A stretch of DNA of 64,000 nt. Source: Rudanella lutea DSM 19387 (lineage in GTDB: Bacteria; Bacteroidota; Bacteroidia; Cytophagales; Spirosomataceae). Each line of letters starts with the position of its first letter. The stretch's first letter is position 1. A model generated the notes under the pieces. It searched no databases and had not been told where the DNA came from. It saw only the letters and a program-made list of their open reading frames with translations. Both the position numbers and the translations under genes were made by a program. The stretch spans positions 2,772,694 through 2,836,693 of the forward strand of contig NZ_KB913013.1 of NCBI RefSeq assembly GCF_000383955.1, in the 5' to 3' direction. Shown in pieces: positions 1 to 64,000 of the stretch.

Positions 1-290
1 CGCATCAGTTCTTTGGTTTCGTCCCAGAACCCGGCGGGCACCCGCGCATCAATTCCCTTATCGCCAATGACCGCAAACTTCCGATCATCAACGGCCAGGT
101 AAAAAAGTACGCCGTTTTGTTCACGGGTTTGGTGCATACCTAAATGCGCAAACACCTCAATAGCCCGCGCCACCGGGTCGCCCGTCGGGCAAGGGCCTTC
201 AATATGGACCCGAACCTCACCCGATGTGGCTAACTCAGCCTGCTTGATAGCGGCTATGATCTGTTGTTGCTGTTCGGCAGGGATCTGCAT
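1..290 (-). CDS. TPM-domain protein, C-terminus cut by window edge
   Basis: The reading frame starts at the ATG complementary to 288-290 and runs off the left edge, so only about 96 N-terminal residues are visible. They start MQIPAEQQQQ and include GEVRVHIEG and NGVLFYLAVDDRKFAVIGD. This matches the TPM (YgcG-like) domain, a membrane-associated fold in some cases linked to phosphatase activity or photosystem assembly. No signal peptide precedes it, so it is the short form of the family. It lies directly downstream of lemA on the same strand, and LemA plus TPM proteins are a frequent pair. A heptad-repeat hairpin separates the two genes. The family call is good; the biochemical role is unknown. 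Confidence 0.75.
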   Translation of the reverse strand, partial: MQIPAEQQQQIIAAIKQAELATSGEVRVHIEGPCPTGDPVARAIEVFAHLGMHQTREQNGVLFYLAVDDRKFAVIGDKGIDARVPAGFWDETKELM

Positions 291-292
291 GG

Positions 293-388
293 CTTAATGC
301 GTAATGTGTAATGATGAATGCGTAATGAAAGAAGGTCAATCGTTGTGAACGTTCTTACGCATTACGCATTCATCATTCCGCATTATTT
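293..388. repeat. Inverted repeat built of degenerate heptads (TAATGCG type)
   Basis: The left arm reads in strict 7-nt register from 295: TAATGCG at 295-301, TAATGTG at 302-308, then TAATGAT, GAATGCG and TAATGAA up to 329. The right arm (about 353-388) carries the same type of heptads on the minus strand, so the whole element can fold into a long imperfect hairpin. The stop codon TAA of the lemA gene is the first three bases of the first minus-strand heptad. There is no T-run, so it is not a standard terminator. The same unit is used at 5545-5634. Confidence 0.85.
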
Positions 389-967
389 AAAATCTACCGT
401 TGGTGCCGACTGGGCTGCCTGGCTGGCTTCGAAGAAGCCCCGACGCTGGAACCCGAAAATACCGGCAAAAATGTTGTTCGGAAACGACCGTACCGACTGG
501 TTATAGTCGCCTACAACCTGATTGAAATCGTTACGGGCCACCGTGATTCGGTTCTCAGTGCCTTCCAGCTGCGCCTGTAAATCAGAGAAGTTTTGCGTAG
601 CGCGGAGTTGTGGGTAGTTTTCGGCTACCGCCAGCAGGCGCGACAATGAGCCCGACAGTTGGTCCTGCGCGGCCTGGAACTTCTGGATATTTTCGGGGGT
701 CAACTGATCGGCATTCAGGTTAATACCGGTGGCATTGGCCCGCGCCGAAATAACGGCCTGCAACGTACTTTTTTCAAAGTTGGCAGCTCCCTGTACGGTA
801 CGTACCAGGTTAGGAATCAGGTCGGCCCGGCGTTGGTACTGCGTCTGGACGTTACCCCAGGTTTTTTCAACGGCAGTATCTTTTTCTACAAGACCGTTGT
901 ATGAGCTACAGCCGTACATACCTAACAGGACGAGGACAACGACGACGATAATTGTGGTTCTTGACAT
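383..967 (-). CDS. LemA family protein
   Basis: The protein has 194 residues from the chosen Met (MSRTTIIVV), which sits directly before the hydrophobic N-terminal segment; an upstream in-frame Met at 1000 would add 11 unlikely residues. A membrane or lipoprotein-like segment ending in GMYGCSS is followed by the LemA core: VEKTWGNVQTQYQRRADLIPNLV, here split by eye into its two helical halves, and later NRITVARNDFNQVVGDYN and FPNNIFAGIFGF. LemA proteins are coiled, mostly helical, membrane-anchored proteins of unclear role, often encoded with TPM proteins. The TPM gene follows on the same strand after the repeat element. Confidence 0.92.
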   Translation of the reverse strand: MSRTTIIVVVVLVLLGMYGCSSYNGLVEKDTAVEKTWGNVQTQYQRRADLIPNLVRTVQGAANFEKSTLQAVISARANATGINLNADQLTPENIQKFQAAQDQLSGSLSRLLAVAENYPQLRATQNFSDLQAQLEGTENRITVARNDFNQVVGDYNQSVRSFPNNIFAGIFGFQRRGFFEASQAAQSAPTVDFK

Positions 968-1126
968 GGTTTCTAATTTGATAAACGGGTTGATCGTCAA
1001 ATCGGGGTAAAGCTAAAAAAAATCCGATCAGTTCTGTAAGTACTATTTTTTGGGGACCGTTGTTTGAATGGATGAGCGGCCGAAAAACGCGATTAGCTCA
1101 CGAAAGGCACGAATTTATCCCAAAAG

Positions 1127-1160
1127 AACCGGGCCGGAAGATACACCTCCCGGCCCGGTT
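1127..1160 (-). terminator. Hairpin after the cryptochrome gene
   Basis: A perfect 11-bp stem (1127-1137 with 1150-1160) with a 12-nt loop lies 12 nt beyond the stop codon of the cryptochrome gene on the minus strand. The tail on that strand is CTTTTG, so the U-tract is weak. It is most likely an intrinsic terminator. Confidence 0.6.
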
Positions 1161-1172
1161 TGCTGTCTTACC

Positions 1173-2636
1173 TTAGCGTTTCAGCCACTTGTTGGGGTTT
1201 ACCAGCGGCATTGGGTACGTATCGCCGAGCGCGATACCGTACTGTCGTTGCTCAGGTGGGCTCAGGTTCGAGACAATATGGACCTTCGGCGCAGGGACTT
1301 TGGCCAGTTCGGGGAGCCAGTGCCTTACGTATTCGCCCCCTTCATCGTAACGGGTAGCCTGTGTGTAAATATTGAAGTACCGATCTTCGCGGGGGTCGTT
1401 GCCCACACCCGCCGTGTAGTTCCAGTTCCCCCAGTTGCTGCACGGGTCGTAGTCGACGAGCATACTCTCAAACCAGGCCGCCCCCCAGGTCCAGTCGATG
1501 CCCAGGTCTTTGACCAGAAAACTGCCCACGTTCTGCCGACCCCGGTTGCTCATGAAGCCCGTAGCGGCCAGTTCGCGCATGTTGGCGTCGATAAACGGAA
1601 TGCCTGTTTGCCCTTCGGTCCAGCGAATAAATAAATTCTGATCGTGCCGCCAGCGTTTCTGGAGGTCGTGCTTGATACCGCTCGGCTTAAAAATGCGGTC
1701 ACCGAAGCGTAGAGCCACAAACCGGAAGAAATCCCGCCAGATCAACTCGAAAATGAGCCAGTACGTCGACTGGAGCGCCAGCCGGTCGTTTTTCACGCGC
1801 TCGTCTTCGTAGCGCATCACCTCCTCGTAAATGGTTCGGGGCGACAAACAGCCGTGGGCCAACCAGGCCGAAAACTTGCTCGAATAGTCCTCGCCCAGCA
1901 ACCCGTTGCGGGTTTCTTTATAGGTCTTAATCAGGTCTTTTTCCCAGAGGTAACGTTCGAGCCGTTGCAGAGCCACGGTTTCGCCCCCCTTGAAGGCCAC
2001 CGCCCGCCGAGAGTCGGGCCGGTTCAGGGCTTCGATCTGCTCCGCCGAAAAACCGAACGAAGCGAGCGACGGCATATCACCGGGGTCGATTTCGGGCACG
2101 AGCTTCACCCGCATGGGGTCTTCGACCGTCGCGCGGATTTTGGCCCGGCGCTCTACCTGATTCCGAAATTGCGAGAATACGTCGGGCAGGCGCGAAATAT
2201 CGAAGGGCAGGTCGCGCACGTGATAGAGCGTCGATTGCCAGAACAGCTCTAGGTCGATGTTTAGCGGTTTGAGCAGCTTGCTCAACCGCGATTCCATGCC
2301 GGTTTCTTCGCTTGTAACTTCCTTGCTGGCGTAGATGGCTTCCGCTTTGATTTCGCCAGCCAGCTCGGCCAGGATTTTGGCCGGGTCGCCCACGCGAATA
2401 ATCAGGTGCGCCCCCCGATTGCGCAGGTTGCGCCGGAGGTCGGCCACGCTTTCGATGAGGAAATTAGCCCGAAAGATTTCGGTTTTGCGGAAGCCCAAGC
2501 GCGGTAATGGCGCAAACAGAGCCGGATTGAAAATAAAAACGGGAAGCACTTCGTCGGCCTGCCGGACAGCCCGGCTAAAGGCTTCATTGTCGTGTAATCG
2601 TAGGTCGTTACGGAACCAGTACAGGATACGCTTCAT
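1173..2636 (-). CDS. DASH-type cryptochrome/photolyase
   Basis: The protein has 487 residues, normal for the family. The N-terminal photolyase domain begins with RILYWFRNDLRLHDNEAF, the usual antenna-cofactor fold. The C-terminal FAD domain shows SSKFSAWLAHGCLSPRTIY, the TYWLIFELIWRDFFRF helix, TGIPFIDANMRELAATGFM and SNRGRQNVGSFL, then GAAWFESMLVDYDPCSNWGN. These are the DASH signatures. DASH proteins bind FAD and MTHF and repair cyclobutane pyrimidine dimers in single-stranded DNA, with possible light signalling. The start codon directly abuts a heptad-repeat array. A spore-photoproduct-lyase-like gene lies 8 kb away, so the region has two UV-related enzymes but no shared operon. Confidence 0.95.
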   Translation of the reverse strand: MKRILYWFRNDLRLHDNEAFSRAVRQADEVLPVFIFNPALFAPLPRLGFRKTEIFRANFLIESVADLRRNLRNRGAHLIIRVGDPAKILAELAGEIKAEAIYASKEVTSEETGMESRLSKLLKPLNIDLELFWQSTLYHVRDLPFDISRLPDVFSQFRNQVERRAKIRATVEDPMRVKLVPEIDPGDMPSLASFGFSAEQIEALNRPDSRRAVAFKGGETVALQRLERYLWEKDLIKTYKETRNGLLGEDYSSKFSAWLAHGCLSPRTIYEEVMRYEDERVKNDRLALQSTYWLIFELIWRDFFRFVALRFGDRIFKPSGIKHDLQKRWRHDQNLFIRWTEGQTGIPFIDANMRELAATGFMSNRGRQNVGSFLVKDLGIDWTWGAAWFESMLVDYDPCSNWGNWNYTAGVGNDPREDRYFNIYTQATRYDEGGEYVRHWLPELAKVPAPKVHIVSNLSPPEQRQYGIALGDTYPMPLVNPNKWLKR

Positions 2637-2790
2637 CAGTAATCAGTGAACAGTTATCAACGAACAGTGAACAATGAGCAATCCGTGCGCCGTACGTCAC
2701 ATTGAACAATTCGCTATGCAGGCTCAACCGCTTTACAAAGGATTTGTTCACTGCCTACTGCTCGTTGTTCGTTGTTAACTGTTCACTGTA
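2637..2790. repeat. Inverted repeat built of degenerate heptads (CAGTGAA type)
   Basis: The left arm, in strict 7-nt register from 2637, reads CAGTAAT, CAGTGAA, then CAGTTAT, CAACGAA, CAGTGAA, CAATGAG. The right arm (about 2745-2790) reads, on the minus strand, CAGTGAA, CAGTTAA, CAACGAA, CAACGAG and so on. The array begins two bases after the stop codon of the DUF547 gene and its other end touches the start codon of the cryptochrome gene, so it fills the whole intergenic space. The unit differs from the TAATGCG elements but the architecture is the same. Confidence 0.85.
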
Positions 2791-3549
2791 CTACTTCTGT
2801 TCGTTCAGATTCCAGTTATAGTCGAGATATGAGATTTTGGTGTCGGTGGTCAGCTTGGTCTTGGAGTACCGGTTAATCCAGCTTTCCAGTGTTTTGCCAC
2901 TTTTCTCGAAGTCGTCGCCGTACCAGTCCAGAATTTTCGAGAGCGACGCCCGGCTACCCGAAATGGCGTTTTTGGCTGGGTCGTTCAGAAAATCCACGCC
3001 CTGTTCATTCAGTTGGGCATCGAGTCGACTGCCTACATAAGCTTCATTCCGCAGTTTGGGGCACGACACAGCCGCGCATACCAGGGCGAAGTGAATCCGG
3101 GGGTCGTTGAACTGCTTGCGGATGGTACCATGCTCGATATTATCGAGGCTCATGGTTTCTTTCCCGATCTTGATAAAGCTTTTGGCCCAGGGCGTGTTCA
3201 CAAACGGGATCTGGATTTTGCTGCCGATGTCTTTGATGCTTTTGACGGGGTAATAATCAAGAATCAGCCGAAGCGTGTAGGCGTTGTAGGCATTAATCCA
3301 GTACGCCAGTTGGTCGTTTTTGCTCCAGTTGGCCGCGGGTGGGTTTTTGCTCAACAGGTCGAGGTACGCGTTGAGGTCTTTAGGGTCTTTTTTGAGGCCT
3401 TTATAATTGACCATTCCTTTTTCATCCACGTATTTTTTCAGGACCCGGTCAAACAGGCTATGGTCAACCGACTGCGGGGCCGATGCCCCAACGGCTACGG
3501 CAAAAAAGAGGCAGCACGCAGCTACCATGAAGGTGATTTTTTGGTACAT
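2791..3549 (-). CDS. DUF547 domain secreted protein
   Basis: The protein has 252 residues. An N-terminal signal peptide (hydrophobic run ending in AVAVGASA) is followed by a DUF547 domain: VDHSLFDRVLKKYVDEKGMVNY, split around the conserved DxxGMVNY element, then QLAYWINAYNAYTLRLIL and HFALVCAAVSCPKLRNEAY. The conserved Asn, His and Cys residues of the family are visible. The function of DUF547 is not known; it is common in periplasmic proteins of Bacteroidota and Proteobacteria. It is transcribed toward the cryptochrome gene, separated from it by the heptad-repeat element. Confidence 0.9.
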   Translation of the reverse strand: MYQKITFMVAACCLFFAVAVGASAPQSVDHSLFDRVLKKYVDEKGMVNYKGLKKDPKDLNAYLDLLSKNPPAANWSKNDQLAYWINAYNAYTLRLILDYYPVKSIKDIGSKIQIPFVNTPWAKSFIKIGKETMSLDNIEHGTIRKQFNDPRIHFALVCAAVSCPKLRNEAYVGSRLDAQLNEQGVDFLNDPAKNAISGSRASLSKILDWYGDDFEKSGKTLESWINRYSKTKLTTDTKISYLDYNWNLNEQK

Positions 3550-3568
3550 CGCGAACGGGGGAATACCC

Positions 3569-3576
3569 TACTTTTG
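3569..3576 (+). promoter_or_regulatory. Candidate Bacteroidota -7 box for the 3634 dehydrogenase gene
   Basis: TACTTTTG matches the Bacteroidota TAnnTTTG element exactly, 57 nt before the ATG. A TTTG lies upstream at 3540-3543, but the 25-nt spacing is longer than usual, so the -33 assignment is weak. Confidence 0.4.
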
Positions 3577-3633
3577 TCTCTAACCATATACGCGCTGCAA
3601 AGGCCAAAAGTTTACACTGTACCGACAGAAGTT

Positions 3634-4422
3634 ATGAATCTTAATCTTACCGGCAAAACCGCCCTTGTTTGTGGCAGTACGCAGGGAATCGGCCGTGCAT
3701 CGGCGGTCGAGTTAGCCCTGCTGGGTGCCAGCGTCTTTCTGATGGCCCGCAACGAAGCCGCCCTTCAGCAAACCATCACCGAGCTCGACACCAGTCAGGG
3801 GCAGCAGCACGGGTTCGTGGTCGCCGATTTTAGTCAGGCGGGGAGTGTATCCAACGCCCTGCGTGATTTACTGGCCAAAACGCCTGTTATCCACATACTT
3901 ATCAACAATACGGGCGGACCGGCTGGTGGGCCACTCATCGACGCGTCCGCCGAGGCTTTTGTCCAGACGTTTCACAACCACCTGATCAACAACCAAACGC
4001 TGGTACAGGCGCTGGCCCCCGGTATGCGCGAGGCCGGTTACGGGCGCATCGTCAACATCATCAGCACCTCGGTTAAGCAGCCCATTGTGGGGCTTGGCGT
4101 GTCGAACACCATCCGGGGGGCCGTGGCGCAATGGGCCAAAACTCTTTCGCTGGAGCTGGGCCCCTGGGGCATCACGGTCAACAACGTGCTGCCGGGCTAC
4201 ACCCGCACAGCGCGGCTCGATGCCGTGCTGAGTATGCGGGCCGGGGCTTCGGGCAAGACCGAAGACGAGGTAGCCGCCCAAATGGAGCGCGAAATCCCCA
4301 TCGGCCGTTTCGCTACGGCCGAGGAAGTAGCCGCTGCCGTGGCTTTCCTGTGCACACCCGCAGCCGCCAGCATCTCAGGTATCAACGTACCGGTTGATGG
4401 TGGTAAAACGGGAGGACTTTGA
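3634..4422 (+). CDS. Short-chain dehydrogenase-like protein without the usual YxxxK
   Basis: The protein has 262 residues, starting MNLNLTGKTALVCGSTQGIG after a candidate -7 box; the frame stays open upstream, but only this start fits the family. The Rossmann motif (CGSTQGIGRASA) and NNTGG are present, so NAD(P) binding is plausible. The position of the catalytic Tyr and Lys reads GVSNTIRGAVAQWAKTL, so the YxxxK pair appears replaced by Asn and Arg. The C-terminal INVPVDGGKTGG is typical of SDRs. It may be an atypical subfamily with a different mechanism or a non-catalytic binder. It converges on the gene at 4446, and the 3-prime end enters an octad repeat. Confidence 0.85.
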   Translation: MNLNLTGKTALVCGSTQGIGRASAVELALLGASVFLMARNEAALQQTITELDTSQGQQHGFVVADFSQAGSVSNALRDLLAKTPVIHILINNTGGPAGGPLIDASAEAFVQTFHNHLINNQTLVQALAPGMREAGYGRIVNIISTSVKQPIVGLGVSNTIRGAVAQWAKTLSLELGPWGITVNNVLPGYTRTARLDAVLSMRAGASGKTEDEVAAQMEREIPIGRFATAEEVAAAVAFLCTPAAASISGINVPVDGGKTGGL

Positions 4423-4500
4423 AGAGTGAAAGAGTGAAAGAGCGGCTAAATAACTGCCATTTTCCTCGTCACATCCACTCTTTCGCTCTTTAACCCTTTC
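4423..4500. repeat. Inverted repeat built of degenerate octads (GAGTGAAA type)
   Basis: Directly after the TGA of the dehydrogenase gene, two copies of GAGTGAAA and a diverged third follow at about 4424-4448. The opposite arm (about 4467-4500) carries related octads on the minus strand: GTGAAAGG, GTTAAAGA, GCGAAAGA. The right arm lies inside the coding region of the gene ending at 4446, where it encodes the last residues around MVKGLKSER. The unit is 8 nt rather than 7. Confidence 0.7.
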
Positions 4501-5417
4501 ACCATTCCAACCGTCTGCCGAATGGCCTCTATGTTCGTGGTGGGGGTGTAGTTGAAGCGGCTGTTAAACTTGGCCGAGTCGAAGAAATACGGTCGGTCGT
4601 ACTGGTAGCGCATTTCGTAGATTTCTTTCATGATCGGCACGAAAAGGCCCAACGTCCAGAGGCCCCAACTGGGGAGTGTCTGCACACCCGCTTTGGCGTT
4701 CATGACCTCTGCAAACAGCTTTGCCCACTCCTCGCCGGTGGGTGCTTCGGGGGTTACGGGCAGGTTCCAGATCTGATTGAAGGCATCGGGCGTGTTGCCC
4801 AGCAGGGCCGTTCCCTTGGCCAGATCGGGCGTGTAACCCGTGGAGTGTGGCACCTTCGCGTTGCAAAGCCACTGCGCTGATTTCCCCTTCACCAGATTAT
4901 CGTAAATGAGCGTCATGGTGATGCTGGTTTGCTTAACCGGCCCGAAGAAATCCGGCGACCGTGCGATGATCGCGTCGATGCGTCCCTGTTCCACCGCGTC
5001 CAGAATGGCCCGGTCGACGGCAGCCCGCACCTCCCCTTTTTTGCTCGTAGGGCTCATGGGCGAGGCTTCGGTGATGTGCCGAACGTTGTCGCCCCCGATT
5101 GCGTAGACGTTATCGAAAAACACCAGTTTGGCCCGGTGTTTGGCGCAGGCGTCCACCACGTTCCGAATCAGCGCGGGCCAACGCTCCTGCCAGCGTTTGG
5201 TGTTGTACTCAAAGCCCACTGTCACGTAGCACACCTCGCTACCAGCCACCGCCCGGTCTACCTGAGACGCATCGGTAAGGTCGGCGGGGAGTAACTGATC
5301 GGTTGGGTTAACGGCTTTGGGATTTCGGCTCACCAACCGAATATCCGTTGTGTAATGCGGAAGGGCCTTCGCCAACTCCACGCCGATGGCGCCACCGGCC
5401 CCCAGAATCGTTTGCAT
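4446..5417 (-). CDS. NAD(P)-binding epimerase/reductase-like protein
   Basis: The protein has 323 residues from the Met of MQTILGAGGAIGVELAKAL; the 26 upstream in-frame residues do not fit the family. GAGGAIG is an NAD(P)-binding glycine motif of the extended SDR/NmrA class. No clear YxxxK triad is visible, so substrate and reaction are uncertain; a sugar-nucleotide or reductase-type activity is possible. The C-terminal tail (MVKGLKSERVDVTRKMAVI) is encoded by the right arm of the octad repeat and is probably repeat-derived. Downstream of prfA on the same strand, but separated from it by a terminator. Confidence 0.8.
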   Translation of the reverse strand: MQTILGAGGAIGVELAKALPHYTTDIRLVSRNPKAVNPTDQLLPADLTDASQVDRAVAGSEVCYVTVGFEYNTKRWQERWPALIRNVVDACAKHRAKLVFFDNVYAIGGDNVRHITEASPMSPTSKKGEVRAAVDRAILDAVEQGRIDAIIARSPDFFGPVKQTSITMTLIYDNLVKGKSAQWLCNAKVPHSTGYTPDLAKGTALLGNTPDAFNQIWNLPVTPEAPTGEEWAKLFAEVMNAKAGVQTLPSWGLWTLGLFVPIMKEIYEMRYQYDRPYFFDSAKFNSRFNYTPTTNIEAIRQTVGMVKGLKSERVDVTRKMAVI

Positions 5418-5473
5418 AGCTCGTACTATTGTTATTTGGGGGTCGATATTCGGACTTAAACAGCTGACTACAA

Positions 5474-5513
5474 ACAAAAAGCGTCTGTACGGCAAACCAC
5501 CGGTACAGACGCT
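5474..5513 (-). terminator. Intrinsic terminator downstream of prfA
   Basis: An 11-bp perfect stem (5480-5490 with 5503-5513) with a 12-nt loop is followed on the minus strand by TTTTTG. It lies about 117 nt beyond the prfA stop codon, after the heptad-repeat hairpin. Confidence 0.8.
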
Positions 5514-5544
5514 CTATTTAGGGCACAAACGGGAGAGGGCAGTT

Positions 5545-5637
5545 TAATGTGTAATGATGAATGCGTAATGTATAATGATTGACGCGTCAGCCTATTATGC
5601 ATTACGCATTCATCATTACACATTATCCATTACACCG
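5545..5637. repeat. Inverted repeat built of degenerate heptads (TAATGAT type)
   Basis: From 5545 the plus strand reads in 7-nt register TAATGTG, TAATGAT, then GAATGCG, TAATGTA, TAATGAT to 5579. The right arm (about 5591-5637) carries the same heptads on the minus strand. It closely resembles the element at 293-388, and again the stop codon TAA of the upstream gene (prfA) is the start of a TAATG heptad. A normal terminator lies further downstream, so this hairpin is transcribed in the prfA 3-prime region. Confidence 0.85.
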
Positions 5638-6700
5638 CTCCTTCCTTCAATCGCTCGGCATTTTCGGCAATGCGGAGTTGCTCGATAAATTCGCCAATGT
5701 CGCCATCCATCACCGACGGCAGGTTGTACACCGTCAGGCCGATGCGGTGATCGGTTACGCGGCTTTGGGGGTAGTTGTACGTCCGAATTTTGTCGGACCG
5801 GTCGCCACTACCCACCATCGTTTTGCGCTGCGAGGCAATGGCGTCGTTGTGTTTCTGTAACTCAATCTCGTACAGGCGCGAGCGAAGTACGGTGAGGGCT
5901 TTATCGAAGTTTTTGAGCTGCGAACGTTCGTCCTGACACTGCACCACAATACCCGTAGGAATGTGCGTGAGTCGCACGGCCGAATACGTCGTGTTTACCG
6001 ACTGCCCACCGGCCCCCGACGAACAGAACGTATCTTTCCGAATGTCGTTCATATTCAGCTCCACATCCACCTCTTCGGCTTCGGGCAGTACGGCCACGCT
6101 GGCCGCCGAGGTATGAATCCGGCCCTGGGTTTCGGTGGCGGGTACACGCTGCACGCGATGCACACCCGACTCGAACTTCATTTTACCGTACACATCTTCG
6201 CCCTCCACTTCGGCCACAATTTCTTTATAGCCGCCCGACGAGCCTTCGGTAAAGTCGACGATGGATAGGCGCCAGCCCTGTTTTTCGCAGAAACGCTGGT
6301 ACATCCGGAAAATATCCCCGGCAAAAATGGCGGCCTCGTCGCCCCCGGTCCCCCCCCGAACTTCGAGGATGATGTTCTTACTGTCGTTCGGGTCTTTAGG
6401 AATGAGCATTTCCTTCAGCGTCTCCTCCATGGGCTCGCGCTGCGGCAGTAATTCGTCGAGCTCGGCTTTGGCCAGTTCGCGGAAATCTTCATCTTTTTCG
6501 GTCGCGATGATTTCCTTGGCGTTATCAATTTCGGCCAGCAACTGCTTGTAGGCCGTGTACTGATTGACGATTTTTTCGAGGTCTTTGTATTCTTTGCTCA
6601 GTTTCATGAACCGTTTCTGGTCCGACACGACCTCGGGCTGCACAATTTGTTGGGCAACCTCATCGAAACGCTCACGAATGGCTTCTAACTGTTCAAGCAT
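5630..6700 (-). CDS. prfA: Peptide chain release factor 1
   Basis: The protein has 356 residues, standard for RF1. It recognises UAA and UAG stop codons and triggers peptidyl-tRNA hydrolysis on the ribosome. The PCRF domain is followed by the recognition motif [15 protein letters not shown], where PAT is the RF1 tripeptide. The catalytic loop [18 protein letters not shown] carries GGQ at about residues 231-233, with the Ser/Tyr variant seen in Bacteroidota RF1. A divergent promoter pair lies upstream; the 3-prime end merges with a heptad-repeat hairpin and then a terminator. Confidence 0.97.
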
Positions 6701-6763
6701 GATTCTGGGGAATTAGACGCGGCACCGGCGCGGGGCCGCCCGGGATCGTCCGGCGGTCTGGTG

Positions 6764-6791
6764 CAAAAATAAGACATTTTGGCGGCACCAA
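6764..6791 (-). promoter_or_regulatory. Candidate promoter of prfA
   Basis: On the minus strand TATTTTTG (plus 6764-6771) matches TAnnTTTG exactly. A TTG element (plus 6789-6791) lies 17 nt upstream of it. The start codon is 64 nt further on. Confidence 0.5.
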
Positions 6792-6809
6792 GGGCATTGC
6801 GTAACTTTA
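6777..6809 (+). promoter_or_regulatory. Candidate promoter of the Uma2 gene
   Basis: TTTTG at 6777-6781, a 20-nt spacer and TAACTTTA at 6802-6809 (one mismatch to TAnnTTTG), 25 nt before the ATG. It overlaps the divergent prfA promoter, so the two may compete. Confidence 0.4.
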
Positions 6810-6834
6810 AGGTAAAACCTGACTGACCACAGCT

Positions 6835-7476
6835 ATGGAAACAGTTGCCCTGGCGCCCAAACTGCCCGAAACCCTCGACGGGATACAGGAAGGGGAAGTT
6901 CTTCGGATTCCGGCCTCCTGGGATGAGTACCTCGACCTGCTGGAGACAACGCCGTACACCATTCAATTTCTGGGTGAAGAAATTATTATCATGGGTCAAG
7001 CCACCGACATTCACGAACAATTAGTTATTCGTTTGGGTAAACTGTTTGCCCTTTATTTCGACGAGCTCGATGGGGACTACCGGGTCCTGGGGAGTAATGT
7101 TAAACTGGTAACGCCCGGTCAGGTTGGCGATTTCAATGCCGACTTATCGGTGGTCCGGGGGCCATCGGAGTACGGACCAACCAAAACAGGGCGTAACTCG
7201 ACTGCGCGAATCACAAATCCGTACATCGTTGTAGAAGTATTATCGAAGAGCACGCGGAATTTTGATTTGGGGGGCAAACTGCTTGCTTACGCCGAAATTC
7301 CGTCGTTACAGCACGTTCTGCTGGTTGACCAACACACGGTAGAAGTTCATATTTCGTCCCGCACCGATCAACCGAATCAGTGGCTTACCACCCGGTATAA
7401 TGCTTTGTCTGATGTAGTGGCAATTGACGGCTTCAACCTGAAATTAGACGCGGTGTACCGGAAGATTCTGGGATGA
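6835..7476 (+). CDS. Uma2 family nuclease-fold protein (DUF820)
   Basis: The protein has 213 residues, normal for Uma2. The family has a PD-(D/E)xK nuclease fold; here the Asp in FNADLSVVRGP and the Glu-x-Leu-Ser in NPYIVVEVLSKSTRNFDLGG fit the active-site positions, followed by KLLAYAEIPSLQHVLLVD. Members are abundant in cyanobacteria and Cytophagales and their role is unknown, often suspected to be linked to mobile DNA or DNA repair. No partner gene or mobile element is next to it. Confidence 0.9.
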   Translation: METVALAPKLPETLDGIQEGEVLRIPASWDEYLDLLETTPYTIQFLGEEIIIMGQATDIHEQLVIRLGKLFALYFDELDGDYRVLGSNVKLVTPGQVGDFNADLSVVRGPSEYGPTKTGRNSTARITNPYIVVEVLSKSTRNFDLGGKLLAYAEIPSLQHVLLVDQHTVEVHISSRTDQPNQWLTTRYNALSDVVAIDGFNLKLDAVYRKILG

Positions 7477-7559
7477 TGTTGCGCACTTCCGGTGGATCGG
7501 TAGCAACTCAATAGCCTCTTTCTCGGTTATAGAACCGATTATCGGCTTGTACCTGTACT

Positions 7560-8201
7560 ATGAATATCATGACTTCGCTACGTGTTCAAACGTTGCCGAA
7601 CCGGTGCCGCACCGGCGGACCGGCCGGAGCGACGGCCCTCACTCTTTTGGTCTTTCACTCGTTCACTTTTTTGTTCCTTTCCTGCAACCCCGAACGGTTG
7701 AAACAAACCGACGCTCTGAAGCAGGAAATGGCCGACAAAAAGATCAAGCGCGTGACCAATGCCGACCTCAACGAACGCGTTGATGCCTGGGGGAAACAGA
7801 TTGCTGAACTGGCCCAAAATGAGCTGGAAACTAAACTAAAGGCTGGCATCTCCCCCGATTCGGTCTGCGAGCTTCGGCAACTGCCCAAGACTGCCGCATT
7901 GGCCAAACGGTATGCCCTCGAGATTGACTTACTCGGCCCCCCCGACATCCAAAACTCCAAACTGGCCCCCAAAGAGCGCGAAGTACTCGATGCCTATCTG
8001 TATAACGCCGAAAACAAACTACCCCAACAGGCCAACATTCAGCGCATTGCTGACACCCTGTACGTGTTCAACACGGCTGTACCAACCGAAAGCCCCATTT
8101 GCAAAGCCTGTTTCGGTGATCAGAAACAGCCCCTGGCTGTGTGGCGGCTGGCGTTTACTAAACGCGAGATTATTCGGCGGATCACTGTGAAGAAGAAGTA
8201 A
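7560..8201 (+). CDS. Putative lipoprotein with a possible DUF3365-like domain
   Basis: The protein has up to 213 residues. A hydrophobic stretch (LTLLVFHSFTFLFLSC) ends in a lipobox-like Cys at about residue 43, which is long for a lipoprotein signal; a TTG start inside the stretch is possible. The mature part, with KIKRVTNADLNERVDAWGK near its start and CKACFG near its end, weakly resembles DUF3365 heme-binding-like proteins, but the second half of a CxxCH motif is missing (CKAC then F). The DNA for the hydrophobic stretch is one arm of an octad repeat. The 3-prime end overlaps mnmH by 20 nt on the opposite strand. Confidence 0.6.
   Translation: MNIMTSLRVQTLPNRCRTGGPAGATALTLLVFHSFTFLFLSCNPERLKQTDALKQEMADKKIKRVTNADLNERVDAWGKQIAELAQNELETKLKAGISPDSVCELRQLPKTAALAKRYALEIDLLGPPDIQNSKLAPKEREVLDAYLYNAENKLPQQANIQRIADTLYVFNTAVPTESPICKACFGDQKQPLAVWRLAFTKREIIRRITVKKK
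7648..7690. repeat. Single arm of an octad repeat inside a signal-peptide region
   Basis: On the minus strand this stretch reads GTGAACGA, GTGAAAGA, CCAAAAGA, GTGAGGGC in 8-nt register, related to the unit at 4423-4500. No matching opposite arm is nearby. On the plus strand it encodes the hydrophobic residues of the lipoprotein signal. Confidence 0.5.
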
Positions 8202-9225
8202 CGGCAAGTGTGTCCGCCCAGGCAATCAGTTGCCGGGCCGTTTCGGCGGGGTGGTCGTGCGGTACCGGAATAGCTGACACCGTTTGGGGGTCGCGCCCGC
8301 CGAGCCCGTGCAGATACGCCTTGTCGTAGTAATGCAGTGTCAGATCGGCTACGGTAGCATAATCATTTTGGGCCAGAGCCTCTAAGGCGTCCTGCGTGGC
8401 TTTGCCCCCGAGCCGCTTCCGAATCCGGTCGGTCGCTTCTACGAGTAAACTATGATCAATGCCCGTGTACTCGCGCACAAGCCGTTCAATCCGGACGGGT
8501 TTGGGCACGTCGACAAAGGCTACCGGGGCGGCTCGCATCTGCAACCAAAGGGCCATCGGAATAAAGCAGGTACCGATGTTGCGGCTTTCGTCTTCGAGCC
8601 AGATTCGACGGGTAGGGTCGAGCGCACGCCAGTGTTCAAACACCCGATTTTCGAATTGCTCGGTTGACGTTTGCGGCTCCTGCCCGATAGATCCGTACGA
8701 CGAGCCTTTGTGATTGGCCAGAGCTTCCAGATCAATAATCTGCTCACCCTGCGCGGCCAGTTGCTTTAGAATATCGGTTTTGCCCGAGCCCGTTTTACCC
8801 CCCAAAATGAGTAGTTGACGCGGTTCGGCAAAGGCCGCCAGCACTGTATTTCGGTATGCCTTGTAGCCGCCTTCGAGCGTGTGCGCCCGAATACCCGCCG
8901 TGTTGAGCAACCACGAAAACGACCCGCTCCGCATGCCCCCTCGCCAGCAGTGCACCAGCACCTCCTTGCCCGTCGGGTTCAGTTTGCGGGCCTTCCGAAC
9001 GAAACCCGACATTTTGGGACCGACGTAATCGAGCCCCAACAGCACGGCGGCATCTTTACCGGCCTGCTTGTACTTGGTCCCCACCAACGCCCGCTCTTCG
9101 TTATCGAACAACGGAATATTTACCGCACCGGGCAGGTGCGCGTGGGCATACTCCCCCGGCGACCGTACATCAATGATTGGCAACGTTTGGGCCTTTTTCA
9201 GAAACTCATCGACGGAAAGCGGCAT
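8182..9225 (-). CDS. mnmH: tRNA 2-selenouridine/geranyl-2-thiouridine synthase
   Basis: The protein has 347 residues. An N-terminal rhodanese domain has the catalytic Cys at about 93 in VLVHCWRGGMRSG, followed by the P-loop GGKTGSGKT at about 142-150. This is the SelU/YbbB architecture. The enzyme geranylates 2-thiouridine at the tRNA wobble position and then exchanges it for selenium, which needs selenophosphate from SelD; no selD is in this window. It starts 36 nt after pdxJ on the same strand and is probably co-transcribed with it. Its end overlaps the convergent lipoprotein gene. Confidence 0.95.
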   Translation of the reverse strand: MPLSVDEFLKKAQTLPIIDVRSPGEYAHAHLPGAVNIPLFDNEERALVGTKYKQAGKDAAVLLGLDYVGPKMSGFVRKARKLNPTGKEVLVHCWRGGMRSGSFSWLLNTAGIRAHTLEGGYKAYRNTVLAAFAEPRQLLILGGKTGSGKTDILKQLAAQGEQIIDLEALANHKGSSYGSIGQEPQTSTEQFENRVFEHWRALDPTRRIWLEDESRNIGTCFIPMALWLQMRAAPVAFVDVPKPVRIERLVREYTGIDHSLLVEATDRIRKRLGGKATQDALEALAQNDYATVADLTLHYYDKAYLHGLGGRDPQTVSAIPVPHDHPAETARQLIAWADTLAVTSSSQ

Positions 9226-9261
9226 AGGGCAATTACGGGTAGTTGGTTGAAATAAAATGGT

Positions 9262-9984
9262 TCAGACGCCCTCCGTCAGGCAACGCCGGTACAGCTGAAT
9301 GGTATTTTCCAGGCCCAGATAGAGCGCATCACAGATGAGGGCATGCCCGATAGAAACCTCCAGCAAGCCAGGTACCTGCTGAGCAAAAAACCGCAGGTTG
9401 TCGAGACTCAGGTCATGGCCAGCGTTGAGGCCCAGGCCAAGCTCCTGCGCTTTCAGAGCCGCCCGCACAAAGGGCGCAACAGCAGCCTCCCGGTCGGTAG
9501 GGTACTGGGCCGCGTAAGGTTCAGTGTATAACTCAATCCGGTCAGTACCCACGGCTTTGGCTCCTTCGACCATGCGCTCGTCAGCGTCCACGAAGATCGA
9601 CACTCGAATCCCTTCGGCCCTGAACGTTTCGATAAGCCCGCGCAGGTGGTCGGCATGGCGAATGGTATCCCAACCGGCATTGGATGTGATAGCGTCGGGT
9701 GCGTCGGGTACGAGCGTCACCTGCACCGGTTTCACCCGCTTCACCAGTTCAATGAACCGATCGTCGGGGTTGCCTTCGATGTTAAATTCGGTCGTGACCA
9801 CTTCGTGCAAATCCAGCACATCTCTGTACCGAATATGCCGCTCGTCGGGCCGGGGGTGTACCGTAATACCCTGAGCCCCAAAACGCTCACAATCGAGTGC
9901 AACTTTCACCAGATCAGGGTTATTACCTCCGCGTGCGTTCCGCAGGGTAGCTACTTTATTAATGTTGACAGATAGTCGGGTCAT
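9262..9984 (-). CDS. pdxJ: Pyridoxine 5-phosphate synthase
   Basis: The protein has 240 residues from the Met of [20 protein letters not shown]; ten in-frame residues upstream (LPSSLLLTI) come from a repeat arm and are not part of the enzyme. PdxJ condenses 3-amino-2-oxopropyl phosphate with deoxyxylulose 5-phosphate to pyridoxine 5-phosphate in the DXP-dependent vitamin B6 pathway. [28 protein letters not shown] and [12 protein letters not shown] are clear family motifs. It is the likely first gene of a pdxJ-mnmH unit. Confidence 0.96.
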
Positions 9985-10268
9985 AATCGTAAGGAGAAGG
10001 GAGGAAGGCAGCAAGGAGAAAGCCCCCCTCTGGTCTCAATCGCCTTTAGCAGATGTACTCATCCGTAACTTTTAGGACAGAAAGTTGGTTCGGCCCGCGT
10101 AGACAATAGACGACGATACACCACATACAGGGAAGAGAAAAATAAAAATAAACTCTTGTTTGTCAATAACTTACACATAGTATTCATTCACGACATTGCG
10201 AACTCAACCAGGCCTCATCACGTTGTGTAAATAGCCCCCAAAGGCAACTTACTACTCAACGTTTTCAG
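9985..10268. other. Intergenic region between pdxJ and the radical SAM gene
   Basis: This 284-bp divergent region starts with a single arm of a purine-rich repeat (about 9990-10021; units such as AAGGGAGG, AAGGCAGC, AAGGAGAA on the plus strand), which extends the pdxJ reading frame artificially upstream. The rest is AT-richer and holds presumably the two promoters; I see no exact TAnnTTTG box, gene or RNA. Confidence 0.45.
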
Positions 10269-11390
10269 ATGAATCACCCTCCGGTTTCCGATACGGCTGT
10301 CGATAGTCGTCCCGCTCGTTTATGGATGCCCAAACGGGTTGTTTTCACACCCGACGCCCTCAATGAGTCGTTTGGCCAGCAGATGTACGAACGCCTGAGC
10401 GGTCTCGACCTGCCCATTGAGGTGCTGAAGAATAACCGCCTGACGGGTTTGCGTGGTACCAATGACCGAGAGACATACCGGATTGCTAAAAACACACTCG
10501 CCATCGTCAATGCCCCTCCGAGTGCATTCCGGCTACAGCCTATTCCGCCCTCGGCCGATTGGCAGATGAACCTTGCCGAAGGCTGCCCGGCTCACTGTCA
10601 GTACTGTTATCTGGCGGGTAGTTTGGCAGGGCCGCCGGTGGTGCGGGCCTATGCTAACTTACCGGCTTTGCTGGTTAATACAGCTTCCTATGAACGCCAT
10701 TCGGCCGTCGGTATTGGGGAGCGACGGGGCGAATCAACCTCGTTTGAGGTGAGCTGTTATACCGATGTGATCGGGATTGAGCACCTGACGGGGAGCCTCG
10801 CCGAATGTGTGCGGTATTTCAGCGAACGCGACGATGCGCAACTGCGGTTTGTGACCAAATACAATCAGGTCGATAGCCTGCTTCCGCTCGAACACCGGGG
10901 CCACACACGCGCCCGGGTCAGCATGAATGCCGAACCCATTGCCCGGCGGCTCGAAGGAGGAACAGCCTCGGTCGAAGCCCGGTTGCAGGCGCTTCGCCAG
11001 TTGGCCCTACCCAAACAACTGGGCGGGGGCGGCTATCCGGTCGGCGTTATCATTGCCCCGATCATGCCGATTCCCGACTGGCGCGAGCACTACACCCACC
11101 TGCTCGATAGTATTGCCAACGCGCTGGATTTTGGGCCCGGTATGCCCCCCGCCGACGTCAACGTGGAGTTTATCAGCCACCGCTTTACGCCCGGCTCCAA
11201 AGCCGTGCTTCAAAGCTGGTATCCCAACACTACGCTCGACATGGATGAGGGCGAACGGGCGGCCAAACGCAACAAGTTTGGGGGTGTCAAGTACGTGTAC
11301 CTGCCCGACGAGATGAAGGCGCTGAAAACGTTTTTCTACGACGAATGGATCCGGCGATTTCCGCAGGCGCCCATTCTGTACTGGACGTAG
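10269..11390 (+). CDS. Spore-photoproduct-lyase-like radical SAM protein
   Basis: The protein has 373 residues. The cluster motif CPAHCQYC supplies Cys 106, 110 and 113 (Cx3Cx2C, the spacing of spore photoproduct lyases) for a 4Fe-4S cluster that cleaves SAM. A further Cys at about 163 in SFEVSCYTDVIGIEHLTG sits where SplB has its hydrogen-donor Cys. Bacteria of this kind do not sporulate, so repair of other thymine lesions or another radical reaction is possible. It is transcribed divergently from pdxJ and converges on the DoxX gene. Confidence 0.85.
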   Translation: MNHPPVSDTAVDSRPARLWMPKRVVFTPDALNESFGQQMYERLSGLDLPIEVLKNNRLTGLRGTNDRETYRIAKNTLAIVNAPPSAFRLQPIPPSADWQMNLAEGCPAHCQYCYLAGSLAGPPVVRAYANLPALLVNTASYERHSAVGIGERRGESTSFEVSCYTDVIGIEHLTGSLAECVRYFSERDDAQLRFVTKYNQVDSLLPLEHRGHTRARVSMNAEPIARRLEGGTASVEARLQALRQLALPKQLGGGGYPVGVIIAPIMPIPDWREHYTHLLDSIANALDFGPGMPPADVNVEFISHRFTPGSKAVLQSWYPNTTLDMDEGERAAKRNKFGGVKYVYLPDEMKALKTFFYDEWIRRFPQAPILYWT

Positions 11391-11405
11391 TGGGGCGGAC
11401 GTTTC

Positions 11406-11753
11406 CTACACGTACAGCCAGGCCCAGTAGATCAGAAACCCCTGCAACGACAAACGCCCCCACACCAGCCAACGGGGTAGCTTGCCAAACTTGTCGGAGG
11501 TGGCCATGTAGACGTTGGCCGGAAACACGGCAATCAACAATAGAATGATCCCAATAGCCGCCACCGACCGGGTTGCCGTAAAAAGTAACCCCAAAGCAAG
11601 CACGACCTCGGCCACCCCGCTCCAGAACACCAAAGCACCGGGCGCAGGCAGGTAAGAGGGCACAATGGCCCTGAACGCCCCCGGTTTTACAAAGTGCATA
11701 ATGCCCGCAAAGCCATACATAGCGGCCATAGCGTAGAGCCAGAAATCGTTCAT
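11406..11753 (-). CDS. DoxX-like membrane protein
   Basis: The protein has 115 residues from MNDFWLYAM (five more if the Met at 11768 is used). It has four predicted membrane segments, beginning AMAAMYGFAGIMHFVKPGAF and including VFWSGVAEVVLALGLLFTA. The AGIMHFVKP and SGVAEVVLALGLL motifs are typical of the DoxX/DoxD-like group. The physiological role is uncertain; some members are subunits of quinone-linked oxidoreductases. It is separated by 62 nt from the DUF2851 gene upstream on the same strand. Confidence 0.85.
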   Translation of the reverse strand: MNDFWLYAMAAMYGFAGIMHFVKPGAFRAIVPSYLPAPGALVFWSGVAEVVLALGLLFTATRSVAAIGIILLLIAVFPANVYMATSDKFGKLPRWLVWGRLSLQGFLIYWAWLYV

Positions 11754-11815
11754 TGTGTACGTGGGCACGATTTTTAGATGGTAAACAAGCCAACCAGAAG
11801 CCGAATATACCTCCC

Positions 11816-13129
11816 TTACCGGGCACCCACCAAACTGGCCCCAATCTGGCAGCTAAGGCATTTCTTGGGCGTACAAAAGGCGTTGAACAACTCGATAGAA
11901 GCCTGCGAGTCGAAGGCCGTTCGAACACCCAGCCCCAGCGTTTCCCAATGGTCGGTGATGGTGTTTTTTTCGGCGGGCAACTGTTCGAGAAGCACAACAG
12001 CCCGCTCCATGTACTCCGACCGGTCGCGGTGATGGGCGTAGGCCGCCAGCAACGGGGCCACCGTGTTGATCAGGATATTCGTGGCAGAAGCCATGCCCAC
12101 CACCGGGGCCGCTTTGTTGGTAGCTACTCCAAACCGGTAATGACCCGCCCAGTATTCGGAGGGGGTCACCTGTAGTTTTTTCAGGATAGCGGGCGCATCG
12201 TCGATACCCACAAAGAGCGAAAACAAACTCCCGTGATTGCTCACCAAACGGGCAAACTGCGCCAGCCGGAGCGTGGGAAAATTGGCGGGTCGCAAGCGCC
12301 CCCATTTCCAGACGTGCGGAGGCAACTGATTGTCGGTTAACCCAAACTTAGCGCCCAGAAACCGGTACTCACGCCGGAGCTCGTCGACGTACCCATCCGA
12401 TTCGGCCACCTCGTCGAGCAGGCCACTACCGCCAAACAGCATAGCCTCTACCTGCCGAAGGGAGTTGCGGTGTTTGAGCAGCGTTTTGAGCGGAACCGCC
12501 CGGCTCAGCTGCGCCATCGGGTCGGCATTGATTTTGAATCCGAAATTGATCGCCAGTAACCGGTACACGGTTTCTTCCCAATCCTGCGTGGCTTCGTAGA
12601 TAGCCCGAACATCGGCCGCTTTGCGTTCGAGCCGTTGCAGCAGTGCCTTGTCGAGCATGGAGGTGATGCGCAGGGGCTGCACCGCCCGGAACTGCCCGGC
12701 GCAGGGAATCTGATCGGGCGAGGCCGTCAGGGCGGTGTAGCGGTTCAGCAGGTCGGGGGCGGTGCGGGCTTGCAGTTCGAGCGTCGGCAGTAGCGACCCG
12801 TCGCTACGGGTAGGCCGCGAGGTCATGGGTCGAAGTGGGTCATGGGCCGGGCGGTCGTCGGTCCAGACGAGGTGCAGAATCACGTTGTCGTACGCCCGGT
12901 CGTAGCCGTGCCGGTGCGCCACCCAATCCGACGCACGAGTATGGGCCTCTACATTGCCCGCCCACTCCACATCGTTGATCAGGAGCCGGGCATTCAGAAA
13001 ATCGGGTCCGGCATTGGGGTTTCTGAAACCGGGGTGCAGTACCTGAACCGATTCTCCCTCGGTGGTGGTCAGGGCAGTATGGTCGAAATACTGAAATTGC
13101 CAGAGAAAATAAAGAAACGCTTCGGTCAC
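11816..13129 (-). CDS. DUF2851 family protein
   Basis: The protein has 437 residues, full length for the family, starting MTEAFLYFLWQFQYFD. The N-terminal half shows HPGFRNPNAGPDFLNARL and WAGNVEAHTRASDW followed by NVILHLVWTDD; the histidines and acidic residues suggest a nuclease- or metal-binding-like fold, but this is unproven. The family is nearly restricted to Bacteroidota and its function is unknown. It is a good taxonomic marker here. It is followed by the DoxX gene on the same strand. Confidence 0.92.
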   Translation of the reverse strand: MTEAFLYFLWQFQYFDHTALTTTEGESVQVLHPGFRNPNAGPDFLNARLLINDVEWAGNVEAHTRASDWVAHRHGYDRAYDNVILHLVWTDDRPAHDPLRPMTSRPTRSDGSLLPTLELQARTAPDLLNRYTALTASPDQIPCAGQFRAVQPLRITSMLDKALLQRLERKAADVRAIYEATQDWEETVYRLLAINFGFKINADPMAQLSRAVPLKTLLKHRNSLRQVEAMLFGGSGLLDEVAESDGYVDELRREYRFLGAKFGLTDNQLPPHVWKWGRLRPANFPTLRLAQFARLVSNHGSLFSLFVGIDDAPAILKKLQVTPSEYWAGHYRFGVATNKAAPVVGMASATNILINTVAPLLAAYAHHRDRSEYMERAVVLLEQLPAEKNTITDHWETLGLGVRTAFDSQASIELFNAFCTPKKCLSCQIGASLVGAR

Positions 13130-13245
13130 GGTGGTTGGTGCGTAAATCGTTCGACAAGAAAATCAATTTTGCCCAAAGACGTTACGTAACCGCTTTATTT
13201 TCTACCGACAACTTACCATTACCCAATACTCTGACTGTCGGCCCG

Positions 13246-14400
13246 TTACACTTTCACGATAATGTTCCGGCGGTACATAATCCAGAGAATGACGCCCCAG
13301 ATCACGACAAACGTGAGCGCCCCCGCCAGCGATGCGTTGTACGGGTTGCTGAAAAACGGCGCGATAAACGAGCGGTAGAGATACTCAATAAGGCCCACCT
13401 CGCCCCCATCAGGGCCAGGGACTTTTACCAGATTCATGATGCGCGGAATAAGCCCCGACAGAAAAAAGACCGTAATCGCATTGACCCCGTAGGCTACAAA
13501 CGGCAACGACAGACGCCGGTACAAAGGCCGCTCCGGCCCCACCACATCGATCAGCCAGTAGCAGGTAGCCAGCCCGAGCATAGCCAAACCACCCGTGAGC
13601 AACACAAACGAGCTGGTCCAGATTTTTTTGTTGATCGGGAAAAAGGCGTCGGCAAACAAACCGGCGATGGTAAGCAGCACACCCGCCGAAAACAGCCACG
13701 CAATTTTTTCGGCCACTGGCCGGTTCCCCCGCAACCAGGTGCCGGTCAGCACGCCCAGCAGGCCGGTGGCAATGGCGGGCAGGGTGCTCAGAATCCCCTC
13801 CGGGTCCCAGACCTTGGTCGATTTGTAGACGTGCGCCGGGGTCAGCACCAGATTATCGAGCCAGGCCGACAGGTTGGTGGTTGGCTCCAGATTCGGGTAG
13901 CCTACACCCGGCACGGGCACCAGCGTCATCAGCAGATAATACCCCAGCAGCAAGGCCCCCGCAAGCAGGCGCTGCCCACGGACATCGGTCCGCAAAAACA
14001 CAAACGAACACACGATGTACACAATACCGATGCGCTGCAACACGCCCAGAATCCGTACGTTGGTCGGGTCGAATTTGGGGAAGAAGTTCAGAAACAGGCC
14101 GAGGGCAAACAACGTCAGACCGCGCCGAACAATTTTTCGGGTGGCATCGCCCGTATCGCCTTTCTGTTTTATGCCACCGAGCGCAAACGTGATGGATACC
14201 CCCACGATGAACAGGAAGAACGGAAAGATAAGATCGGTAGGTGTCCAGCCATTCCATTCGGCATGACCGAGTGGCGCATAAATATGGGTCCAGTCACCGG
14301 CATTGTTCACCATAATCATGGCGGCTACGGTGAGGCCCCGAAAGGCATCTAATGAAAGCAAACGACCCGAAGCAGGTGGGTTAGTAGAGGTACTGATCAT
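13246..14400 (-). CDS. DUF5009/heparan-alpha-glucosaminide acetyltransferase-like membrane protein
   Basis: The protein has 384 residues with about ten membrane segments. The N-terminal motif RLLSLDAFRGLTVAAMIMVN, then TPTDLIFPFFLFIVGVSITFAL, is typical of the family related to lysosomal HGSNAT and NagX, which transacetylates amino sugars across membranes. Substrate is not known. It lies 62 nt downstream of the SDR gene at 14463 on the same strand, possibly one transcript. Confidence 0.88.
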   Translation of the reverse strand: MISTSTNPPASGRLLSLDAFRGLTVAAMIMVNNAGDWTHIYAPLGHAEWNGWTPTDLIFPFFLFIVGVSITFALGGIKQKGDTGDATRKIVRRGLTLFALGLFLNFFPKFDPTNVRILGVLQRIGIVYIVCSFVFLRTDVRGQRLLAGALLLGYYLLMTLVPVPGVGYPNLEPTTNLSAWLDNLVLTPAHVYKSTKVWDPEGILSTLPAIATGLLGVLTGTWLRGNRPVAEKIAWLFSAGVLLTIAGLFADAFFPINKKIWTSSFVLLTGGLAMLGLATCYWLIDVVGPERPLYRRLSLPFVAYGVNAITVFFLSGLIPRIMNLVKVPGPDGGEVGLIEYLYRSFIAPFFSNPYNASLAGALTFVVIWGVILWIMYRRNIIVKV

Positions 14401-14462
14401 GGGCGATGGAAAAATACGGGGTCAATATACACCATTGCCCTATTTTCACCCAAGCCCCCAGC

Positions 14463-15305
14463 CTAATCCAGTGCGTTAAGGATTCGTTCGGTTTGGGCTT
14501 TGAGCCGAGCGCGGTTGGCGCGGTTCTCGCCAATAGCCAGCAGTTTCCGGGGTTTCTGCCCCACAAAATAGGTTCCGGTCACGGCCGCTACATCGGGCGA
14601 AGTAGCCAAATAAACACTCGTTGGCGCGCTTCCCTGGGCGCCAACCCGAAACCAACGCAGTAGCCCGCGCAATGGTCTCGCCATCCATTGAACCCATTCA
14701 CAACCCCGCCCTACCGCATTGACCGTAATGCCCGTTGGCTGTAACTCCCGGGCCAGATCAAGCGTAAAATACAGGCTAAACAGGGCGCTGTTGAGATAAG
14801 CGTACAGCCGATACGGCACCCGTTCGGACTGGAGGTCGTTCAGGTCGGGGCGGGCCAACCCGTAGGCAACCGATGTCGTGTTGATGACTCTTGCGCCCGG
14901 TGTTTGCTTCAGCAACGGTAACAGCCGATACGTGAGCCGATAAGAGGCCAGATAATTCCGGGCAAAATGCATCTCAAACCCATCCGTCGAGACGGGCTGG
15001 TCTGTAGCGGCTACTCCGCTGAGGTTGTTAATTAACACATCCAGACGGCTGTACCGTCGGGCGAATTCGGTAGCTAACTGCCGCACTTCGGTGGGCGACG
15101 AAAAATCGGCCAGCATAAACTCAACCGCTTCGTTGCCACTTTGCCGCTTCACATCCTGCACAGCCGCCTGGGCTCGGGCCGCATTCCGACCGTGCAAAAC
15201 AACCAGATAGCCCGGTTGACGGGCAATACCCACAGCCGTTTCTTTACCGATTCCGGCCGTTGAGCCGGTAATCAGAACTATTTTTCTCATACCTACGGTG
15301 GGCAA
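14463..15305 (-). CDS. Retinol-dehydrogenase-like SDR protein with altered active site
   Basis: The protein has 280 residues from MPTVGMRK; a start at the next Met (15290) is equally possible. The N-terminus ITGSTAGIGKETA binds NAD(P). The usual NNAG is NNLSG, and the catalytic YxxxK appears as YAYLN (Lys to Asn), followed by TGITVNAVGRGCEW instead of the usual NxxHPG. It probably has lost or changed dehydrogenase activity. It is transcribed divergently from the thioredoxin gene and leads into the DUF5009 gene. Confidence 0.82.
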   Translation of the reverse strand: MPTVGMRKIVLITGSTAGIGKETAVGIARQPGYLVVLHGRNAARAQAAVQDVKRQSGNEAVEFMLADFSSPTEVRQLATEFARRYSRLDVLINNLSGVAATDQPVSTDGFEMHFARNYLASYRLTYRLLPLLKQTPGARVINTTSVAYGLARPDLNDLQSERVPYRLYAYLNSALFSLYFTLDLARELQPTGITVNAVGRGCEWVQWMARPLRGLLRWFRVGAQGSAPTSVYLATSPDVAAVTGTYFVGQKPRKLLAIGENRANRARLKAQTERILNALD

Positions 15306-15547
15306 ACAGGTTCCGGAAAGTGGTTCCGGCTTTTCTTTCGACTTCCGGCCGTTTTACGGGGTCACTCAACGTTGGCTTAATTCGATTCCGGAATCTTTTT
15401 GGGTAAAAGCCGTTGGCCCGATGAACAGTAAGAGTGAGTTGGCCCGGTGTTTGTGGAGTATACAACAGGCGTTAATTTCGTTATCTTAATCGTAAGGAAA
15501 CGAAAGCGATACCCTGTTTCGTTATACCATCAAACCACTCGATATAC

Positions 15548-15991
15548 ATGAAAAAAGCGATTTGGCTACCGTTTGCATTGCTGTTGCTGGTGGCAAGTAC
15601 TACCTGGGCTGGTAATAAAAACCCCAAAGCCGATGAAGGAATCCGGTTCAACTCGGCGTCGTGGGCCGAAGTCCTGAAAAAAGCGAAAGCCGAAAACCGG
15701 CTTATTTTCCTGGATGCCTACGCCAGCTGGTGTGGCCCCTGCAAAATGTTGCAGAAAAACGTGTTTACCCAGAAAGAAGTGGGCGATTACTTCAACAAGA
15801 AGTTTATCAACGTAAAAATAGACATGGAGCGGGGCGAAGGGCCGATGCTTGCACAGCGCTATCCGCTCGAAGCATACCCAACCCTGTTTTTCATCAACGG
15901 CAACGGCAAAGTGGTAAAAAAGGCCATCGGGTACATGAGCCCCGATGAGCTGCTCAACGTAGCCAAAAGCGTTACGGGTAAAGGCCTGTAA
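15548..15991 (+). CDS. Secreted thioredoxin-family protein
   Basis: The protein has 147 residues. A signal peptide (MKKAIWLPFALLLLVAS, cut near TWA) exports it to the periplasm. The thioredoxin fold carries the active site WCGPC in FLDAYASWCGPCKMLQKNVF and the cis-Pro in EAYPTLFFINGNGK. The layout resembles the thioredoxin-like/DUF255-type reductants of Bacteroidota, which reduce or relay disulfides outside the cytoplasm. It is monocistronic and ends at a clear terminator. Confidence 0.92.
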   Translation: MKKAIWLPFALLLLVASTTWAGNKNPKADEGIRFNSASWAEVLKKAKAENRLIFLDAYASWCGPCKMLQKNVFTQKEVGDYFNKKFINVKIDMERGEGPMLAQRYPLEAYPTLFFINGNGKVVKKAIGYMSPDELLNVAKSVTGKGL

Positions 15992-16013
15992 GCTTATCCC
16001 GCATACGTCTGAT

Positions 16014-16050
16014 AAACGCCCTGGATCACGATTCAGGGCGTTTATTTTTT
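16014..16050 (+). terminator. Intrinsic terminator after the thioredoxin gene
   Basis: A 10-bp perfect stem (16014-16023 with 16034-16043) with a 10-nt loop is followed by ATTTTTTG. It overlaps the last codons of the convergent aminotransferase gene. Confidence 0.85.
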
Positions 16051-17165
16051 GCCAGAGCGCACCGTACACTGGCAATAACCCGTTCAATCTGGGCATCGGT
16101 CAGGGCGGAGCCCGACGGTAAGCAGAGCCCCTCGTTGGCTATTCTGTTTGTTTCAGAGCTACCGTAAACGTTACAGCCCGCAAACGCCGGCTGACGATGC
16201 AACGGCATGAATACCGGCCGGGTTTCGACCATTTCGCACCGGAGCCTGTCGATGAGTGCATCGCGGGTTATGCCCGTCTGTACCGGATCAATCCGCACGG
16301 CCGTTAACCAGCGATTTGAGAAAGCCCCCAACCGCTCGGGCTGAAATGTTAAGCCCGGCCACTGACCTAAGGCAGCAAAATACCGCTCAAAAATAGCCCG
16401 CCGGGCCTGCACCCTTGCCGACAATAACGGCAATTGATCCAGGCCCAAACCAGCACTGAGCGGCCCCATGCGGTAGTTGCCACCCGACTCGATCACGCTA
16501 AAGGGAGGTTCGGTTTGGCGACCCTGATTGGCTACTACGCGGGCTTTGGCGGCCAGTTGTGGTGCGTTGGTGAGCAATGCCCCGCCCCCATATGTAGTAA
16601 TCACTTTGTTGAGGTTGAACGAAACGGCATTGAGTAGCCCCAACGTTCCGCAAGCCTGTCCATGTAGCGCCGATCCCAGCGACTCGGCCGCGTCGGCCAC
16701 CAATGGCAGACCATACCGGTCGGCTATCGCCTGCAACGCGGGCCAGTTGGCAGGCATCCCGTACAAATCGACTACCACAATGGCCCGGGGCCGCTGCTGC
16801 TCGCGTTGCAGGGCCGTTTCGAGGGCGTCGGGGTCGAGGCCCCAGGATATGGACTCACTGCCAACAAATACCGGCGTCGCCCCAACGCTCCGAATCGCAT
16901 TGGCCGTGGCCGCAAACGTCAGCGCGGGGCAGATCACGGTATCGCCCGGCCCAATACCAAGGGCACGCAGGGCCAGTTCGAGCGCGGCTGTTCCGGATTG
17001 GGTAGCCAGGGCAAAGCGAGAGCTGACCCTCTGCGCCAACGCCTGCTCAAACGCCGGCACCCACTCCGGCCACAGATCGGCCGGGGTTGTTTGCAGACGG
17101 TTTGATTCTGTGCCTGTCAGATGCGGAGCCGACAAGGGTATAGACAGCGCTGCGGTATCGACCAT
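16026..17165 (-). CDS. DegT/DnrJ/EryC1/StrS family sugar aminotransferase (PglE-like)
   Basis: The protein has 379 residues. It is a PLP enzyme that transfers an amino group to a keto-sugar nucleotide in the cytoplasm. Visible features are the N-terminal substrate region ALATQSGTAALELAL, FAATANAI and the PLP Lys in NAVSFNLNKVITTYGGG, with an upstream Asp in PLVADAAESLGS. The neighbours are a PglD-like acetyltransferase and a PglC-like transferase, so the set resembles the bacillosamine pathway (UDP-4-amino sugar, N-acetylation, lipid transfer). A PglF-like dehydratase is not seen nearby. A 130-bp gap with a heptad arm separates it from the acetyltransferase. Confidence 0.92.
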   Translation of the reverse strand: MVDTAALSIPLSAPHLTGTESNRLQTTPADLWPEWVPAFEQALAQRVSSRFALATQSGTAALELALRALGIGPGDTVICPALTFAATANAIRSVGATPVFVGSESISWGLDPDALETALQREQQRPRAIVVVDLYGMPANWPALQAIADRYGLPLVADAAESLGSALHGQACGTLGLLNAVSFNLNKVITTYGGGALLTNAPQLAAKARVVANQGRQTEPPFSVIESGGNYRMGPLSAGLGLDQLPLLSARVQARRAIFERYFAALGQWPGLTFQPERLGAFSNRWLTAVRIDPVQTGITRDALIDRLRCEMVETRPVFMPLHRQPAFAGCNVYGSSETNRIANEGLCLPSGSALTDAQIERVIASVRCALAKNKRPES

Positions 17166-17169
17166 AAAT

Positions 17170-17206
17170 TGTTTTTAGTTTTTGGTTTATCGTTTAGGGT
17201 TATAGG
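17170..17206. repeat. Single arm of a degenerate heptad repeat (GTTTTTG type)
   Basis: From about 17171 the plus strand reads GTTTTTA, GTTTTTG, then GTTTATC, GTTTAGG, GTTATAG in 7-nt register. It lies between the acetyltransferase and aminotransferase genes. No inverted partner is visible within the gap. Confidence 0.55.
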
Positions 17207-17295
17207 AACTATTCGGGCAAGTCAATTGCCGTTGATTCAGTGCATTATCAAACGTTAACTTCACACCCTCCACCGCAAACCACCAATACACTAGC

Positions 17296-17907
17296 TTAAT
17301 TTTGGCGAATCAGACGGGCCGGATTACCCCACATAACGGCGCCATCGGGCACGGGCCGGGTGACTACTGCCCCCGCCCCGACTACCGCCCAACGGCCAAC
17401 AGATACCCCCGGCACCACCACCGCCCCGGCCGCAACCAAGGCTCCCTCACCTACATGTACCCCTCCGCACAGGACGGCCCCCGGTGCGATCTGTACAAAA
17501 TCGTCGAGTCGACAGTCATGATCCACCGAAGCGCGGGTGTTTACAATCACGTGTTGCCCGAGCGTGGTCCCGGTTTGCACAACGGCCTGATGCAACACCA
17601 CTGTACCGGCACCCAGCTCAGCCCCCGCATCGACCACGGCCGACGGGTGAACCACCGTCGCAAACGAATGCCGGACGGCCATTGCCAATTCCCGTCGTAC
17701 CGCATTATCGCCTACCGCCAGCACCAGGGGCAACTCAGGGCGGTAGGTAGCCTCATAGCGGCCAAACACCTGCAACTCGCCCATAATCCGGCGCTCCGGG
17801 TCGTCGTCGAACACACCGGCTACCCGGTAGCCGAGGGCTTTGAGCACGCTCAACAACACTCGGCCATGACCGCCAGCTCCGTACAGCAATAATTCGGGAG
17901 AGTTCAT
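17296..17907 (-). CDS. PglD/NeuD-type sugar O- or N-acetyltransferase
   Basis: The protein has 203 residues. The N-terminal part LLLYGAGGHGRVLLSVLKAL is a Rossmann-like sugar-nucleotide-binding domain. A left-handed beta-helix of hexapeptide repeats follows, with the catalytic-type His in NTRASVDHDCRLDDFVQIAP. PglD-like enzymes N-acetylate UDP-4-amino-4,6-dideoxy sugars using acetyl-CoA. Its ATG overlaps the stop codon of the sugar transferase (TAATG), so translation is probably coupled. Confidence 0.92.
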   Translation of the reverse strand: MNSPELLLYGAGGHGRVLLSVLKALGYRVAGVFDDDPERRIMGELQVFGRYEATYRPELPLVLAVGDNAVRRELAMAVRHSFATVVHPSAVVDAGAELGAGTVVLHQAVVQTGTTLGQHVIVNTRASVDHDCRLDDFVQIAPGAVLCGGVHVGEGALVAAGAVVVPGVSVGRWAVVGAGAVVTRPVPDGAVMWGNPARLIRQN

Positions 17908-18506
17908 TAGGGAATGTGGGTTTGGGGATTATCACCGGATGACAACGGTTGAGCGGGTGGGGAGGTGTCGAGCAGAACGGGTAGAGTCAGCCAAAGGATT
18001 TGGCAATCGACCCGCCAACAACAATGGGTCACGTACCAGCTATCGAGCGCAAATTTCTCATTCCAGCTCAGTGCATTACGTCCATGTACCTGTGCCCAGC
18101 CCGTGAGGCCGGGTCTCAGCCGATGGCGGGGGTGACCGGCCAGGGCAGGGCCGTATTGGGCCAGTAACGGGCGCGGCCCCACGAGGCTCATCTGCCCCAT
18201 CAGGACGTTGATGAGTTGCGGAAGCTCATCAAGCGACGTTCGGCGTAGCCAGTAACCCAGCGGGGTTGTGCGCTCGGCGTCGGGGAGCAGCATCCCGTTG
18301 GGTCCGCAAGCGTTGGTCATCGACCGAAACTTAAGCAGATAAAAAAGTCGGCCCTGGTAACCGATTCGCGCCTGCCGAAATAGGGGCGAGCCTCCGGTTG
18401 TGGCCACAAGGGCCAGCGCAATAACCAGCCACACGGGCGTAAGCAGCAGCAAGGCTCCCAAAGCCACCAGCCAGTCAAAGGCGGGTTTGATGCAACGAAC
18501 GTACAC
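17907..18506 (-). CDS. PglC-type phosphoglycosyl transferase
   Basis: The protein has 199 residues, the short monotopic form. An N-terminal membrane segment (FDWLVALGALLLLTPVWLVI) is followed by GSPLFRQARIGYQGRLFYLLKFRSM, TTPLGYWLRRTSLDELPQL and GQMSLVGPRPLLAQY. These enzymes move a sugar-1-phosphate from a UDP-sugar to undecaprenyl phosphate and start glycan assembly at the inner membrane. It overlaps the glycosyltransferase at 18475 by 32 nt and the acetyltransferase by one base. A second, longer initiating transferase is at 56171. Confidence 0.93.
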   Translation of the reverse strand: MYVRCIKPAFDWLVALGALLLLTPVWLVIALALVATTGGSPLFRQARIGYQGRLFYLLKFRSMTNACGPNGMLLPDAERTTPLGYWLRRTSLDELPQLINVLMGQMSLVGPRPLLAQYGPALAGHPRHRLRPGLTGWAQVHGRNALSWNEKFALDSWYVTHCCWRVDCQILWLTLPVLLDTSPPAQPLSSGDNPQTHIP

Positions 18507-19719
18507 GATCCAGAATAGTTAAGTAACGGTGCGCCAAAACCCGGCGGTCAGCTTGTGCGCAAACATATTGATACCCATTGTTGCCGTGACTCGTAACCGA
18601 ATCAGGCGATTCAAGATACAAACGAATCGCATCAATCCATTGCCCCGGCTTTGTGGGATCCACGTACCGCCCAAACGCATGCTGTTCGGCCAGCCGACGC
18701 GACAGGCCGTCGATACCCACCAGCACGGGCTTCCGGCACGCCAGATAATCGGGTAGCTTGGCTGACAGCATAGTGTCGAAAATTGGGGTCGGGCGCATCA
18801 GTACGAGCCCGGCATCGGCTGCGGCTATCCACCGAATCACCTCAGGCTTAGGCAAGGCCGCCAGAAACCGGACGTTGACCAACCCGCGCCGGGCGGCCTC
18901 GGCCTGTAGGCTGGGCTTTTCGGGGCCATCGCCGAGCAGCAAAAACCCGACCCGGTGCAAGTGTAATGCTTCGGCCGCATCAAGCACAACGGCCAACCCA
19001 TTGGCAGGGCCGTGTGCCCCGGCGTAGATTATCCAAAAGTAGCCCTCCAGTCGCTGTTTTTGCCGAAAGTCCCGCCGGTCAACGGTTTGCAACACCCTTT
19101 CGGTCAAGGCCAGATCGGCCCCGTTGGTTACTGTCGAAAGGTTGGCCCGAGGGGCGCCTTTCTGACCAATCAAAACCTCTTCAAACGCCGTCGTGAGCGT
19201 GACTATATGCGTTGCCTTTCGGTACAAAAAAGCTTCGAGCGCGTAGGCCAGTTTTTTGGCCAACGGGTGGTGTAGGTAGCCCAACTGAACCGGGGCATCG
19301 GGCCAGAGGTCGCGCAGTTCGAGCACCAGCGGCTTGCGGTACAACCGACTGAGTAACCAGCCCGTCAGCCCGACGGTCAGCGGGGGCGAGGTCGCCAGTA
19401 TTAGATCAACCGGACCCGGTACCCGCCACAAGCCCGCCCAGAGGCTCGCCCCGAAAAAGGTGGCGTAGGCCCACAAACGCCCCATGCGCCCGCGGTTGTA
19501 CCAGCGCGACATACGCACCCGGATTACGTGCAAGCCCTGCCCCGTTTGTTCGGTGTCGTCGGCACGAGCGAACGTTTTTCCACTCAGGTAATGCACCGAC
19601 CCGGCCAGCACCGTCACCCGGTGGCCAGCAGCTGTCCAATACCGCACGGTTTCGTTCCAGCGCCCACTCCCGGCCGAGTCCTCGGGCAGAAAGTACGGAT
19701 GAATCAGAAGGATATGCAT
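18475..19719 (-). CDS. Family 4 glycosyltransferase (WbuB-like)
   Basis: The protein has 414 residues from MHILLIHPYFLPEDSAGSGR; the 18 upstream in-frame residues do not fit. The GT-B N-terminal motif and the later donor-site pattern (LSAKLPDYLACRKPVLVGI) mark a WbuB-type GT4 enzyme. Such enzymes often add L-FucNAc or a related sugar onto lipid-linked precursors. The cytoplasmic enzyme is encoded between a second GT4 gene and the PglC-like initiator, consistent with an early transfer step. The exact sugar is not predictable. Confidence 0.88.
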   Translation of the reverse strand: MHILLIHPYFLPEDSAGSGRWNETVRYWTAAGHRVTVLAGSVHYLSGKTFARADDTEQTGQGLHVIRVRMSRWYNRGRMGRLWAYATFFGASLWAGLWRVPGPVDLILATSPPLTVGLTGWLLSRLYRKPLVLELRDLWPDAPVQLGYLHHPLAKKLAYALEAFLYRKATHIVTLTTAFEEVLIGQKGAPRANLSTVTNGADLALTERVLQTVDRRDFRQKQRLEGYFWIIYAGAHGPANGLAVVLDAAEALHLHRVGFLLLGDGPEKPSLQAEAARRGLVNVRFLAALPKPEVIRWIAAADAGLVLMRPTPIFDTMLSAKLPDYLACRKPVLVGIDGLSRRLAEQHAFGRYVDPTKPGQWIDAIRLYLESPDSVTSHGNNGYQYVCAQADRRVLAHRYLTILDRVRSLHQTRL

Positions 19720-19724
19720 GGGCG

Positions 19725-20870
19725 TTAAGTCGCTGCCAGGGCATCTTGATAGGCTTGCAACAGGGTTTGCCAAAGGGTTTCCTGCCGGTACAGGGTTTCA
19801 ATCCGATGGCGGGCGTTCTGCCCCATCTGCTCCCCCCATTCAGGATTAGTCAGCAACTGACGCAAGGCTCCGCGCAGGGCCACTGGGTCTTTAGGCGGCA
19901 CCAGAAGCCCCGTTTTACCGGGCTCCACCACATCGCGGCAACCCACAATGTCAGTAGCGATTACGGGCCGCTGCATACAACCCGCCTGTAGCAGTACGTT
20001 GGGCAACCCCTCGCGGTAGCTGGGGAGCACCAGCGCGTCGGCCAGTTGCAGGTAAGGGCGAACATCGGCCTGATACCCCACCCAACTGATGTGCGGGTGC
20101 GTGCTGATCAACTCTTTCGTAACCGAACGAACGGGGTTGAGCCGCTCTTCATAGTCGCCCACAAACAGAAGCCGCACATCGCGATTCAGATACACCAGCG
20201 ACCGAAACGCCACAACCAGCTCATCAAGGCCTTTGTCGCGCACCATTCGACCGATGAACACAAACACAAACGCTTCGGGCGGGATGGTCAACTGCCGACG
20301 CAGGGCCTCGGCCCGCCTGACCAGCACAGGCGTCGATGAAAAGTATTCGGTATCAATGCCGTTGCTGCTACCATTGCCAATCACCCGTAGTTTCGGGCCG
20401 TTGTACACGTGCTGCCCAATGTAGGTGGCCAGGCCATGTGAATTGGGCCATACGGCCGTAGCGCAACCATAGGTTAGTTTTTCAACCCACCGTAGCAGCA
20501 TCCGCACAAGGGGCTTTTTCTCCGTCAGGGGGAGACCGGCTACGGTATGTATGCGCACCGGTACCCGCGCCAGCCATGCGGCCACCATACCCACCAAACC
20601 GGCTTTGGGGGTATGGGTGTGCACCAGGTCCGGACGGAGCCGACGCAACAGCCGGTACGTTTTCCAGACAGCCCACAGATCCTGAAAGGGCGTGATGCGC
20701 CGGGTCAGGGGCAACGCAAAATGCGGGCACCCTTCCAGATCGGCCGCGCTCGTGTCGGGCGCACTCGCTACGTACACCTCAAATCCGTTGGCGCGCATGT
20801 AGGCCAGCTGCCCCTTGAGCAGGGTACGGAGCGATTCGGGTACGGTAGTTATACGGAGAAGTTTAGCCAT
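19725..20870 (-). CDS. Family 4 glycosyltransferase (PglA/WbpH-like)
   Basis: The protein has 381 residues. MAKLLRITTVPESLRTLLKG at the start and DLVHTHTPKAGLVGMVAAWL are typical of the PglA/CapM group. PNSHGLATYI, FVFVFIGRMVRDKGLDEL and the donor-binding LPSYREGLPNVLLQAGCMQRP follow. It acts in the cytoplasm on undecaprenyl-linked sugar. It overlaps the asnB stop by eight bases and the next GT4 gene starts just downstream, so the set is one operon. Confidence 0.9.
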   Translation of the reverse strand: MAKLLRITTVPESLRTLLKGQLAYMRANGFEVYVASAPDTSAADLEGCPHFALPLTRRITPFQDLWAVWKTYRLLRRLRPDLVHTHTPKAGLVGMVAAWLARVPVRIHTVAGLPLTEKKPLVRMLLRWVEKLTYGCATAVWPNSHGLATYIGQHVYNGPKLRVIGNGSSNGIDTEYFSSTPVLVRRAEALRRQLTIPPEAFVFVFIGRMVRDKGLDELVVAFRSLVYLNRDVRLLFVGDYEERLNPVRSVTKELISTHPHISWVGYQADVRPYLQLADALVLPSYREGLPNVLLQAGCMQRPVIATDIVGCRDVVEPGKTGLLVPPKDPVALRGALRQLLTNPEWGEQMGQNARHRIETLYRQETLWQTLLQAYQDALAAT

Positions 20871-22719
20871 GCCGGTGCAGATTTCGATACCAGATTTCGA
20901 GCGACAGTAGCATCCAGATCAGTTTAGCGCGTTTCTCAGGCGCAAATTGTGCCGGGCGATCCAGCAATTGCCGGATAAACGCGCCCCGCACCAGCTGATG
21001 GGCCAGCGCGGGTTGGCCTAAGTAGTCGTAAACCAACGGCCGAAGTGGTCGGTCGATCCACTGCCGGAGCGGCACTTCAAAGCCCCGTTTGGGCCCATTT
21101 ACCAAGGCTGGGGGTAAGTACGTTCGGGCCATTTGGCGAAGCAGCACCTTGGTTTGCACTCCTCGCCTATGCCAACCTATTTTGAGCGAATCGGGCAGGC
21201 TCAGGGCCAGTTCGGCTACGGTATTGCCCAAAAACGGGTTACGAGCCTCCAGCGAGTGCGCCATCGTGGCAATGTCGGTTTTCTTCAACAAATCGGCGGG
21301 CAACAAAAACTGCATGTCCAGCCACTGAAGCTGTCGACAGGGGCTTTGGACGGCCACCTGTTCCCCTTTTATTTCCATCTCGGTGAGCCTGCAGGGCCAA
21401 ATCAGTTCTGATTCGTAGCCACACAGCACGTCGGTGGTCATAGCCAGATACCGTCCCGCTCCCGACTGGTTAAACTGCTGTGCCAGCCGGTAAGCGTGAC
21501 TATAATACGATTGCTTATACGCCGGAAAAGGCATTAGTGCCGCCAGCCGACCTGCCCCCCGGCTCAACCAATTGGGCGGGTTATACAACCCCAGCCAGGC
21601 CGCAACATAGCGCCGATAGCCTCCGAAAAGCTCGTCGGCCCCGTCGCCGGTAAGCACCACCGGCACCTCTTCACGAGCGGCTTTGGCTACCCAGTACATC
21701 GGCAGGGCCGAACTGTCCATAAACGGCTCACCGTAGCGAGGCAAAACCTTTAGCACCTCATCAGCCATATTATCAAATGGAGGGTTTATTTCGTGGTGCC
21801 GGGTCAGATACTGCCGGGCCACCTGCCGGGCCATTGGCGCTTCGTTGTAGGTACTGTCAGGCATGGTCAGCGTAAACGTCGGGATACCGGGCCGATACCG
21901 GGCGGCCATAGCCGTAATCAGTCCGCTGTCAAGCCCTCCACTCAGGAGCACGCCCACCTCACCAGCGGCCGTGTCGAGCCGTTGCCTAACCGATTCGGTT
22001 AGTGCCTCATTGAATTGCGGGAGCAGATCAGAAGCCCTCTGTGCTGGCTCAGCCAAATAATGGGTCGGCATTCCGAACGTAGGTTGCCACCAGTGAACTA
22101 CATTCTTTTGGAGCGTGTGTGCATCGAACACCTCCAGATGACCCGGCTGCAGCAGTCGTACATCGCGAAACGGGGTTTCGCCCGGCATAAAATAGCCCGC
22201 CCGGCAGTAGCGGGTAAGGGTGCCCTGGTGTATGTCTACGGGCACGTACCGCTGTAAAGTTTGCAGCTCCGACGAGAACACCCATGCCGAGCCCGATTGC
22301 CAGATGTACAGGGGCTTCTCGCCAAAGCGGTCGCGGGCGAGCCAAAGCCGGTTTTCGAACGTATCGAACACGACAAGGGCAAACATACCGTCGAGTTCGG
22401 GCAGCATCAGTTCACCCAGCCGTTCCCACAAACAGAGTAGTGTCTCGGTATCGTTGCCCGATTGGCAGTTCAGACCGTACCGTTTCCGCAGCTCCAGATG
22501 GTTGTAGATTTCCCCGTTAAAGGCCAGCACCCAGCGGCCGCGCTGCATGGGTTGCCGCCCGGCCTCACTCCCGCCCTGAATAGCCAGCCGGGTATGCACA
22601 AGCGTCAACGGCCCAATTTGCAGCCAATTAGCCTCATTGGGGCCACGATGCCGCATATGCGCAGCTACCGACGCGGGGTCGGGAATCGGGTAATTCAACG
22701 TACCGAAGATGCCGCACAT
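20863..22719 (-). CDS. asnB: Asparagine synthase (glutamine-hydrolysing) family amidotransferase
   Basis: The protein has 618 residues from MCGIFGTLNYPIPDP; Cys2 is the class II glutaminase nucleophile exposed after Met removal, which fixes the start. RHRGPNEANW, LAFNGEIYN and SGNDTETLL belong to the glutaminase domain; VGVLLSGGLDSGLITAMAAR is the PP-loop of the synthetase domain. In polysaccharide loci AsnB-like enzymes (for example WbpS) often amidate uronic acids rather than make asparagine, and the flanking glycosyltransferase and ligase genes favour that role. The start overlaps the ligase gene by 25 nt. Confidence 0.92.
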   Translation of the reverse strand: MCGIFGTLNYPIPDPASVAAHMRHRGPNEANWLQIGPLTLVHTRLAIQGGSEAGRQPMQRGRWVLAFNGEIYNHLELRKRYGLNCQSGNDTETLLCLWERLGELMLPELDGMFALVVFDTFENRLWLARDRFGEKPLYIWQSGSAWVFSSELQTLQRYVPVDIHQGTLTRYCRAGYFMPGETPFRDVRLLQPGHLEVFDAHTLQKNVVHWWQPTFGMPTHYLAEPAQRASDLLPQFNEALTESVRQRLDTAAGEVGVLLSGGLDSGLITAMAARYRPGIPTFTLTMPDSTYNEAPMARQVARQYLTRHHEINPPFDNMADEVLKVLPRYGEPFMDSSALPMYWVAKAAREEVPVVLTGDGADELFGGYRRYVAAWLGLYNPPNWLSRGAGRLAALMPFPAYKQSYYSHAYRLAQQFNQSGAGRYLAMTTDVLCGYESELIWPCRLTEMEIKGEQVAVQSPCRQLQWLDMQFLLPADLLKKTDIATMAHSLEARNPFLGNTVAELALSLPDSLKIGWHRRGVQTKVLLRQMARTYLPPALVNGPKRGFEVPLRQWIDRPLRPLVYDYLGQPALAHQLVRGAFIRQLLDRPAQFAPEKRAKLIWMLLSLEIWYRNLHRHG

Positions 22720-23897
22720 AAAGCCCGTTGGTTCGCTGATGATGAAAACTTCGATGGCGTAGCGCACCCCAGCATAAGTAGCTGACTCAGCCAGAAAATA
22801 GGGTGCCGGGCTACGTAATGAAAGCCGCCGAATACCAGCAGAGCTACCAGCCCCGCCAGTAATACGTAATGCCCCGCCCGAATCAGACTACGGGCAACGT
22901 GGTATTGAAAACCGAGCAATAATAAACCCGCCAGTACCCCACCCGACGCCATCCAGTCGATGTACAGATTATGAGCCTCCTGCCCCTCAAAGGCCCCGCC
23001 ATTGCCCGAAAAGGCACCCGGTCCCAGCCCAAACAGGGGCGAGTATCCTACCGCCGTCAGCCCATGTCGCCAACGGAGCAGTCGCAAATCACCCTGCCCG
23101 CCAATGGCATAAATGTCGGCAGCGTAGGTCCAGCAAAAGGCCAGCACCGCACCGGCGAGCAACAAACCGACGAGTGTAACCAGAGCCAAACGGTAAGGAC
23201 GCCCGTAGGTCGGCCTGCGCTGCGCCCAGTCACGTACCGACCAAAAGCCAGCCAACCCGAAACCAACGGCCCATGCCAGCCGTAGCGCTTCGGAGCCCGA
23301 GAGCCACCCGACCGCCAGGCAGGCCGCCAGCCCAATACACGAAAAAAGGCGAGAGTGAGCCGATGCAGCGTGCATCAGCCAGAACGGAAGCGAGCAAACG
23401 TACAAGGCTACCTGGTTTGGGTTCGTCGATACGCCGTTGAGACGCCCAATCCAGGGCGAAGTCTCACCCAACACCCACCTAAACAGGATATAGGTCAGCA
23501 GGTTAGCAAAGGCGAAAGCAACACCCGCTCGCAAAAACTGCCGTATCAGATGCCGTTGCCCCTCGGGCACGGTCAGTAAGGGCATGAGACAGAGCAAGCT
23601 TCCGAAGCAAAACGTCAGGGCAACGGCATCGTGCCCAAAATCACCCGCCCGCCAAACGCCCAGAGCCAGCGCCCACAACGTACCCGTGAACAAACAAAGC
23701 AGACTGAGCCCCGCAAACCACCGCCAAACCCGGCTCAGGGGCGGTGCCGAGTCTTGTTCCGACACCGCCAGCAGGGCCATTGCGGATGTAATACCCAGCA
23801 ATACTTCGCCCGGCCCGACACCCATCAGCCGCCAACGCGAAGCCCCACAACCAACAATGGCCCAGGCAAATAAGCTGATAAGTCGACGGGTAGGCAT
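22695..23897 (-). CDS. O-antigen ligase/polymerase-like membrane protein (first copy)
   Basis: The protein has 400 residues with about ten membrane segments. The family motif region reads GLGPGAFSGNGGAF followed by EAHNLYIDWMASGGVLAGL, the periplasmic loop with His typical of WaaL/Wzy proteins. Such proteins polymerise or ligate undecaprenyl-linked glycans on the periplasmic side. It is the first gene of the minus-strand run of asnB, two GT4 genes and the PglC/D/E-like set. A second ligase-like gene is at 52483. Confidence 0.88.
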   Translation of the reverse strand: MPTRRLISLFAWAIVGCGASRWRLMGVGPGEVLLGITSAMALLAVSEQDSAPPLSRVWRWFAGLSLLCLFTGTLWALALGVWRAGDFGHDAVALTFCFGSLLCLMPLLTVPEGQRHLIRQFLRAGVAFAFANLLTYILFRWVLGETSPWIGRLNGVSTNPNQVALYVCSLPFWLMHAASAHSRLFSCIGLAACLAVGWLSGSEALRLAWAVGFGLAGFWSVRDWAQRRPTYGRPYRLALVTLVGLLLAGAVLAFCWTYAADIYAIGGQGDLRLLRWRHGLTAVGYSPLFGLGPGAFSGNGGAFEGQEAHNLYIDWMASGGVLAGLLLLGFQYHVARSLIRAGHYVLLAGLVALLVFGGFHYVARHPIFWLSQLLMLGCATPSKFSSSANQRALCAASSVR

Positions 23898-23920
23898 GGT
23901 TACGGTTTTGGCGTAACCTA

Positions 23921-23954
23921 TAAAAAAAGCCGGGCGGTTTATGCAACCGCCCGA
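23921..23954 (-). terminator. Intrinsic terminator after the cyclophilin gene
   Basis: A nine-base perfect stem (23931-23939 with 23945-23953) with a 5-nt loop is followed on the minus strand by a run of seven T. It separates the cyclophilin gene from the polysaccharide operon. Confidence 0.88.
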
Positions 23955-23997
23955 CCCACTTCCGTGTATTTAATACACTTTTAACTCAAACAGCTTC

Positions 23998-24438
23998 TTA
24001 CGCTTCTTCAGTAATCGTAACGCTCTGAATGATATCGCCCTGACGAATCTGATCGATCACATCGAGACCCTCCACTACCTTACCAAATACCGTATGGTTC
24101 CGGTCGAGGTGAGCCGTGTTCTGACGGTTGTGGCAGATAAAAAACTGCGAACCACCCGTGTTGCGGCCCCGGTGTGCCATGCTCAGTACACCCCGGTCGT
24201 GGTACTGATTGTCGCCGTCGAGCTCACAGGGGATGCTGTAGCCGGGGCCACCCGCGCCCGTACCCGTGGGGTCGCCCCCCTGAATCATGAAGTTCGGGAT
24301 AACCCGGTGAAACTTGACGCCATTGTAAAAGCCCGATTCAGCCAGTTTTACAAAGTTGGCAACCGTGCCCGGCGCGTCTTTCTCAAAAAATTCGATGATC
24401 ATTGTACCCTTATCGGTACGCATTTCCGCTTTTTTCAT
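23998..24438 (-). CDS. Cyclophilin-type peptidyl-prolyl isomerase
   Basis: The protein has 146 residues. It catalyses cis-trans isomerisation of Xaa-Pro bonds during folding. [19 protein letters not shown], with the catalytic Arg, and [19 protein letters not shown] are complete cyclophilin motifs. No signal peptide is visible, so it is probably cytoplasmic. It is preceded by the ABC transporter gene on the opposite orientation of the next cluster and ends at a terminator; it has no obvious link to the polysaccharide genes. Confidence 0.95.
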
Positions 24439-24490
24439 AGCACAAAGGTACGGCTCTTTTGCAAACGTCCGGTAGGTTATCCACGGCTCC

Positions 24491-26266
24491 TTAGCGCACG
24501 GTCAGGGCTTCCTTCCGCTCGCCAATCTGCTGCCGCCACATGGCATAGTACAGGCCGCGCTGTTCGAGCAGCTCGGTATGCCCGCCCTGCTCCACAACGT
24601 TGCCTTTTTCGAGCACAAAAATGCGGTCGGCGTGCAGAATGGTGCTCAGCCGGTGGGCAATCAGAATGGTGATGTGCTGCCGCGAGGCCGACAACCGACG
24701 GACGGTATTGGTGATCTCTTCTTCGGTGAGCGAGTCGAGCGCCGAGGTAGCTTCGTCGAACACGAGCAGGGCGGGCTGCCGCAACAGGGCTCGCGCAATG
24801 CTCAACCGCTGTTTTTCGCCCCCCGACACTTTTACGCCCCCTTCGCCAATGACCGTGTCGAGCCCCTGCGGAGCGCGGGCCAGCAACGAATCGGCCGCGG
24901 CCTGATGCAGAGCCTGCAAACATTCCTCGTCGGTTGCCTGCGGAGCCACAAACCGGAGGTTTTCGCGGATGGTACCGGCAAAAAGTTGGGTATCCTGCGT
25001 CACAAAGCCGATCTGCTCGCGCAGCTCATCCATATTGATTTCGTTGTTTGGAACGCCGTTGTACCGAATATGCCCCAACAGCGGAGGGTAAAGCCCTACC
25101 AGCAGTTTCACGAGTGTCGTTTTGCCCGAGCCCGACGGCCCCACGAAGGCAATGGTCTCGCCCGTTTTGACCCCAAACGAAATCCCATTGAGCGCGGGCG
25201 AGTTGGCCGTAAGGTGTTTGAAATGTACGCCATCGAACGACAGCTGCTCGATAGTCCCGATGGGCCGCGGATGGGCCGGGCGCACCTCTTTCGGGGTGTC
25301 TAAGATCCGGGCAAAATTAGCCAGCGATGCTTCGGTTTCGCGGTAGATATTGATGATGTTGCCCAGCTCCTGCAACGGCCCGAAAATGGCAAACGAGTAA
25401 ATAAACAGGGAGAAAAACTCACCGACCGTAATGCGACCCTGCACCACCAGAAACAGCATAAACAACATAATAGTGTTGCGCAGCAGGTTGACAAACGTAC
25501 CCTGCACAAACGACAGTGACCGGATGTAACGCACTTTTTTAAGTTCGAGCTTCAGAATTTTCTCCGTGGTGCCGTTGAGCCGCTCGGTCTCCTGTTGGGC
25601 AAGGCCCAGGCTTTTGACCAGTTCGATGTTGCGCAGGCTCTCGGTAGTAGAGCCAGCCAGGGCGGTGGTTTCGGCCACGATATTCTTTTGCACCACCTTG
25701 ATTTTGCGGCTCAGCAACGAGCTCACAAACCCCAGCAACGGGATGGTCAGGAAGTAAGCCGGGGCAATAGGCCAATACACCGTACTGGCGTACCACATCA
25801 CAAACACAATGCCTACCACCGAGGTAAACAGGATATTGACAAACGCCTGAATGAGCTTTTCTACATCGGCCCGAACTTTCTGGAGAATACCCAGGGTCTC
25901 GCCCGAACGCTGATCTTCAAACACCTGATAGGGCAAATCGAGCGAGTGGCGCAGGCCATCGGAGTAAAGCCGTGCCCCCAGCCGCTGCGTGATGACGTTG
26001 ACGTAGTAATCCTGAAAATTTTTGGCAATGCGGCTCACCATAGCCACGCCCAGCGCTTGCAGAATGAGTATGCCCGCGCCCCCGGTCAGGAAATCGGCAA
26101 AGGTGGTTTGGGGTAATACTGCCCCCTCTTTAACCACATACTGATCAATGATTTTGCGAAAAATGTACGGGTCGAGCAGGGAAAAGATCTGGTTAATAGC
26201 AGCCAGTAGCAACGCCAGTAGCAATAAACCCCAGTAATGGCGTAAATACGAGTAAAGTAGCTTCAT
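24491..26266 (-). CDS. ABC exporter, fused permease and ATPase
   Basis: The protein has 591 residues from [20 protein letters not shown]; 50 in-frame residues upstream lack family similarity. Six membrane helices (residues about 1-300) precede an ATPase domain with Walker [14 protein letters not shown], the signature [17 protein letters not shown] and Walker [13 protein letters not shown]. It is a half-size exporter acting as a dimer in the inner membrane, MsbA/MdlB-like. The substrate could be lipid, drug or a secreted metabolite; a link to the nearby NRPS product is only a guess. Divergent from the glycosyltransferase at 26452. Confidence 0.93.
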
Positions 26267-26451
26267 AGTATGTGTTGGTAGCGTAGTGATAGCCAGAGCA
26301 GGAGCGGTCTGACTGTTGGGTAAACCCGCCGAGACGCAAAATAGTGGCATGTCCCTGTCACTTATTTTCTGGGAGTCAGATGGTTGCTTTGCTAACGTTT
26401 TTGCGTCAAAACCCAAAGGGCTTCAACCAACCGCAGGAAGCCCCGCACGGT

Positions 26452-27639
26452 ATGGATATTCTCGCTTTCCTCTGGTATATTCTGATTGGTTTTCTGGTGT
26501 TTAATGTCGGCTACGTGGCCATTTGCGCCATCGCAGGCCGGTTTGGCCGGCCCGACGATATAGAGCCAACTCCGCTTCAGACGGTCTTCCGAAAAATTGC
26601 CGTACTTATCCCGGCGTATAAAGAAGATGCCGTCATCATCGACTCGGTACGGGCGAATTTGCAGCAGACCTACCCCACCGACCGGTTCGATCTGGTCGTG
26701 ATTGCCGACTCACTCAGCCCCGAAACGCTGAGCCAGCTGGCCACTTTCCCGATCCGGGTGGTACCCGTGGTGTTTGAGCAATCGACCGTGACAAAGGCCA
26801 TCAACGCGGGTTTGGCCGCCATTGCACCTGAACCCTACGACATAGTGGCCGTTTCGGACGCCGACAATCATATGGCTCCTGATTTTCTGGAGCGCATCAA
26901 CGCGGCCTTTGGCGGAGGCTGGCGAGCCGTGCAGGGGCACCGGGTTGCGAAAAACAGCCATGCCGGTGTGGCCGTGCTCGATGCAGTCAGCGAAGAGATC
27001 AACAACCATATTTTTCGGAAAGGGGTGCGGGCTCTGGGCCTTTCGAGCGCCCTGATAGGCTCAGGTATGGCCTTCGACCCGGCGCTCATGCGGGCGGCTA
27101 TGGCCGGGCAAACCACCACGGGCGGCTACGACAAAGAACTGGAAATGAACCTTTTGCTGGCAGGCCACCCCATTGCGTATCTGGAGAAAGCATTCATTTA
27201 CGACGAGAAAGTAGCCAACCCGGCGGTGTTTCAGCACCAACGTACCCGCTGGATTGCCGCCCAATGGCAGTTTCTGGTGCAGTATTTCGGGCGGGGGATG
27301 GCCAGCCTGGGCCGGGGTCAACTTGAGGGTGCCTTTAAGATACTGCAAACCCTGGTGCTACCGCGTGTACTGCTACTTGGGGTATTGGGCCTCACCACGC
27401 TACTGGGTTTTGCGGCCGGGGCAACTACCTACTGGCTTACCCCCCTTATTTTGTTACTCATTTTACTGGGTAGCTTACTACTGGCCGTGCCGCGCTACCT
27501 CTGGCAACAACTCACCCTGCGCGACCTCCTGCTCGTGCCTACGCTGATGCTTCGGTTTGCCCGGGCCGTATTCAACATGCGAAAAGCATTCAGCCGTTTT
27601 ATGCACACCCCCCACGCGGCCAAGCACTCCAATTCCTGA
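26452..27639 (+). CDS. Membrane family 2 glycosyltransferase
   Basis: The protein has 395 residues from MDILAFLWYILIGFLVFNVG, where the first membrane segment begins; an upstream in-frame Met at 26344 is less likely. The GT-A domain has IAVLIPAYKEDAVI, AVSDADNHM (DxD-like) and ERINAAFGGGWRAVQGH, then QHQRTRWIAAQW, a processive GT2 (QxxRW) motif. Two C-terminal membrane segments follow. It resembles synthases that polymerise or extend glycans at the inner membrane. It opens the plus-strand run that continues through the TolC-like and Wzc-like genes to the NRPS/PKS. Confidence 0.88.
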   Translation: MDILAFLWYILIGFLVFNVGYVAICAIAGRFGRPDDIEPTPLQTVFRKIAVLIPAYKEDAVIIDSVRANLQQTYPTDRFDLVVIADSLSPETLSQLATFPIRVVPVVFEQSTVTKAINAGLAAIAPEPYDIVAVSDADNHMAPDFLERINAAFGGGWRAVQGHRVAKNSHAGVAVLDAVSEEINNHIFRKGVRALGLSSALIGSGMAFDPALMRAAMAGQTTTGGYDKELEMNLLLAGHPIAYLEKAFIYDEKVANPAVFQHQRTRWIAAQWQFLVQYFGRGMASLGRGQLEGAFKILQTLVLPRVLLLGVLGLTTLLGFAAGATTYWLTPLILLLILLGSLLLAVPRYLWQQLTLRDLLLVPTLMLRFARAVFNMRKAFSRFMHTPHAAKHSNS

Positions 27640-27682
27640 ATCGGCCCATCCCCAAAAATTGGCAAAAAGGATTAACATGAAC

Positions 27683-27709
27683 GACGTGACATAATGCCGA
27701 AACCACGTC
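27683..27709. promoter_or_regulatory. Inverted repeat upstream of the TolC-like gene
   Basis: GACGTG at 27683-27688 and CACGTC at 27704-27709 form a six-base dyad with a 15-nt spacer, about 77 nt before the start codon. It may be an operator; the short half-sites allow chance occurrence. Confidence 0.25.
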
Positions 27710-27785
27710 AAAAGAATGCAGCCACTCACATACCCAGTTACAGCAATCAAGCCCATAACTTGTGTATAATCATTTGTTAAAGAGC

Positions 27786-28580
27786 ATGATGGTAAAGCAT
27801 CTGGTTATCAGTCTATTTTTCCTACTGATAATCTTATTCCATTCGGTTTGCCTGGCGCAGCGACCGAATTCGCGCAATCGAGTCTCGTTCGGGCAATCAG
27901 TCGGGATCGTCAACGACAGCACATTTCTGGATGTAGACCAGGACATTGCCGTGCAGCTTATGCCGTTCGATGACCTGGTCAAGATGGCCGTTTCGTACTC
28001 TCCCCTGATTAAGTACCAGAACGAAGTGACCAACTCGCTCGGCTCCGCCCGCGACCTGTCGAAGGTACAGATTCTGCAAAACGCGTCGGGTTTCGCCAAC
28101 TATTCGGGTGGCAACCAGTCGTTAGTGACAACGAGCCTTCTGCAAAAAGGCGACCAACTGGGGCAGATTGCCAACGGCTACCGCTTCGGTGTCGACTTCC
28201 GGGTGTCGCTTTATGATCTGTTTGGTCGGAAACATCAGATCAAACAGGCGACGGCCAATTACCGGGCTTCGGAGATTCAGAAAGACATCATTGAGCAGCA
28301 GATTCGCCGGGAACTGATCACCATCTATCAGGACATGATTACGGCCCAGCAGATTCTGAAACTCCGACTCACCGACGAACAGGCCGCCCTGGCTGCCCTG
28401 CGCATTGTGGAAGCCGAAAATCAGAAAGGCCGAGCTACCAGCGAAGCCATATCGACGGCCACCAACCGGTACATCGAGTCGAAGGTGGTGACTGAGCAGG
28501 TCAAAGGAGAGTTCCTGAAAAACGTCCACCAGTTTGAGTCATTAGTGGGCGTTCCTATCCAACGTATGAAACGATTCTGA
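27786..28580 (+). CDS. TolC-like outer membrane protein, single repeat
   Basis: The protein has about 264 residues from MMVKHLVISLFFLLI; an ATG at 27762 is also in frame. A signal peptide ends at CLAQ. Then come PFDDLVKMAVSYSPLIKYQNEV, VDFRVSLYDLFGRKHQIKQA and a long alpha-helical region, as in one half of a TolC repeat. Canonical TolC has two such halves in about 450 residues, so this is a half-length form that may work with a partner. It lies two bases before the Wzc-like gene and so probably provides the export pore for that system; a Wza-type SLBB protein is absent. Confidence 0.8.
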   Translation: MMVKHLVISLFFLLIILFHSVCLAQRPNSRNRVSFGQSVGIVNDSTFLDVDQDIAVQLMPFDDLVKMAVSYSPLIKYQNEVTNSLGSARDLSKVQILQNASGFANYSGGNQSLVTTSLLQKGDQLGQIANGYRFGVDFRVSLYDLFGRKHQIKQATANYRASEIQKDIIEQQIRRELITIYQDMITAQQILKLRLTDEQAALAALRIVEAENQKGRATSEAISTATNRYIESKVVTEQVKGEFLKNVHQFESLVGVPIQRMKRF

Positions 28581-28582
28581 AA

Positions 28583-30769
28583 ATGAATATCGAGGTCTTA
28601 CTCCGGTTGCTGAAACAGCACCTGATCTGGTTTATTGTCTTGCCGCTACTCACAGCCGGCATGGCGTTTTATGCGACCCGCAACGAGGTAAAAACCTACA
28701 TTTCGTACGCGTCGTTGTACACGGGTCTGTCGTCGGGCTACTCGATCACGTCGGACCAGCGCCCTTCGTTCGGCGATCAGTCGGCGAGTGCGTTCGACAA
28801 CATGCTCACCACCCTCAAATCAAAGGAGACTCTGCTCCGAATCGGGACTAACCTCCTGGCCGATCACCTGCAACTGAGCGAACCCGACACGCTCGTGCTT
28901 GGGCGCGCGGGCTTCGAGGATTTGCAACAGGCGTTTCCGACCGATTGGCGACTCATACTGCCCATTTACGGCAACGTGACCGACCTGCGCCGGGCCATCG
29001 ACAGCCTGGCCAAGGTACCCACCGACAACCCGGTGAAGCAGTTGCTCCTCAAGTCAGAGCTGCCTTACTCGATTCTGGTTATCGGCGAAAAGCTGGACGC
29101 TACCTCCCGCAAAAACACCAACGACGTGATGCTGCTGGAGTACGAGGCCAACGACCCGGCCGTAGCCCAACGTACGCTGGTACACGCCATCTCGATTCTG
29201 AATGAGCGGTACTCGACCCTCAAAACGGCCGAAACGAACTCGGTTGTGGGGTATTACGAAGACAAGCTCAAAGAAGCCAAAGCCGCCCTCGACAAGGCCG
29301 AGGGTAATTTGCAGGCATTCAGCATACAGCACCGGGTGCTCGATTACGACGAAGAGGCCCGCAACGTGGCTGCCTCCCGCGAAGCCCTCGTGGGCGAATA
29401 CAACGAAGAGCTGATGCGCCGGAATGCGGCCAAGGCTGCTATGGAAGCCCTCCGGTCGAGAATGGGTCAGCAGGGAACCATCAAAAAAGTCAACAACGAC
29501 CTTTCGGAGAAACAGCGTAAACTGGCTCAGGCCGAAGCGCAACTGGCCAACGCCCGGGCGTATAACCAACCCAAGCCCGTGATTACGCGCTTGCAGACGA
29601 AAGTAAAACAGGCCGAAGACGAACTGAAAGCCAGCGCCCAACGGTACGATGCCGCCACGACCACCGACGAATCGGTGCCGCAACAGACCATTAGTGCCGA
29701 TCTGCTGGCCAAAACCCTTGAGTACGAAGAATCAGCGGCCCGGCTGGAAGTGTACCAGCGTCGGATCAGCGAGTTAGACAACAAAACGAGTCAGTTCAGC
29801 CCACTGGGAGCGCAGCTGCGACAATTGAAGCGCGACCTGAGCGTAGCCGAGAAAGAGTACTTCGACCTGCTCCAGCACGTGGATCAGTCGCGGACCAAAC
29901 GGCAGGATGTAGCCGGGGGCAAACTCGAACCGCTCGACGCGCCCGACTACCCGCTGCTCCCACAACCTTCCAAACGGCTTCAACTGATTATTGTCGGGTT
30001 CGGTGTCGGCATATTTCTGGCTCTGTTGCTGACGGCCCTCCGGTTCTGGCTCAACAAGAGCCTCAACTCGCCCGAGCAGGCCGAGCGGCAGATTGGCCTG
30101 CCTATGACGGCCATTTTCCCGACGGTGAAAAAGCCTATGGTGTATTCCCGCGTGACCCGCACAGCCCGCACCATGTTTGAGCAGTTGTTCAACGCCATCA
30201 ATATCGAAATTGCCCAGAGCCGAGACAAACCGTACCCGCCCGTACTGACCCTATTCAGTATTCGGGGGAAGCAGGGTAAATCGTGGGTGGCCGAGGGCCT
30301 CAACCGGCTGTACACCGACGCCGACCAGCGGGTGGCCTATTGCTACCCCCGGCAAAGTCCGAAAGAACGGCGGGTGTACAAAAACGGGGTTACCCTGTTT
30401 CCGTACACCGTTCGGGCCGACTTCATGAACGTGACGAGCCTTGAGTACCTCATCGACCACGATCATGACTTCGACCCCTCGCAGTTCGACCGGGTGGTGC
30501 TGGAACTGCCCCCGCTCATCAGCAATCAGATTCCGGTATATCTGATGAAAGAAAGCGTACTATCGCTGCTGGTGGTGGATGCGCAAAGTAGCTGGGGCCG
30601 GGCCGAAAAACAACTCCTGAACCTGTACGCCCGTGTCACCAACCAACCTATGCTGGTGGTACTGAACCGGGTGGGGGGCGATCTGTTGCAGATTACCCCA
30701 CCCGCCGATGTCAAGCAGGCTCCTGTGTACCGCGATCAAACGTTACAGCCGCAACGCTACGAATCGTAG
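28583..30769 (+). CDS. Wzc/GumC-like polysaccharide co-polymerase with degenerate kinase domain
   Basis: The protein has 728 residues. The first membrane segment (about 14-33) and the second (about 465-490) frame a periplasmic coiled-coil region, as in Wzz/Wzc chain-length regulators. The C-terminal cytoplasmic domain resembles a BY-kinase. Its P-loop SIRGKQGKSWVAEGL (about 558) keeps GKS but lacks the PGEGKS form, the Walker A-prime strand reads VVLELPP without the Asp, and the tail has no Tyr cluster. Nucleotide binding is doubtful and phosphorylation unlikely. It is transcribed with the TolC-like gene and precedes the NRPS/PKS by 135 nt. Confidence 0.85.
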   Translation: MNIEVLLRLLKQHLIWFIVLPLLTAGMAFYATRNEVKTYISYASLYTGLSSGYSITSDQRPSFGDQSASAFDNMLTTLKSKETLLRIGTNLLADHLQLSEPDTLVLGRAGFEDLQQAFPTDWRLILPIYGNVTDLRRAIDSLAKVPTDNPVKQLLLKSELPYSILVIGEKLDATSRKNTNDVMLLEYEANDPAVAQRTLVHAISILNERYSTLKTAETNSVVGYYEDKLKEAKAALDKAEGNLQAFSIQHRVLDYDEEARNVAASREALVGEYNEELMRRNAAKAAMEALRSRMGQQGTIKKVNNDLSEKQRKLAQAEAQLANARAYNQPKPVITRLQTKVKQAEDELKASAQRYDAATTTDESVPQQTISADLLAKTLEYEESAARLEVYQRRISELDNKTSQFSPLGAQLRQLKRDLSVAEKEYFDLLQHVDQSRTKRQDVAGGKLEPLDAPDYPLLPQPSKRLQLIIVGFGVGIFLALLLTALRFWLNKSLNSPEQAERQIGLPMTAIFPTVKKPMVYSRVTRTARTMFEQLFNAINIEIAQSRDKPYPPVLTLFSIRGKQGKSWVAEGLNRLYTDADQRVAYCYPRQSPKERRVYKNGVTLFPYTVRADFMNVTSLEYLIDHDHDFDPSQFDRVVLELPPLISNQIPVYLMKESVLSLLVVDAQSSWGRAEKQLLNLYARVTNQPMLVVLNRVGGDLLQITPPADVKQAPVYRDQTLQPQRYES

Positions 30770-30904
30770 AATACACCGGCGGCCGGCCGAAAACAAACCA
30801 ATCACTTACAGTTAGTTAGAATTTTAGTCTGTTAATGGGACGGGGTCAGCCTCCCCCTGAACATTACACAACGTTCTAACCTCATCATCATGTGATTCGA
30901 TCGT
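30770..30904. other. Region before the NRPS/PKS operon
   Basis: In this 135-bp gap a short G-rich/C-rich dyad (GGGG at about 30841 with CCCC at about 30853) could form a small stem, but no T-run follows. No exact TAnnTTTG box is seen. The NRPS genes may be read from their own weak promoter here or from the upstream genes. Confidence 0.35.
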
Positions 30905-33900
30905 ATGCATACATCTATCCGTCAAGAGGCTGGGATCGACGCTGTTTCCGGGTTGCGGGTGCATGGGCTTGTCGAACAGGCAGCTCGGGCACACGCTAAC
31001 CAGACAGCCGTCGTATTCGGCGACCAATCACTCACCTATCAGGCCTTAAACGACCGGGCCGACCGACTGGCGCGCGTCCTGATCCAACACGACCCGACGG
31101 CGCGCCTGATCGGCGTCAGCACCACCCGGTGTCTGGAAATGGTTGTGTCAGTTCTGGCTATCCTGAAGGCGGGCAAAGCATACCTACCCCTCGATCCAAC
31201 CTACCCCTCGGCCCGACTGGCGCAGGTCAAAGCCGATTCGGGTGTAACTACCTGCCTGGCACCGGCTTCTGACACCCACCTGTTTGCAGAGCTGGGGCTG
31301 CGGGTAATGGCGGCCGATACAACCACCGATGCGCCTGCCAGCCCGGCCGAACAGCGCTCAACCGCATACGTACTGTACACCTCGGGCTCAACCGGCCAAC
31401 CCAAAGGCGTTTGCATGGGGCATGGGCCGCTGGTCAACCTGCTTCGCTGGCAAGCCGACGCATCGGCGGCCGGTGTCGGAAGCCGCACATTGCAATTGGC
31501 TCCGCTCAGCTTCGATGTCTCGTTTCAGGAGATATTTGCCACCCTGAGTACAGGCGGTACGCTCGTACTGATCGACGATACGCTCCGGCTCGACCTGACA
31601 GCCCTATTGCATTTTATCGACGAACAGGGGATCAACCGACTTTTCGCCCCGTTTGTGGCCTTGCAATACCTTGCCGAAGCCGCTGTGGCAAGTGAGCGAT
31701 ACCCAACCTCTTTGCAGGAGGTGATGACGGCGGGCGAGCAACTGAAAATCACCCCACAGGTGGCTCAGTTTTTTACCGCACTCCCCCACTGTACCCTGTT
31801 TAATCAGTACGGCCCCACCGAGTGCCATGTGGTTACGCAGTTGACGCTCACCGGCACCCCAGCAACCTGGCCTGCCCTACCTACCATTGGCCACCCGATA
31901 CCGGGCGTGTACGTGTACATTGTCGATGAGGCCCTCAACCCCGTACCAAATGGCGAAACGGGCGAAATTTGCCTTGGTGGGGTGTGCGTTGCCGAAGGAT
32001 ACCTCAACCAGTCCCGGCTTACCGACGAGAAATTTACCCTCCTGACCGCGCCCGATCACGCACCCGTACGCGTGTACCGTACCGGCGACCTGGGCCGCGT
32101 TCTGCCCGATGGCTCGATTGATTTTCTGGGTCGTCGCGACGATCAGGTGAAGATTCGGGGGCACCGGGTCGAGCTGGGCGAAATTGAAGTAGTCATCAGC
32201 AGCCTGGAAGGCATTCGGCAGGTGGTAGTGGTAACCCGTGAAGGTGCTGGCAGTCAGCACCAGATCGTTGCTTACGTCGTTGCCGACGAAGAACGGACAA
32301 GCCCGGCCGACCTCCGAAAAACGTTGCAAAGCCGTCTGCCCGAGTACATGATGCCCTCGGCGTTTGTCTGGCTTCCCGACCTGCCCCGTACCACCAGTGG
32401 CAAGGTAGACAAGAAAGGACTGCCCGCGCCTGAACGCCAACGCCCCGACACCCTTGGGCCGTTTCGGCAGGCACGTACCCCGCTCGAAAAACAGCTTGCC
32501 CGCATCTGGGGTGAGGTGCTACACCTGGACGAAGTAGGTCTGGACGACCGGTTTTTCGACCTGGGGGGTAACTCGCTGCTGGCGCAACGGCTGGTGGCGG
32601 CTCTGCGGCAACAAGGTCATACCCTATCCGTCACGAAGCTGTACCGGTTTCCGACCGTAGCCGGTATAGCGCAGGTGCTGGGGCAAGCAGCCCCGCCCGA
32701 CGTTGCACCTTCCGATGCCCTCAGGCAGCCGAGCACTCGCCAAGCCGCCGGCGACATCGCCATTATTGGCCTCTCAGGGCGGTTTCCGGGTGCGACTACC
32801 CTCACCGAGCTCTGGCAGGTGCTGGTTGAGGGCCGGGAAACCACTCAGTTTTTCAGCGAAGCCGAACTCGACCCCTCCCTACCCGCTTCGGTGCGGCAAG
32901 ACCCCTCGTACGTAAAAGCGCGGGGTATTCTGGAAAACGTCGACGGGTTTGACGCCCACTTTTTTGAGTTAACACCGGCCGTGGCCCAACTCATGGACCC
33001 GCAGCAACGGCTGTTTCTGGAAATTGCGGCCGAAGCGCTGGAGCAAACCGGCTACCTGAAACCAAACCATGGCCAGAAAGTAGGCGTTTTCGCCGGGTCC
33101 GGCAACAACACCTATTTCCCCAACAACGTACAGCCCAACACCCGGTTGGTTGATGCCGTAGGTAGCTTTCAGGTGATGACCCTGAATGAGAAAGATTACA
33201 TTGCCTCGCGCACGGCTTACCAGCTAAACCTCAAGGGACCGGCCGTCAGTGTGTACGCTGCCTGTTCCACCTCCCTGCTGGCGATTGCACAGGCCGTACA
33301 AAGCCTTCGGAGTGGGCAGTGCGATGTAGCCCTGGCGGGGGGAGTCAGTATCACGGTGCCCATCAAAAGCGGCCATTTGTATCAGGAAGGAGCCATGTTC
33401 AGCCGCGACGGGCACTGTCGGCCGTTCGACGCCGACGCGCAGGGCACCGTTTTCAGCGATGGTGCGGGCGTTGTTCTCCTCAAACCGCTCGAAGCCGCTC
33501 AACGCGATGGCGACACCATTTGGGCGGTGGTGAAAGGTGCGGGTGTAAACAACGATGGGGGTGGCAAAGGAGGGTTTACGGCCCCCAGCGCCGAGGGGCA
33601 GGCCGAGGCTATTCGGATGGCCCTGAACGATGCGGGCGTCGGCCCTGAGCACATCAGCTACGTAGAGGCTCACGGTACCGCCACGCCACTCGGCGACCCC
33701 ATCGAGGTTGAGGGATTGACACTGGCTTTTGGCCCAAACGTACCTAAACAGCAATGCGCAATTAGCTCCATCAAGAGCAATATGGGCCACCTGACGGCCG
33801 CTTCGGGTGTAGCCGGGGTGATCAAAACGGTGCTGGCGCTGCGGCACCGGCAATTACCGCCCTCCCTGCATTTCAAACGGCCTAATCCGGCCATCGACTT

Positions 33901-36900
33901 TGCCAATAGCCCGTTTTTTGTCAACCATACGCTCCGGCCCTGGCACGTCACCAAAGGGCAAAAGCGGCTCGCGGGCGTTAGTTCGCTGGGGGTTGGCGGT
34001 ACCAACGTCCACCTGATTCTGGCCGAAGCGCCCGAGCCCGGCATTCCGGCCGAACCGGAGAACAATGCCCGCCCGGTTGGGCTCCTTACCTGGTCAGCTA
34101 AATCAGCAACCAGCCTGACAGACTACGCCAGCCAACTGGCCCGCGCCCTGCCCAACCCGACCCTATCCGAATTGACCGACGCTGCCTATACATTACAAAC
34201 CACCCGGCCCGATTACCCTCATCGCCGGTTTGTGGTGGCAGCTCCCGGCACCGATGCACCGGCCCAATTGACCAATGCCCCCGCGAGTCATTCGAGCAAC
34301 ACGTTGACCCAGGTTCCCGACGAGTTGGTTTTCCTGTTTCCGGGGCAGGGGACGCAATTTCTGGGTATGGGACGCAACCTGTACAAAAACGAGCCCGTAT
34401 TCCGGCAGGCTGTGGATACCTGCGCCAGCCTTCTGACCGAGCATCTTGACGGCGATATTCGAGCCGTGATGTACCCGGATGTTTCGGATGCAAAAGCCGA
34501 ACAGCGTCTCAACAACACCCGCTACACCCAGCCTGCTCTGTTTGTGACCGAGTACGCTCTGGCTACGCTTTGGAGCAGTTGGGGCCTCAGGCCCACGGTT
34601 TTATGCGGGCACAGTATCGGTGAATTTGTAGCGGCTCATCTGGCGGGTGTATTCAGCCTTTCCGATGCCCTGCGGCTGATTGCCATACGCGGGCAACTCG
34701 TGAGCGAGCAACCACGCGGACACATGCTGTCGGTACGCCTGAACGCCGATGCCGTACGGGAGCTGTTGCCGCCAACGCTGTCGATAGCGGCCATCAACAG
34801 CCGCAACCTGTGCGTAGTGGCCGGGCCAGACGAACCCCTGGCTGACTTTGCCCGGCTTCTCGATACGCACGCCATTCCGAACAAACCGCTGGCCACCAGC
34901 CACGCGTTTCACTCGGCCATGATGGACCCGGTGGTGGGTATTTTTGAAGAAACCGTCCGCCAGATTAGCCTGAACCGACCCCAGTCCCCCGTTGTATCGA
35001 CCGTAACTGGCCAACTGCTTACCGATACGCAGGCCACCGACCCGCGCTACTGGGCGAATCACCTACGCGATACCGTCCGGTTTGCCGATGCGGCCGATAC
35101 GCTGCTGGCGCTGGGTCATTCGGTATTTCTGGAGGTTGGCCCCGGTCAGGCACTGACCACGCTGATTCGTCAACAGGCACTCCCCAAACCCGCCTGTGCC
35201 CTACCCGGCATGGTGTCGCACCCCAATTGGGAAAGTGCCTGCCAGGCTATGCTCACTACGCTCGGCCAACTCTGGCTTTACGGCCTCACACCCGACTGGC
35301 AGGCGGTTTACGCCGGTCAGGCACGGCAACGGGTTACCTTACCAACCTATGCGTTCGATCGGAAGCGGTGCTGGGTAGACCCGCCCACCGCCCCCCGGCA
35401 ACCGGCTTCTGAGGCAAGCGCCCCTCTACCGCAGCCAGCTCCGTTGGGGACTGCGGCATCCGTCTCTATTCCACAGTCTATCCCTACCACACTGATGCGT
35501 AAACACCTAATCCTTTCTAAAATAAACACCCTGCTCGAAGAAGCCTCTGGGCTGGACATTTCCGGCGGAAGCCCCGATCAAGCCTTCCTGGAACTGGGTT
35601 TCGATTCGTTGCTGCTGACACAGGTTGCCCAGACCCTTAAAAAAGAGTTTGGCCTACCCATCACCTTCCGGCAACTGACCTCGGCCTATGCGACGCCCAA
35701 TCAGCTGGCTACGTACCTCGATGCGTCGTTGCCCATCGATCAGTATCAGCCGACGCCCGCTCCGGCTCCGCTACCAACGTCGGCCGCTCAGTACCCACAA
35801 CCCGACAGCGCCCCGCAGCCACTCGTGGCAGGCGACACACCCCTGGGGCTGATTGCCCAGCAACTTCAGATTCTGGCCAAACAGGTAGCGCTGATGCAAG
35901 GCACAGCACCAGCCCAGCAACCGCCTGTTGTACAGAACTACCCGGCCCCTGCACCCGTAGTCGAGAGCACGCCCGTAAGCAAACCCGTGGGCGTTTCGAC
36001 ACCCGATATCACACCCGAGGAAGCCGTAGAGTTGAAAAAGCCATTCGGGGCTACCGCCCGCATTGAGCGGCAGGCATCCGAGCTGACACCCGTTCAGGAG
36101 GCTTTCATTCAGAAGCTGACGGACCGCTACAATCAGAAAACCGCCGGGAGCAAGGCCTACACCGAAACCCACCGGGCTACCATGGCCGACCCGCGGGTTG
36201 TGACGGGTTTCCGCCCACGTACCAAAGAGCTGGTTTACCCGATTGTCGTGAATAAATCGGGCGGGAGCCGCCTGTGGGACATCGACGGCAACGAATACAT
36301 TGATGCGCTCAACGGCTTCGGTTCCAACATGTTTGGCTACCAGCCCGACTTTATGAAGGCCATTTTGCACAACCAGATCGAAGCCGGGTTTGAGGTGGGT
36401 CCCCAGCATCAGCTGGCGGGCGAAGTGTGCGAACTGGTTCGGGCGTTTACGGGCCTCGACCGGGTGGCCTTGTGCAATACCGGCTCCGAAGCGGTGCTGG
36501 GAGCGGTACGCATGGCCCGCACAGTAACCGGCCGCAACCTGATTGTGGCCTTTTCGGGTTCGTACCACGGAATCAACGACGAAGTGCTGGTACGGGGCAC
36601 GAAAAAAGGCAAGTCGTTTCCGGCGGCATCAGGCATCATGCCGGAGTCGGTGCAGAACATGCTTATTCTGGAATATGGCACCGACGAAAGCCTCCGCCTG
36701 ATTCGCGAACGGGCGCACGAGCTGGCGGCCGTACTGGTGGAGCCGGTGCAGAGCCGCCGACCGGAGTTTGTCCCGATCCAGTTTCTGAAAGAGGTACGCA
36801 CGATTACGGCCGAGGCCGGGGTAGCCCTCATCTTCGACGAAGTGATCACGGGCTTCCGAATGCATCCGGGGGGAACGCAGGCCCTGTTTGGCATCCGGGC

Positions 36901-37585
36901 CGACCTGGCAACCTACGGTAAAGTGGTGGGCGGAGGCCTGCCCATCGGCGTGATTGCGGGCACCCGCACCTTCATGGATGCCCTCGACGGCGGGCATTGG
37001 CAGTTCGGCGATGCGTCGGTGCCGGAGGTGGGTGTCACGTACTTTGCAGGCACGTTTGTGCGCCACCCGCTGGCACTCGCGGCCGCCAAAGCGTCGTTGC
37101 GTCACATGCAGGCGGTGGGCCCGGCCCTGCAAGAAGCCCTGACCGCCAAAACAACCCGGCTGGCCAGCGCGCTCAATGCCTTTTTCACGCAGCAGGGATT
37201 GCCCATGTACGTAGCGCATTTTGGCTCACTCTGGAAAATCAAGTGGCATGAAGATATTCCCTACGGCGAACTGCTCTTCACACTCATGCGCGAAAAAGGA
37301 ATTCATGTCTGGGATGGCTTCCCCTGCTTCATGACCGAAGCCCATACCGATGCCGAGATTGACACCATCGTCCGGTGTTTTATGGACAGTGTGCACGAGT
37401 TAACCGAAGCTACTTTTTTGCCCCGAAAACTGATAAATGGCCTTAAAACTTCACCCGATCCAGTATCTTACGAGATTTCACCCGTACCCGGTGCCCGCTT
37501 AGGGCGGGATCAACAGGGTAACCCCGCCTGGTTTGTGCCCAATCCGGCACAGCCCGGCCGGTACTTACAGGTCGAACTACAGTAA
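30905..37585 (+). CDS. Hybrid NRPS-PKS: A-PCP-KS-AT-PCP-aminotransferase
   Basis: The protein has 2226 residues. Loading A domain (about 25-505) has YVLYTSGSTGQPKG at 155 and Lys500; binding-pocket residues by hand alignment are D204 V205 Q208 F247 M274 A276 Q301 V309 V310 K500, close to proline codes. PCP1 has Ser557. KS (about 617-1040) has Cys787, His923, His962. AT (about 1140-1440) has GHSIGE with Ser1237 and HAFH at 1333, the malonyl signature. PCP2 has Ser1568. A Pro/Gln-rich linker (1600-1710) leads to a class III aminotransferase (1710-2170) with Lys2006. The C-terminus GARLGRDQQGNPAW is the segment common after such aminotransferases. No KR, DH or ER is present. It should make an amino-acid-derived beta-amino acid thioester; no C domain precedes it, so it starts the chain. 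Confidence 0.95.
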   Translation: MHTSIRQEAGIDAVSGLRVHGLVEQAARAHANQTAVVFGDQSLTYQALNDRADRLARVLIQHDPTARLIGVSTTRCLEMVVSVLAILKAGKAYLPLDPTYPSARLAQVKADSGVTTCLAPASDTHLFAELGLRVMAADTTTDAPASPAEQRSTAYVLYTSGSTGQPKGVCMGHGPLVNLLRWQADASAAGVGSRTLQLAPLSFDVSFQEIFATLSTGGTLVLIDDTLRLDLTALLHFIDEQGINRLFAPFVALQYLAEAAVASERYPTSLQEVMTAGEQLKITPQVAQFFTALPHCTLFNQYGPTECHVVTQLTLTGTPATWPALPTIGHPIPGVYVYIVDEALNPVPNGETGEICLGGVCVAEGYLNQSRLTDEKFTLLTAPDHAPVRVYRTGDLGRVLPDGSIDFLGRRDDQVKIRGHRVELGEIEVVISSLEGIRQVVVVTREGAGSQHQIVAYVVADEERTSPADLRKTLQSRLPEYMMPSAFVWLPDLPRTTSGKVDKKGLPAPERQRPDTLGPFRQARTPLEKQLARIWGEVLHLDEVGLDDRFFDLGGNSLLAQRLVAALRQQGHTLSVTKLYRFPTVAGIAQVLGQAAPPDVAPSDALRQPSTRQAAGDIAIIGLSGRFPGATTLTELWQVLVEGRETTQFFSEAELDPSLPASVRQDPSYVKARGILENVDGFDAHFFELTPAVAQLMDPQQRLFLEIAAEALEQTGYLKPNHGQKVGVFAGSGNNTYFPNNVQPNTRLVDAVGSFQVMTLNEKDYIASRTAYQLNLKGPAVSVYAACSTSLLAIAQAVQSLRSGQCDVALAGGVSITVPIKSGHLYQEGAMFSRDGHCRPFDADAQGTVFSDGAGVVLLKPLEAAQRDGDTIWAVVKGAGVNNDGGGKGGFTAPSAEGQAEAIRMALNDAGVGPEHISYVEAHGTATPLGDPIEVEGLTLAFGPNVPKQQCAISSIKSNMGHLTAASGVAGVIKTVLALRHRQLPPSLHFKRPNPAIDFANSPFFVNHTLRPWHVTKGQKRLAGVSSLGVGGTNVHLILAEAPEPGIPAEPENNARPVGLLTWSAKSATSLTDYASQLARALPNPTLSELTDAAYTLQTTRPDYPHRRFVVAAPGTDAPAQLTNAPASHSSNTLTQVPDELVFLFPGQGTQFLGMGRNLYKNEPVFRQAVDTCASLLTEHLDGDIRAVMYPDVSDAKAEQRLNNTRYTQPALFVTEYALATLWSSWGLRPTVLCGHSIGEFVAAHLAGVFSLSDALRLIAIRGQLVSEQPRGHMLSVRLNADAVRELLPPTLSIAAINSRNLCVVAGPDEPLADFARLLDTHAIPNKPLATSHAFHSAMMDPVVGIFEETVRQISLNRPQSPVVSTVTGQLLTDTQATDPRYWANHLRDTVRFADAADTLLALGHSVFLEVGPGQALTTLIRQQALPKPACALPGMVSHPNWESACQAMLTTLGQLWLYGLTPDWQAVYAGQARQRVTLPTYAFDRKRCWVDPPTAPRQPASEASAPLPQPAPLGTAASVSIPQSIPTTLMRKHLILSKINTLLEEASGLDISGGSPDQAFLELGFDSLLLTQVAQTLKKEFGLPITFRQLTSAYATPNQLATYLDASLPIDQYQPTPAPAPLPTSAAQYPQPDSAPQPLVAGDTPLGLIAQQLQILAKQVALMQGTAPAQQPPVVQNYPAPAPVVESTPVSKPVGVSTPDITPEEAVELKKPFGATARIERQASELTPVQEAFIQKLTDRYNQKTAGSKAYTETHRATMADPRVVTGFRPRTKELVYPIVVNKSGGSRLWDIDGNEYIDALNGFGSNMFGYQPDFMKAILHNQIEAGFEVGPQHQLAGEVCELVRAFTGLDRVALCNTGSEAVLGAVRMARTVTGRNLIVAFSGSYHGINDEVLVRGTKKGKSFPAASGIMPESVQNMLILEYGTDESLRLIRERAHELAAVLVEPVQSRRPEFVPIQFLKEVRTITAEAGVALIFDEVITGFRMHPGGTQALFGIRADLATYGKVVGGGLPIGVIAGTRTFMDALDGGHWQFGDASVPEVGVTYFAGTFVRHPLALAAAKASLRHMQAVGPALQEALTAKTTRLASALNAFFTQQGLPMYVAHFGSLWKIKWHEDIPYGELLFTLMREKGIHVWDGFPCFMTEAHTDAEIDTIVRCFMDSVHELTEATFLPRKLINGLKTSPDPVSYEISPVPGARLGRDQQGNPAWFVPNPAQPGRYLQVELQ

Positions 37586-37593
37586 GCCGGAGC

Positions 37594-40500
37594 ATGGACA
37601 ACCGTACCACACAAATTACGTATAAACCCGTTGACTTCGACCCGTTTGCCGGGCCCGAAATCGAACGGCTTATTCCTATTACCGAACCGCAGGCCGAAAT
37701 CTGGACGGCCTGCCAGTTTGGGGGCGACGATGCGAACCGGGCCTACAACGAGTCGGTGTCGCTCCGGTTGCAGGGACAGCTCAACCGGGAAGCCTTCGAA
37801 AAAGCCTGGCACAGCCTGACCCAGCACCACGAAAGCCTGCGATCGGCGTTTAGTGGCGACGGAACGCGCCTGCTCATTTTTCAGGACCTTGCCCTACCCT
37901 TGATTTACACCGACGCCGGCCAACAGCCCGAAGCCGAGCAGCGGCAACACATCGCCGATTGGGTAGCCGCCGACGTCCGGCATACGTTCGATCTGCAACA
38001 CGGGCCACTCGTAAAGGCAAGCCTAATCCGGCTGTCCGATGAGCTACATCATTTTACCCTGACAGCCCACCACATTATCTGCGACGGCTGGTCGGTGGGT
38101 ATTTTGCTGCAGGATTTAGCCGCTTTCTATTCAGCTTACGCGCAGGGTCGGGTTCCGGTTGTTCGGCCCGCCGACTCCATAAGCCGGTTTGCCGTCGAAC
38201 AGCAGGCTGCCCACGAAAGCCAGGCCTCAAAACAGGCCGAGCAATATTGGGTCGACCAGTTTCGGCAGGTGCCTCCCCCGCTTCATCTGCCAACCGATTT
38301 CCCGCGCCCAAGTCGGCGCACATTCGCGTGTGCCAGGCACGACTACCCCGTTGACCCCGCTCTGATACGTGCTGTTCGCAAAATAGGCGCTCAGGCAGGG
38401 GGTAGTTTTGTGGTGACCCTACTGGCCGCGTACGAAGTGCTGTTGCACAAACTCTCAGGACAACCCGACTTAGTGCTGGGCCTGCCGGCCGCCGGTCAGC
38501 CAACAACCGGGTACGACCGACTGGTAGGCCACTGCGTAAACCTGCTCCCTTTGCGGAGTATGCTACGCACCGACGACTCCTTTTCGACGTACCTCGCTCG
38601 CCGGAAAGACCAGATTTTCGACGCCCTCGATCACCAGCAGTTCACGTTTGGGCGGCTGCTTCAGAAAATAGCCATTCCCCGCGACCCGTCGCGGGTGCCG
38701 TTGGTATCAGCCGTGTTCAACGTGGATATGAACCTCGACAGCGAGGTCGCGTTTGCAGGGCTTCAGCATCAGTTCCACAGCAACCCACGGGCCTTCGAAA
38801 ACTTCGACCTGTCGGTCAATGCGACGGGTTCGGGCGATACGCTATGCCTGGAATGGACGTACAACACCCAGCTGTTTCGCCCCGAGACTATCCAGTCGTT
38901 TCAGAATCGGTTTATCGCGTTGCTCGAAACGGTTGTTGAAAACCCCTCGGCTCCGCTCCAAACTTCGCCACCCACGCCCGCAGCGGCCCAACCCGATACC
39001 GAGCCACTGCATCGGTTGCTGAGCCAGACCGCCCGACAGTTTCCCGACAAAACAGCCGTTCGGTTTCGGAATCAGACGCTCACCTACGCGGAACTGGACC
39101 AGCAGGCCAACCAACTGGCCCACCTGCTGATTGCCAACGGGGTGCAGAAAGGCGACCGGATTGGCCTTGCCCTCGAACGCTCCGCCGAGCTGATTGTGAG
39201 CCTGTTGGCCATCATGAAAACCGGCGGCATGTACATTCCCGTCGACCCGCGCCACCCAACCGACCGGATCCAGTACGTTCTGGCCGACGCCCGTTGCTCG
39301 GTCCTGCTGACTAATCAGGCGCATCGGGGCCGAATCGACCTCCCCCTGCGCGAGCTGATTCTGGAAGACATCACCCCAACGCTACCCGATTACCCGTCGG
39401 ACGAACCCGCCATACCTGTTTCGCCCGACGATCTGATTTACGTGCTCTACACCTCGGGCACAACAGGGCGGCCCAAAGGCGTGCAGATTTACCACCGCAG
39501 CGTAGTGAACGTGCTGCGTAGCCTGACCCACCACCCCGGCCTGACTTCGGCCGATAAAACGGTGACGATGGGCACCATTGCGTTCGACATCACTACCGCC
39601 GAAATCTACCTGCCGTTGCTCGTAGGGGCCGAACTCGTGGTAGTTGATGCTGATACGGTGCGGAATGGGCAGGCTCTGGCCGAGCTGTTTCGGTACGAGG
39701 CCATCACGTTTGTACAAACCACCCCAGCCACCCTCCGCATGTTGTGGGAAACCGGCTGGCGCGGCTCCGCCAACCTGCGCGTGATTTCATGCGCCGAGGC
39801 TCTGCCCAAAGACCTGGCCGACAAACTGCTGGGCTCGTGCCGGGAGCTGTACAACTATTACGGCCCAACCGAAACGACGGTTTACGCAACGGGCAAGACG
39901 ATTTTACCCACCGACGACCTCATCACCATTGGCCCCCCAATTGGCGGGGTACGGATTGTGATTGTTGATGAGCACCTACAGCCCCTACCGGGCGGGATGG
40001 CGGGCGAACTGGTCATCGGCGGGGCCGGTGTGGGGGCTGGTTACCTCAACCAGCCACAGCTTTCGGCCGAAAAATTTGTTACCCTGCCCTTTGCACCGGG
40101 CGAGCGGTTTTACCGGTCGGGCGATTTGGGCCGGTACCTGCCCAACGGAGATATTCAGTACCTCGGCCGGATCGATCAGCAGATCAAGATTCGGGGGCAC
40201 CGGATCGAACCAGGCGAAATCGAGCATCAGCTACTCCGGTTGCCGGGTATCGACAATGCCGTGGTGATGGCCCGCGAAGACCAGCCCGGCGACCAACGAC
40301 TCGTGGCCTACGTAGTGCCGGGCACTAACCCAACCGACGAAGGCGATGCGGGCTGGAAGAGCCGCTGGGACGCTATTTACGAAGCGGGACTGGGCGACCC
40401 CACCGCCAACCCAGCCGACGTAGCCGACCTGGACATTCGGATTGCCGAGCAGCTTTCTAACCAGACAGACATCCGCGAGCAAGCCAACGAATGGCTGAAA

Positions 40501-42801
40501 CAGTCGATCAAACGCATCAAAGCCCTACGCGCCCGCCGAATTCTCGAAGTGGGCTCCGGGGCCGGGCAACTGCTGTTTGAGCTGGCACCCGACACCGACA
40601 GCTACATCGCCACCGACTACGCCCAATCGGCCATCGACAACCTGAACCAGCAACTCACCCGACGCAGCCTGACCAAACAAGGGCAGATTCGGGCGCAGGT
40701 GGCCCTGGCCGACGACTACTCCATGGTTGAACCGGCCTCGCAGGATCTGGTGCTGGTGCATAGCGTGGCACAGTATTTCCCCGACCTCCGCTACCTGCTC
40801 GACGTAATTCGGGGCGCCGTAGCGGCTACCGCATCGGGGGGCTGTGTGTTTGTGGGCGATATGCAGATGTATCGCCTTCAGGAACAACACCATACCGCCG
40901 ATCAGCTCAGACGGGCCGCCGACACCCAACGGGTTGCCGATTTCCGGGACGCGGTGAACCGACGCATCCGGCTCGACGACGAGCTCATGGCCGACCCGGC
41001 GTTTTTCTACCAGCTGCCAACCCTGATACCCGCTATTTCGGCGGTCGATGTGCAACTCCGCGAAGGGGCCGCCATCAACGAAACCACCCAATACCACTTC
41101 GACGTGTGGCTGTACGTGGGCGAGGCCCCAGCAACAGCTGATGTAGACACAAACCTCGACTGGAATACGGTAGGCTCCGTGGAATCGCTGGAAAGCTACC
41201 TACGCCAGCATCCGCTCCAGAGCGTACGGCTCACGGGTGTACCCAACGGGCGCACGGCAACCGACCATGCCTTGCGGCTCTGGATACACGATGCCGACGG
41301 TCTGGCATCTATTCAGGCGATCCGGCAACGGCTTACACAGGCTCCGACGGGCATCGACCCGAATCAGTTCTGGCAATTGGCCGGGCAAACGGGCTTCCGG
41401 GCCTTTGTTCGCTGGGCGTCGGATGGGCACGACAATGCGCTCGATGTCGTTTTTATTCCCGAAACGGCCGGTACCCAACTCCCCCCGATCCCCGCCGGGC
41501 TGGCCGAGGAAGCACAAGCGCCCCTCAGTTCGCTCGTGAGCGAACCCTACCGCGCCATCCCCACGCTTACAAAAGAGCAAATTGGGCAGTGGCGGCAACA
41601 ATTGGCCCAAACGCTGCCCAGCTACATGGTGCCCACCGATTTTGTAGCACTGGCCAAACTGCCGGTAACGGCCAACGGCAAAATTGACCGGAAAGCCCTG
41701 CCTGCCCCAGCGTTTGTTAAAAAAGAAGCCGCCCCGAAACCCTCGGGCGAACCCAGTACCCGCGAAGAAAAACAGATAGCTGCTATCTGGCAGGAGATAT
41801 TCGGACTGCCGGACATTAGCGTCGACGATAACTTCTTTGAGTTGGGCGGGCACTCCATGCTAGCCGTGCGGGCCATGGCACAGCTCGAACGCGAAACCGG
41901 TCGGCGGTTACCGTTGTCTACCCTGTTCGAAGCGCCCACCATTCGGGCTTTGGCCCGACTCATTCAGCCCGATCGGGCCTACAGCTTGCAACGGTCGCTG
42001 GTGCCTATTAAGCCGTACGGGAGCAAGCCCCCGATCTTTGTGGTGCATGGCGGGGGGCTCAATCTGCTCACGTTTAAAGGTCTGATAGAACACATGGATG
42101 CCGAGCAGCCCATTTACGGGTTTCAGGCCCGCGGCCTCGACGGCACCGAGGAGCCACTCGACAGCATGGAGGCTATTGCCGCCGACTACATCGAAGAGCT
42201 ACTCGAACACGACCCCAACGGCCCCTACGCGCTGGCGGGCTACTCCTTTGGCGGGTACGTAGCCCTCGAAATGGCCCGGCAGTTGCAGCAACAGGGGAAA
42301 GTGGTGAAGTTACTCGGCATGTTCGATACCAACGCCGAAGACTCGACCCAAAGCCGCCCCTTTTTGAGTCGGCTGACGTGGCGTTTAGGTCGGCAGATTC
42401 CAAAAATGGCCTGGATTGGCCGGTCGCTGCTCGAAGACCCGATCCCGACGCTCCGGTATCAGGGCGAATACGTTGAGCGGCAGGTAAAGGGTGTATTGAA
42501 GGCTGTGGGCTTAGCCAACACCGAGCCTATGCCCCTCGACGACCATCTGCAACGAATGATGGAGAAACACGAAACGGCTTTTCACACCTACCGGATTCAG
42601 CCGTACGACGGGGTCATTCATGTTTTCAAGGCGAAGAAGCGGCTTTATTACATCGAAGACCGCGAATTCCTCGGCTGGAAGAAGTTTGCCCTCCGGGGTC
42701 TGCACATTCACGATGTTCCGGGCGACCATGCCACCATGCTTTTGCCACCTAACGACAAGGAGTTTGCCCGAATTCTGCAAAAAGCCCTTGATGAGAGTTA
42801 G
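37594..42801 (+). CDS. NRPS: C-A(with inserted methyltransferase)-PCP-TE
   Basis: The protein has 1735 residues, 8 nt downstream of the first module gene. C domain (about 20-450) has HHIICDG with His160 and Asp164. A domain (about 475-900, resumed 1320-1370) has YVLYTSGTTGRPKG at 616; code residues D665 I666 A669 Q708 I731 C733 Y755 V763 Y764 K1363 match no substrate I know. A methyltransferase (about 915-1180; SAM motif LEVGSGAGQ at 984) is inserted after motif A8, the usual place of N-methylating domains. PCP has Ser1421. TE (1465-1735) has the triad Ser1551 (GYSFGG), Asp1578 and His1712. It should condense the upstream beta-amino acyl chain with an N-methylated amino acid and release the product. 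Confidence 0.95.
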   Translation: MDNRTTQITYKPVDFDPFAGPEIERLIPITEPQAEIWTACQFGGDDANRAYNESVSLRLQGQLNREAFEKAWHSLTQHHESLRSAFSGDGTRLLIFQDLALPLIYTDAGQQPEAEQRQHIADWVAADVRHTFDLQHGPLVKASLIRLSDELHHFTLTAHHIICDGWSVGILLQDLAAFYSAYAQGRVPVVRPADSISRFAVEQQAAHESQASKQAEQYWVDQFRQVPPPLHLPTDFPRPSRRTFACARHDYPVDPALIRAVRKIGAQAGGSFVVTLLAAYEVLLHKLSGQPDLVLGLPAAGQPTTGYDRLVGHCVNLLPLRSMLRTDDSFSTYLARRKDQIFDALDHQQFTFGRLLQKIAIPRDPSRVPLVSAVFNVDMNLDSEVAFAGLQHQFHSNPRAFENFDLSVNATGSGDTLCLEWTYNTQLFRPETIQSFQNRFIALLETVVENPSAPLQTSPPTPAAAQPDTEPLHRLLSQTARQFPDKTAVRFRNQTLTYAELDQQANQLAHLLIANGVQKGDRIGLALERSAELIVSLLAIMKTGGMYIPVDPRHPTDRIQYVLADARCSVLLTNQAHRGRIDLPLRELILEDITPTLPDYPSDEPAIPVSPDDLIYVLYTSGTTGRPKGVQIYHRSVVNVLRSLTHHPGLTSADKTVTMGTIAFDITTAEIYLPLLVGAELVVVDADTVRNGQALAELFRYEAITFVQTTPATLRMLWETGWRGSANLRVISCAEALPKDLADKLLGSCRELYNYYGPTETTVYATGKTILPTDDLITIGPPIGGVRIVIVDEHLQPLPGGMAGELVIGGAGVGAGYLNQPQLSAEKFVTLPFAPGERFYRSGDLGRYLPNGDIQYLGRIDQQIKIRGHRIEPGEIEHQLLRLPGIDNAVVMAREDQPGDQRLVAYVVPGTNPTDEGDAGWKSRWDAIYEAGLGDPTANPADVADLDIRIAEQLSNQTDIREQANEWLKQSIKRIKALRARRILEVGSGAGQLLFELAPDTDSYIATDYAQSAIDNLNQQLTRRSLTKQGQIRAQVALADDYSMVEPASQDLVLVHSVAQYFPDLRYLLDVIRGAVAATASGGCVFVGDMQMYRLQEQHHTADQLRRAADTQRVADFRDAVNRRIRLDDELMADPAFFYQLPTLIPAISAVDVQLREGAAINETTQYHFDVWLYVGEAPATADVDTNLDWNTVGSVESLESYLRQHPLQSVRLTGVPNGRTATDHALRLWIHDADGLASIQAIRQRLTQAPTGIDPNQFWQLAGQTGFRAFVRWASDGHDNALDVVFIPETAGTQLPPIPAGLAEEAQAPLSSLVSEPYRAIPTLTKEQIGQWRQQLAQTLPSYMVPTDFVALAKLPVTANGKIDRKALPAPAFVKKEAAPKPSGEPSTREEKQIAAIWQEIFGLPDISVDDNFFELGGHSMLAVRAMAQLERETGRRLPLSTLFEAPTIRALARLIQPDRAYSLQRSLVPIKPYGSKPPIFVVHGGGLNLLTFKGLIEHMDAEQPIYGFQARGLDGTEEPLDSMEAIAADYIEELLEHDPNGPYALAGYSFGGYVALEMARQLQQQGKVVKLLGMFDTNAEDSTQSRPFLSRLTWRLGRQIPKMAWIGRSLLEDPIPTLRYQGEYVERQVKGVLKAVGLANTEPMPLDDHLQRMMEKHETAFHTYRIQPYDGVIHVFKAKKRLYYIEDREFLGWKKFALRGLHIHDVPGDHATMLLPPNDKEFARILQKALDES

Positions 42802-42827
42802 GGCCGGCAAATCCTGTCAGGCTTTTC

Positions 42828-42861
42828 AACCTGCAAGCCCGTTAGCTTGCAGGTTTTTTTT
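42828..42861 (+). terminator. Intrinsic terminator of the NRPS/PKS operon
   Basis: A 10-bp perfect stem (42828-42837 with 42846-42855), an 8-nt loop and a run of T after it. It overlaps the stop codon of the convergent flippase gene by two bases. Confidence 0.9.
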
Positions 42862-44299
42862 AGCCCTTCGCCAGCCGTAGAGCCCGCAAATCGGCAAACG
42901 AGAACTTGAAGGCCAGCGTCAGACCTACGTACGTGATGGCCCCGAGGGCTATCTGCGCCACGGTATGCACCATGCCCTCGTACCCTACCACCGTTTTGTA
43001 CGTAGCAATCACCGCTACCATGATCACCCCAAACAGCAACGGCTGTACAAAGTTTTTGAGAAACTGACCAAAGAAATCGCCCACGAGGTAGTGCACCAGA
43101 AAAAAGTTGGCCACGAGGTTAAAGAAAGTCGCCAGCAGAAACGAGACGGCAATGCCCGTTACCCCGTACAGATGCCCCAGCACGTACACGAGCGGAATCT
43201 TCACCACCAGCGTAGCCAGGTTTAGATAAAACAAAAGGTTGGGCTTGCCGCGCGTGAACGCGAGCGTAAACAGCGGGTGGCTAAGGCAGGCAAACAGGCT
43301 TACGAAAACGAAAATCTGAATCAGATGGGTGGTTTCCTGCCAGCCCGGCCCGTAAATCAGCGGAACAACACTTTCGGCGGTTATAAACAAACCGGCCAAC
43401 AGGGGCAGATTACAGAAGATAAGGACGTCCAGAATTTTCAGGTACGCTCGCTTCAGGCCTTCAATGTCATCTTTCATCCTAGCCAGAATGGGATAAGCCA
43501 CCTGAAGGATAATGGGATTCAGCCGGTTGATCGGGAAAACCGCCAACTGGTAAGCTAAGGTGTAGTAGCCGAGCATTTTCACGCCCAGAATGCTGCCGAT
43601 GAAAAAATTGTCGGCGTTGGACTGCACAAACCCCAGAATCCCGTCGCCCAGATTGTACACGCCAAAACGCAGGTGTTCCTGCACCTGATTGAGCGAAAAT
43701 CGAAAGGCAGGCTTGAAATACCGGCGTCCCAGTATCACCTGCGTAACACTCTTCACGGTTTGGCTGATCAGCTGCCCGATAATGAGCGACAGCTCCTGAA
43801 AGCCACTGTAGGCCAAACTGATAGTAGCCCCTGCCCCGATTACCGTGCCGATAATATCGACGGTGGCCACCGACCGGAACCGCAGCTCCTTTTCGAGCAA
43901 AAACATGTACAGCTGCCCAACGTACACGATCAGAAAATAGCCCGACGACAGGTGCAGTACCCTTTCGAGCCGGGGTTCGCTGTAAAACGAGACAATGGCG
44001 GGCGTTGCAAACTGAATCACCACAAAAATCAACGCGCCTACGAGCATGTTGAGCCAGTAGAGCGTCGATAGTACGGTGCGGTCGCTCTCCTGCTTGTAGA
44101 TGATCGAGTTGGAAAAACCGAGGTTGGCAAACACGCCGAAGAAGCCAATAATCAGGTTACTGACGCTAACCACCCCAAAATCGGCCGGGTCGAGCAGGCG
44201 GGCCAACAGGGCGACCTGCGCAAACTGAAATACGGTCGAAATCACGGTCGACAACGTGATCCATTTACCGCCGTCCATGGCCTTTTCTTTATTGCTCAT
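42860..44299 (-). CDS. MOP-family lipid-linked sugar flippase (Wzx/WzxC-like)
   Basis: The protein has 479 residues with about 12-14 membrane segments. The start MSNKEKAMDGGKWITLSTVI is typical of WzxC/TuaB-type flippases, with LLARLLDPADFGVVSVSNLI next. Wzx proteins move undecaprenyl-linked repeat units across the inner membrane. It overlaps the glycoside-hydrolase-like gene by four bases (ATGA), so they are translationally coupled. It is the only flippase seen in the window although two ligase-like proteins are encoded. Confidence 0.93.
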   Translation of the reverse strand: MSNKEKAMDGGKWITLSTVISTVFQFAQVALLARLLDPADFGVVSVSNLIIGFFGVFANLGFSNSIIYKQESDRTVLSTLYWLNMLVGALIFVVIQFATPAIVSFYSEPRLERVLHLSSGYFLIVYVGQLYMFLLEKELRFRSVATVDIIGTVIGAGATISLAYSGFQELSLIIGQLISQTVKSVTQVILGRRYFKPAFRFSLNQVQEHLRFGVYNLGDGILGFVQSNADNFFIGSILGVKMLGYYTLAYQLAVFPINRLNPIILQVAYPILARMKDDIEGLKRAYLKILDVLIFCNLPLLAGLFITAESVVPLIYGPGWQETTHLIQIFVFVSLFACLSHPLFTLAFTRGKPNLLFYLNLATLVVKIPLVYVLGHLYGVTGIAVSFLLATFFNLVANFFLVHYLVGDFFGQFLKNFVQPLLFGVIMVAVIATYKTVVGYEGMVHTVAQIALGAITYVGLTLAFKFSFADLRALRLAKG

Positions 44300-46398
44300 C
44301 GGGGTGCAGAGGTCTTCGGTTGAGGGTTTTGGGCGCGGAAGGCGGTTGCGGGCTTACCCAGCATCACAAACGTGGGCCTTTCGGTCACGGTTAGTGTCAG
44401 TTGCCCCGACGTGGCCACGCGGCTCGTACACGGCATGGTTTCACGGCCAGCCACCGGCGTACAAACCCGCACGGTATCGCCCGGCTGAACCGACAGCGTA
44501 TAGGTAGCCGTACGGGCCCGCTCGTCGGGGACAACCAATACATAGGACGTTTGGCCCCGGTATTCGTAACGGTCTGCCACAACTGGATACCGGCTCAGGG
44601 TTTGGCGGTACTCGTAATTGCCCATGAGCCGGAGCGCCTGCGCCAGGTAATCGGCTGCGGGCTTGCGGGTTTTATCGCCGTTGATGAGGCCCATCGAGCT
44701 AAACTGAGTGGGGTTGTCCGGGTTGTCGTCGTACAGCTGGTAGAAAAACGTGCGGGCCACCCCCACGCGGGTAAACAGGAGAGACGTCCGTAAAATCCAG
44801 TCGGCCTGGGTTTGAAGCACCGATTTGGTACCGACCGGGATGGCGTGAAACGGGCTGCCGGGGTGCGTATCGTAACCCGTTTCGGTAATCCAGACGGGCA
44901 TATCGTAGGCCAGCTCGTGCGCCAGTTGCACAAAAGCGGCCGCCTGCTCGCCCACGCCCGACACCTCAGGAGCGGCCCCGCGCGTACCCCCACCGCCCTG
45001 CGACGAACGGGCGTCGTTGGCGTACAGGTGATAATTGATCACATCCCAGCAAAGGTCCACCCGCCCATCGGGCCGGTAGCCCCGGTGTTCGCGGCACCAG
45101 TCGACCATAGCCCGCAGGTAATCGAGCGTGGGCGAAGCCAGCCCGCCCATGACGACCGTAACGGTTGGGTCGGCATTTTTAACGCCCACGCCCGGCCCCA
45201 GGGTCTTTTTATGGCCATCGTAAAACGCCGACAGATTAGCCGCGTACTCGCGGGCGGTTTGGTAGCCTTGCCGCCCACCCCAGGTGCGGTCGCGCTCATT
45301 TTCGCACTCAATGTAGCGAATAAGACCCAACCCAATTTTTTTCTCGTTGGGCGGCATCCAGGTTTTCACCGTACTGATTTTTACCAGCGCCGGATCCACC
45401 CGCTTGTTAGAGCCGTACCGGGCTATGTACTGAAACCCCACCCGAGCCTGTTCAATGTAGGATTGCGGTTGACCCAGATCGCGGCCGTACGGGGCTGGGT
45501 TGTTGCCGTAATCCCGCTGCCCGGCCGGATACGTATTTTCCATCCATTTCGGAATGGTTTTCAGGCAGGCCAGCACCTCCACCCCTTCGCGGTGCAGCCG
45601 CTCGTACAGGGCGTCGTAATTCCAGGCCCCGCTGAGCGTCAGGTTGAACGTGTACTGACCGGGCTGGGCTTCGAGCTTTTCCCAATCCATGTAGTGCCGC
45701 ACCGCCCCAAAGCACCGAATAGCCGGTACCCGACTCTCGTCAATTTCCCAGGAGCGGGCGGCCTCTTCCATGTTCCACTCAAACATGTTTACCCCAATGG
45801 CCTGCCGAAACGGCGTACCCGTGCGAACCGAAGCCTTGGTGGGCAGTTTGCCGGGCGTGTACGCGCCGTACAGCTCCAGTTCCGATGGGTACGCACCGGA
45901 CGTATTCAGGAGCAAATACCGGGCACCAGTTACCGGCCTGGGCAGGGCAAACGTGTTCGGGCGGGCCGGGTCAGGGCCTACCCATTCCTTGTATTTGTCG
46001 CCAACAAACCGGGCAATCGGTATTCGTTTCCAGTCGGCGGTGATAATCGAGAGCGTCAGCGGAGCGTCGGTATTTGTATCGGTATAATCGTAGAGTCGGA
46101 TGCTGTCGATGCGTATGGTTTCGCCCTCGCGCAGGGGGTAGTAGGCATCGTAGTTTTTCAGCAGCTTGTTATAGCCAGTGTGTACAGCCTGATCGGTAAT
46201 ACCATCGAACAGGCCGTCGAGACCATGCTGGGCATTCACCACCTGATACCAACGTTGGCCGTCGATGGGGATTTGGTGGGGTTTAAGCCGGGTCACAGGC
46301 ACCGACACAGGGTTTTGAATCGAGTGCCGACGCGGGCCATCGAGCAGAAACAACAGCCCGACACACACCACCGACAAGGATAAAAAATACGATTTCAT
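44296..46398 (-). CDS. Secreted glycoside-hydrolase-like protein (clan GH-A type)
   Basis: The protein has 700 residues. An uncleaved or short N-terminal hydrophobic signal (MKSYFLSLSVVCVGLLFLL) is followed by a beta-sandwich-like region (about 45-180) and a TIM-barrel-like core. RYIECENERD at 361-370 puts an Asn-Glu pair at Glu368, the usual acid/base position; PVWITETGYD at 501-510 gives Glu506 as nucleophile. It is probably a periplasmic or exported glycosidase that trims or releases polysaccharide, similar to hydrolases in EPS clusters; the family (GH39-like or other) is not certain. It is encoded between the T9SS cargo and the flippase, in one operon. Confidence 0.75.
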   Translation of the reverse strand: MKSYFLSLSVVCVGLLFLLDGPRRHSIQNPVSVPVTRLKPHQIPIDGQRWYQVVNAQHGLDGLFDGITDQAVHTGYNKLLKNYDAYYPLREGETIRIDSIRLYDYTDTNTDAPLTLSIITADWKRIPIARFVGDKYKEWVGPDPARPNTFALPRPVTGARYLLLNTSGAYPSELELYGAYTPGKLPTKASVRTGTPFRQAIGVNMFEWNMEEAARSWEIDESRVPAIRCFGAVRHYMDWEKLEAQPGQYTFNLTLSGAWNYDALYERLHREGVEVLACLKTIPKWMENTYPAGQRDYGNNPAPYGRDLGQPQSYIEQARVGFQYIARYGSNKRVDPALVKISTVKTWMPPNEKKIGLGLIRYIECENERDRTWGGRQGYQTAREYAANLSAFYDGHKKTLGPGVGVKNADPTVTVVMGGLASPTLDYLRAMVDWCREHRGYRPDGRVDLCWDVINYHLYANDARSSQGGGGTRGAAPEVSGVGEQAAAFVQLAHELAYDMPVWITETGYDTHPGSPFHAIPVGTKSVLQTQADWILRTSLLFTRVGVARTFFYQLYDDNPDNPTQFSSMGLINGDKTRKPAADYLAQALRLMGNYEYRQTLSRYPVVADRYEYRGQTSYVLVVPDERARTATYTLSVQPGDTVRVCTPVAGRETMPCTSRVATSGQLTLTVTERPTFVMLGKPATAFRAQNPQPKTSAPR

Positions 46399-46401
46399 GA
46401 A

Positions 46402-47400
46402 TTAACGAAGCAGCATCACACGCCCCGATCGGACGTAGGTAGACGTGGTAGTGGGCGAGTCGGCAACCCGATACGTAACAATCCAGGTGTACCCACCCGA
46501 CGGGCAGTCGACACCACCAAACCGGCCGTCCCATTGCTCCGTCAGGGTATTACTGGCATACACAAGGCTACCCCATCGGTCAAGAATCTTAATATCAACG
46601 GAAACGGCTTCGGCCAGGTAAATCGCCAGCCGGTCGTTGTGGCCGTCGTGGTTTGGGGTGAAGGCATCAGGCACATATACCGGTTCGGGCGGGCAGGCGC
46701 TACACCGAATCAGCTCCAGATCATCGAGGGCCAAATCGTTACCGCAACCACCGGCGGCCGCATTGTTGATCAGTTTGACCAGCACAGGCTCATCGGTTTC
46801 GGGCATGGTAAACGAAGCCGAAAACCGACGCCATTCGGGCGTGACCGTTTCGGGAATAGACCCAATATCGATGCGTCGCAGGGGGCGGCCGCCTGCCGTT
46901 TCGATTTCAATGGTGAGGTTGGGCAGAGAGGAGTCGGTGCAGTTGTTGGGTTGAAGCAAGTTGAGGCCCCATACCGAAAACTCGTAGGTGGTACCTCCGC
47001 ACAGGCCCGGAATGGTTTGCCGGAAAAACTCACCCGGTAAGTCCGACCCGTTCACAATCAGCATGGCTCCGCCCGCATTGCCGGTATGGTCGGTGGGCAG
47101 GCCGTGCCAAACCGAACCGAAGCAGGTACGGTCGACGGCCGACGCGATGGTGTACTCGCCATTGTCGGGGCAGGCTTTGGTCGCGTATTGGTAGGAGGTG
47201 CGGCCGCTTAGCGAAGCCGTGGCTTCGGCCGTACCAAACGACTCGCGGATGAGCACTTCGGCCGTAGCTCCCGAACACGACTGGGCAGCACTGTGCTGGC
47301 TGGTGGTAAAGGTGAAAACCCCAAACCAGCCAGCAGCCAGGCAAACAGATCGGCGTAGCCGTTTTGCCGCTTTTGTACGTAATACGAATCGGGCGGGCAT
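46402..47400 (-). CDS. Type IX secretion cargo with gliding-motility C-terminal domain
   Basis: The protein has about 332 residues from MPARFVLRTKAAKRLR, with a long signal peptide cut near SAAQS. The central part (TFEFS-like EFSVWGLNLLQPNNC, ENC-type carbohydrate or adhesin beta-sandwich) has several Cys. The C-terminus YVPDAFTPNHDGHNDRL, IKILDRWGSLVYAS and WDGRFGG is the CHU_C/type B sorting domain, which directs export through the type IX system. It ends 3 nt before the hydrolase gene and starts divergently from the Sfp gene. Finding such cargo inside a polysaccharide operon suggests a surface adhesin or glycan-binding role. Confidence 0.88.
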   Translation of the reverse strand: MPARFVLRTKAAKRLRRSVCLAAGWFGVFTFTTSQHSAAQSCSGATAEVLIRESFGTAEATASLSGRTSYQYATKACPDNGEYTIASAVDRTCFGSVWHGLPTDHTGNAGGAMLIVNGSDLPGEFFRQTIPGLCGGTTYEFSVWGLNLLQPNNCTDSSLPNLTIEIETAGGRPLRRIDIGSIPETVTPEWRRFSASFTMPETDEPVLVKLINNAAAGGCGNDLALDDLELIRCSACPPEPVYVPDAFTPNHDGHNDRLAIYLAEAVSVDIKILDRWGSLVYASNTLTEQWDGRFGGVDCPSGGYTWIVTYRVADSPTTTSTYVRSGRVMLLR

Positions 47401-47498
47401 GCTTCTTTTTAGACGCTGGCAGCTTACCACAGTCACCCAACCTGCGCTATGGATTAAATAACGGGGCAGAACTTCCCAAATCCGCTTACTTTTACCCC

Positions 47499-48278
47499 AT
47501 GCAAACGGCTCTTGTCACCTGTCATTCATCGGTTTCGGCACCCTGGCAACCCGGACAGCCCCTCGTGCCAGCCCCCGATACCATTTCTGTGTTCCGAATG
47601 CCGCTCCCCACCGAAGCGGCCACCGTAGCCCTCTGGGAAACGTTGCTCCAACCAACCGAACGGGAGCGGGCCGACCGGTTCCGGTTCCCCGCCGACCGGC
47701 ACCGGTTTGTGGTGGGACGGGGTTTATTTCGACTGCTGGCGGGCGTATTGTCCGGGCAAAACCCGGCAGACGTTCGCGTAGATACGAGCCCGACCGGCAA
47801 GCCCTTTCTGCCCGACTCCCCGACGGTTCACCTCAACGTGTCGCACTCCGGTGCCTGGATTGTGCTGGCGGTTGGGTGTGTTCCCGTGGGCGTTGATGTA
47901 GAATTTATGCGGTCCGATGTTGACGTCAGCGACCTTTTTTCGTCCATATTAAGTCCGGCCGAACAACGGGCCCTGGTGCAAAGCCCGGATGCACAGACTC
48001 TATTTTACCAATTCTGGACGCGAAAAGAAGCCTTGATGAAAGCCACAGGACAGGGCATGAACGACCATCTGACGGCGATTCCGGCGCTGGAAGGCACCCA
48101 CCGCATTGATGCGGGCCTGCTCGGTGGGGCTGGTCACTGGCGTGTGTACCCCTTTGCAGTAGACCGGGGCTACCCGGCCGCTCTTGCTCTTCCCGACGGC
48201 CCAGAAACCGTTTGTTTTTACGAAATCGATCCGGCCTCCTTCCGTAGGTGGTGCCCGGCTCACCCCAACGAATCATGA
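47499..48278 (+). CDS. Sfp-type 4-phosphopantetheinyl transferase
   Basis: The protein has 259 residues from MQTALVTCHSSVSAP; 45 upstream in-frame residues do not fit the family. Motifs are GVDVEFM, FYQFWTRKEALMKATG and the N-terminal RFVVGRGLFRLLAG. It transfers phosphopantetheine from CoA to Ser residues of carrier proteins; the NRPS/PKS in this window has three such sites (Ser557, Ser1568, Ser1421). It is the only candidate activator here. Its stop codon overlaps the start of a GT4 gene (ATGA), so it is coupled to sugar genes rather than to the NRPS. Confidence 0.93.
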   Translation: MQTALVTCHSSVSAPWQPGQPLVPAPDTISVFRMPLPTEAATVALWETLLQPTERERADRFRFPADRHRFVVGRGLFRLLAGVLSGQNPADVRVDTSPTGKPFLPDSPTVHLNVSHSGAWIVLAVGCVPVGVDVEFMRSDVDVSDLFSSILSPAEQRALVQSPDAQTLFYQFWTRKEALMKATGQGMNDHLTAIPALEGTHRIDAGLLGGAGHWRVYPFAVDRGYPAALALPDGPETVCFYEIDPASFRRWCPAHPNES

Positions 48279-49417
48279 GAATTGGTATTGAGGCCCAGCG
48301 GCTCCTGCGTCCCCACAAACACGGAATGGATATCGTGGCCGTCGAAACGATTCGCGCCCTGGCCGAGTACCCTCAACACGAGTTTCTGGTATTTGCCCGG
48401 CCCGATACCGACCGCACCGGTCTGCCTGCGGCCCCAAATATCCAGATTATCGAACTACCGGGCGGAGCCTACCCTGTCTGGGAGCAGTTTACGTTGCCCA
48501 AAGCCGTAAAATCGTACCAGCCCGACCTGCTGCACTGCACGGCCAACACGGCCCCGCTGCGGGTTTCGGCTCCGCTCGTGATTACCCTGCACGACATTAT
48601 TTTTCTGGAAAAAGCCATCGTCGGTGGTAACTGGTATCAGCGGCTGGGCAATGGGTACCGGCGCTGGAACGTCCCTGCCGTTGTCAAAAAGGCCGACTGC
48701 ATTGTCACGGTCTCGGACTACGAGCGGCACCGGATTATCGACCACCTCCGGTTGCCCGCCGAGCGGGTAGTTACGGTGCACAATGCAGTCAGTCGGCAGT
48801 TTCGGGTTATTACCGATGCAGCCACGCTGGCGCAGGTACGCGAGCGGTTCCGGCTCCCGGCCGAGTTCATCTTTTTTCTGGGAAATACCGACCCCAAGAA
48901 AAACGTCGTTGGGGTTCTGAAGGCTCTGCTGCAGCTAAAGAACCAGGGTTTACTGACTCTCCCGCTGGTGATGGCCAACGTGTCGGCCGAGTACGTCAAT
49001 GGGTTGCTCGACCAGATTGGCGGGCGGGCGCTAACCAACGACATTTTGCTGTGCGGGTACATTCCGAACACGCTATTGCCGGTCGTGTACAATGCCGCCA
49101 GTGTGTTTTTGTGTCCATCGCTACGTGAGAGCTTCGGGCTACCCATTCTGGAGTCGATGGCCTGCGGCACCCCCGTACTGACGGCCAGCACCTCGGCCAT
49201 GCCCGAAGTAGCGGGCGATGCGGCCTTGTTGGCCAACCCGGCCTCCCCCGACGAAATGGCCCATCAGCTTCACCGGCTCCTCAGTTCGGCCGAGTTGCGG
49301 GCACAGTTGCGCGAACGGGGGCTTGAGCGAGCCAACGCGTTCTCCTGGCAACACACCGCCCGGCAACTGATGGCGGTCTACCAACAGCACGTTGGCCAAC
49401 CGGTGCCCTCCCTTTAG
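48275..49417 (+). CDS. Family 4 glycosyltransferase
   Basis: The protein has 380 residues from MRIGIEAQRLLRPHKHGMD, the start fixed by overlap with the Sfp stop codon. The GT-B motifs include PLVITLHDIIFLEK, ADCIVTVSDYERHRII, FIFFLGNTDPKKN and the C-terminal donor loop LCPSLRESFGLPILESMACGTPV. It is a cytoplasmic retaining transferase, likely mannose- or rhamnose-type. It starts a short plus-strand operon of sugar genes running to the fucosyltransferase-like gene at 51280. Confidence 0.9.
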   Translation: MRIGIEAQRLLRPHKHGMDIVAVETIRALAEYPQHEFLVFARPDTDRTGLPAAPNIQIIELPGGAYPVWEQFTLPKAVKSYQPDLLHCTANTAPLRVSAPLVITLHDIIFLEKAIVGGNWYQRLGNGYRRWNVPAVVKKADCIVTVSDYERHRIIDHLRLPAERVVTVHNAVSRQFRVITDAATLAQVRERFRLPAEFIFFLGNTDPKKNVVGVLKALLQLKNQGLLTLPLVMANVSAEYVNGLLDQIGGRALTNDILLCGYIPNTLLPVVYNAASVFLCPSLRESFGLPILESMACGTPVLTASTSAMPEVAGDAALLANPASPDEMAHQLHRLLSSAELRAQLRERGLERANAFSWQHTARQLMAVYQQHVGQPVPSL

Positions 49418-49435
49418 CCCTCTTCCTTAGCTTGT

Positions 49436-50389
49436 ATGCAACGCCTTCTGCTCAAATTTCTGTACGTCATGGCCGCTATCCGGTACCCGCAGTACCGGGG
49501 CGACCTGCCGTATTTTATCCGCGACAACTGGTTTGCCCGCCTGAATCAACTTCGCTTCGTTCGTCGCGACTATTTCACCCGAAAGCCGTACAAAGTGATT
49601 TCGTTTCAGGGCGAGTTTGACCAGGAGTTGCGCTATTGTTTGCCGTTTGCGTACTGGCATCACCGCAATGGTACGCTAAAACAAACGATCGGCTGCGCCA
49701 ACACGAAACCCTTTTACTATTTCAGCGAAAACCACACCGAGCGCTATACCGAGCGGATCTGGCAGAAAGGCTACGACAGCTACGACGTGCCTAACATGAC
49801 CCACAGCCCAACGTACGATTTTGGCAAGTGGACCCCGCCCCCGTTTAAAAGCCATTACCGCAACAACCTGTTTGTGTACAACAAACCGCTGCTAGTGATT
49901 GCCAACAAGTACAATATTGAGTGGGACCGCCCACCGATCAATTTTCTGAGCATCGACGCCCTCGACCGGCTCATCTCGCGCCTGAAAAGAACCTATCAGA
50001 TTGTGTACAACCGGCCGCTATCGGGGCAGATTGTGCTGGACAACAGCGAGATTATGGATTTGGGCGAACATGCCTGGATTCGGGCCAACCACCCCGAGGT
50101 GCTGCTCATGAACGACCTCTTCGAGCAATACCGCACGCAGGTAGCCAACTACAATCATCTGCAACTGATGGTGTATGCCAACGCCGACCGGTTTGTCTCG
50201 ATGCATGGTGGCACGGCCGCCCTGGCCAGTTATTTCGGGGGTATCAATGTGATTCTGTCGCACCCCGGCGGAGGTTTCGAACACGCCTTCGACGAATACA
50301 GTACTATTTTCCCGGCTTTTTCAGGCGCCAAAATTCTGCACGCCAAAAGCACGGAGGAGGTTTTCGCGTACGTAGACCAGTATTTTTAA
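49436..50389 (+). CDS. Unknown protein in the sugar operon, possible glycosyltransferase
   Basis: The protein has 317 residues; I do not recognise the family. It has an Arg/Tyr-rich N-terminal half and, near the C-terminus, ANADRFVSMHGGTAALASYFGGINVILSH split as a glycine-rich loop that resembles the donor-binding region of fucosyltransferase- or GT-B-type proteins. No membrane segments. It sits 18 nt after the GT4 gene and 21 nt before the GT11 gene, which favours a sugar-transfer or sugar-modifying role. No homology search was possible. Confidence 0.7.
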   Translation: MQRLLLKFLYVMAAIRYPQYRGDLPYFIRDNWFARLNQLRFVRRDYFTRKPYKVISFQGEFDQELRYCLPFAYWHHRNGTLKQTIGCANTKPFYYFSENHTERYTERIWQKGYDSYDVPNMTHSPTYDFGKWTPPPFKSHYRNNLFVYNKPLLVIANKYNIEWDRPPINFLSIDALDRLISRLKRTYQIVYNRPLSGQIVLDNSEIMDLGEHAWIRANHPEVLLMNDLFEQYRTQVANYNHLQLMVYANADRFVSMHGGTAALASYFGGINVILSHPGGGFEHAFDEYSTIFPAFSGAKILHAKSTEEVFAYVDQYF

Positions 50390-50410
50390 CCCCCGATCGG
50401 GCCAACCTGT

Positions 50411-51280
50411 ATGGTTATTGCAAAAATCACAAGCGGCTTAGGTAACCAGTTATTTCAGTACGCACTGGGGCGGCATCTGGCCATTCAGAACCAAACCCGG
50501 CTCTGGTTCGACCTGCGCTATTATCACCGAACCTACGAAACCGACACCCCCCGCCAGTTTAAGCTCGACCGGTTTTCGATTGATTACGACCTGCTCGATT
50601 ATTCGCCCTGGCTGTATGTGTCTAAAGCCACCCGTTTGCTGCCCGGTCGGTCGTTACGCCCGCTTTTCGATACCCGAAAAGAGCCGCATTTTCACCTTGA
50701 CCCGGCCGTACCCAACGCCAAAGGGGCCTTTATTACGCTGGACGGTTTCTGGCAGTCGGAAGGGTATTTTGCCTCGAATGCGGCTACCATTCGGCGGGAG
50801 TTGACATTTACGCGCCAGCCGGGCCCAATGTACGCCCGGTACCGGCAACAGATTGAGCAAACCCAGACGCCGGTTTCGGTGCATATCCGCCGGGGCGACT
50901 ACGTAAGCCACCCGGAGTTCAGCCAGTCATTCGGTGCCCTCGATGATACCTACTACCAGACCGCCCTGGCCCAGATAAACGGGCAATTTCCTGACGCGAC
51001 TCTGCTTGTGTTTAGCGATGACCCCGAGTGGGTACGGCAGCACATGCGTTTTGAGCGCCCGCACGTACTCGTCGAAAATACCGGCCCCGATGCCGACGTG
51101 GACGACCTGCAACTGATGAGCCTTTGCCATCATCACATCATTGCCAACAGTTCGTTTAGCTGGTGGGGAGCCTGGCTCAACCCCCGCCCTGACAAACGGG
51201 TAATTGCCCCCAAACAGTGGTTTCGGAACAAACCCTGGAACACCGCCGATCTGATTCCGGCAGGCTGGGTGCGCCTGTAG
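50411..51280 (+). CDS. Family 11 alpha-1,2-fucosyltransferase-like protein
   Basis: The protein has 289 residues. MVIAKITSGLGNQLFQYALG is the N-terminal GT11 motif; VHIRRGDYVSHPEF carries the HxRRGDY motif that binds GDP-fucose, followed by IIANSSFSWWGAWLN. GT11 enzymes transfer L-fucose from GDP-fucose to a galactose-type acceptor. It implies a fucosylated (or related 6-deoxysugar) surface glycan, although no GDP-fucose synthesis genes are visible here. It converges on the GT gene at 51297 with a 16-nt gap. Confidence 0.93.
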   Translation: MVIAKITSGLGNQLFQYALGRHLAIQNQTRLWFDLRYYHRTYETDTPRQFKLDRFSIDYDLLDYSPWLYVSKATRLLPGRSLRPLFDTRKEPHFHLDPAVPNAKGAFITLDGFWQSEGYFASNAATIRRELTFTRQPGPMYARYRQQIEQTQTPVSVHIRRGDYVSHPEFSQSFGALDDTYYQTALAQINGQFPDATLLVFSDDPEWVRQHMRFERPHVLVENTGPDADVDDLQLMSLCHHHIIANSSFSWWGAWLNPRPDKRVIAPKQWFRNKPWNTADLIPAGWVRL

Positions 51281-51296
51281 AACCATGCCGGGCTCG

Positions 51297-52499
51297 CTAA
51301 CGCGTCTGTGAATGCTGAAGAATAAGCTGCTGAAAGATGGCTTCGAACTCGTGCGAACGCTGCTCCCACGAGTTGTTACGGGCCATTTCGACCCGTTGGG
51401 CAATGCGTTCGGGGCTTTGATCGGCCAGGGCCCGACGCAGGGCCTGCACGAACACCTCAGGCGAGGGGGCCATTTCGATAACGCCCGCAAAATCGTCGAG
51501 AATCGAAAAAGGCGTAGACACAACGGGTAATCCGGCCGCCAGATACTCGTTGATTTTGAGCGGGTAGATAGTGTACGTGTGCTCGTTGCAAACAAACGGA
51601 ATCATAGCAGCCGACAGCCCGGCCAGCAGCGGGGGCAACTGGGCGGGCTGATGCGGGGGTGTAAACACCACGTTGGGGTAACGCGTCAGTCGTTCGGTTA
51701 GGGCCGGCTCTTTTATTTCGCCAATAAACTGAAACGTCACGTCGGGCATCTCCCGAACGCAATACTCCACTATATCGACGTTGACCCGATTGTCGGCCGT
51801 GCCCAGATACCCCACCACCGGCTTGACAGGCGGTGTCTTCTCGGCCAGTTGCCGCGCCTGATGAAACAGTTCGAAGTTGACGCCATTTTTCACGCAAAAG
51901 GCGTTAGGCTGCCGCAGCGCCTTGGTTTGGAGCAGGGTTTCGGACGTCGTCACGACGGCATTGACCCGGCGGAGGTACTCTTCTTCATAGCGTCCACCGT
52001 GCCGATTCATCCAGCGGGCAATGCTGATTTCGTCGAAGCAGTAATATATGGTACCGGCCTCGTTGAGCTGATGCAACATAGGCAGGCCAAACACCGGATT
52101 CATGCCGTTAATAATCAGGGGCCGTTTCATGCCCAGCTGCCGCAACACGCTCCGCAGGCTCTTTACCAACCGGTTTACGTTCCAGTTGATCAGGCGGTCG
52201 TGCCGCTCAGGCGATAACCAGTTGATCGGCAACATGGTAGGCGGGTGCCACACGTACACCTCACTCCCATTTTTTCCGGGCTTTTTTGCCAACTGACTGG
52301 TCAACCGCATCAGGGTTCGTACCGGTACCCCGCGTTGCCCGGCCACGCCCATCAGTAAATCCTTGTACGTATGCTGATAGTCGACGTACAGGACCCGGTG
52401 CCGCACGGAAAATTCACACATCAGCTGCACAACCGCCTTCTGGAAGTCGCCCTCCCAGGTGGTCTGACCAACACATACGATACTATCGAAAGGCTCCAT
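51297..52499 (-). CDS. GT1/GT4-type glycosyltransferase (TuaH-like)
   Basis: The protein has 400 residues, starting MEPFDSIVCVGQTTWEGDFQ. It has VVTTSETLLQTKALRQPN, VGYLGTADNRVNVDIV and the donor site LKINEYLAAGLPVVSTP. The layout resembles TuaH and other cytoplasmic transferases of teichuronic-acid or EPS pathways. It is the last gene of the minus-strand operon that begins with the response regulator at 57960, and overlaps the polymerase gene by 17 nt. Confidence 0.85.
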   Translation of the reverse strand: MEPFDSIVCVGQTTWEGDFQKAVVQLMCEFSVRHRVLYVDYQHTYKDLLMGVAGQRGVPVRTLMRLTSQLAKKPGKNGSEVYVWHPPTMLPINWLSPERHDRLINWNVNRLVKSLRSVLRQLGMKRPLIINGMNPVFGLPMLHQLNEAGTIYYCFDEISIARWMNRHGGRYEEEYLRRVNAVVTTSETLLQTKALRQPNAFCVKNGVNFELFHQARQLAEKTPPVKPVVGYLGTADNRVNVDIVEYCVREMPDVTFQFIGEIKEPALTERLTRYPNVVFTPPHQPAQLPPLLAGLSAAMIPFVCNEHTYTIYPLKINEYLAAGLPVVSTPFSILDDFAGVIEMAPSPEVFVQALRRALADQSPERIAQRVEMARNNSWEQRSHEFEAIFQQLILQHSQTR

Positions 52500-53991
52500 G
52501 TACGGGGTAGGATGGGACGCGGTGTAACAATGAATCGTCGACAGAAGGGGCTGGCTTACGCGCCCAACGGTGGGCCGACGTAAACAGCATGGAACTGATA
52601 AACACGATGGTGCTGGTTGGAAACTGACCCATAATGGGGTTCGAGTAACTCACCACGGCAATGCCGATAAATTCGGATAGCAGCACCAGCATGAGGGTAG
52701 TCAGCCAGGGGTCTTTGAGTTGCCAGAGCCGGTACGTACCAATCAGAATCATCCCGGCCAGCATAAACAGATAAATCACCACGCCCACAATGCCGGTCTC
52801 GATCCAAAGCTGCACATACCAGCTGTCGGGCGGAATTTGGGCGGCCCAGTGATTGGGCGAAAACCGAACCCCGGCTCCCGACGACGACCCAACCCCGACC
52901 CCAAACGGAAGGTCTTTGAGGTAGTTACGAATGCGCTGCTGATTCTCCAGCCGCACCAGAAACGACTCATCCTGCGTGGGTCGCAACGCCGTCCGAATCC
53001 GGTAAATCTGGTACACGTTGTTGCCGATGTTGGTAAACAGCAGTACTGCCAGCAACGGAGCCGCCAAACTGACGCCCTGAATAATAGGGACAATTTTGCG
53101 CTGCAAGCCCAGATAAGCCGCGTAACCGGCAATGAGCACAAACAGCGACGACCGAGTACCCGAAACGGCATACCCCCAGAACAATACCAGCACCAACACC
53201 AGATATAGCAGCTTAGACGGGATCTTTTTGACCTGAAAAAACAGGATCAGGCTCACCAGCGTGACACCCGCCATCTCGGAGCCATACTGCCCGGCGTCGG
53301 AATAAAACGAGAAGCTTCGGAGTTGGCCCCACAAAATGTGGGTTTTTTCGGCCCCGGCGGCCAGCCAGTTTTGCTCGGCGGGTGTGAGGCCGATATACTG
53401 CTGTTTGAAGCCCCACAAAGCCGCCAGCACCGACCACACCAGCCACGTTCGGATAAAGAGCCAGACATTGGCCGTGGTAATGGGCGTTACCAGCACGATG
53501 ATGGCCAGAAAAAACCAGTTGAGTGAGTACGAGCGGGCATGATAAAACCAGGCCGGCTGATACGGTGCATTGGGATTGAAGTACTCAAGGATGGTGTAAA
53601 CAAGCCAAATCGTGAGCAGATAAAAAGCCGGATTATTCAACCGACGCCAGTTCATCTGCCGACCGTTCAGAAAGACACTCAGCAACGTGAACACCAGCAA
53701 CCCGTCGAGGCCGGTACCAACCGGCAGGTCATTTTCGAGGAACCGCGACGCTCCAATCAGAAAACTAAAGTTAACGTACAGGTACAGGCCGATACGGGGT
53801 TCGAGCAGAATACTCAGCAGCACCGCCAGGACAATGGGCAGGGCTACAATAATCATCGCCCCTTTGACGCCCATCGTACCAATGAGCCAACCACTTACCA
53901 GCGCCGTTGCCACACCGAACACCCCCACCAGCCAGGCTTTATCCCGGAGCCGGTCCATCAGCGTTTCGGTAAATGAATCAGTATGGGTCAT
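52483..53991 (-). CDS. O-antigen ligase/polymerase-like membrane protein (second copy)
   Basis: The protein has 502 residues with about ten to twelve membrane segments. The family loop reads FGVGVGSSSGAGVRFSPNHW followed by IPPDSWYVQLWIETGIVGV, a Wzy/WaaL-type signature with charged residues in a periplasmic loop. It polymerises or ligates lipid-linked glycans. It is longer than the copy at 22695 and the two differ strongly. It is encoded between two GT2 genes upstream and a GT gene downstream. Confidence 0.88.
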   Translation of the reverse strand: MTHTDSFTETLMDRLRDKAWLVGVFGVATALVSGWLIGTMGVKGAMIIVALPIVLAVLLSILLEPRIGLYLYVNFSFLIGASRFLENDLPVGTGLDGLLVFTLLSVFLNGRQMNWRRLNNPAFYLLTIWLVYTILEYFNPNAPYQPAWFYHARSYSLNWFFLAIIVLVTPITTANVWLFIRTWLVWSVLAALWGFKQQYIGLTPAEQNWLAAGAEKTHILWGQLRSFSFYSDAGQYGSEMAGVTLVSLILFFQVKKIPSKLLYLVLVLVLFWGYAVSGTRSSLFVLIAGYAAYLGLQRKIVPIIQGVSLAAPLLAVLLFTNIGNNVYQIYRIRTALRPTQDESFLVRLENQQRIRNYLKDLPFGVGVGSSSGAGVRFSPNHWAAQIPPDSWYVQLWIETGIVGVVIYLFMLAGMILIGTYRLWQLKDPWLTTLMLVLLSEFIGIAVVSYSNPIMGQFPTSTIVFISSMLFTSAHRWARKPAPSVDDSLLHRVPSYPVHGAFR

Positions 53992-54033
53992 TGTCTTTTT
54001 TGAATCGTTGAGTTTGTGTCGAATGGCCTCTGC

Positions 54034-55248
54034 TTAGGCCGCTCGCTTCGATTTTTCCCAGACACCCGTCAAATTACCCCGATTGAACCGGGCAAATCCC
54101 AGCAGGACGCACCAGTTCATGAACACAAAATAGAAGGGCACAAACGTCAGTTTCAGGCGGGTTTGTCGGTTTTCGAGCACGTAGCCTACGTAGGCAGCCG
54201 CGTAGAAAACAAGCTGAGCCCCCAACATAGCCCACCAGAACGAGGCCGTTCCCGGCGGAGTCTGGGTATCAGGGGCGTACAGCACACCCAGAATGAGGAC
54301 ATTGAGCAAGAGCAGGGCGGGCAAACAGAACGGCGTTACGGCCCACCGCAATACCCGGTGCGATACATACTGAAAGCTCAACCAGCCATAACGCGCCACG
54401 TTGAGCAGGTACGCCAGCCGTTTCATGGCCTGAAAACCACCGGCGGCTATCCGAACCTTACGTTTCTTTTCTTCACCTACCGAATGCGACGGCCGTTCGA
54501 GCGCGTACGCATCGGGCGCGTACTCAACCCGGTACCCGCGCCCGGCAATTCGTAGCGAAATCACAAAATCGTCGAGCAGGGTATCGGGCTCTACGGGTTC
54601 GTACAGATCGGTGCGGATGGCAAACAACTCGCCCGCAGCCCCTACAATGGTGTGCAGTTGCGCATCCAGTTTTTTCAGAAACGATTCATACCGCCAGTAC
54701 AGGCCTTCGCCACTACCCGCAGCCGACTCGGCATCGGCCATCTGAATCCGTTTTTCGCCCGTTACGGCCCCCACACCCTCCGCAAACCGGCTCACTAAGC
54801 GGCTCACAGCCTCTGTGTTGAGCTGCGTATTGGCATCGGTAAAAATGGTGATGGGCGTTTGTACCTCGCTCATGGCCCGGTTCATAGCGGCAATCTTACC
54901 TAAGCGCTGACTCCCCGACAGAATGCGGAGGTTGGGGGCCTCCTGCCGGGCCAGGTACTCGGCCGATCCGTCGGTTGAACCTTCTACCACAAACAGGATG
55001 TGCAGCCGGTCGGCCGGGTAATCCTGCGCGAGGCAGTTGTGGAGCTTGGCAGGCAGATAATCGACTTCGTTATAGGCAGGCACCACCATAGTCACGTGCG
55101 GCAGCTCTGCGGGCTGGGCGTTTTGGCGCTGGTTGCCGCGCAGTTTCACCAGCACCCAGGCCACAAGGCCGTACCCCAGATAGGTGTAAAACACCACAAA
55201 GCTCAGCCCCGCAAATAAACCGACCAGTATGTAATAGAGCGCTGTCAT
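54034..55248 (-). CDS. Membrane family 2 glycosyltransferase
   Basis: The protein has 404 residues. An N-terminal membrane segment is followed by HVTMVVPAYNEVDYLPAKL, ITIFTDANTQLN (DxD-like), TGEKRIQ and LLDDFVISLRIAGRGYRVEY, then several C-terminal membrane segments. The layout resembles IcaA/hyaluronan-synthase-like enzymes or transferases of EPS operons. It may extend or polymerise the glycan at the membrane. Gaps to neighbours are 42 and 20 nt. Confidence 0.88.
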   Translation of the reverse strand: MTALYYILVGLFAGLSFVVFYTYLGYGLVAWVLVKLRGNQRQNAQPAELPHVTMVVPAYNEVDYLPAKLHNCLAQDYPADRLHILFVVEGSTDGSAEYLARQEAPNLRILSGSQRLGKIAAMNRAMSEVQTPITIFTDANTQLNTEAVSRLVSRFAEGVGAVTGEKRIQMADAESAAGSGEGLYWRYESFLKKLDAQLHTIVGAAGELFAIRTDLYEPVEPDTLLDDFVISLRIAGRGYRVEYAPDAYALERPSHSVGEEKKRKVRIAAGGFQAMKRLAYLLNVARYGWLSFQYVSHRVLRWAVTPFCLPALLLLNVLILGVLYAPDTQTPPGTASFWWAMLGAQLVFYAAAYVGYVLENRQTRLKLTFVPFYFVFMNWCVLLGFARFNRGNLTGVWEKSKRAA

Positions 55249-55268
55249 GGATAGCAGTAGATTAGGTA

Positions 55269-56192
55269 TTACACGGGCGACGTACTCCCCGACGTGAGGT
55301 TCCAGAGCACACCACGCGCAAACGCTTTGGCATGGGCAAACTGCCCTTTCAGCGCATACGTGAGCAGGTGCTTGGGCAGCACTGCTCCGGCAAAAAAGGC
55401 GTAAAACACAGCCCGTTGAGCCGGTGAACCGTGCCGACGCATAAACAAAATCCGGTTGCGCGTGAGGTAGTACGTTTTGAGCGTGCTGTGCCGCCCCACC
55501 GAAACCGACTCTTTGTGTAAAATACTGGCCGACGGCTGGTAGTAGATCTGAAACCCGGCATTGCGGATGCGCTGCGACCAGTCGAGTTCTTCGTAGTAAA
55601 GAAAAAACCGCTCAGCAAAACGCCCTACCTGCTCCACCACCCTTCGGCTCACGAGCATGGCGCATCCGTGCGCAAAAGGGGTCGGCCCCGGCTGGTCGAA
55701 CTGCCCCTGATCGGTTTGGTTGCAACCTACCATATGCGCCGTTCCGGTCAGCATATTCATGGCACCGTACCCGGCGTATTGCAGGAGCCGGGGATTATCG
55801 AAATAGCTGATTTTGGGGCATACCACACCCACCAACGCCGACTGCTCAAACGGCCGGAGCAATTCATCCAGCACATTGGGAGTCAGCTCGGTATCGTTGT
55901 TCACAATGAAAAAGTACGCCCCGCGCGCGTGCTGCATTCCCAGATTATTACCACCCGTAAAACCCAGGTTCACATCGCTCCGCACAACGCGTGCCCACGG
56001 ATACCGCGCCATATCCACTTGGCTGGTCAGGCTTGGTACCGAGGCATTGTCGACAACGATTACCTCATAATTCGGGTACGCCAGCCCCCGCACCGACTCG
56101 AGAAATTGCCGGGTCGTTTCGGCCTGATTGTAGTTGATGGTCACCATCGACACGAGCGGGGCCTTGTCGCCTACACGTTTTCCTTCTGCCAT
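55269..56192 (-). CDS. Family 2 glycosyltransferase (rhamnosyltransferase-like)
   Basis: The protein has 307 residues. Motifs are SMVTINYNQAETTRQFL, EVIVVDNASVPSL, NLGFTGGNNLGMQHA and FFIVNNDTELTPNVL, then FFLYYEELDWSQRIRNAG. This is the WbbL/RfbN-like group, many members of which transfer L-rhamnose. The 3-prime end of the preceding initiating transferase overlaps its start by 22 nt, so translation is coupled. Confidence 0.9.
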   Translation of the reverse strand: MAEGKRVGDKAPLVSMVTINYNQAETTRQFLESVRGLAYPNYEVIVVDNASVPSLTSQVDMARYPWARVVRSDVNLGFTGGNNLGMQHARGAYFFIVNNDTELTPNVLDELLRPFEQSALVGVVCPKISYFDNPRLLQYAGYGAMNMLTGTAHMVGCNQTDQGQFDQPGPTPFAHGCAMLVSRRVVEQVGRFAERFFLYYEELDWSQRIRNAGFQIYYQPSASILHKESVSVGRHSTLKTYYLTRNRILFMRRHGSPAQRAVFYAFFAGAVLPKHLLTYALKGQFAHAKAFARGVLWNLTSGSTSPV

Positions 56193-57361
56193 AAGCTAAA
56201 GAGGGTCCGCCACATGATGTAAAGGTCTGTTTTGAACGAAAAAGTCTGGGCATACTCAATGTCGAGAGCCGTTCGTTCACGATCCGACATGGGACCCTGT
56301 CCTTTAGCCCGCTTCTTTACCTGCCAGAGACCCGTGAGGCCAGCCGGTCCGGCAAATCGCTGTGCCGACTCGTTGGTGGTCAGTTTTTCAGCTTCGTACA
56401 GGGGTAAGGGCCGGTTACCCACCACCGACATATCGCCGAGTAGTACATTGAGCAATTGCGGCAGCTCGTCGATACTGCTGTTGCGTAGAAACGTACCCAG
56501 ACGCGTAATGCGGGGGTCGTTCCGAAACTTCATAAACTTGGCGGCTTCTTCGTTTTCGCGCAGGTACAGCTTTTCGCAAATCAGCCGGTTCTGGTCGAAT
56601 AGTGGCTGCTGACACGCAATGCCCCGCTCGCGGCAGGCACTGCACAAAAACGTGGCCGAGTCAGTAATGGGGTCTTCCAAATCGGCTGGCTGGGGGCTTT
56701 TGGCATAGATGTTGGAGCCGGCCAAACTTGTAATTTCCTGATCGGCCCGAACGCGCATAGTCCGGAACTTATACATGTTGATGATCCGGTAATTGGTACC
56801 TGCTCGGGTAGAACGGTAAAAAACCGGCCCCCTCGAATCGAGTTTAATCAGAATCGCGACGAGCAACAGGAGTGGCGAAAGCAGGATCAGAGCCACCGAC
56901 GACACCAGCACATCGACGGCACGTTTCCACCAGGGTAACCGAAACACAAAGGCCGTCTGCCCCTCGACCGGCGCTGGGGCCTGCTTCAATCGGTCATAGA
57001 CCTCCGTGTAATAATCTACTTGCTGCCGAATACGCTTGTCAGACTCCTCCGCGTCAATAATATCCATAACTCCTGGGGTTGATGAAACTCTAACGATCTG
57101 CCTGTCAAGCTCTCTTGTCAACAAAACGGGCACCGACACCAGCGTTCGGTTAGTCCGAACCAGGGCCAATACCCCAAAACTGCTTTGTTGGTCTACGATA
57201 ATCAGATCTACCGGAGTAGCACCGACCAACCACAGTTCTGCATGTTTTGTATTCCGAAAGCGCGTGAGCAAACATGATCCGCCCAATGAATCGATAAGCC
57301 GATTCACGATATAGTCGTCTTCTTCGATCAGGAGAAGACTGGGCCTTATCGAACTATTCAC
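56171..57361 (-). CDS. Receiver-like domain fused to a glycosyl-1-phosphate transferase
   Basis: The protein has 396 residues. Residues 1-125 look like a CheY-type receiver: acidic EEDD at 13-16, candidate phospho-Asp57 (LIIVDQQSS), Thr82, but the conserved Lys is Ala104. A membrane segment (about 150-173) and the phosphoglycosyl transferase domain follow, with NMYKFRTMR at 195, SIDELPQLLNVLLGDMSVV at 296 and GNRPLP. A Cys-rich insertion (C240, C243, C250, C262) lies between the FRTM and KFRNDPR motifs and may bind zinc. The enzyme starts glycan assembly on undecaprenyl phosphate; the receiver part suggests it is controlled by protein contact. It follows the stand-alone receiver gene at 57460. 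Confidence 0.85.
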   Translation of the reverse strand: MNSSIRPSLLLIEEDDYIVNRLIDSLGGSCLLTRFRNTKHAELWLVGATPVDLIIVDQQSSFGVLALVRTNRTLVSVPVLLTRELDRQIVRVSSTPGVMDIIDAEESDKRIRQQVDYYTEVYDRLKQAPAPVEGQTAFVFRLPWWKRAVDVLVSSVALILLSPLLLLVAILIKLDSRGPVFYRSTRAGTNYRIINMYKFRTMRVRADQEITSLAGSNIYAKSPQPADLEDPITDSATFLCSACRERGIACQQPLFDQNRLICEKLYLRENEEAAKFMKFRNDPRITRLGTFLRNSSIDELPQLLNVLLGDMSVVGNRPLPLYEAEKLTTNESAQRFAGPAGLTGLWQVKKRAKGQGPMSDRERTALDIEYAQTFSFKTDLYIMWRTLFSLWQKENV

Positions 57362-57459
57362 AAAACAAGGAGGCTGTATAACGAGGACTTAGCACCGTGA
57401 TGCTGGCACAGATATTGCTCTGTTTTTACCAGACAACTGCCCACGGGCCCTATAACCAA

Positions 57460-57960
57460 TCAGGCACTTTGCGATACACTGTACCCACGCGAGAAAATCG
57501 ACAGGAAGCGAGACTTGGGCTGCCAGGCGCTTTTGGGTTCGGCGCGGTCCAGATCGGCCACCATCCGCTCGTCGGTTTGGGGAACCGTCCGGCGCAGGAG
57601 TGCATTGAGTTTGGCCTTCACTTCGAGTGGGTTGAACGGCTTGGAGATAAAACTGTCAACGCCTTGTTCAAGACACTCAATTCGGGTGTCGCTGGAGGTA
57701 GCACTGGAAAGTATAACAATTGGGGTATGAGCAATGAGTTTGCTCATCCGAATCAGCTTCGTGATTTCGAGACCGCTGAAAAATGGAAGATTCAACTCGG
57801 TAAGCACACAATCGTACCGATTTCCTTGGATTAGTAGCCGAGCCGCGTCCTGACCTGTGTTAACAACGGTTATCTCAAAGTCCTTTTCAAGCGTTTGCGT
57901 GAGAATACCAGCTACATAGGTACTTTCATCTACTATGAGTAGTTGGAACTTCGGTTTCAT
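57460..57960 (-). CDS. Stand-alone receiver-domain protein with Glu at the phosphorylation site
   Basis: The protein has 166 residues, one receiver domain plus a 40-residue basic/Ser-rich tail and no DNA-binding domain. The acidic pair is D11 E12 (LLIVDEST), the switch Ser is near 85 (IVILSSATS) and Lys107 is kept (FISKPFNP). The phospho-acceptor position reads CVLTELNLP, so Glu55 replaces Asp (codon GAG). It cannot be phosphorylated in the normal way and may mimic the active state. It is the first gene of the polysaccharide operon and directly precedes the receiver-transferase fusion. No histidine kinase is nearby. Confidence 0.88.
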   Translation of the reverse strand: MKPKFQLLIVDESTYVAGILTQTLEKDFEITVVNTGQDAARLLIQGNRYDCVLTELNLPFFSGLEITKLIRMSKLIAHTPIVILSSATSSDTRIECLEQGVDSFISKPFNPLEVKAKLNALLRRTVPQTDERMVADLDRAEPKSAWQPKSRFLSIFSRGYSVSQSA

Positions 57961-58332
57961 TGTATGGATTTTTTAAAGATGGGTTAGATCTGTCCATTTA
58001 GACTATTTTATATATACCGAGTAACTCATCTTTAGATCACAATTTGCCGCATTTCGAACAAGTGGTCCTATTGATAGTATTTTTTCTATAAGTCGCTATA
58101 TATTTCTACACATCAGTACCTTTAAGTAGCTTTAAAAGACACATAATTAATTTGTTCTTAATGTAATTCCGCCCCCCAAAGGAGACAAAATTTATGACTA
58201 TACCAAGATCCTTTTGCAATCAAAACAAATAACCCTAGGGTATATTCTCCTTTATTTGACCCTGGTTACTAAGTAAAAAAGCCGGGTTTTTACCCGGCCT
58301 TCACAGCATTTTATAAGCCAATAAATTGAGTA
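57961..58332. other. AT-rich intergenic region with a long inverted repeat
   Basis: This 372-bp region separates metG (its terminator at 58275-58300) and the receiver gene, both on the minus strand, so it must hold the promoter of the polysaccharide operon. It is clearly more AT-rich than its surroundings. A 13-base inverted repeat with one mismatch lies at 57974-57986 and 58022-58034 (spacer 35 nt). I see no open frame or RNA gene and no exact TAnnTTTG box on the minus strand. Confidence 0.5.
58275..58300 (-). terminator. Intrinsic terminator after metG
   Basis: A seven-base stem (58282-58288 with 58293-58299) with a 4-nt loop is followed on the minus strand by a run of T. It lies about 33 nt beyond the metG stop codon. 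Confidence 0.8.
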
Positions 58333-60396
58333 TTAGCTAACAGTAGCTCCGTTCCAAACATCCTTGCTGGGCGGCAACATGGCCAGGGCTCCGTCGCGGT
58401 CCTCAGCCATCAGAATCATACCCTGCGACTCCAGCCCCATCATCTTGCGCGGGGCCAGATTGGCCAGAAACGTCACCTGCTTCCCGATCAGGTCCTCGGG
58501 CGCGAAGTGCTTGGCAATACCGCTCAGAATCTGGCGGCCGCCCATCCCGTCATCAACCCGTAGTTTCAGCAACTTATCACTTTTAGGCACTCGCTCAGCT
58601 TCCGTAATGGTACCGATCCGAATGTCCATTTTGGCAAAATCGTCGTAGGTGATCTCACCTTTGAGGGTGGGTACCTCTTTAGTGGCTAACTCGTTCATGC
58701 GTTTCGCGTCGTGTAATTTTTGAATCTGTCGATTAATCACATCATCTTCCAGCTTTTCAAACAGAAGACTGCTTTGGCCCAGCGTATGCCCTTCGGTGAG
58801 CAGGTCGGCTTTTCCGGCATTGAGCCAGGTCAGAATATCCTTGTCCAGCACCTCGGCATTCAGTTGCTGCCGGAGCTTGCGGGCCGTAAACGGCAGAAAG
58901 GGCTCACACAAAATGCTCAGGTTGGCCGTAATCTGCAACGCAATATGCAGAATGGTCTGGGCGCGGTTCACATCGGTTTTAACCACCTTCCAGGGCTCGG
59001 TTTCGGCCAGGTACTTATTGCCAAGCCGCGCCAGGTCCATAAGGTGCATGAGGGCCTCCCGGAAACGATACTGCCCAATGGCCTGCCCAATGCGGTCGGG
59101 GTACTGCGCCAGTTCGTTCAGCACCACGTGGTCGTACTCGGTCAGGTCGGCGAGGGTGGGCACGCGGTTATCGCAGAATTTCTGCGTCAGCACGAAAGCC
59201 CGATTTACAAAGTTTCCGAATATCCCAACCAGCTCGGCGTTATTGCGGGTCTGGAAGTCCTTCCACGTAAACTCAGAGTCTTTGGTTTCGGGGGCATTGG
59301 CCGCCAGCACGTACCGGAGCACATCTTCTTTATTGGGCATTTCGTCCAGATACTCGTGCAGCCAGACGGCCCAGTTGCGCGAGGTACTGATTTTGTCGCC
59401 CTCCAGATTCATAAATTCGTTGGCGGGTACATTGTCGGCCAGAATATAGCTACCCTCGTGCATCAGCATCGCCGGGAAAATGATGCAGTGAAACACGATA
59501 TTGTCTTTGCCAATAAAGTGCACCAGCTTGGTATGCTCGTCGCGCCAGTACAGTTCCCAGTCGCGGCCCTGCTCGGCAGCCCACTCTTTGGTCATCGAAA
59601 TGTAGCCAATAGGCGCATCGAACCATACGTAAAGCACCTTACCGTCGGTGTCGGGCAGGGGCACGCTGATGCCCCAGTCGAGGTCGCGGGTCATAGCGCG
59701 GGGACGCAGGCCTTCTTTGAGCCACGACTGGCATTGCCCAAACACGTTGGTTTTCCACTCCGGGTGGCTGTTTACGTATTCTTCGATCCGGGGCTGCATC
59801 CGGTCGAGGGGCAGGTACCAGTTTTTGGTCGATTTCAGCACCGGTTTTGCCCCCGACAGCATCGACCGCAGCGGCTCTTTCAGCTCGGTAGGGCTGAGGG
59901 TCGAACCGCAGCGTTCGCACTGATCGCCGTACGCATTTTCGTTACCGCATACCGGGCACACGCCCACAATGTAGCGGTCGGCCAGAAACTGCTTAGCGGT
60001 TTCGTCGTAATACTGTTCGGTGACCTCCTCCGTGAAATTACTGCCCTCATACAGGTTCAGGAAGATCTCCTGCGAGGTTTCGTGGTGAATCTTGTTGGAA
60101 GTCCGGGAATAGATGTCGAACGAGATCCCGAAATCTTCAAACGATTTTTTGATTTGGGTATAGTACTTATCCACCACCTGCTGCGGGGTGATCCCCTCTT
60201 TCTGCGCCCGGATCGTGATCGGCACCCCATGTTCGTCGGTACCACTGATAAAGGCCACATCTTTGCCCGTTGCCCGAAGGTAACGCACGTAGATATCGGC
60301 CGGAAGGTAGCAACCGGCAAGGTGCCCGATATGAATAGGGCCGTTAGCGTAGATAAGGGCTGCCGTTACGGTATATCGCTGCGGATTTTCTAACAT
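58333..60396 (-). CDS. metG: Methionyl-tRNA synthetase
   Basis: The protein has 687 residues from [20 protein letters not shown]; 41 in-frame residues upstream are not part of the enzyme. The class I HIGH motif is in [15 protein letters not shown], the zinc knuckle is [18 protein letters not shown] and the second signature is [10 protein letters not shown] (KISTS for KMSKS). A C-terminal EMAP/Trbp111-like tRNA-binding domain (about 580-687, [20 protein letters not shown]) is present, so it is the long, dimeric form. It ends at an intrinsic terminator and is not linked to the polysaccharide operon downstream. Confidence 0.97.
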
Positions 60397-60477
60397 GATT
60401 GGAGATTGAGTGCCTGGTGCACCCGGACAGACGGCCTTGCGGTGCCATCCATACCGGCTCCTGGCAACTAATTTCTG

Positions 60478-60485
60478 CAAAATTA
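60478..60485 (-). promoter_or_regulatory. Candidate -7 box of metG
   Basis: On the minus strand TAATTTTG matches TAnnTTTG exactly, 82 nt upstream of the metG ATG. No well-spaced -33 TTG element is visible. Confidence 0.35.
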
Positions 60486-60639
60486 GCAATTCGGCACCGA
60501 GGATTGTTAAGTTTACCAAAACAGGGTCGAATCGCTATGGAATATACCCACTGGGACCTTAATATGTTCCCGGTTGGTTATGTGGTCACCGGACGGTGGC
60601 GTTTTGAGTACCCCTTTCATAGCTCCGGCCACTTTTTGC

Positions 60640-61671
60640 ATGGATTCACCGATACCCCCTAAAACCGTATTCATAACCGGTGCTACCGGCTTTATAGGGT
60701 CACATATAACCCGGCGCTACCTGGCAGCCGGCTACCGGGTCGAAGCACTCACCCGCTCGGTGGGGCACACGGGCTTACTCGCCGATGTGGCCGATCAGAT
60801 TCGCTGGCACGAGGGCGATGTCCTCGATATTCCTTCGCTCGAAGCCGCCCTGCATGCCAAACGCGACACCCCCACCCTCGACGTGATTCACGCGGCCGCC
60901 CTGGTTTCGTTTATTCCGAAAGACCGGGCGCGTATGGATCAGGTCAATGTGGAGGGCACCGCCAACGTGGTCAATGTATGCCTGAAAGCGGATGTTCGGA
61001 AGCTGGGCTACCTGAGTTCGGTAGCCGCCCTGGGCCGCCCGGCGAGCAAAACCCGCACCACCGAGCCGATCGGGATTGATGAGAGCCAGAAATGGGAAGA
61101 GTCGCCTAATAACTCGGCCTACGCCAAGAGCAAGTACCGGGCCGAGCTGGAAGTATGGCGGGGCGTAGCCGAGGGGCTCCCCACCGTGATGGTGAACCCG
61201 AGTATTGTGCTGGGCGAGGGCGACTGGAACCGGAGCAGCGTACAGCTTTTCAAATACGTCAACGACGAAAAACCGTTTTATCCGGCCGGATTGGTCAACT
61301 ATGTCGACGTACTCGACGTAGCTGAAGCCCTTTTCCAGCTCATGGAGGCCGATTCGCTCACCGAAGACCGGTTTATTCTGAACGCGGGCACGATTCCCTA
61401 CCGCGAATTGTTAGAACAGATGGCGGCAGCCCTCAACAAACGCCCACCCCGGATTCGCATAGCGCCTGTACTGACGCAGTTGCTCTGGCCGCTGGAAAGT
61501 ATCCGCGCCCGACTGACGGGCAAAGCCCCGCTCATCACCCGCGAAACAGCACGGTCGGCCAGTTCGTGGTATGCGTTTGATGGACAGAAAATCACCCAGA
61601 CAATTGATTTTCAATACCGCCCTCTTTCAGAAACCCTGACACGCGCGGCCCGAGCTTTCACCGGGCTGTAA
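60640..61671 (+). CDS. NAD-dependent epimerase/dehydratase (extended SDR)
   Basis: The protein has 343 residues from MDSPIPPKTVFITGATGFIG; the 22 upstream in-frame residues do not fit. GATGFIGSHI binds NAD(P), LDVIHAAALVSF follows, and the catalytic set is SSVAALG with YAKSKYRAELE (YxxxK). It resembles dihydroflavonol-4-reductase-like and sugar-nucleotide epimerases; the substrate is uncertain. It is transcribed divergently from metG and stands alone. Confidence 0.9.
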   Translation: MDSPIPPKTVFITGATGFIGSHITRRYLAAGYRVEALTRSVGHTGLLADVADQIRWHEGDVLDIPSLEAALHAKRDTPTLDVIHAAALVSFIPKDRARMDQVNVEGTANVVNVCLKADVRKLGYLSSVAALGRPASKTRTTEPIGIDESQKWEESPNNSAYAKSKYRAELEVWRGVAEGLPTVMVNPSIVLGEGDWNRSSVQLFKYVNDEKPFYPAGLVNYVDVLDVAEALFQLMEADSLTEDRFILNAGTIPYRELLEQMAAALNKRPPRIRIAPVLTQLLWPLESIRARLTGKAPLITRETARSASSWYAFDGQKITQTIDFQYRPLSETLTRAARAFTGL

Positions 61672-61688
61672 TTTTTTAATTCCGGGCG

Positions 61689-61718
61689 TTGCAGATTCTG
61701 ATTTTGTACTTATATTTC
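61689..61718 (+). promoter_or_regulatory. Candidate promoter of the TPR gene
   Basis: TTG at 61689-61691, a 19-nt spacer and TATATTTC at 61711-61718 (one mismatch to TAnnTTTG), 71 nt before the ATG. Confidence 0.4.
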
Positions 61719-61789
61719 TTACAGTTTGGGATAGCTCGCGCTTCTGGTGCGGCCCCTATCCCCTGAACATAACCCATTGAGGACTCAAC

Positions 61790-63193
61790 ATGGAGCAAGA
61801 GTTTGAAGAAAGAGAAGGTGATATAAATGATTCTCTCCGGCGGTTTGAGGCCATGCTGGTTAAGCAGGAGCGTCAATTTTTTGACCTTGACGTCTATGAG
61901 CGATTCGTTGAGCACTACCTGGGTGAGGGCGACCTCGAAAAAGCGTTCCAAGCCGCCGAAGCCGGCCTCGAAAACTTCCCCTACGCCCTGGAGCTGATGC
62001 TCGACAAGGCGCAGATTCTGGCCAATTTCAGCCGATTTGATGAGTCGCTCGAACTGCTCGAACGGGCGGGGCTCTTTAACCCCGGCGACCTCGACGTGCA
62101 GTACATGCAGGGAACGGTACTGAACATGGCCGGGCGGTTTGAGGAATCGGTGCAGGTGTTGGAAGACATGCTCGACAACACCGACGACAAAGACGATATC
62201 TATTTCCAGATTGGTCAGAGCTATCAGAACTGGGGCAAATACGACGAAGCCATCAACTGCTACAAAAAGGCCATTGACCTCAACATGGCCAACGAGAACG
62301 CACTGTACGAGCTGTCGTTTTGCTTCGACGTAACGGGTGAGCTTGAGGCCAGCCTGCCGTACTACAAAGGTCTAATCGACAAAGACCCGTATTCGTACCA
62401 TGCGTGGTACAATCTGGGCATTACGTATAGCAAGCTGACCCGGTTTGAGGAAGCCGCCGAAGCGTACGAGTACGCAACGATCATTAAGGACGATTTTGCC
62501 TCGGCGCACTTCAATCTGGGGAATACGTACATGAACCTGGGGCAGTTTGAAAAGGCCGAAGGTTGCTACCGGACTACCCTGCTGCACGAAGAACCAACCG
62601 CTGATACCTACTGCCACCTGGGGGCCAGTCTGGAAAAGCAGGATCGCCTGCCCGAAGCCATTCGGGAGTACCGCGAGGCTGTTCGGCTCGATAACATGTG
62701 GGACGAAGCCTGGTACGGTATCGGGGTTTGTTTGAGCGAATCGGGCAAGTGGTACGAAGCCCTTCCCTTTCTGCAAAAAGCCATCAAGCTCAACGACAAC
62801 AACGCCGAGTATTACCTTGCGCTGGCCGAAACGGAGTATAAAATCGGCAATGTGGTATCAAGCGTAGAAGCCTTCGAAAAGGCGGCCTCGGTCGACCCGT
62901 CGAACCCCGATGTGTACCTGGTCTGGTCGCTGGTGCCGTTTGATCAGGGCAACTTCGACAAAGCCAACGACATTATTCAGCTGGGCCTGGAGGAGTTACC
63001 CAAAGAAGCTGACTTGTACTACCGCTCAGCAGTATATCTGATCCATGCAGGCATGTACCGCGAAGCCCTGATACAGCTCGAAGCGGCCCTTACCCTCGAC
63101 TACAACGGCCATCTGCAACTCTTTGAGTTTTTCCCGGAGCTGGAAAAGCAAAAAGCTCTGTACAAAATCATTCAGCAATATAAAGCTGAATAA
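61790..63193 (+). CDS. Tetratricopeptide-repeat protein
   Basis: The protein has 467 residues made almost entirely of TPR helices, about 11-12 repeats. Examples are DIYFQIGQSYQNWGKYDEAI, YHAWYNLGITYSKLTRFEEA and FASAHFNLGNTYMNLGQFEK. No signal peptide or enzymatic domain is seen, so it is a cytoplasmic scaffold for protein contacts. The repeat register is regular and the acidic N-terminus (MEQEFEEREGDINDSL) is distinctive. It ends before an intrinsic terminator and precedes a TonB-dependent receptor gene. Confidence 0.93.
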   Translation: MEQEFEEREGDINDSLRRFEAMLVKQERQFFDLDVYERFVEHYLGEGDLEKAFQAAEAGLENFPYALELMLDKAQILANFSRFDESLELLERAGLFNPGDLDVQYMQGTVLNMAGRFEESVQVLEDMLDNTDDKDDIYFQIGQSYQNWGKYDEAINCYKKAIDLNMANENALYELSFCFDVTGELEASLPYYKGLIDKDPYSYHAWYNLGITYSKLTRFEEAAEAYEYATIIKDDFASAHFNLGNTYMNLGQFEKAEGCYRTTLLHEEPTADTYCHLGASLEKQDRLPEAIREYREAVRLDNMWDEAWYGIGVCLSESGKWYEALPFLQKAIKLNDNNAEYYLALAETEYKIGNVVSSVEAFEKAASVDPSNPDVYLVWSLVPFDQGNFDKANDIIQLGLEELPKEADLYYRSAVYLIHAGMYREALIQLEAALTLDYNGHLQLFEFFPELEKQKALYKIIQQYKAE

Positions 63194-63250
63194 CAGAGTA
63201 ATACCGGTACTCCGCGCAAAAAGTAAGTGGTGAGTAATTTTTAAAAGCAT

Positions 63251-63294
63251 AACCCGATTCAAACCGTATGGGCTGAATCGGGTTATTTATTTTA
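63251..63294 (+). terminator. Intrinsic terminator after the TPR gene
   Basis: An 11-bp perfect stem (63251-63261 with 63274-63284), a 12-nt loop and the T-rich tail ATTTATTTTA lie 57 nt after the TPR stop codon. Confidence 0.85.
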
Positions 63295-63352
63295 CGGCAT
63301 ATGTCTGCATCTACGTAGACATTTCGTCGTGATCAGTAAAGTTTTCAAAATT

Positions 63353-63360
63353 TAATTTTG
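63353..63360 (+). promoter_or_regulatory. Candidate -7 box of the TonB-dependent receptor gene
   Basis: TAATTTTG matches TAnnTTTG exactly. It lies only 15 nt before the ATG at 63376, which would give a very short leader; if the ATG at 63394 is used the leader is more normal. A small dyad (ATGTCT at 63301-63306, AGACAT at 63317-63322) lies upstream. Confidence 0.4.
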
Positions 63361-63375
63361 TCAACCAACTAACCT

Positions 63376-64000
63376 ATGCGCAAGTTCTATACAATGAAGC
63401 GGCTCACTTTAACCGCTTCGCTACTGCTATTGACAGTGGCAACCTCATTTGCCCAGCGAATTAGCGGGCGCGTCACCGATGCCCGCACCAAAGAGGCCCT
63501 GGCTGGTGTCACGGTGCTGGCTACCGGTACCACACAGGGTGCCACTACCGACGGAAGCGGTTCTTACTCGTTACCCCTGAAAGCAGCCGGTACCTATACG
63601 ATTCGGTTTAGCGCGATCGGCTCCGAAACCCGTGAATCAAAAGTAACGGTAGGCGCTGGTGAGTCGGTCGTGTTGAACGTCGAACTAACCGAGTCAAATG
63701 CAAGCCTCAGCGAAGTAGTGGTGGTGGGCTCGCGCTCAACGCAGGTACGCACGAGCGTTGAAACCGTTGCCCCGGTCGATGTGATCCAATCGCGCGACCT
63801 GGCCGCCACCGGGCAGGTTGAACCAACCCAGCAGCTGAACTTTGTGGCGCCTTCATTCAATTCGTCGCGTCAGACCGTAGCCGACGGAACCGACCACATC
63901 GACCCTGCCACCATTCGCGGCCTTGGCCCCGATCAGGTGCTGGTGCTACTCAACGGCAAGCGTCGGCACAATCAGGCACTGGTCAACGTCAACGGAACCA
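63376..64000 (+). CDS. TonB-dependent receptor, N-terminal part (runs off window)
   Basis: About 208 residues are visible and the frame is open at the right edge. The start is MRKFYTMKRLTLTASLLLL; the second Met (63394) could also be the start. A signal peptide ends at TSFAQ. A carboxypeptidase-regulatory-like domain follows (ISGRVTDARTKEALAGVTVL, then ATTDGSGSYSLPL), then the TonB-box region SLSEVVVVGSRS and the start of the plug domain with PATIRGLGPDQVLVLLNGKR. It imports a siderophore, vitamin or glycan through the outer membrane; the substrate cannot be told from this part. Confidence 0.93.
   Translation, partial: MRKFYTMKRLTLTASLLLLTVATSFAQRISGRVTDARTKEALAGVTVLATGTTQGATTDGSGSYSLPLKAAGTYTIRFSAIGSETRESKVTVGAGESVVLNVELTESNASLSEVVVVGSRSTQVRTSVETVAPVDVIQSRDLAATGQVEPTQQLNFVAPSFNSSRQTVADGTDHIDPATIRGLGPDQVLVLLNGKRRHNQALVNVNGT

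Follow-up and report, generated by a model that had tools for sequence, protein, structure and literature searches.

What does a short PKS-NRPS assembly line make inside a polysaccharide locus of Rudanella lutea DSM 19387, and does its product serve the adjoining glycan? We addressed this question in a window of 64,000 nucleotides, meaning the whole stretch of DNA analyzed, which a preliminary description had credited with a complete minimal line in two genes, all visible catalytic residues, and a very small product. Both genes are intact open reading frames at the coordinates below. Pfam matches above cut-off gave the described domain order, with AMP-binding, two stretches of PP-binding, ketoacyl synthase, Acyl_transf_1, and Aminotran_3 in gene 1; gene 2 gave Condensation, AMP-binding interrupted by a methyltransferase, PP-binding, and Thioesterase:

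30905-37585, + strand: gene 1, A-PCP-KS-AT-PCP-aminotransferase, intact ORF, 2226 aa
30974-32404, + strand: A1 adenylation domain, code DVQFMAQVVK (Pfam AMP-binding; alignment)
32492-32677, + strand: carrier domain 1 (Pfam PP-binding)
32753-34237, + strand: ketosynthase with C-terminal extension (Pfam ketoacyl synthase)
34328-35176, + strand: acyltransferase, HAFH motif (Pfam Acyl_transf_1)
35507-35719, + strand: carrier domain 2, bounds approximate; its LGFDSL motif starts at residue 1564 (base 35594)
36233-37309, + strand: class III aminotransferase domain, MycA type (Pfam Aminotran_3)
37594-42801, + strand: gene 2, C-A-MT-PCP-TE, intact ORF, 1735 aa
37666-38964, + strand: condensation domain, HHxxxDG intact (Pfam Condensation)
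39022-40326, + strand: A2 adenylation domain, code DIAQICYVYK (Pfam AMP-binding; alignment)
40339-41583, + strand: methyltransferase inserted in A2 (Pfam; best PDB match 5wmm, an NRPS entry)
41773-41964, + strand: carrier domain 3 (Pfam PP-binding)
42031-42774, + strand: thioesterase, Ser/Asp/His in place (Pfam Thioesterase)
42828-42855, no strand: strong terminator-like hairpin of 11 pairs with a T run, separating gene 2 from the convergent flippase gene

The ketosynthase Cys/His/His, acyltransferase Ser/His, both carrier Ser, and aminotransferase Lys of gene 1 are in place, as are the condensation HHxxxD, carrier Ser, and thioesterase Ser/Asp/His of gene 2. A 4'-phosphopantetheinyl transferase (PPTase) gene, absent from the preliminary description, lies near the pair. 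The account of a complete line with its catalytic residues holds, and a very small product is supported. Gene 2 has the canonical layout of a terminal NRPS module, C-A-(MT)-PCP-TE with intact motifs, and contains the sole Condensation match genome-wide. The structure matched by its methyltransferase (5wmm) is presumably an interrupted adenylation domain. A standard thioesterase could simply free an unattached molecule, which counts against a glycan role. No match to a Bacteroidetes-type promoter pattern was found.

We propose that the two proteins act as one collinear line, which would make a very small product for the adjoining surface polysaccharide. Judging from its code, which appears to be proline-like, A1 would load an amino acid, most likely proline, onto the first carrier. 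The domain order suggests that the ketosynthase and acyltransferase, the latter with an HAFH motif that we take to be of the malonyl type, would add one malonate on the second carrier to give a beta-keto thioester. The in cis aminotransferase, given its close kinship to MycA, would convert the beta-keto group to an amine and yield a beta,gamma-diamino acyl unit; if A1 takes proline, this unit would be 3-amino-3-(pyrrolidin-2-yl)propanoyl. Gene 2 would join it to a small amino acid, predicted to be glycine in most relatives and uncertain in the window, with the embedded methyltransferase probably N-methylating the coupled amino acid in the window's lineage. The thioesterase would then free the product. 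The repeated gene linkage described below suggests that this product may become a glycan substituent, most likely an amide or ester, added before export.

The MycA, BamA, and McyE hybrids resemble gene 1 in that KS-AT-ACP is followed in cis by a class III aminotransferase, as Pfam places Aminotran_3 in cis after KS-AT-carrier in gene 1. The closest solved relative of the gene 1 aminotransferase, and its nearest PDB sequence, is the domain of mycosubtilin synthase MycA, which scores 398 bits where the best GSA aminomutase reaches 167, and bacillomycin BamA is 46.7% identical. MycA/McyE-type pathways use a starter loaded by an acyl ligase, either a fatty acid or a unit of the phenylacetate type. 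Unlike these hybrids, gene 1 opens with an amino-acid-type A domain and PCP rather than acyl-ligase (fatty/aryl) loading, and the next C domain lies on a separate gene. With an A-PCP-bound amino acid as its starter, the line is predicted to yield a beta,gamma-diamino acid. The MycA aminotransferase domain has been functionally characterized, with Gln as amine donor (PMC3870968).

The preliminary description knew of no described Cytophagales pathway with this domain order, but comparison with relatives does not support an order that is undescribed or special to this organism. From a scan of species genomes we kept the best 80 of at least 549 confirmed matches, and these 80 were all Bacteroidota by title. 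Among these best 80, whole-gene-1 relatives fall in one cluster at 76 loci, and a condensation domain lies downstream of the aminotransferase at 73. The order is widespread in Bacteroidota, which rules out a one-off arrangement. In two relatives (G258, contig C59, and G241), genes 1 and 2 match a single open frame of ~3970 codons, which implies that the gene products work in that order. The gene 1 layout had also appeared in 2013, when Table 2 of PMC3870968 listed Pedobacter heparinus C6XWU5 as A-CP-KS-AT-CP-PLP1 with predicted Nrp-Mal-Gly-Pk, a table row that, in the available portion of the source, carries no proven product or glycan context. A survey of 600 Bacteroidetes genomes matched 12 of 306 gene cluster families to known clusters, and its accessible text does not name the two-gene synthase family (PMC9248904). 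Among the papers listed in our literature search, which included Rudanella, none gave a product for the two-gene line.

Substrate codes vary among these relatives. In the commonest relatives the first adenylation code appears to be proline-like and the second glycine-like, predicting 3-amino-3-(pyrrolidin-2-yl)propanoyl-glycine. The calculated [M+H]+ of this Pro-C2-Gly product would be 216.134, or 230.150 when N-methylated; cyclization would give 198.124 and 212.139, respectively, and the free diamino acid 159.113. Some loci with incomplete reading frames gave no code, and the code of one protein (L136) read DFWNIGMVVK or DFWNIGMVHK depending on the alignment at one position. As read from the alignment, the A2 code of gene 2 has diverged from the glycine-like code that its relatives carry, and we know of no glycine code that DIAQICYVYK matches.

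The synthase pair sits in a Wzx/Wzy-type polysaccharide locus. The setting given by the preliminary description is real, with TolC-like and Wzc-like proteins upstream, the latter below curated cut-offs, and the flippase, GH39-like, glycosyltransferase, and Wzy_C genes downstream:

26344-27639, + strand: GT2 glycosyltransferase (profile match)
27762-28580, + strand: TolC-type outer-membrane protein, OEP (profile match)
28583-30769, + strand: Wzc/chain-length-determinant-like protein, 135 bp upstream of gene 1 (GNVR 19.5 bits, cut-off 27.7; TIGR03007 59.9, cut-off 278.85)
42860-44299, - strand: MOP-family polysaccharide flippase (NF007773 381.5 bits, cut-off 273)
44296-46398, - strand: GH39-like glycoside hydrolase with type IX secretion tail (weak profile match)
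46402-47436, - strand: CHU_C (type IX secretion) protein (profile match)
about 47499-48278, + strand: 4'-phosphopantetheinyl transferase, longest ORF 47364-48278 (profile match)
48248-49417, + strand: GT4-type glycosyltransferase (profile match)
49436-50389, + strand: conserved 317-aa protein, no family assigned (no match in a PDB search with its alignment; predicted fold with mean pLDDT 36)
50411-51280, + strand: GT11 glycosyltransferase (profile match)
51297-52499, - strand: GT4-type glycosyltransferase (profile match)
52483-53991, - strand: Wzy_C polymerase/ligase-type protein (40.3 bits, cut-off 31.7)
54034-55248, - strand: GT2b glycosyltransferase, whose relatives in Pedobacter and Mucilaginibacter likewise adjoin the synthase
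55269-56192, - strand: GT2c glycosyltransferase (profile match)
56171-57361, - strand: initiating sugar-phosphate transferase, Bac_transf (192.8 bits, cut-off 27)
57460-57960, - strand: response regulator receiver protein, recurs in the locus

With Wzx/Wzy-dependent exopolysaccharide loci the window shares the flippase, Wzy_C, initiating sugar transferase, glycosyltransferases, and outer-membrane protein, and it has a candidate co-polymerase in the Wzc-like protein; to our knowledge, a PKS-NRPS line is not a usual part of such loci. Dlt puts D-alanine on surface polymers, and in streptothricin an NRPS transfers beta-lysine to an amino sugar. In both of these systems, adenylation and carrier logic ends on a sugar polymer or sugar, as proposed here. 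Unlike in Dlt, no DltB-like or other enzyme attaching the product to a glycan was recognized among the scanned window proteins.

To quantify linkage to glycan genes, we compared the 69 full-length loci among the best 80 (of at least 549) relatives with 40 control windows placed at chosen rather than random fractions along contigs (30 Pedobacter/Mucilaginibacter and 10 Spirosomataceae). Within 10 kb, 49 of the 69 loci had at least one glycan gene versus 2 of 40 controls, and 40 of 69 had at least two versus 1 of 40, counts that favor the tested set because some query proteins originated in these loci or in relatives of them. When the queries were restricted to proteins of the window, 32 of the 52 loci whose names place them outside Spirosomataceae were linked versus 0 of 40 controls, or 31 of 51 once one locus truly of the window's own genus (L093) was removed. 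Since the loci share ancestry, p-values for this linkage overstate independence.

The glycan genes involved differ in kind among Rudanella/Spirosoma, Larkinella, Pedobacter, two Mucilaginibacter arrangements, and one Variovorax replicon from another phylum. Pedobacter synthases of two separate clades (mean 69% identical) occupy the same site beside the same glycosyltransferase pair (GT2b 78%). On a quick synthase tree with SH-aLRT support only and six family rows labelled by hand, the label "window-type glycan gene nearby" changed 11 times, at least 8 of them via well supported branches; two Mucilaginibacter loci labelled "none" (L123 and L130) lie on short contigs. Linkage as one inherited site was ruled out because glycan neighbors differ between lineages and the label changes on the tree. 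Such varied sugar-coat neighbors suggest that the compound may work with, or be attached to, a glycan. The tie to polysaccharide genes thus stood as recurrent linkage to varied glycan loci in several Bacteroidota lineages and one Variovorax, but no glycan gene was found within 10 kb in 6 of 7 Hymenobacter loci and both Flavobacterium loci, nor among 3 scanned neighbors of a second gene 1 copy elsewhere in the same genome, which has no gene 2 partner. The preliminary description had named relatives located far from any polysaccharide genes as evidence against its reading, and these loci supply that evidence in part.

These exceptions bear on a rather doubtful alternative, in which the thioesterase would release a small molecule that is secreted in free form, such as an antibiotic or a metal ligand, and the genes would lie in polysaccharide loci because these are variable, insertion-prone islands. 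Loci without recognized glycan neighbors favor it: a glycan gene lies within 10 kb in 1 of 7 Hymenobacter loci and in none of the two Flavobacterium or two Fibrisoma loci. It also fits a line that is complete in itself and has a PPTase gene nearby (the PPTase cluster is present at 51 of the best 80 of at least 549 relatives) and a patchy synthase, which passed in 12 of 345 phylum genomes (10 of these with at least 63% identity) and has plasmid copies. Conversely, the linkage is found again with other glycan loci and beyond the phylum, and the position within the island is not random, since 28 of the 30 linked Spirosoma/Rudanella loci have the pair 38 to 245 bp downstream of the Wzc-like gene.

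Further counts speak against a glycan role. A GT2b relative was missing at threshold in three Hymenobacter genomes and a fourth had a 30% one only, so a GT2b-type glycan is not required. GT2b was found in 151 of 222 family genomes and the synthase in 59 of 222, and at least 92 of the 151 GT2b genomes lacked the synthase, so the glycan is not dependent on the product. A count of 25 "unlinked" partner-bearing family loci was dropped, as that test covered relatives of two window genes on the same contig only, and other glycan genes lie near one Larkinella-genus locus and in Fibrisoma limi, in the latter about 11 to 15 kb from the synthase.

Another reading, which we consider quite unlikely, treats the product as a signal or modulator of exopolysaccharide production or multicellular form, with linkage reflecting co-regulation. 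Regulation would explain mixed glycan loci more easily than one chemical substituent, and the locus repeatedly contains a response regulator gene, but no recurring receptor or dedicated sensor beside the pair was recognized among annotated neighbor clusters.

The two-gene lines of Variovorax WDL1, RA8, and VAI-C have the gene 1 order of the window, with aminotransferases 56-57% identical. However, their gene 2 is C-A-PCP-C-PCP with no match to the window thioesterase or methyltransferase, their A1 codes differ, and the second gene 1 carrier motif was found in VAI-C only. In Variovorax paradoxus VAI-C, the pair is followed by a PPTase gene, two further genes, and then an exopolysaccharide locus annotated with polysaccharide export, tyrosine autokinase, sugar transferase, GDP-fucose synthase, and glycosyltransferases. 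Two Variovorax plasmids carry the pair near copper oxidase, cupredoxin, and copper-binding genes, which favors a role that we hold to be very unlikely overall, namely that the product, as a vicinal diamine, would be a ligand for metals, especially copper, in uptake or detoxification. Vicinal diamines bind copper, and the Spirosoma linguale plasmid copy, which has no partner, has DUF305 genes and a multicopper oxidase gene nearby. DUF305 also occurred three times in a tally of neighbor families (137 and 138 proteins, from 26 of 29 loci without window-type genes and 35 of 40 controls), yet the 25 commonest families listed included no TonB receptor, and no copper or TonB-receptor genes were recognized among the scanned window neighbors.

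Our preferred reading, which we hold tentatively and at slightly less than even chances, is that a dedicated line makes a short diamino acyl-amino acid that would serve the surface glycan, probably as a substituent. A wider generalization seems unlikely, in which exchangeable two-gene PKS-NRPS cassettes would supply non-protein beta,gamma-diamino acyl-amino acids as polysaccharide building blocks or substituents, their A codes and methyltransferase varying by strain like serotype sugars and the cassettes spreading across phyla.

If the product is put on the polysaccharide, this would be PKS-NRPS assembly-line chemistry decorating a bacterial surface glycan, which our literature search did not find described. 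If the product is free, the family would still be one without a reported product, for which a simple structure and mass are predicted. In either case, cultured members of the Bacteroidota carry the synthase family, among them Pedobacter, Mucilaginibacter, and Spirosoma.

The synthase is encoded by two intact genes separated by 8 bases and followed by a strong terminator-like hairpin:

30905-37585, plus strand: gene 1, 2226 aa, intact
37594-42801, plus strand: gene 2, 1735 aa, intact
42828-42855: strong terminator-like hairpin, 3' of gene 2

Pfam reads gene 1 as A-PCP-KS-AT-PCP ending in a class III aminotransferase, and gene 2 as C-A-PCP-TE with a methyltransferase inserted in its A domain. 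All catalytic residues checked in the two genes were present, in agreement with the minimal assembly line proposed in the preliminary description. Besides that of gene 2, no further Condensation domain was found in this genome. The 135 bp separating the upstream Wzc-like gene from gene 1 showed no plus-strand terminator-like hairpin, which would allow joint transcription of gene 1 with the export genes upstream.

The setting of the pair is a polysaccharide locus. Scanning the neighbors recovered the export pair, flippase, glycosidase and glycosyltransferases of the preliminary description and added further genes. On the 5' side are genes for GT2, TolC-type and Wzc-like proteins. The 3' side has a MOP-type flippase, a GH39-like protein that carries a type IX secretion tail, CHU_C and a 4'-phosphopantetheinyl transferase (PPTase). 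Further 3' are glycosyltransferases of types GT4, GT11 and GT2, together with Wzy_C, initiating sugar transferase and response regulator genes. The GH39-like protein keeps an Asn-Glu pair and a Thr-Glu pair in 6 of 6 aligned sequences, including the window's, which we take to fit retaining clan GH-A enzymes. The TolC/Wzc pair is part of the polysaccharide locus, and the peptide product need not be its cargo. A 317-aa protein (49436-50389), 70-74% identical to the window's copy across six aligned relatives, had no match in Pfam, NCBIfam or PDB and is a candidate for a further step of the locus. A second glycan cluster lies on the minus strand at 14463-23897 and encodes a sugar transferase, a DegT aminotransferase, a hexapeptide acetyltransferase, two GT4-type proteins, an asparagine-synthase-like protein and a Wzy_C-like protein scoring below the cut-off; for several of its genes, relatives are present in each of the two other Rudanella-group genomes read. 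The gene at 24491-26416, for an MsbA-like ABC exporter, is oriented away from the locus and, among the family regions read, was seen again only in the nearest Rudanella.

The closest PDB match of the gene-1 aminotransferase was mycosubtilin synthase 6kfm (E 4.7e-118), with free glutamate-1-semialdehyde aminomutases far behind. PMC3870968 describes the MycA aminotransferase domain as characterized: it acts within the assembly line, where PKS and NRPS meet, and Gln supplies the amine. The present line would have a similar mechanism but be started by an amino acid. The preliminary description knew of no Cytophagales pathway with this domain order. That the order is undescribed is not supported for gene 1, whose layout is the same as that of Pedobacter heparinus C6XWU5, which has a row in a 2013 table (A-CP-KS-AT-CP-PLP1, predicted Nrp-Mal-Gly-Pk; PMC3870968). 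The literature searched gave no report of this line's product or its glycan linkage.

Ten-residue substrate codes of the adenylation domains were read off alignments. The gene-1 code (A1) DVQFMAQVVK, found in the window and 34 of 75 readable genome rows, is presumably close to proline codes, and the gene-2 domain (A2) of one relative carries DVQFIAHVVK, which we take to be a proline code. The top PDB scores for A1, linear gramicidin synthase (as the sum of two stretches) and 8xjz 'Peptide synthetase' (411 bits), have substrates uninformative for A1; tyrocidine synthase 2, whose first module presumably takes proline, comes next at 347 bits, with tyrocidine synthase 1 behind it at 302 bits. A2 codes were of the DILQxGxxWK type in 45 of 70 genome rows, which we take to be close to the glycine code, with an exact match in three Hymenobacter rows. 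The window's A2 code, DIAQICYVYK, ends a series through DILQLCMIYK, DLTQICYIYK and DLVQICYIYK, and we know of no substrate code that fits it. Further rows carry what we take to be codes for Val, Asp and Thr, implying that products vary among relatives. Judging from domains, aminotransferase kinship and codes, the line would proceed by loading, malonate extension, amination, coupling/N-methylation and TE release. The predicted common product of the relatives is 3-amino-3-(pyrrolidin-2-yl)propanoyl-glycine (C9H17N3O3), of which the window's product is perhaps an N-methylated version.

Within the Spirosomataceae, gene 1 occurs in 59 of 222 genomes and 11 of 36 genera (E 1e-140 or better) and gene 2 in 57 of 222 (threshold 1e-180). 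The nearest named relative, Rudanella paleaurantiibacter, shares 96% identity with the window in the aminotransferase stretch, which places the window in that genus. In a phylum sample the aminotransferase passed in 12 of 345 genomes, 10 of them at ≥ 63% identity. The best 80 of at least 549 confirmed matches in named species genomes were all Bacteroidota by title and included Spirosoma, Larkinella, Fibrella, Fibrisoma, Hymenobacter, Pedobacter, Mucilaginibacter, Puia, Flavobacterium, Maribacter and others. A condensation domain lies 3' of the aminotransferase in 73 of these 80 loci, with one gene between in two Flavobacterium loci; two of the other seven are 3-kb contigs. Fifteen of the 73 have a methyltransferase domain downstream, its presence requiring at least 7 changes on the synthase tree. 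Two relatives have a single open frame (3971 and 3978 codons) that matches both genes. Several genomes hold an extra gene-1 copy without an adjoining gene 2, including the window's own (contig 1, 6285589-6292254, minus strand; 54% identical), whose A1 code we take to be threonine-like and whose flanks (6275000-6294999) carry a GNAT acetyltransferase and a phage-integrase family gene.

Glycan linkage was assessed in 69 full-length loci against 40 control windows, each 20 kb long and taken from synthase-bearing genomes. With 11 window glycan proteins as queries, a relative was found in 32 of the 52 loci not named as Spirosomataceae (31 of 51 after removing L093, a Rudanella-group genome) versus 0 of 40 controls. 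Broader query sets found at least one glycan gene in 49 of 69 loci versus 2 of 40 controls, and at least two in 40 versus 1. Related genomes are not independent, and exact p-values were given no weight in these counts. Linkage by the broader queries was common in Pedobacter (14/15), Mucilaginibacter (14/17), Larkinella (5/6) and Spirosoma (5/6), and rare or absent in Hymenobacter (1/7), Flavobacterium (0/2) and Fibrisoma (0/2). Of 30 linked Rudanella and Spirosoma loci, 28 have a distance of 38-245 bp between the pair and the Wzc-like gene. Among 137 neighbor proteins from loci without window-type genes, Pfam identified GT1 in 9, GT2 in 6 and a polysaccharide flippase family in 3; among 138 control proteins, GT2 appeared in 2 and GT1 was absent from the 25 families listed. 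Of 38 genomes with the synthase that were tested for the glycosyltransferase GT2b (54034-55248, minus strand, in the window), 33 had it, one of them only at 30% identity; in 20 of the 38 it falls inside the 10-kb flank, and in 24 no more than ~15 kb separates it from the pair. Across the phylum sample, GT2b occurred in 9 of the 10 genomes whose synthase is close and in 32 of the remaining 335.

The glycan neighbors differ in kind between loci. In one Larkinella-group genome, a series of GT1/GT4/GT2, acyltransferase and hexapeptide genes extends up to gene 1. A pair of GT2b and GT2c (the latter at 55269-56192, minus strand, in the window) lies downstream of the synthase on the opposite strand in Pedobacter and upstream on the same strand in one Mucilaginibacter group. 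In another Mucilaginibacter group the PPTase is followed by response regulator, sugar transferase, OEP and Wzc-like genes. In Variovorax paradoxus VAI-C (Pseudomonadota), gene 1, gene 2, PPTase, a hydrolase and an unnamed gene precede genes annotated as polysaccharide export, tyrosine autokinase, sugar transferase, GDP-fucose synthase, glycosyltransferases and polysaccharide biosynthesis. Two Pedobacter synthase clades, 69% identical mutually and 81% and 83% within, occupy the same position beside one glycosyltransferase pair. GT2b is 78% identical between the groups and GT2c 69%, not above synthase identity, the contrast thus being one of GT2b. The presence of differing synthases at a single glycan site resembles cassette exchange. 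Seven Pedobacter and Fibrisoma loci (L142, L144, L155, L159, L161, L102, L106) share a protein cluster encoded upstream of the synthase, whose one scanned member carries PycTM and HD domains, a Pycsar-effector type by Pfam name.

Relatives far from polysaccharide genes had been named as evidence against a glycan connection. Some loci fit this in part: no glycan neighbors were recognized at most Hymenobacter, the Flavobacterium and 3 of 17 Mucilaginibacter loci, whereas most Pedobacter, Mucilaginibacter, Larkinella and Spirosoma loci are linked. Nor was a glycan neighbor recognized for most partnerless gene-1 copies. Many genomes have the glycan locus without the synthase, and no enzyme attaching the product to a glycan was recognized among the window proteins scanned. 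In Variovorax WDL1 and RA8 the pair is near a TIGR04325 methyltransferase and copper genes, and the stretches shown held no full polysaccharide locus (one glycosyltransferase in WDL1). Given the unlinked loci, the synthase-free glycan loci, the lack of a recognized attaching enzyme and the Variovorax copper context, the product may instead be free, act as a signal or bind metal.

Copper genes flank the pair on two Variovorax plasmids. On Spirosoma linguale plasmid pSLIN02 (CP001771.1, 72886-79707), the partnerless gene-1 relative Slin_6901 adjoins a GNAT gene, in a stretch also holding DUF305 genes and a multicopper oxidase gene. Of the best 80 loci, 11 (L103, L105, L110, L113, L117, L120, L131, L145, L155, L163, L169) have a gene for a Cupin_8 (JmjC-like) oxygenase near the synthase, lying between genes 1 and 2 in Flavobacterium L163. 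Near gene 1 of WDL1 and RA8 is a gene for a 2OG-Fe(II) oxygenase. The recurrent Cupin_8 oxygenase may represent a tailoring step.

The mechanism itself would be MycA-like; the novelty would lie in the possible glycan role of the line's product, if true.
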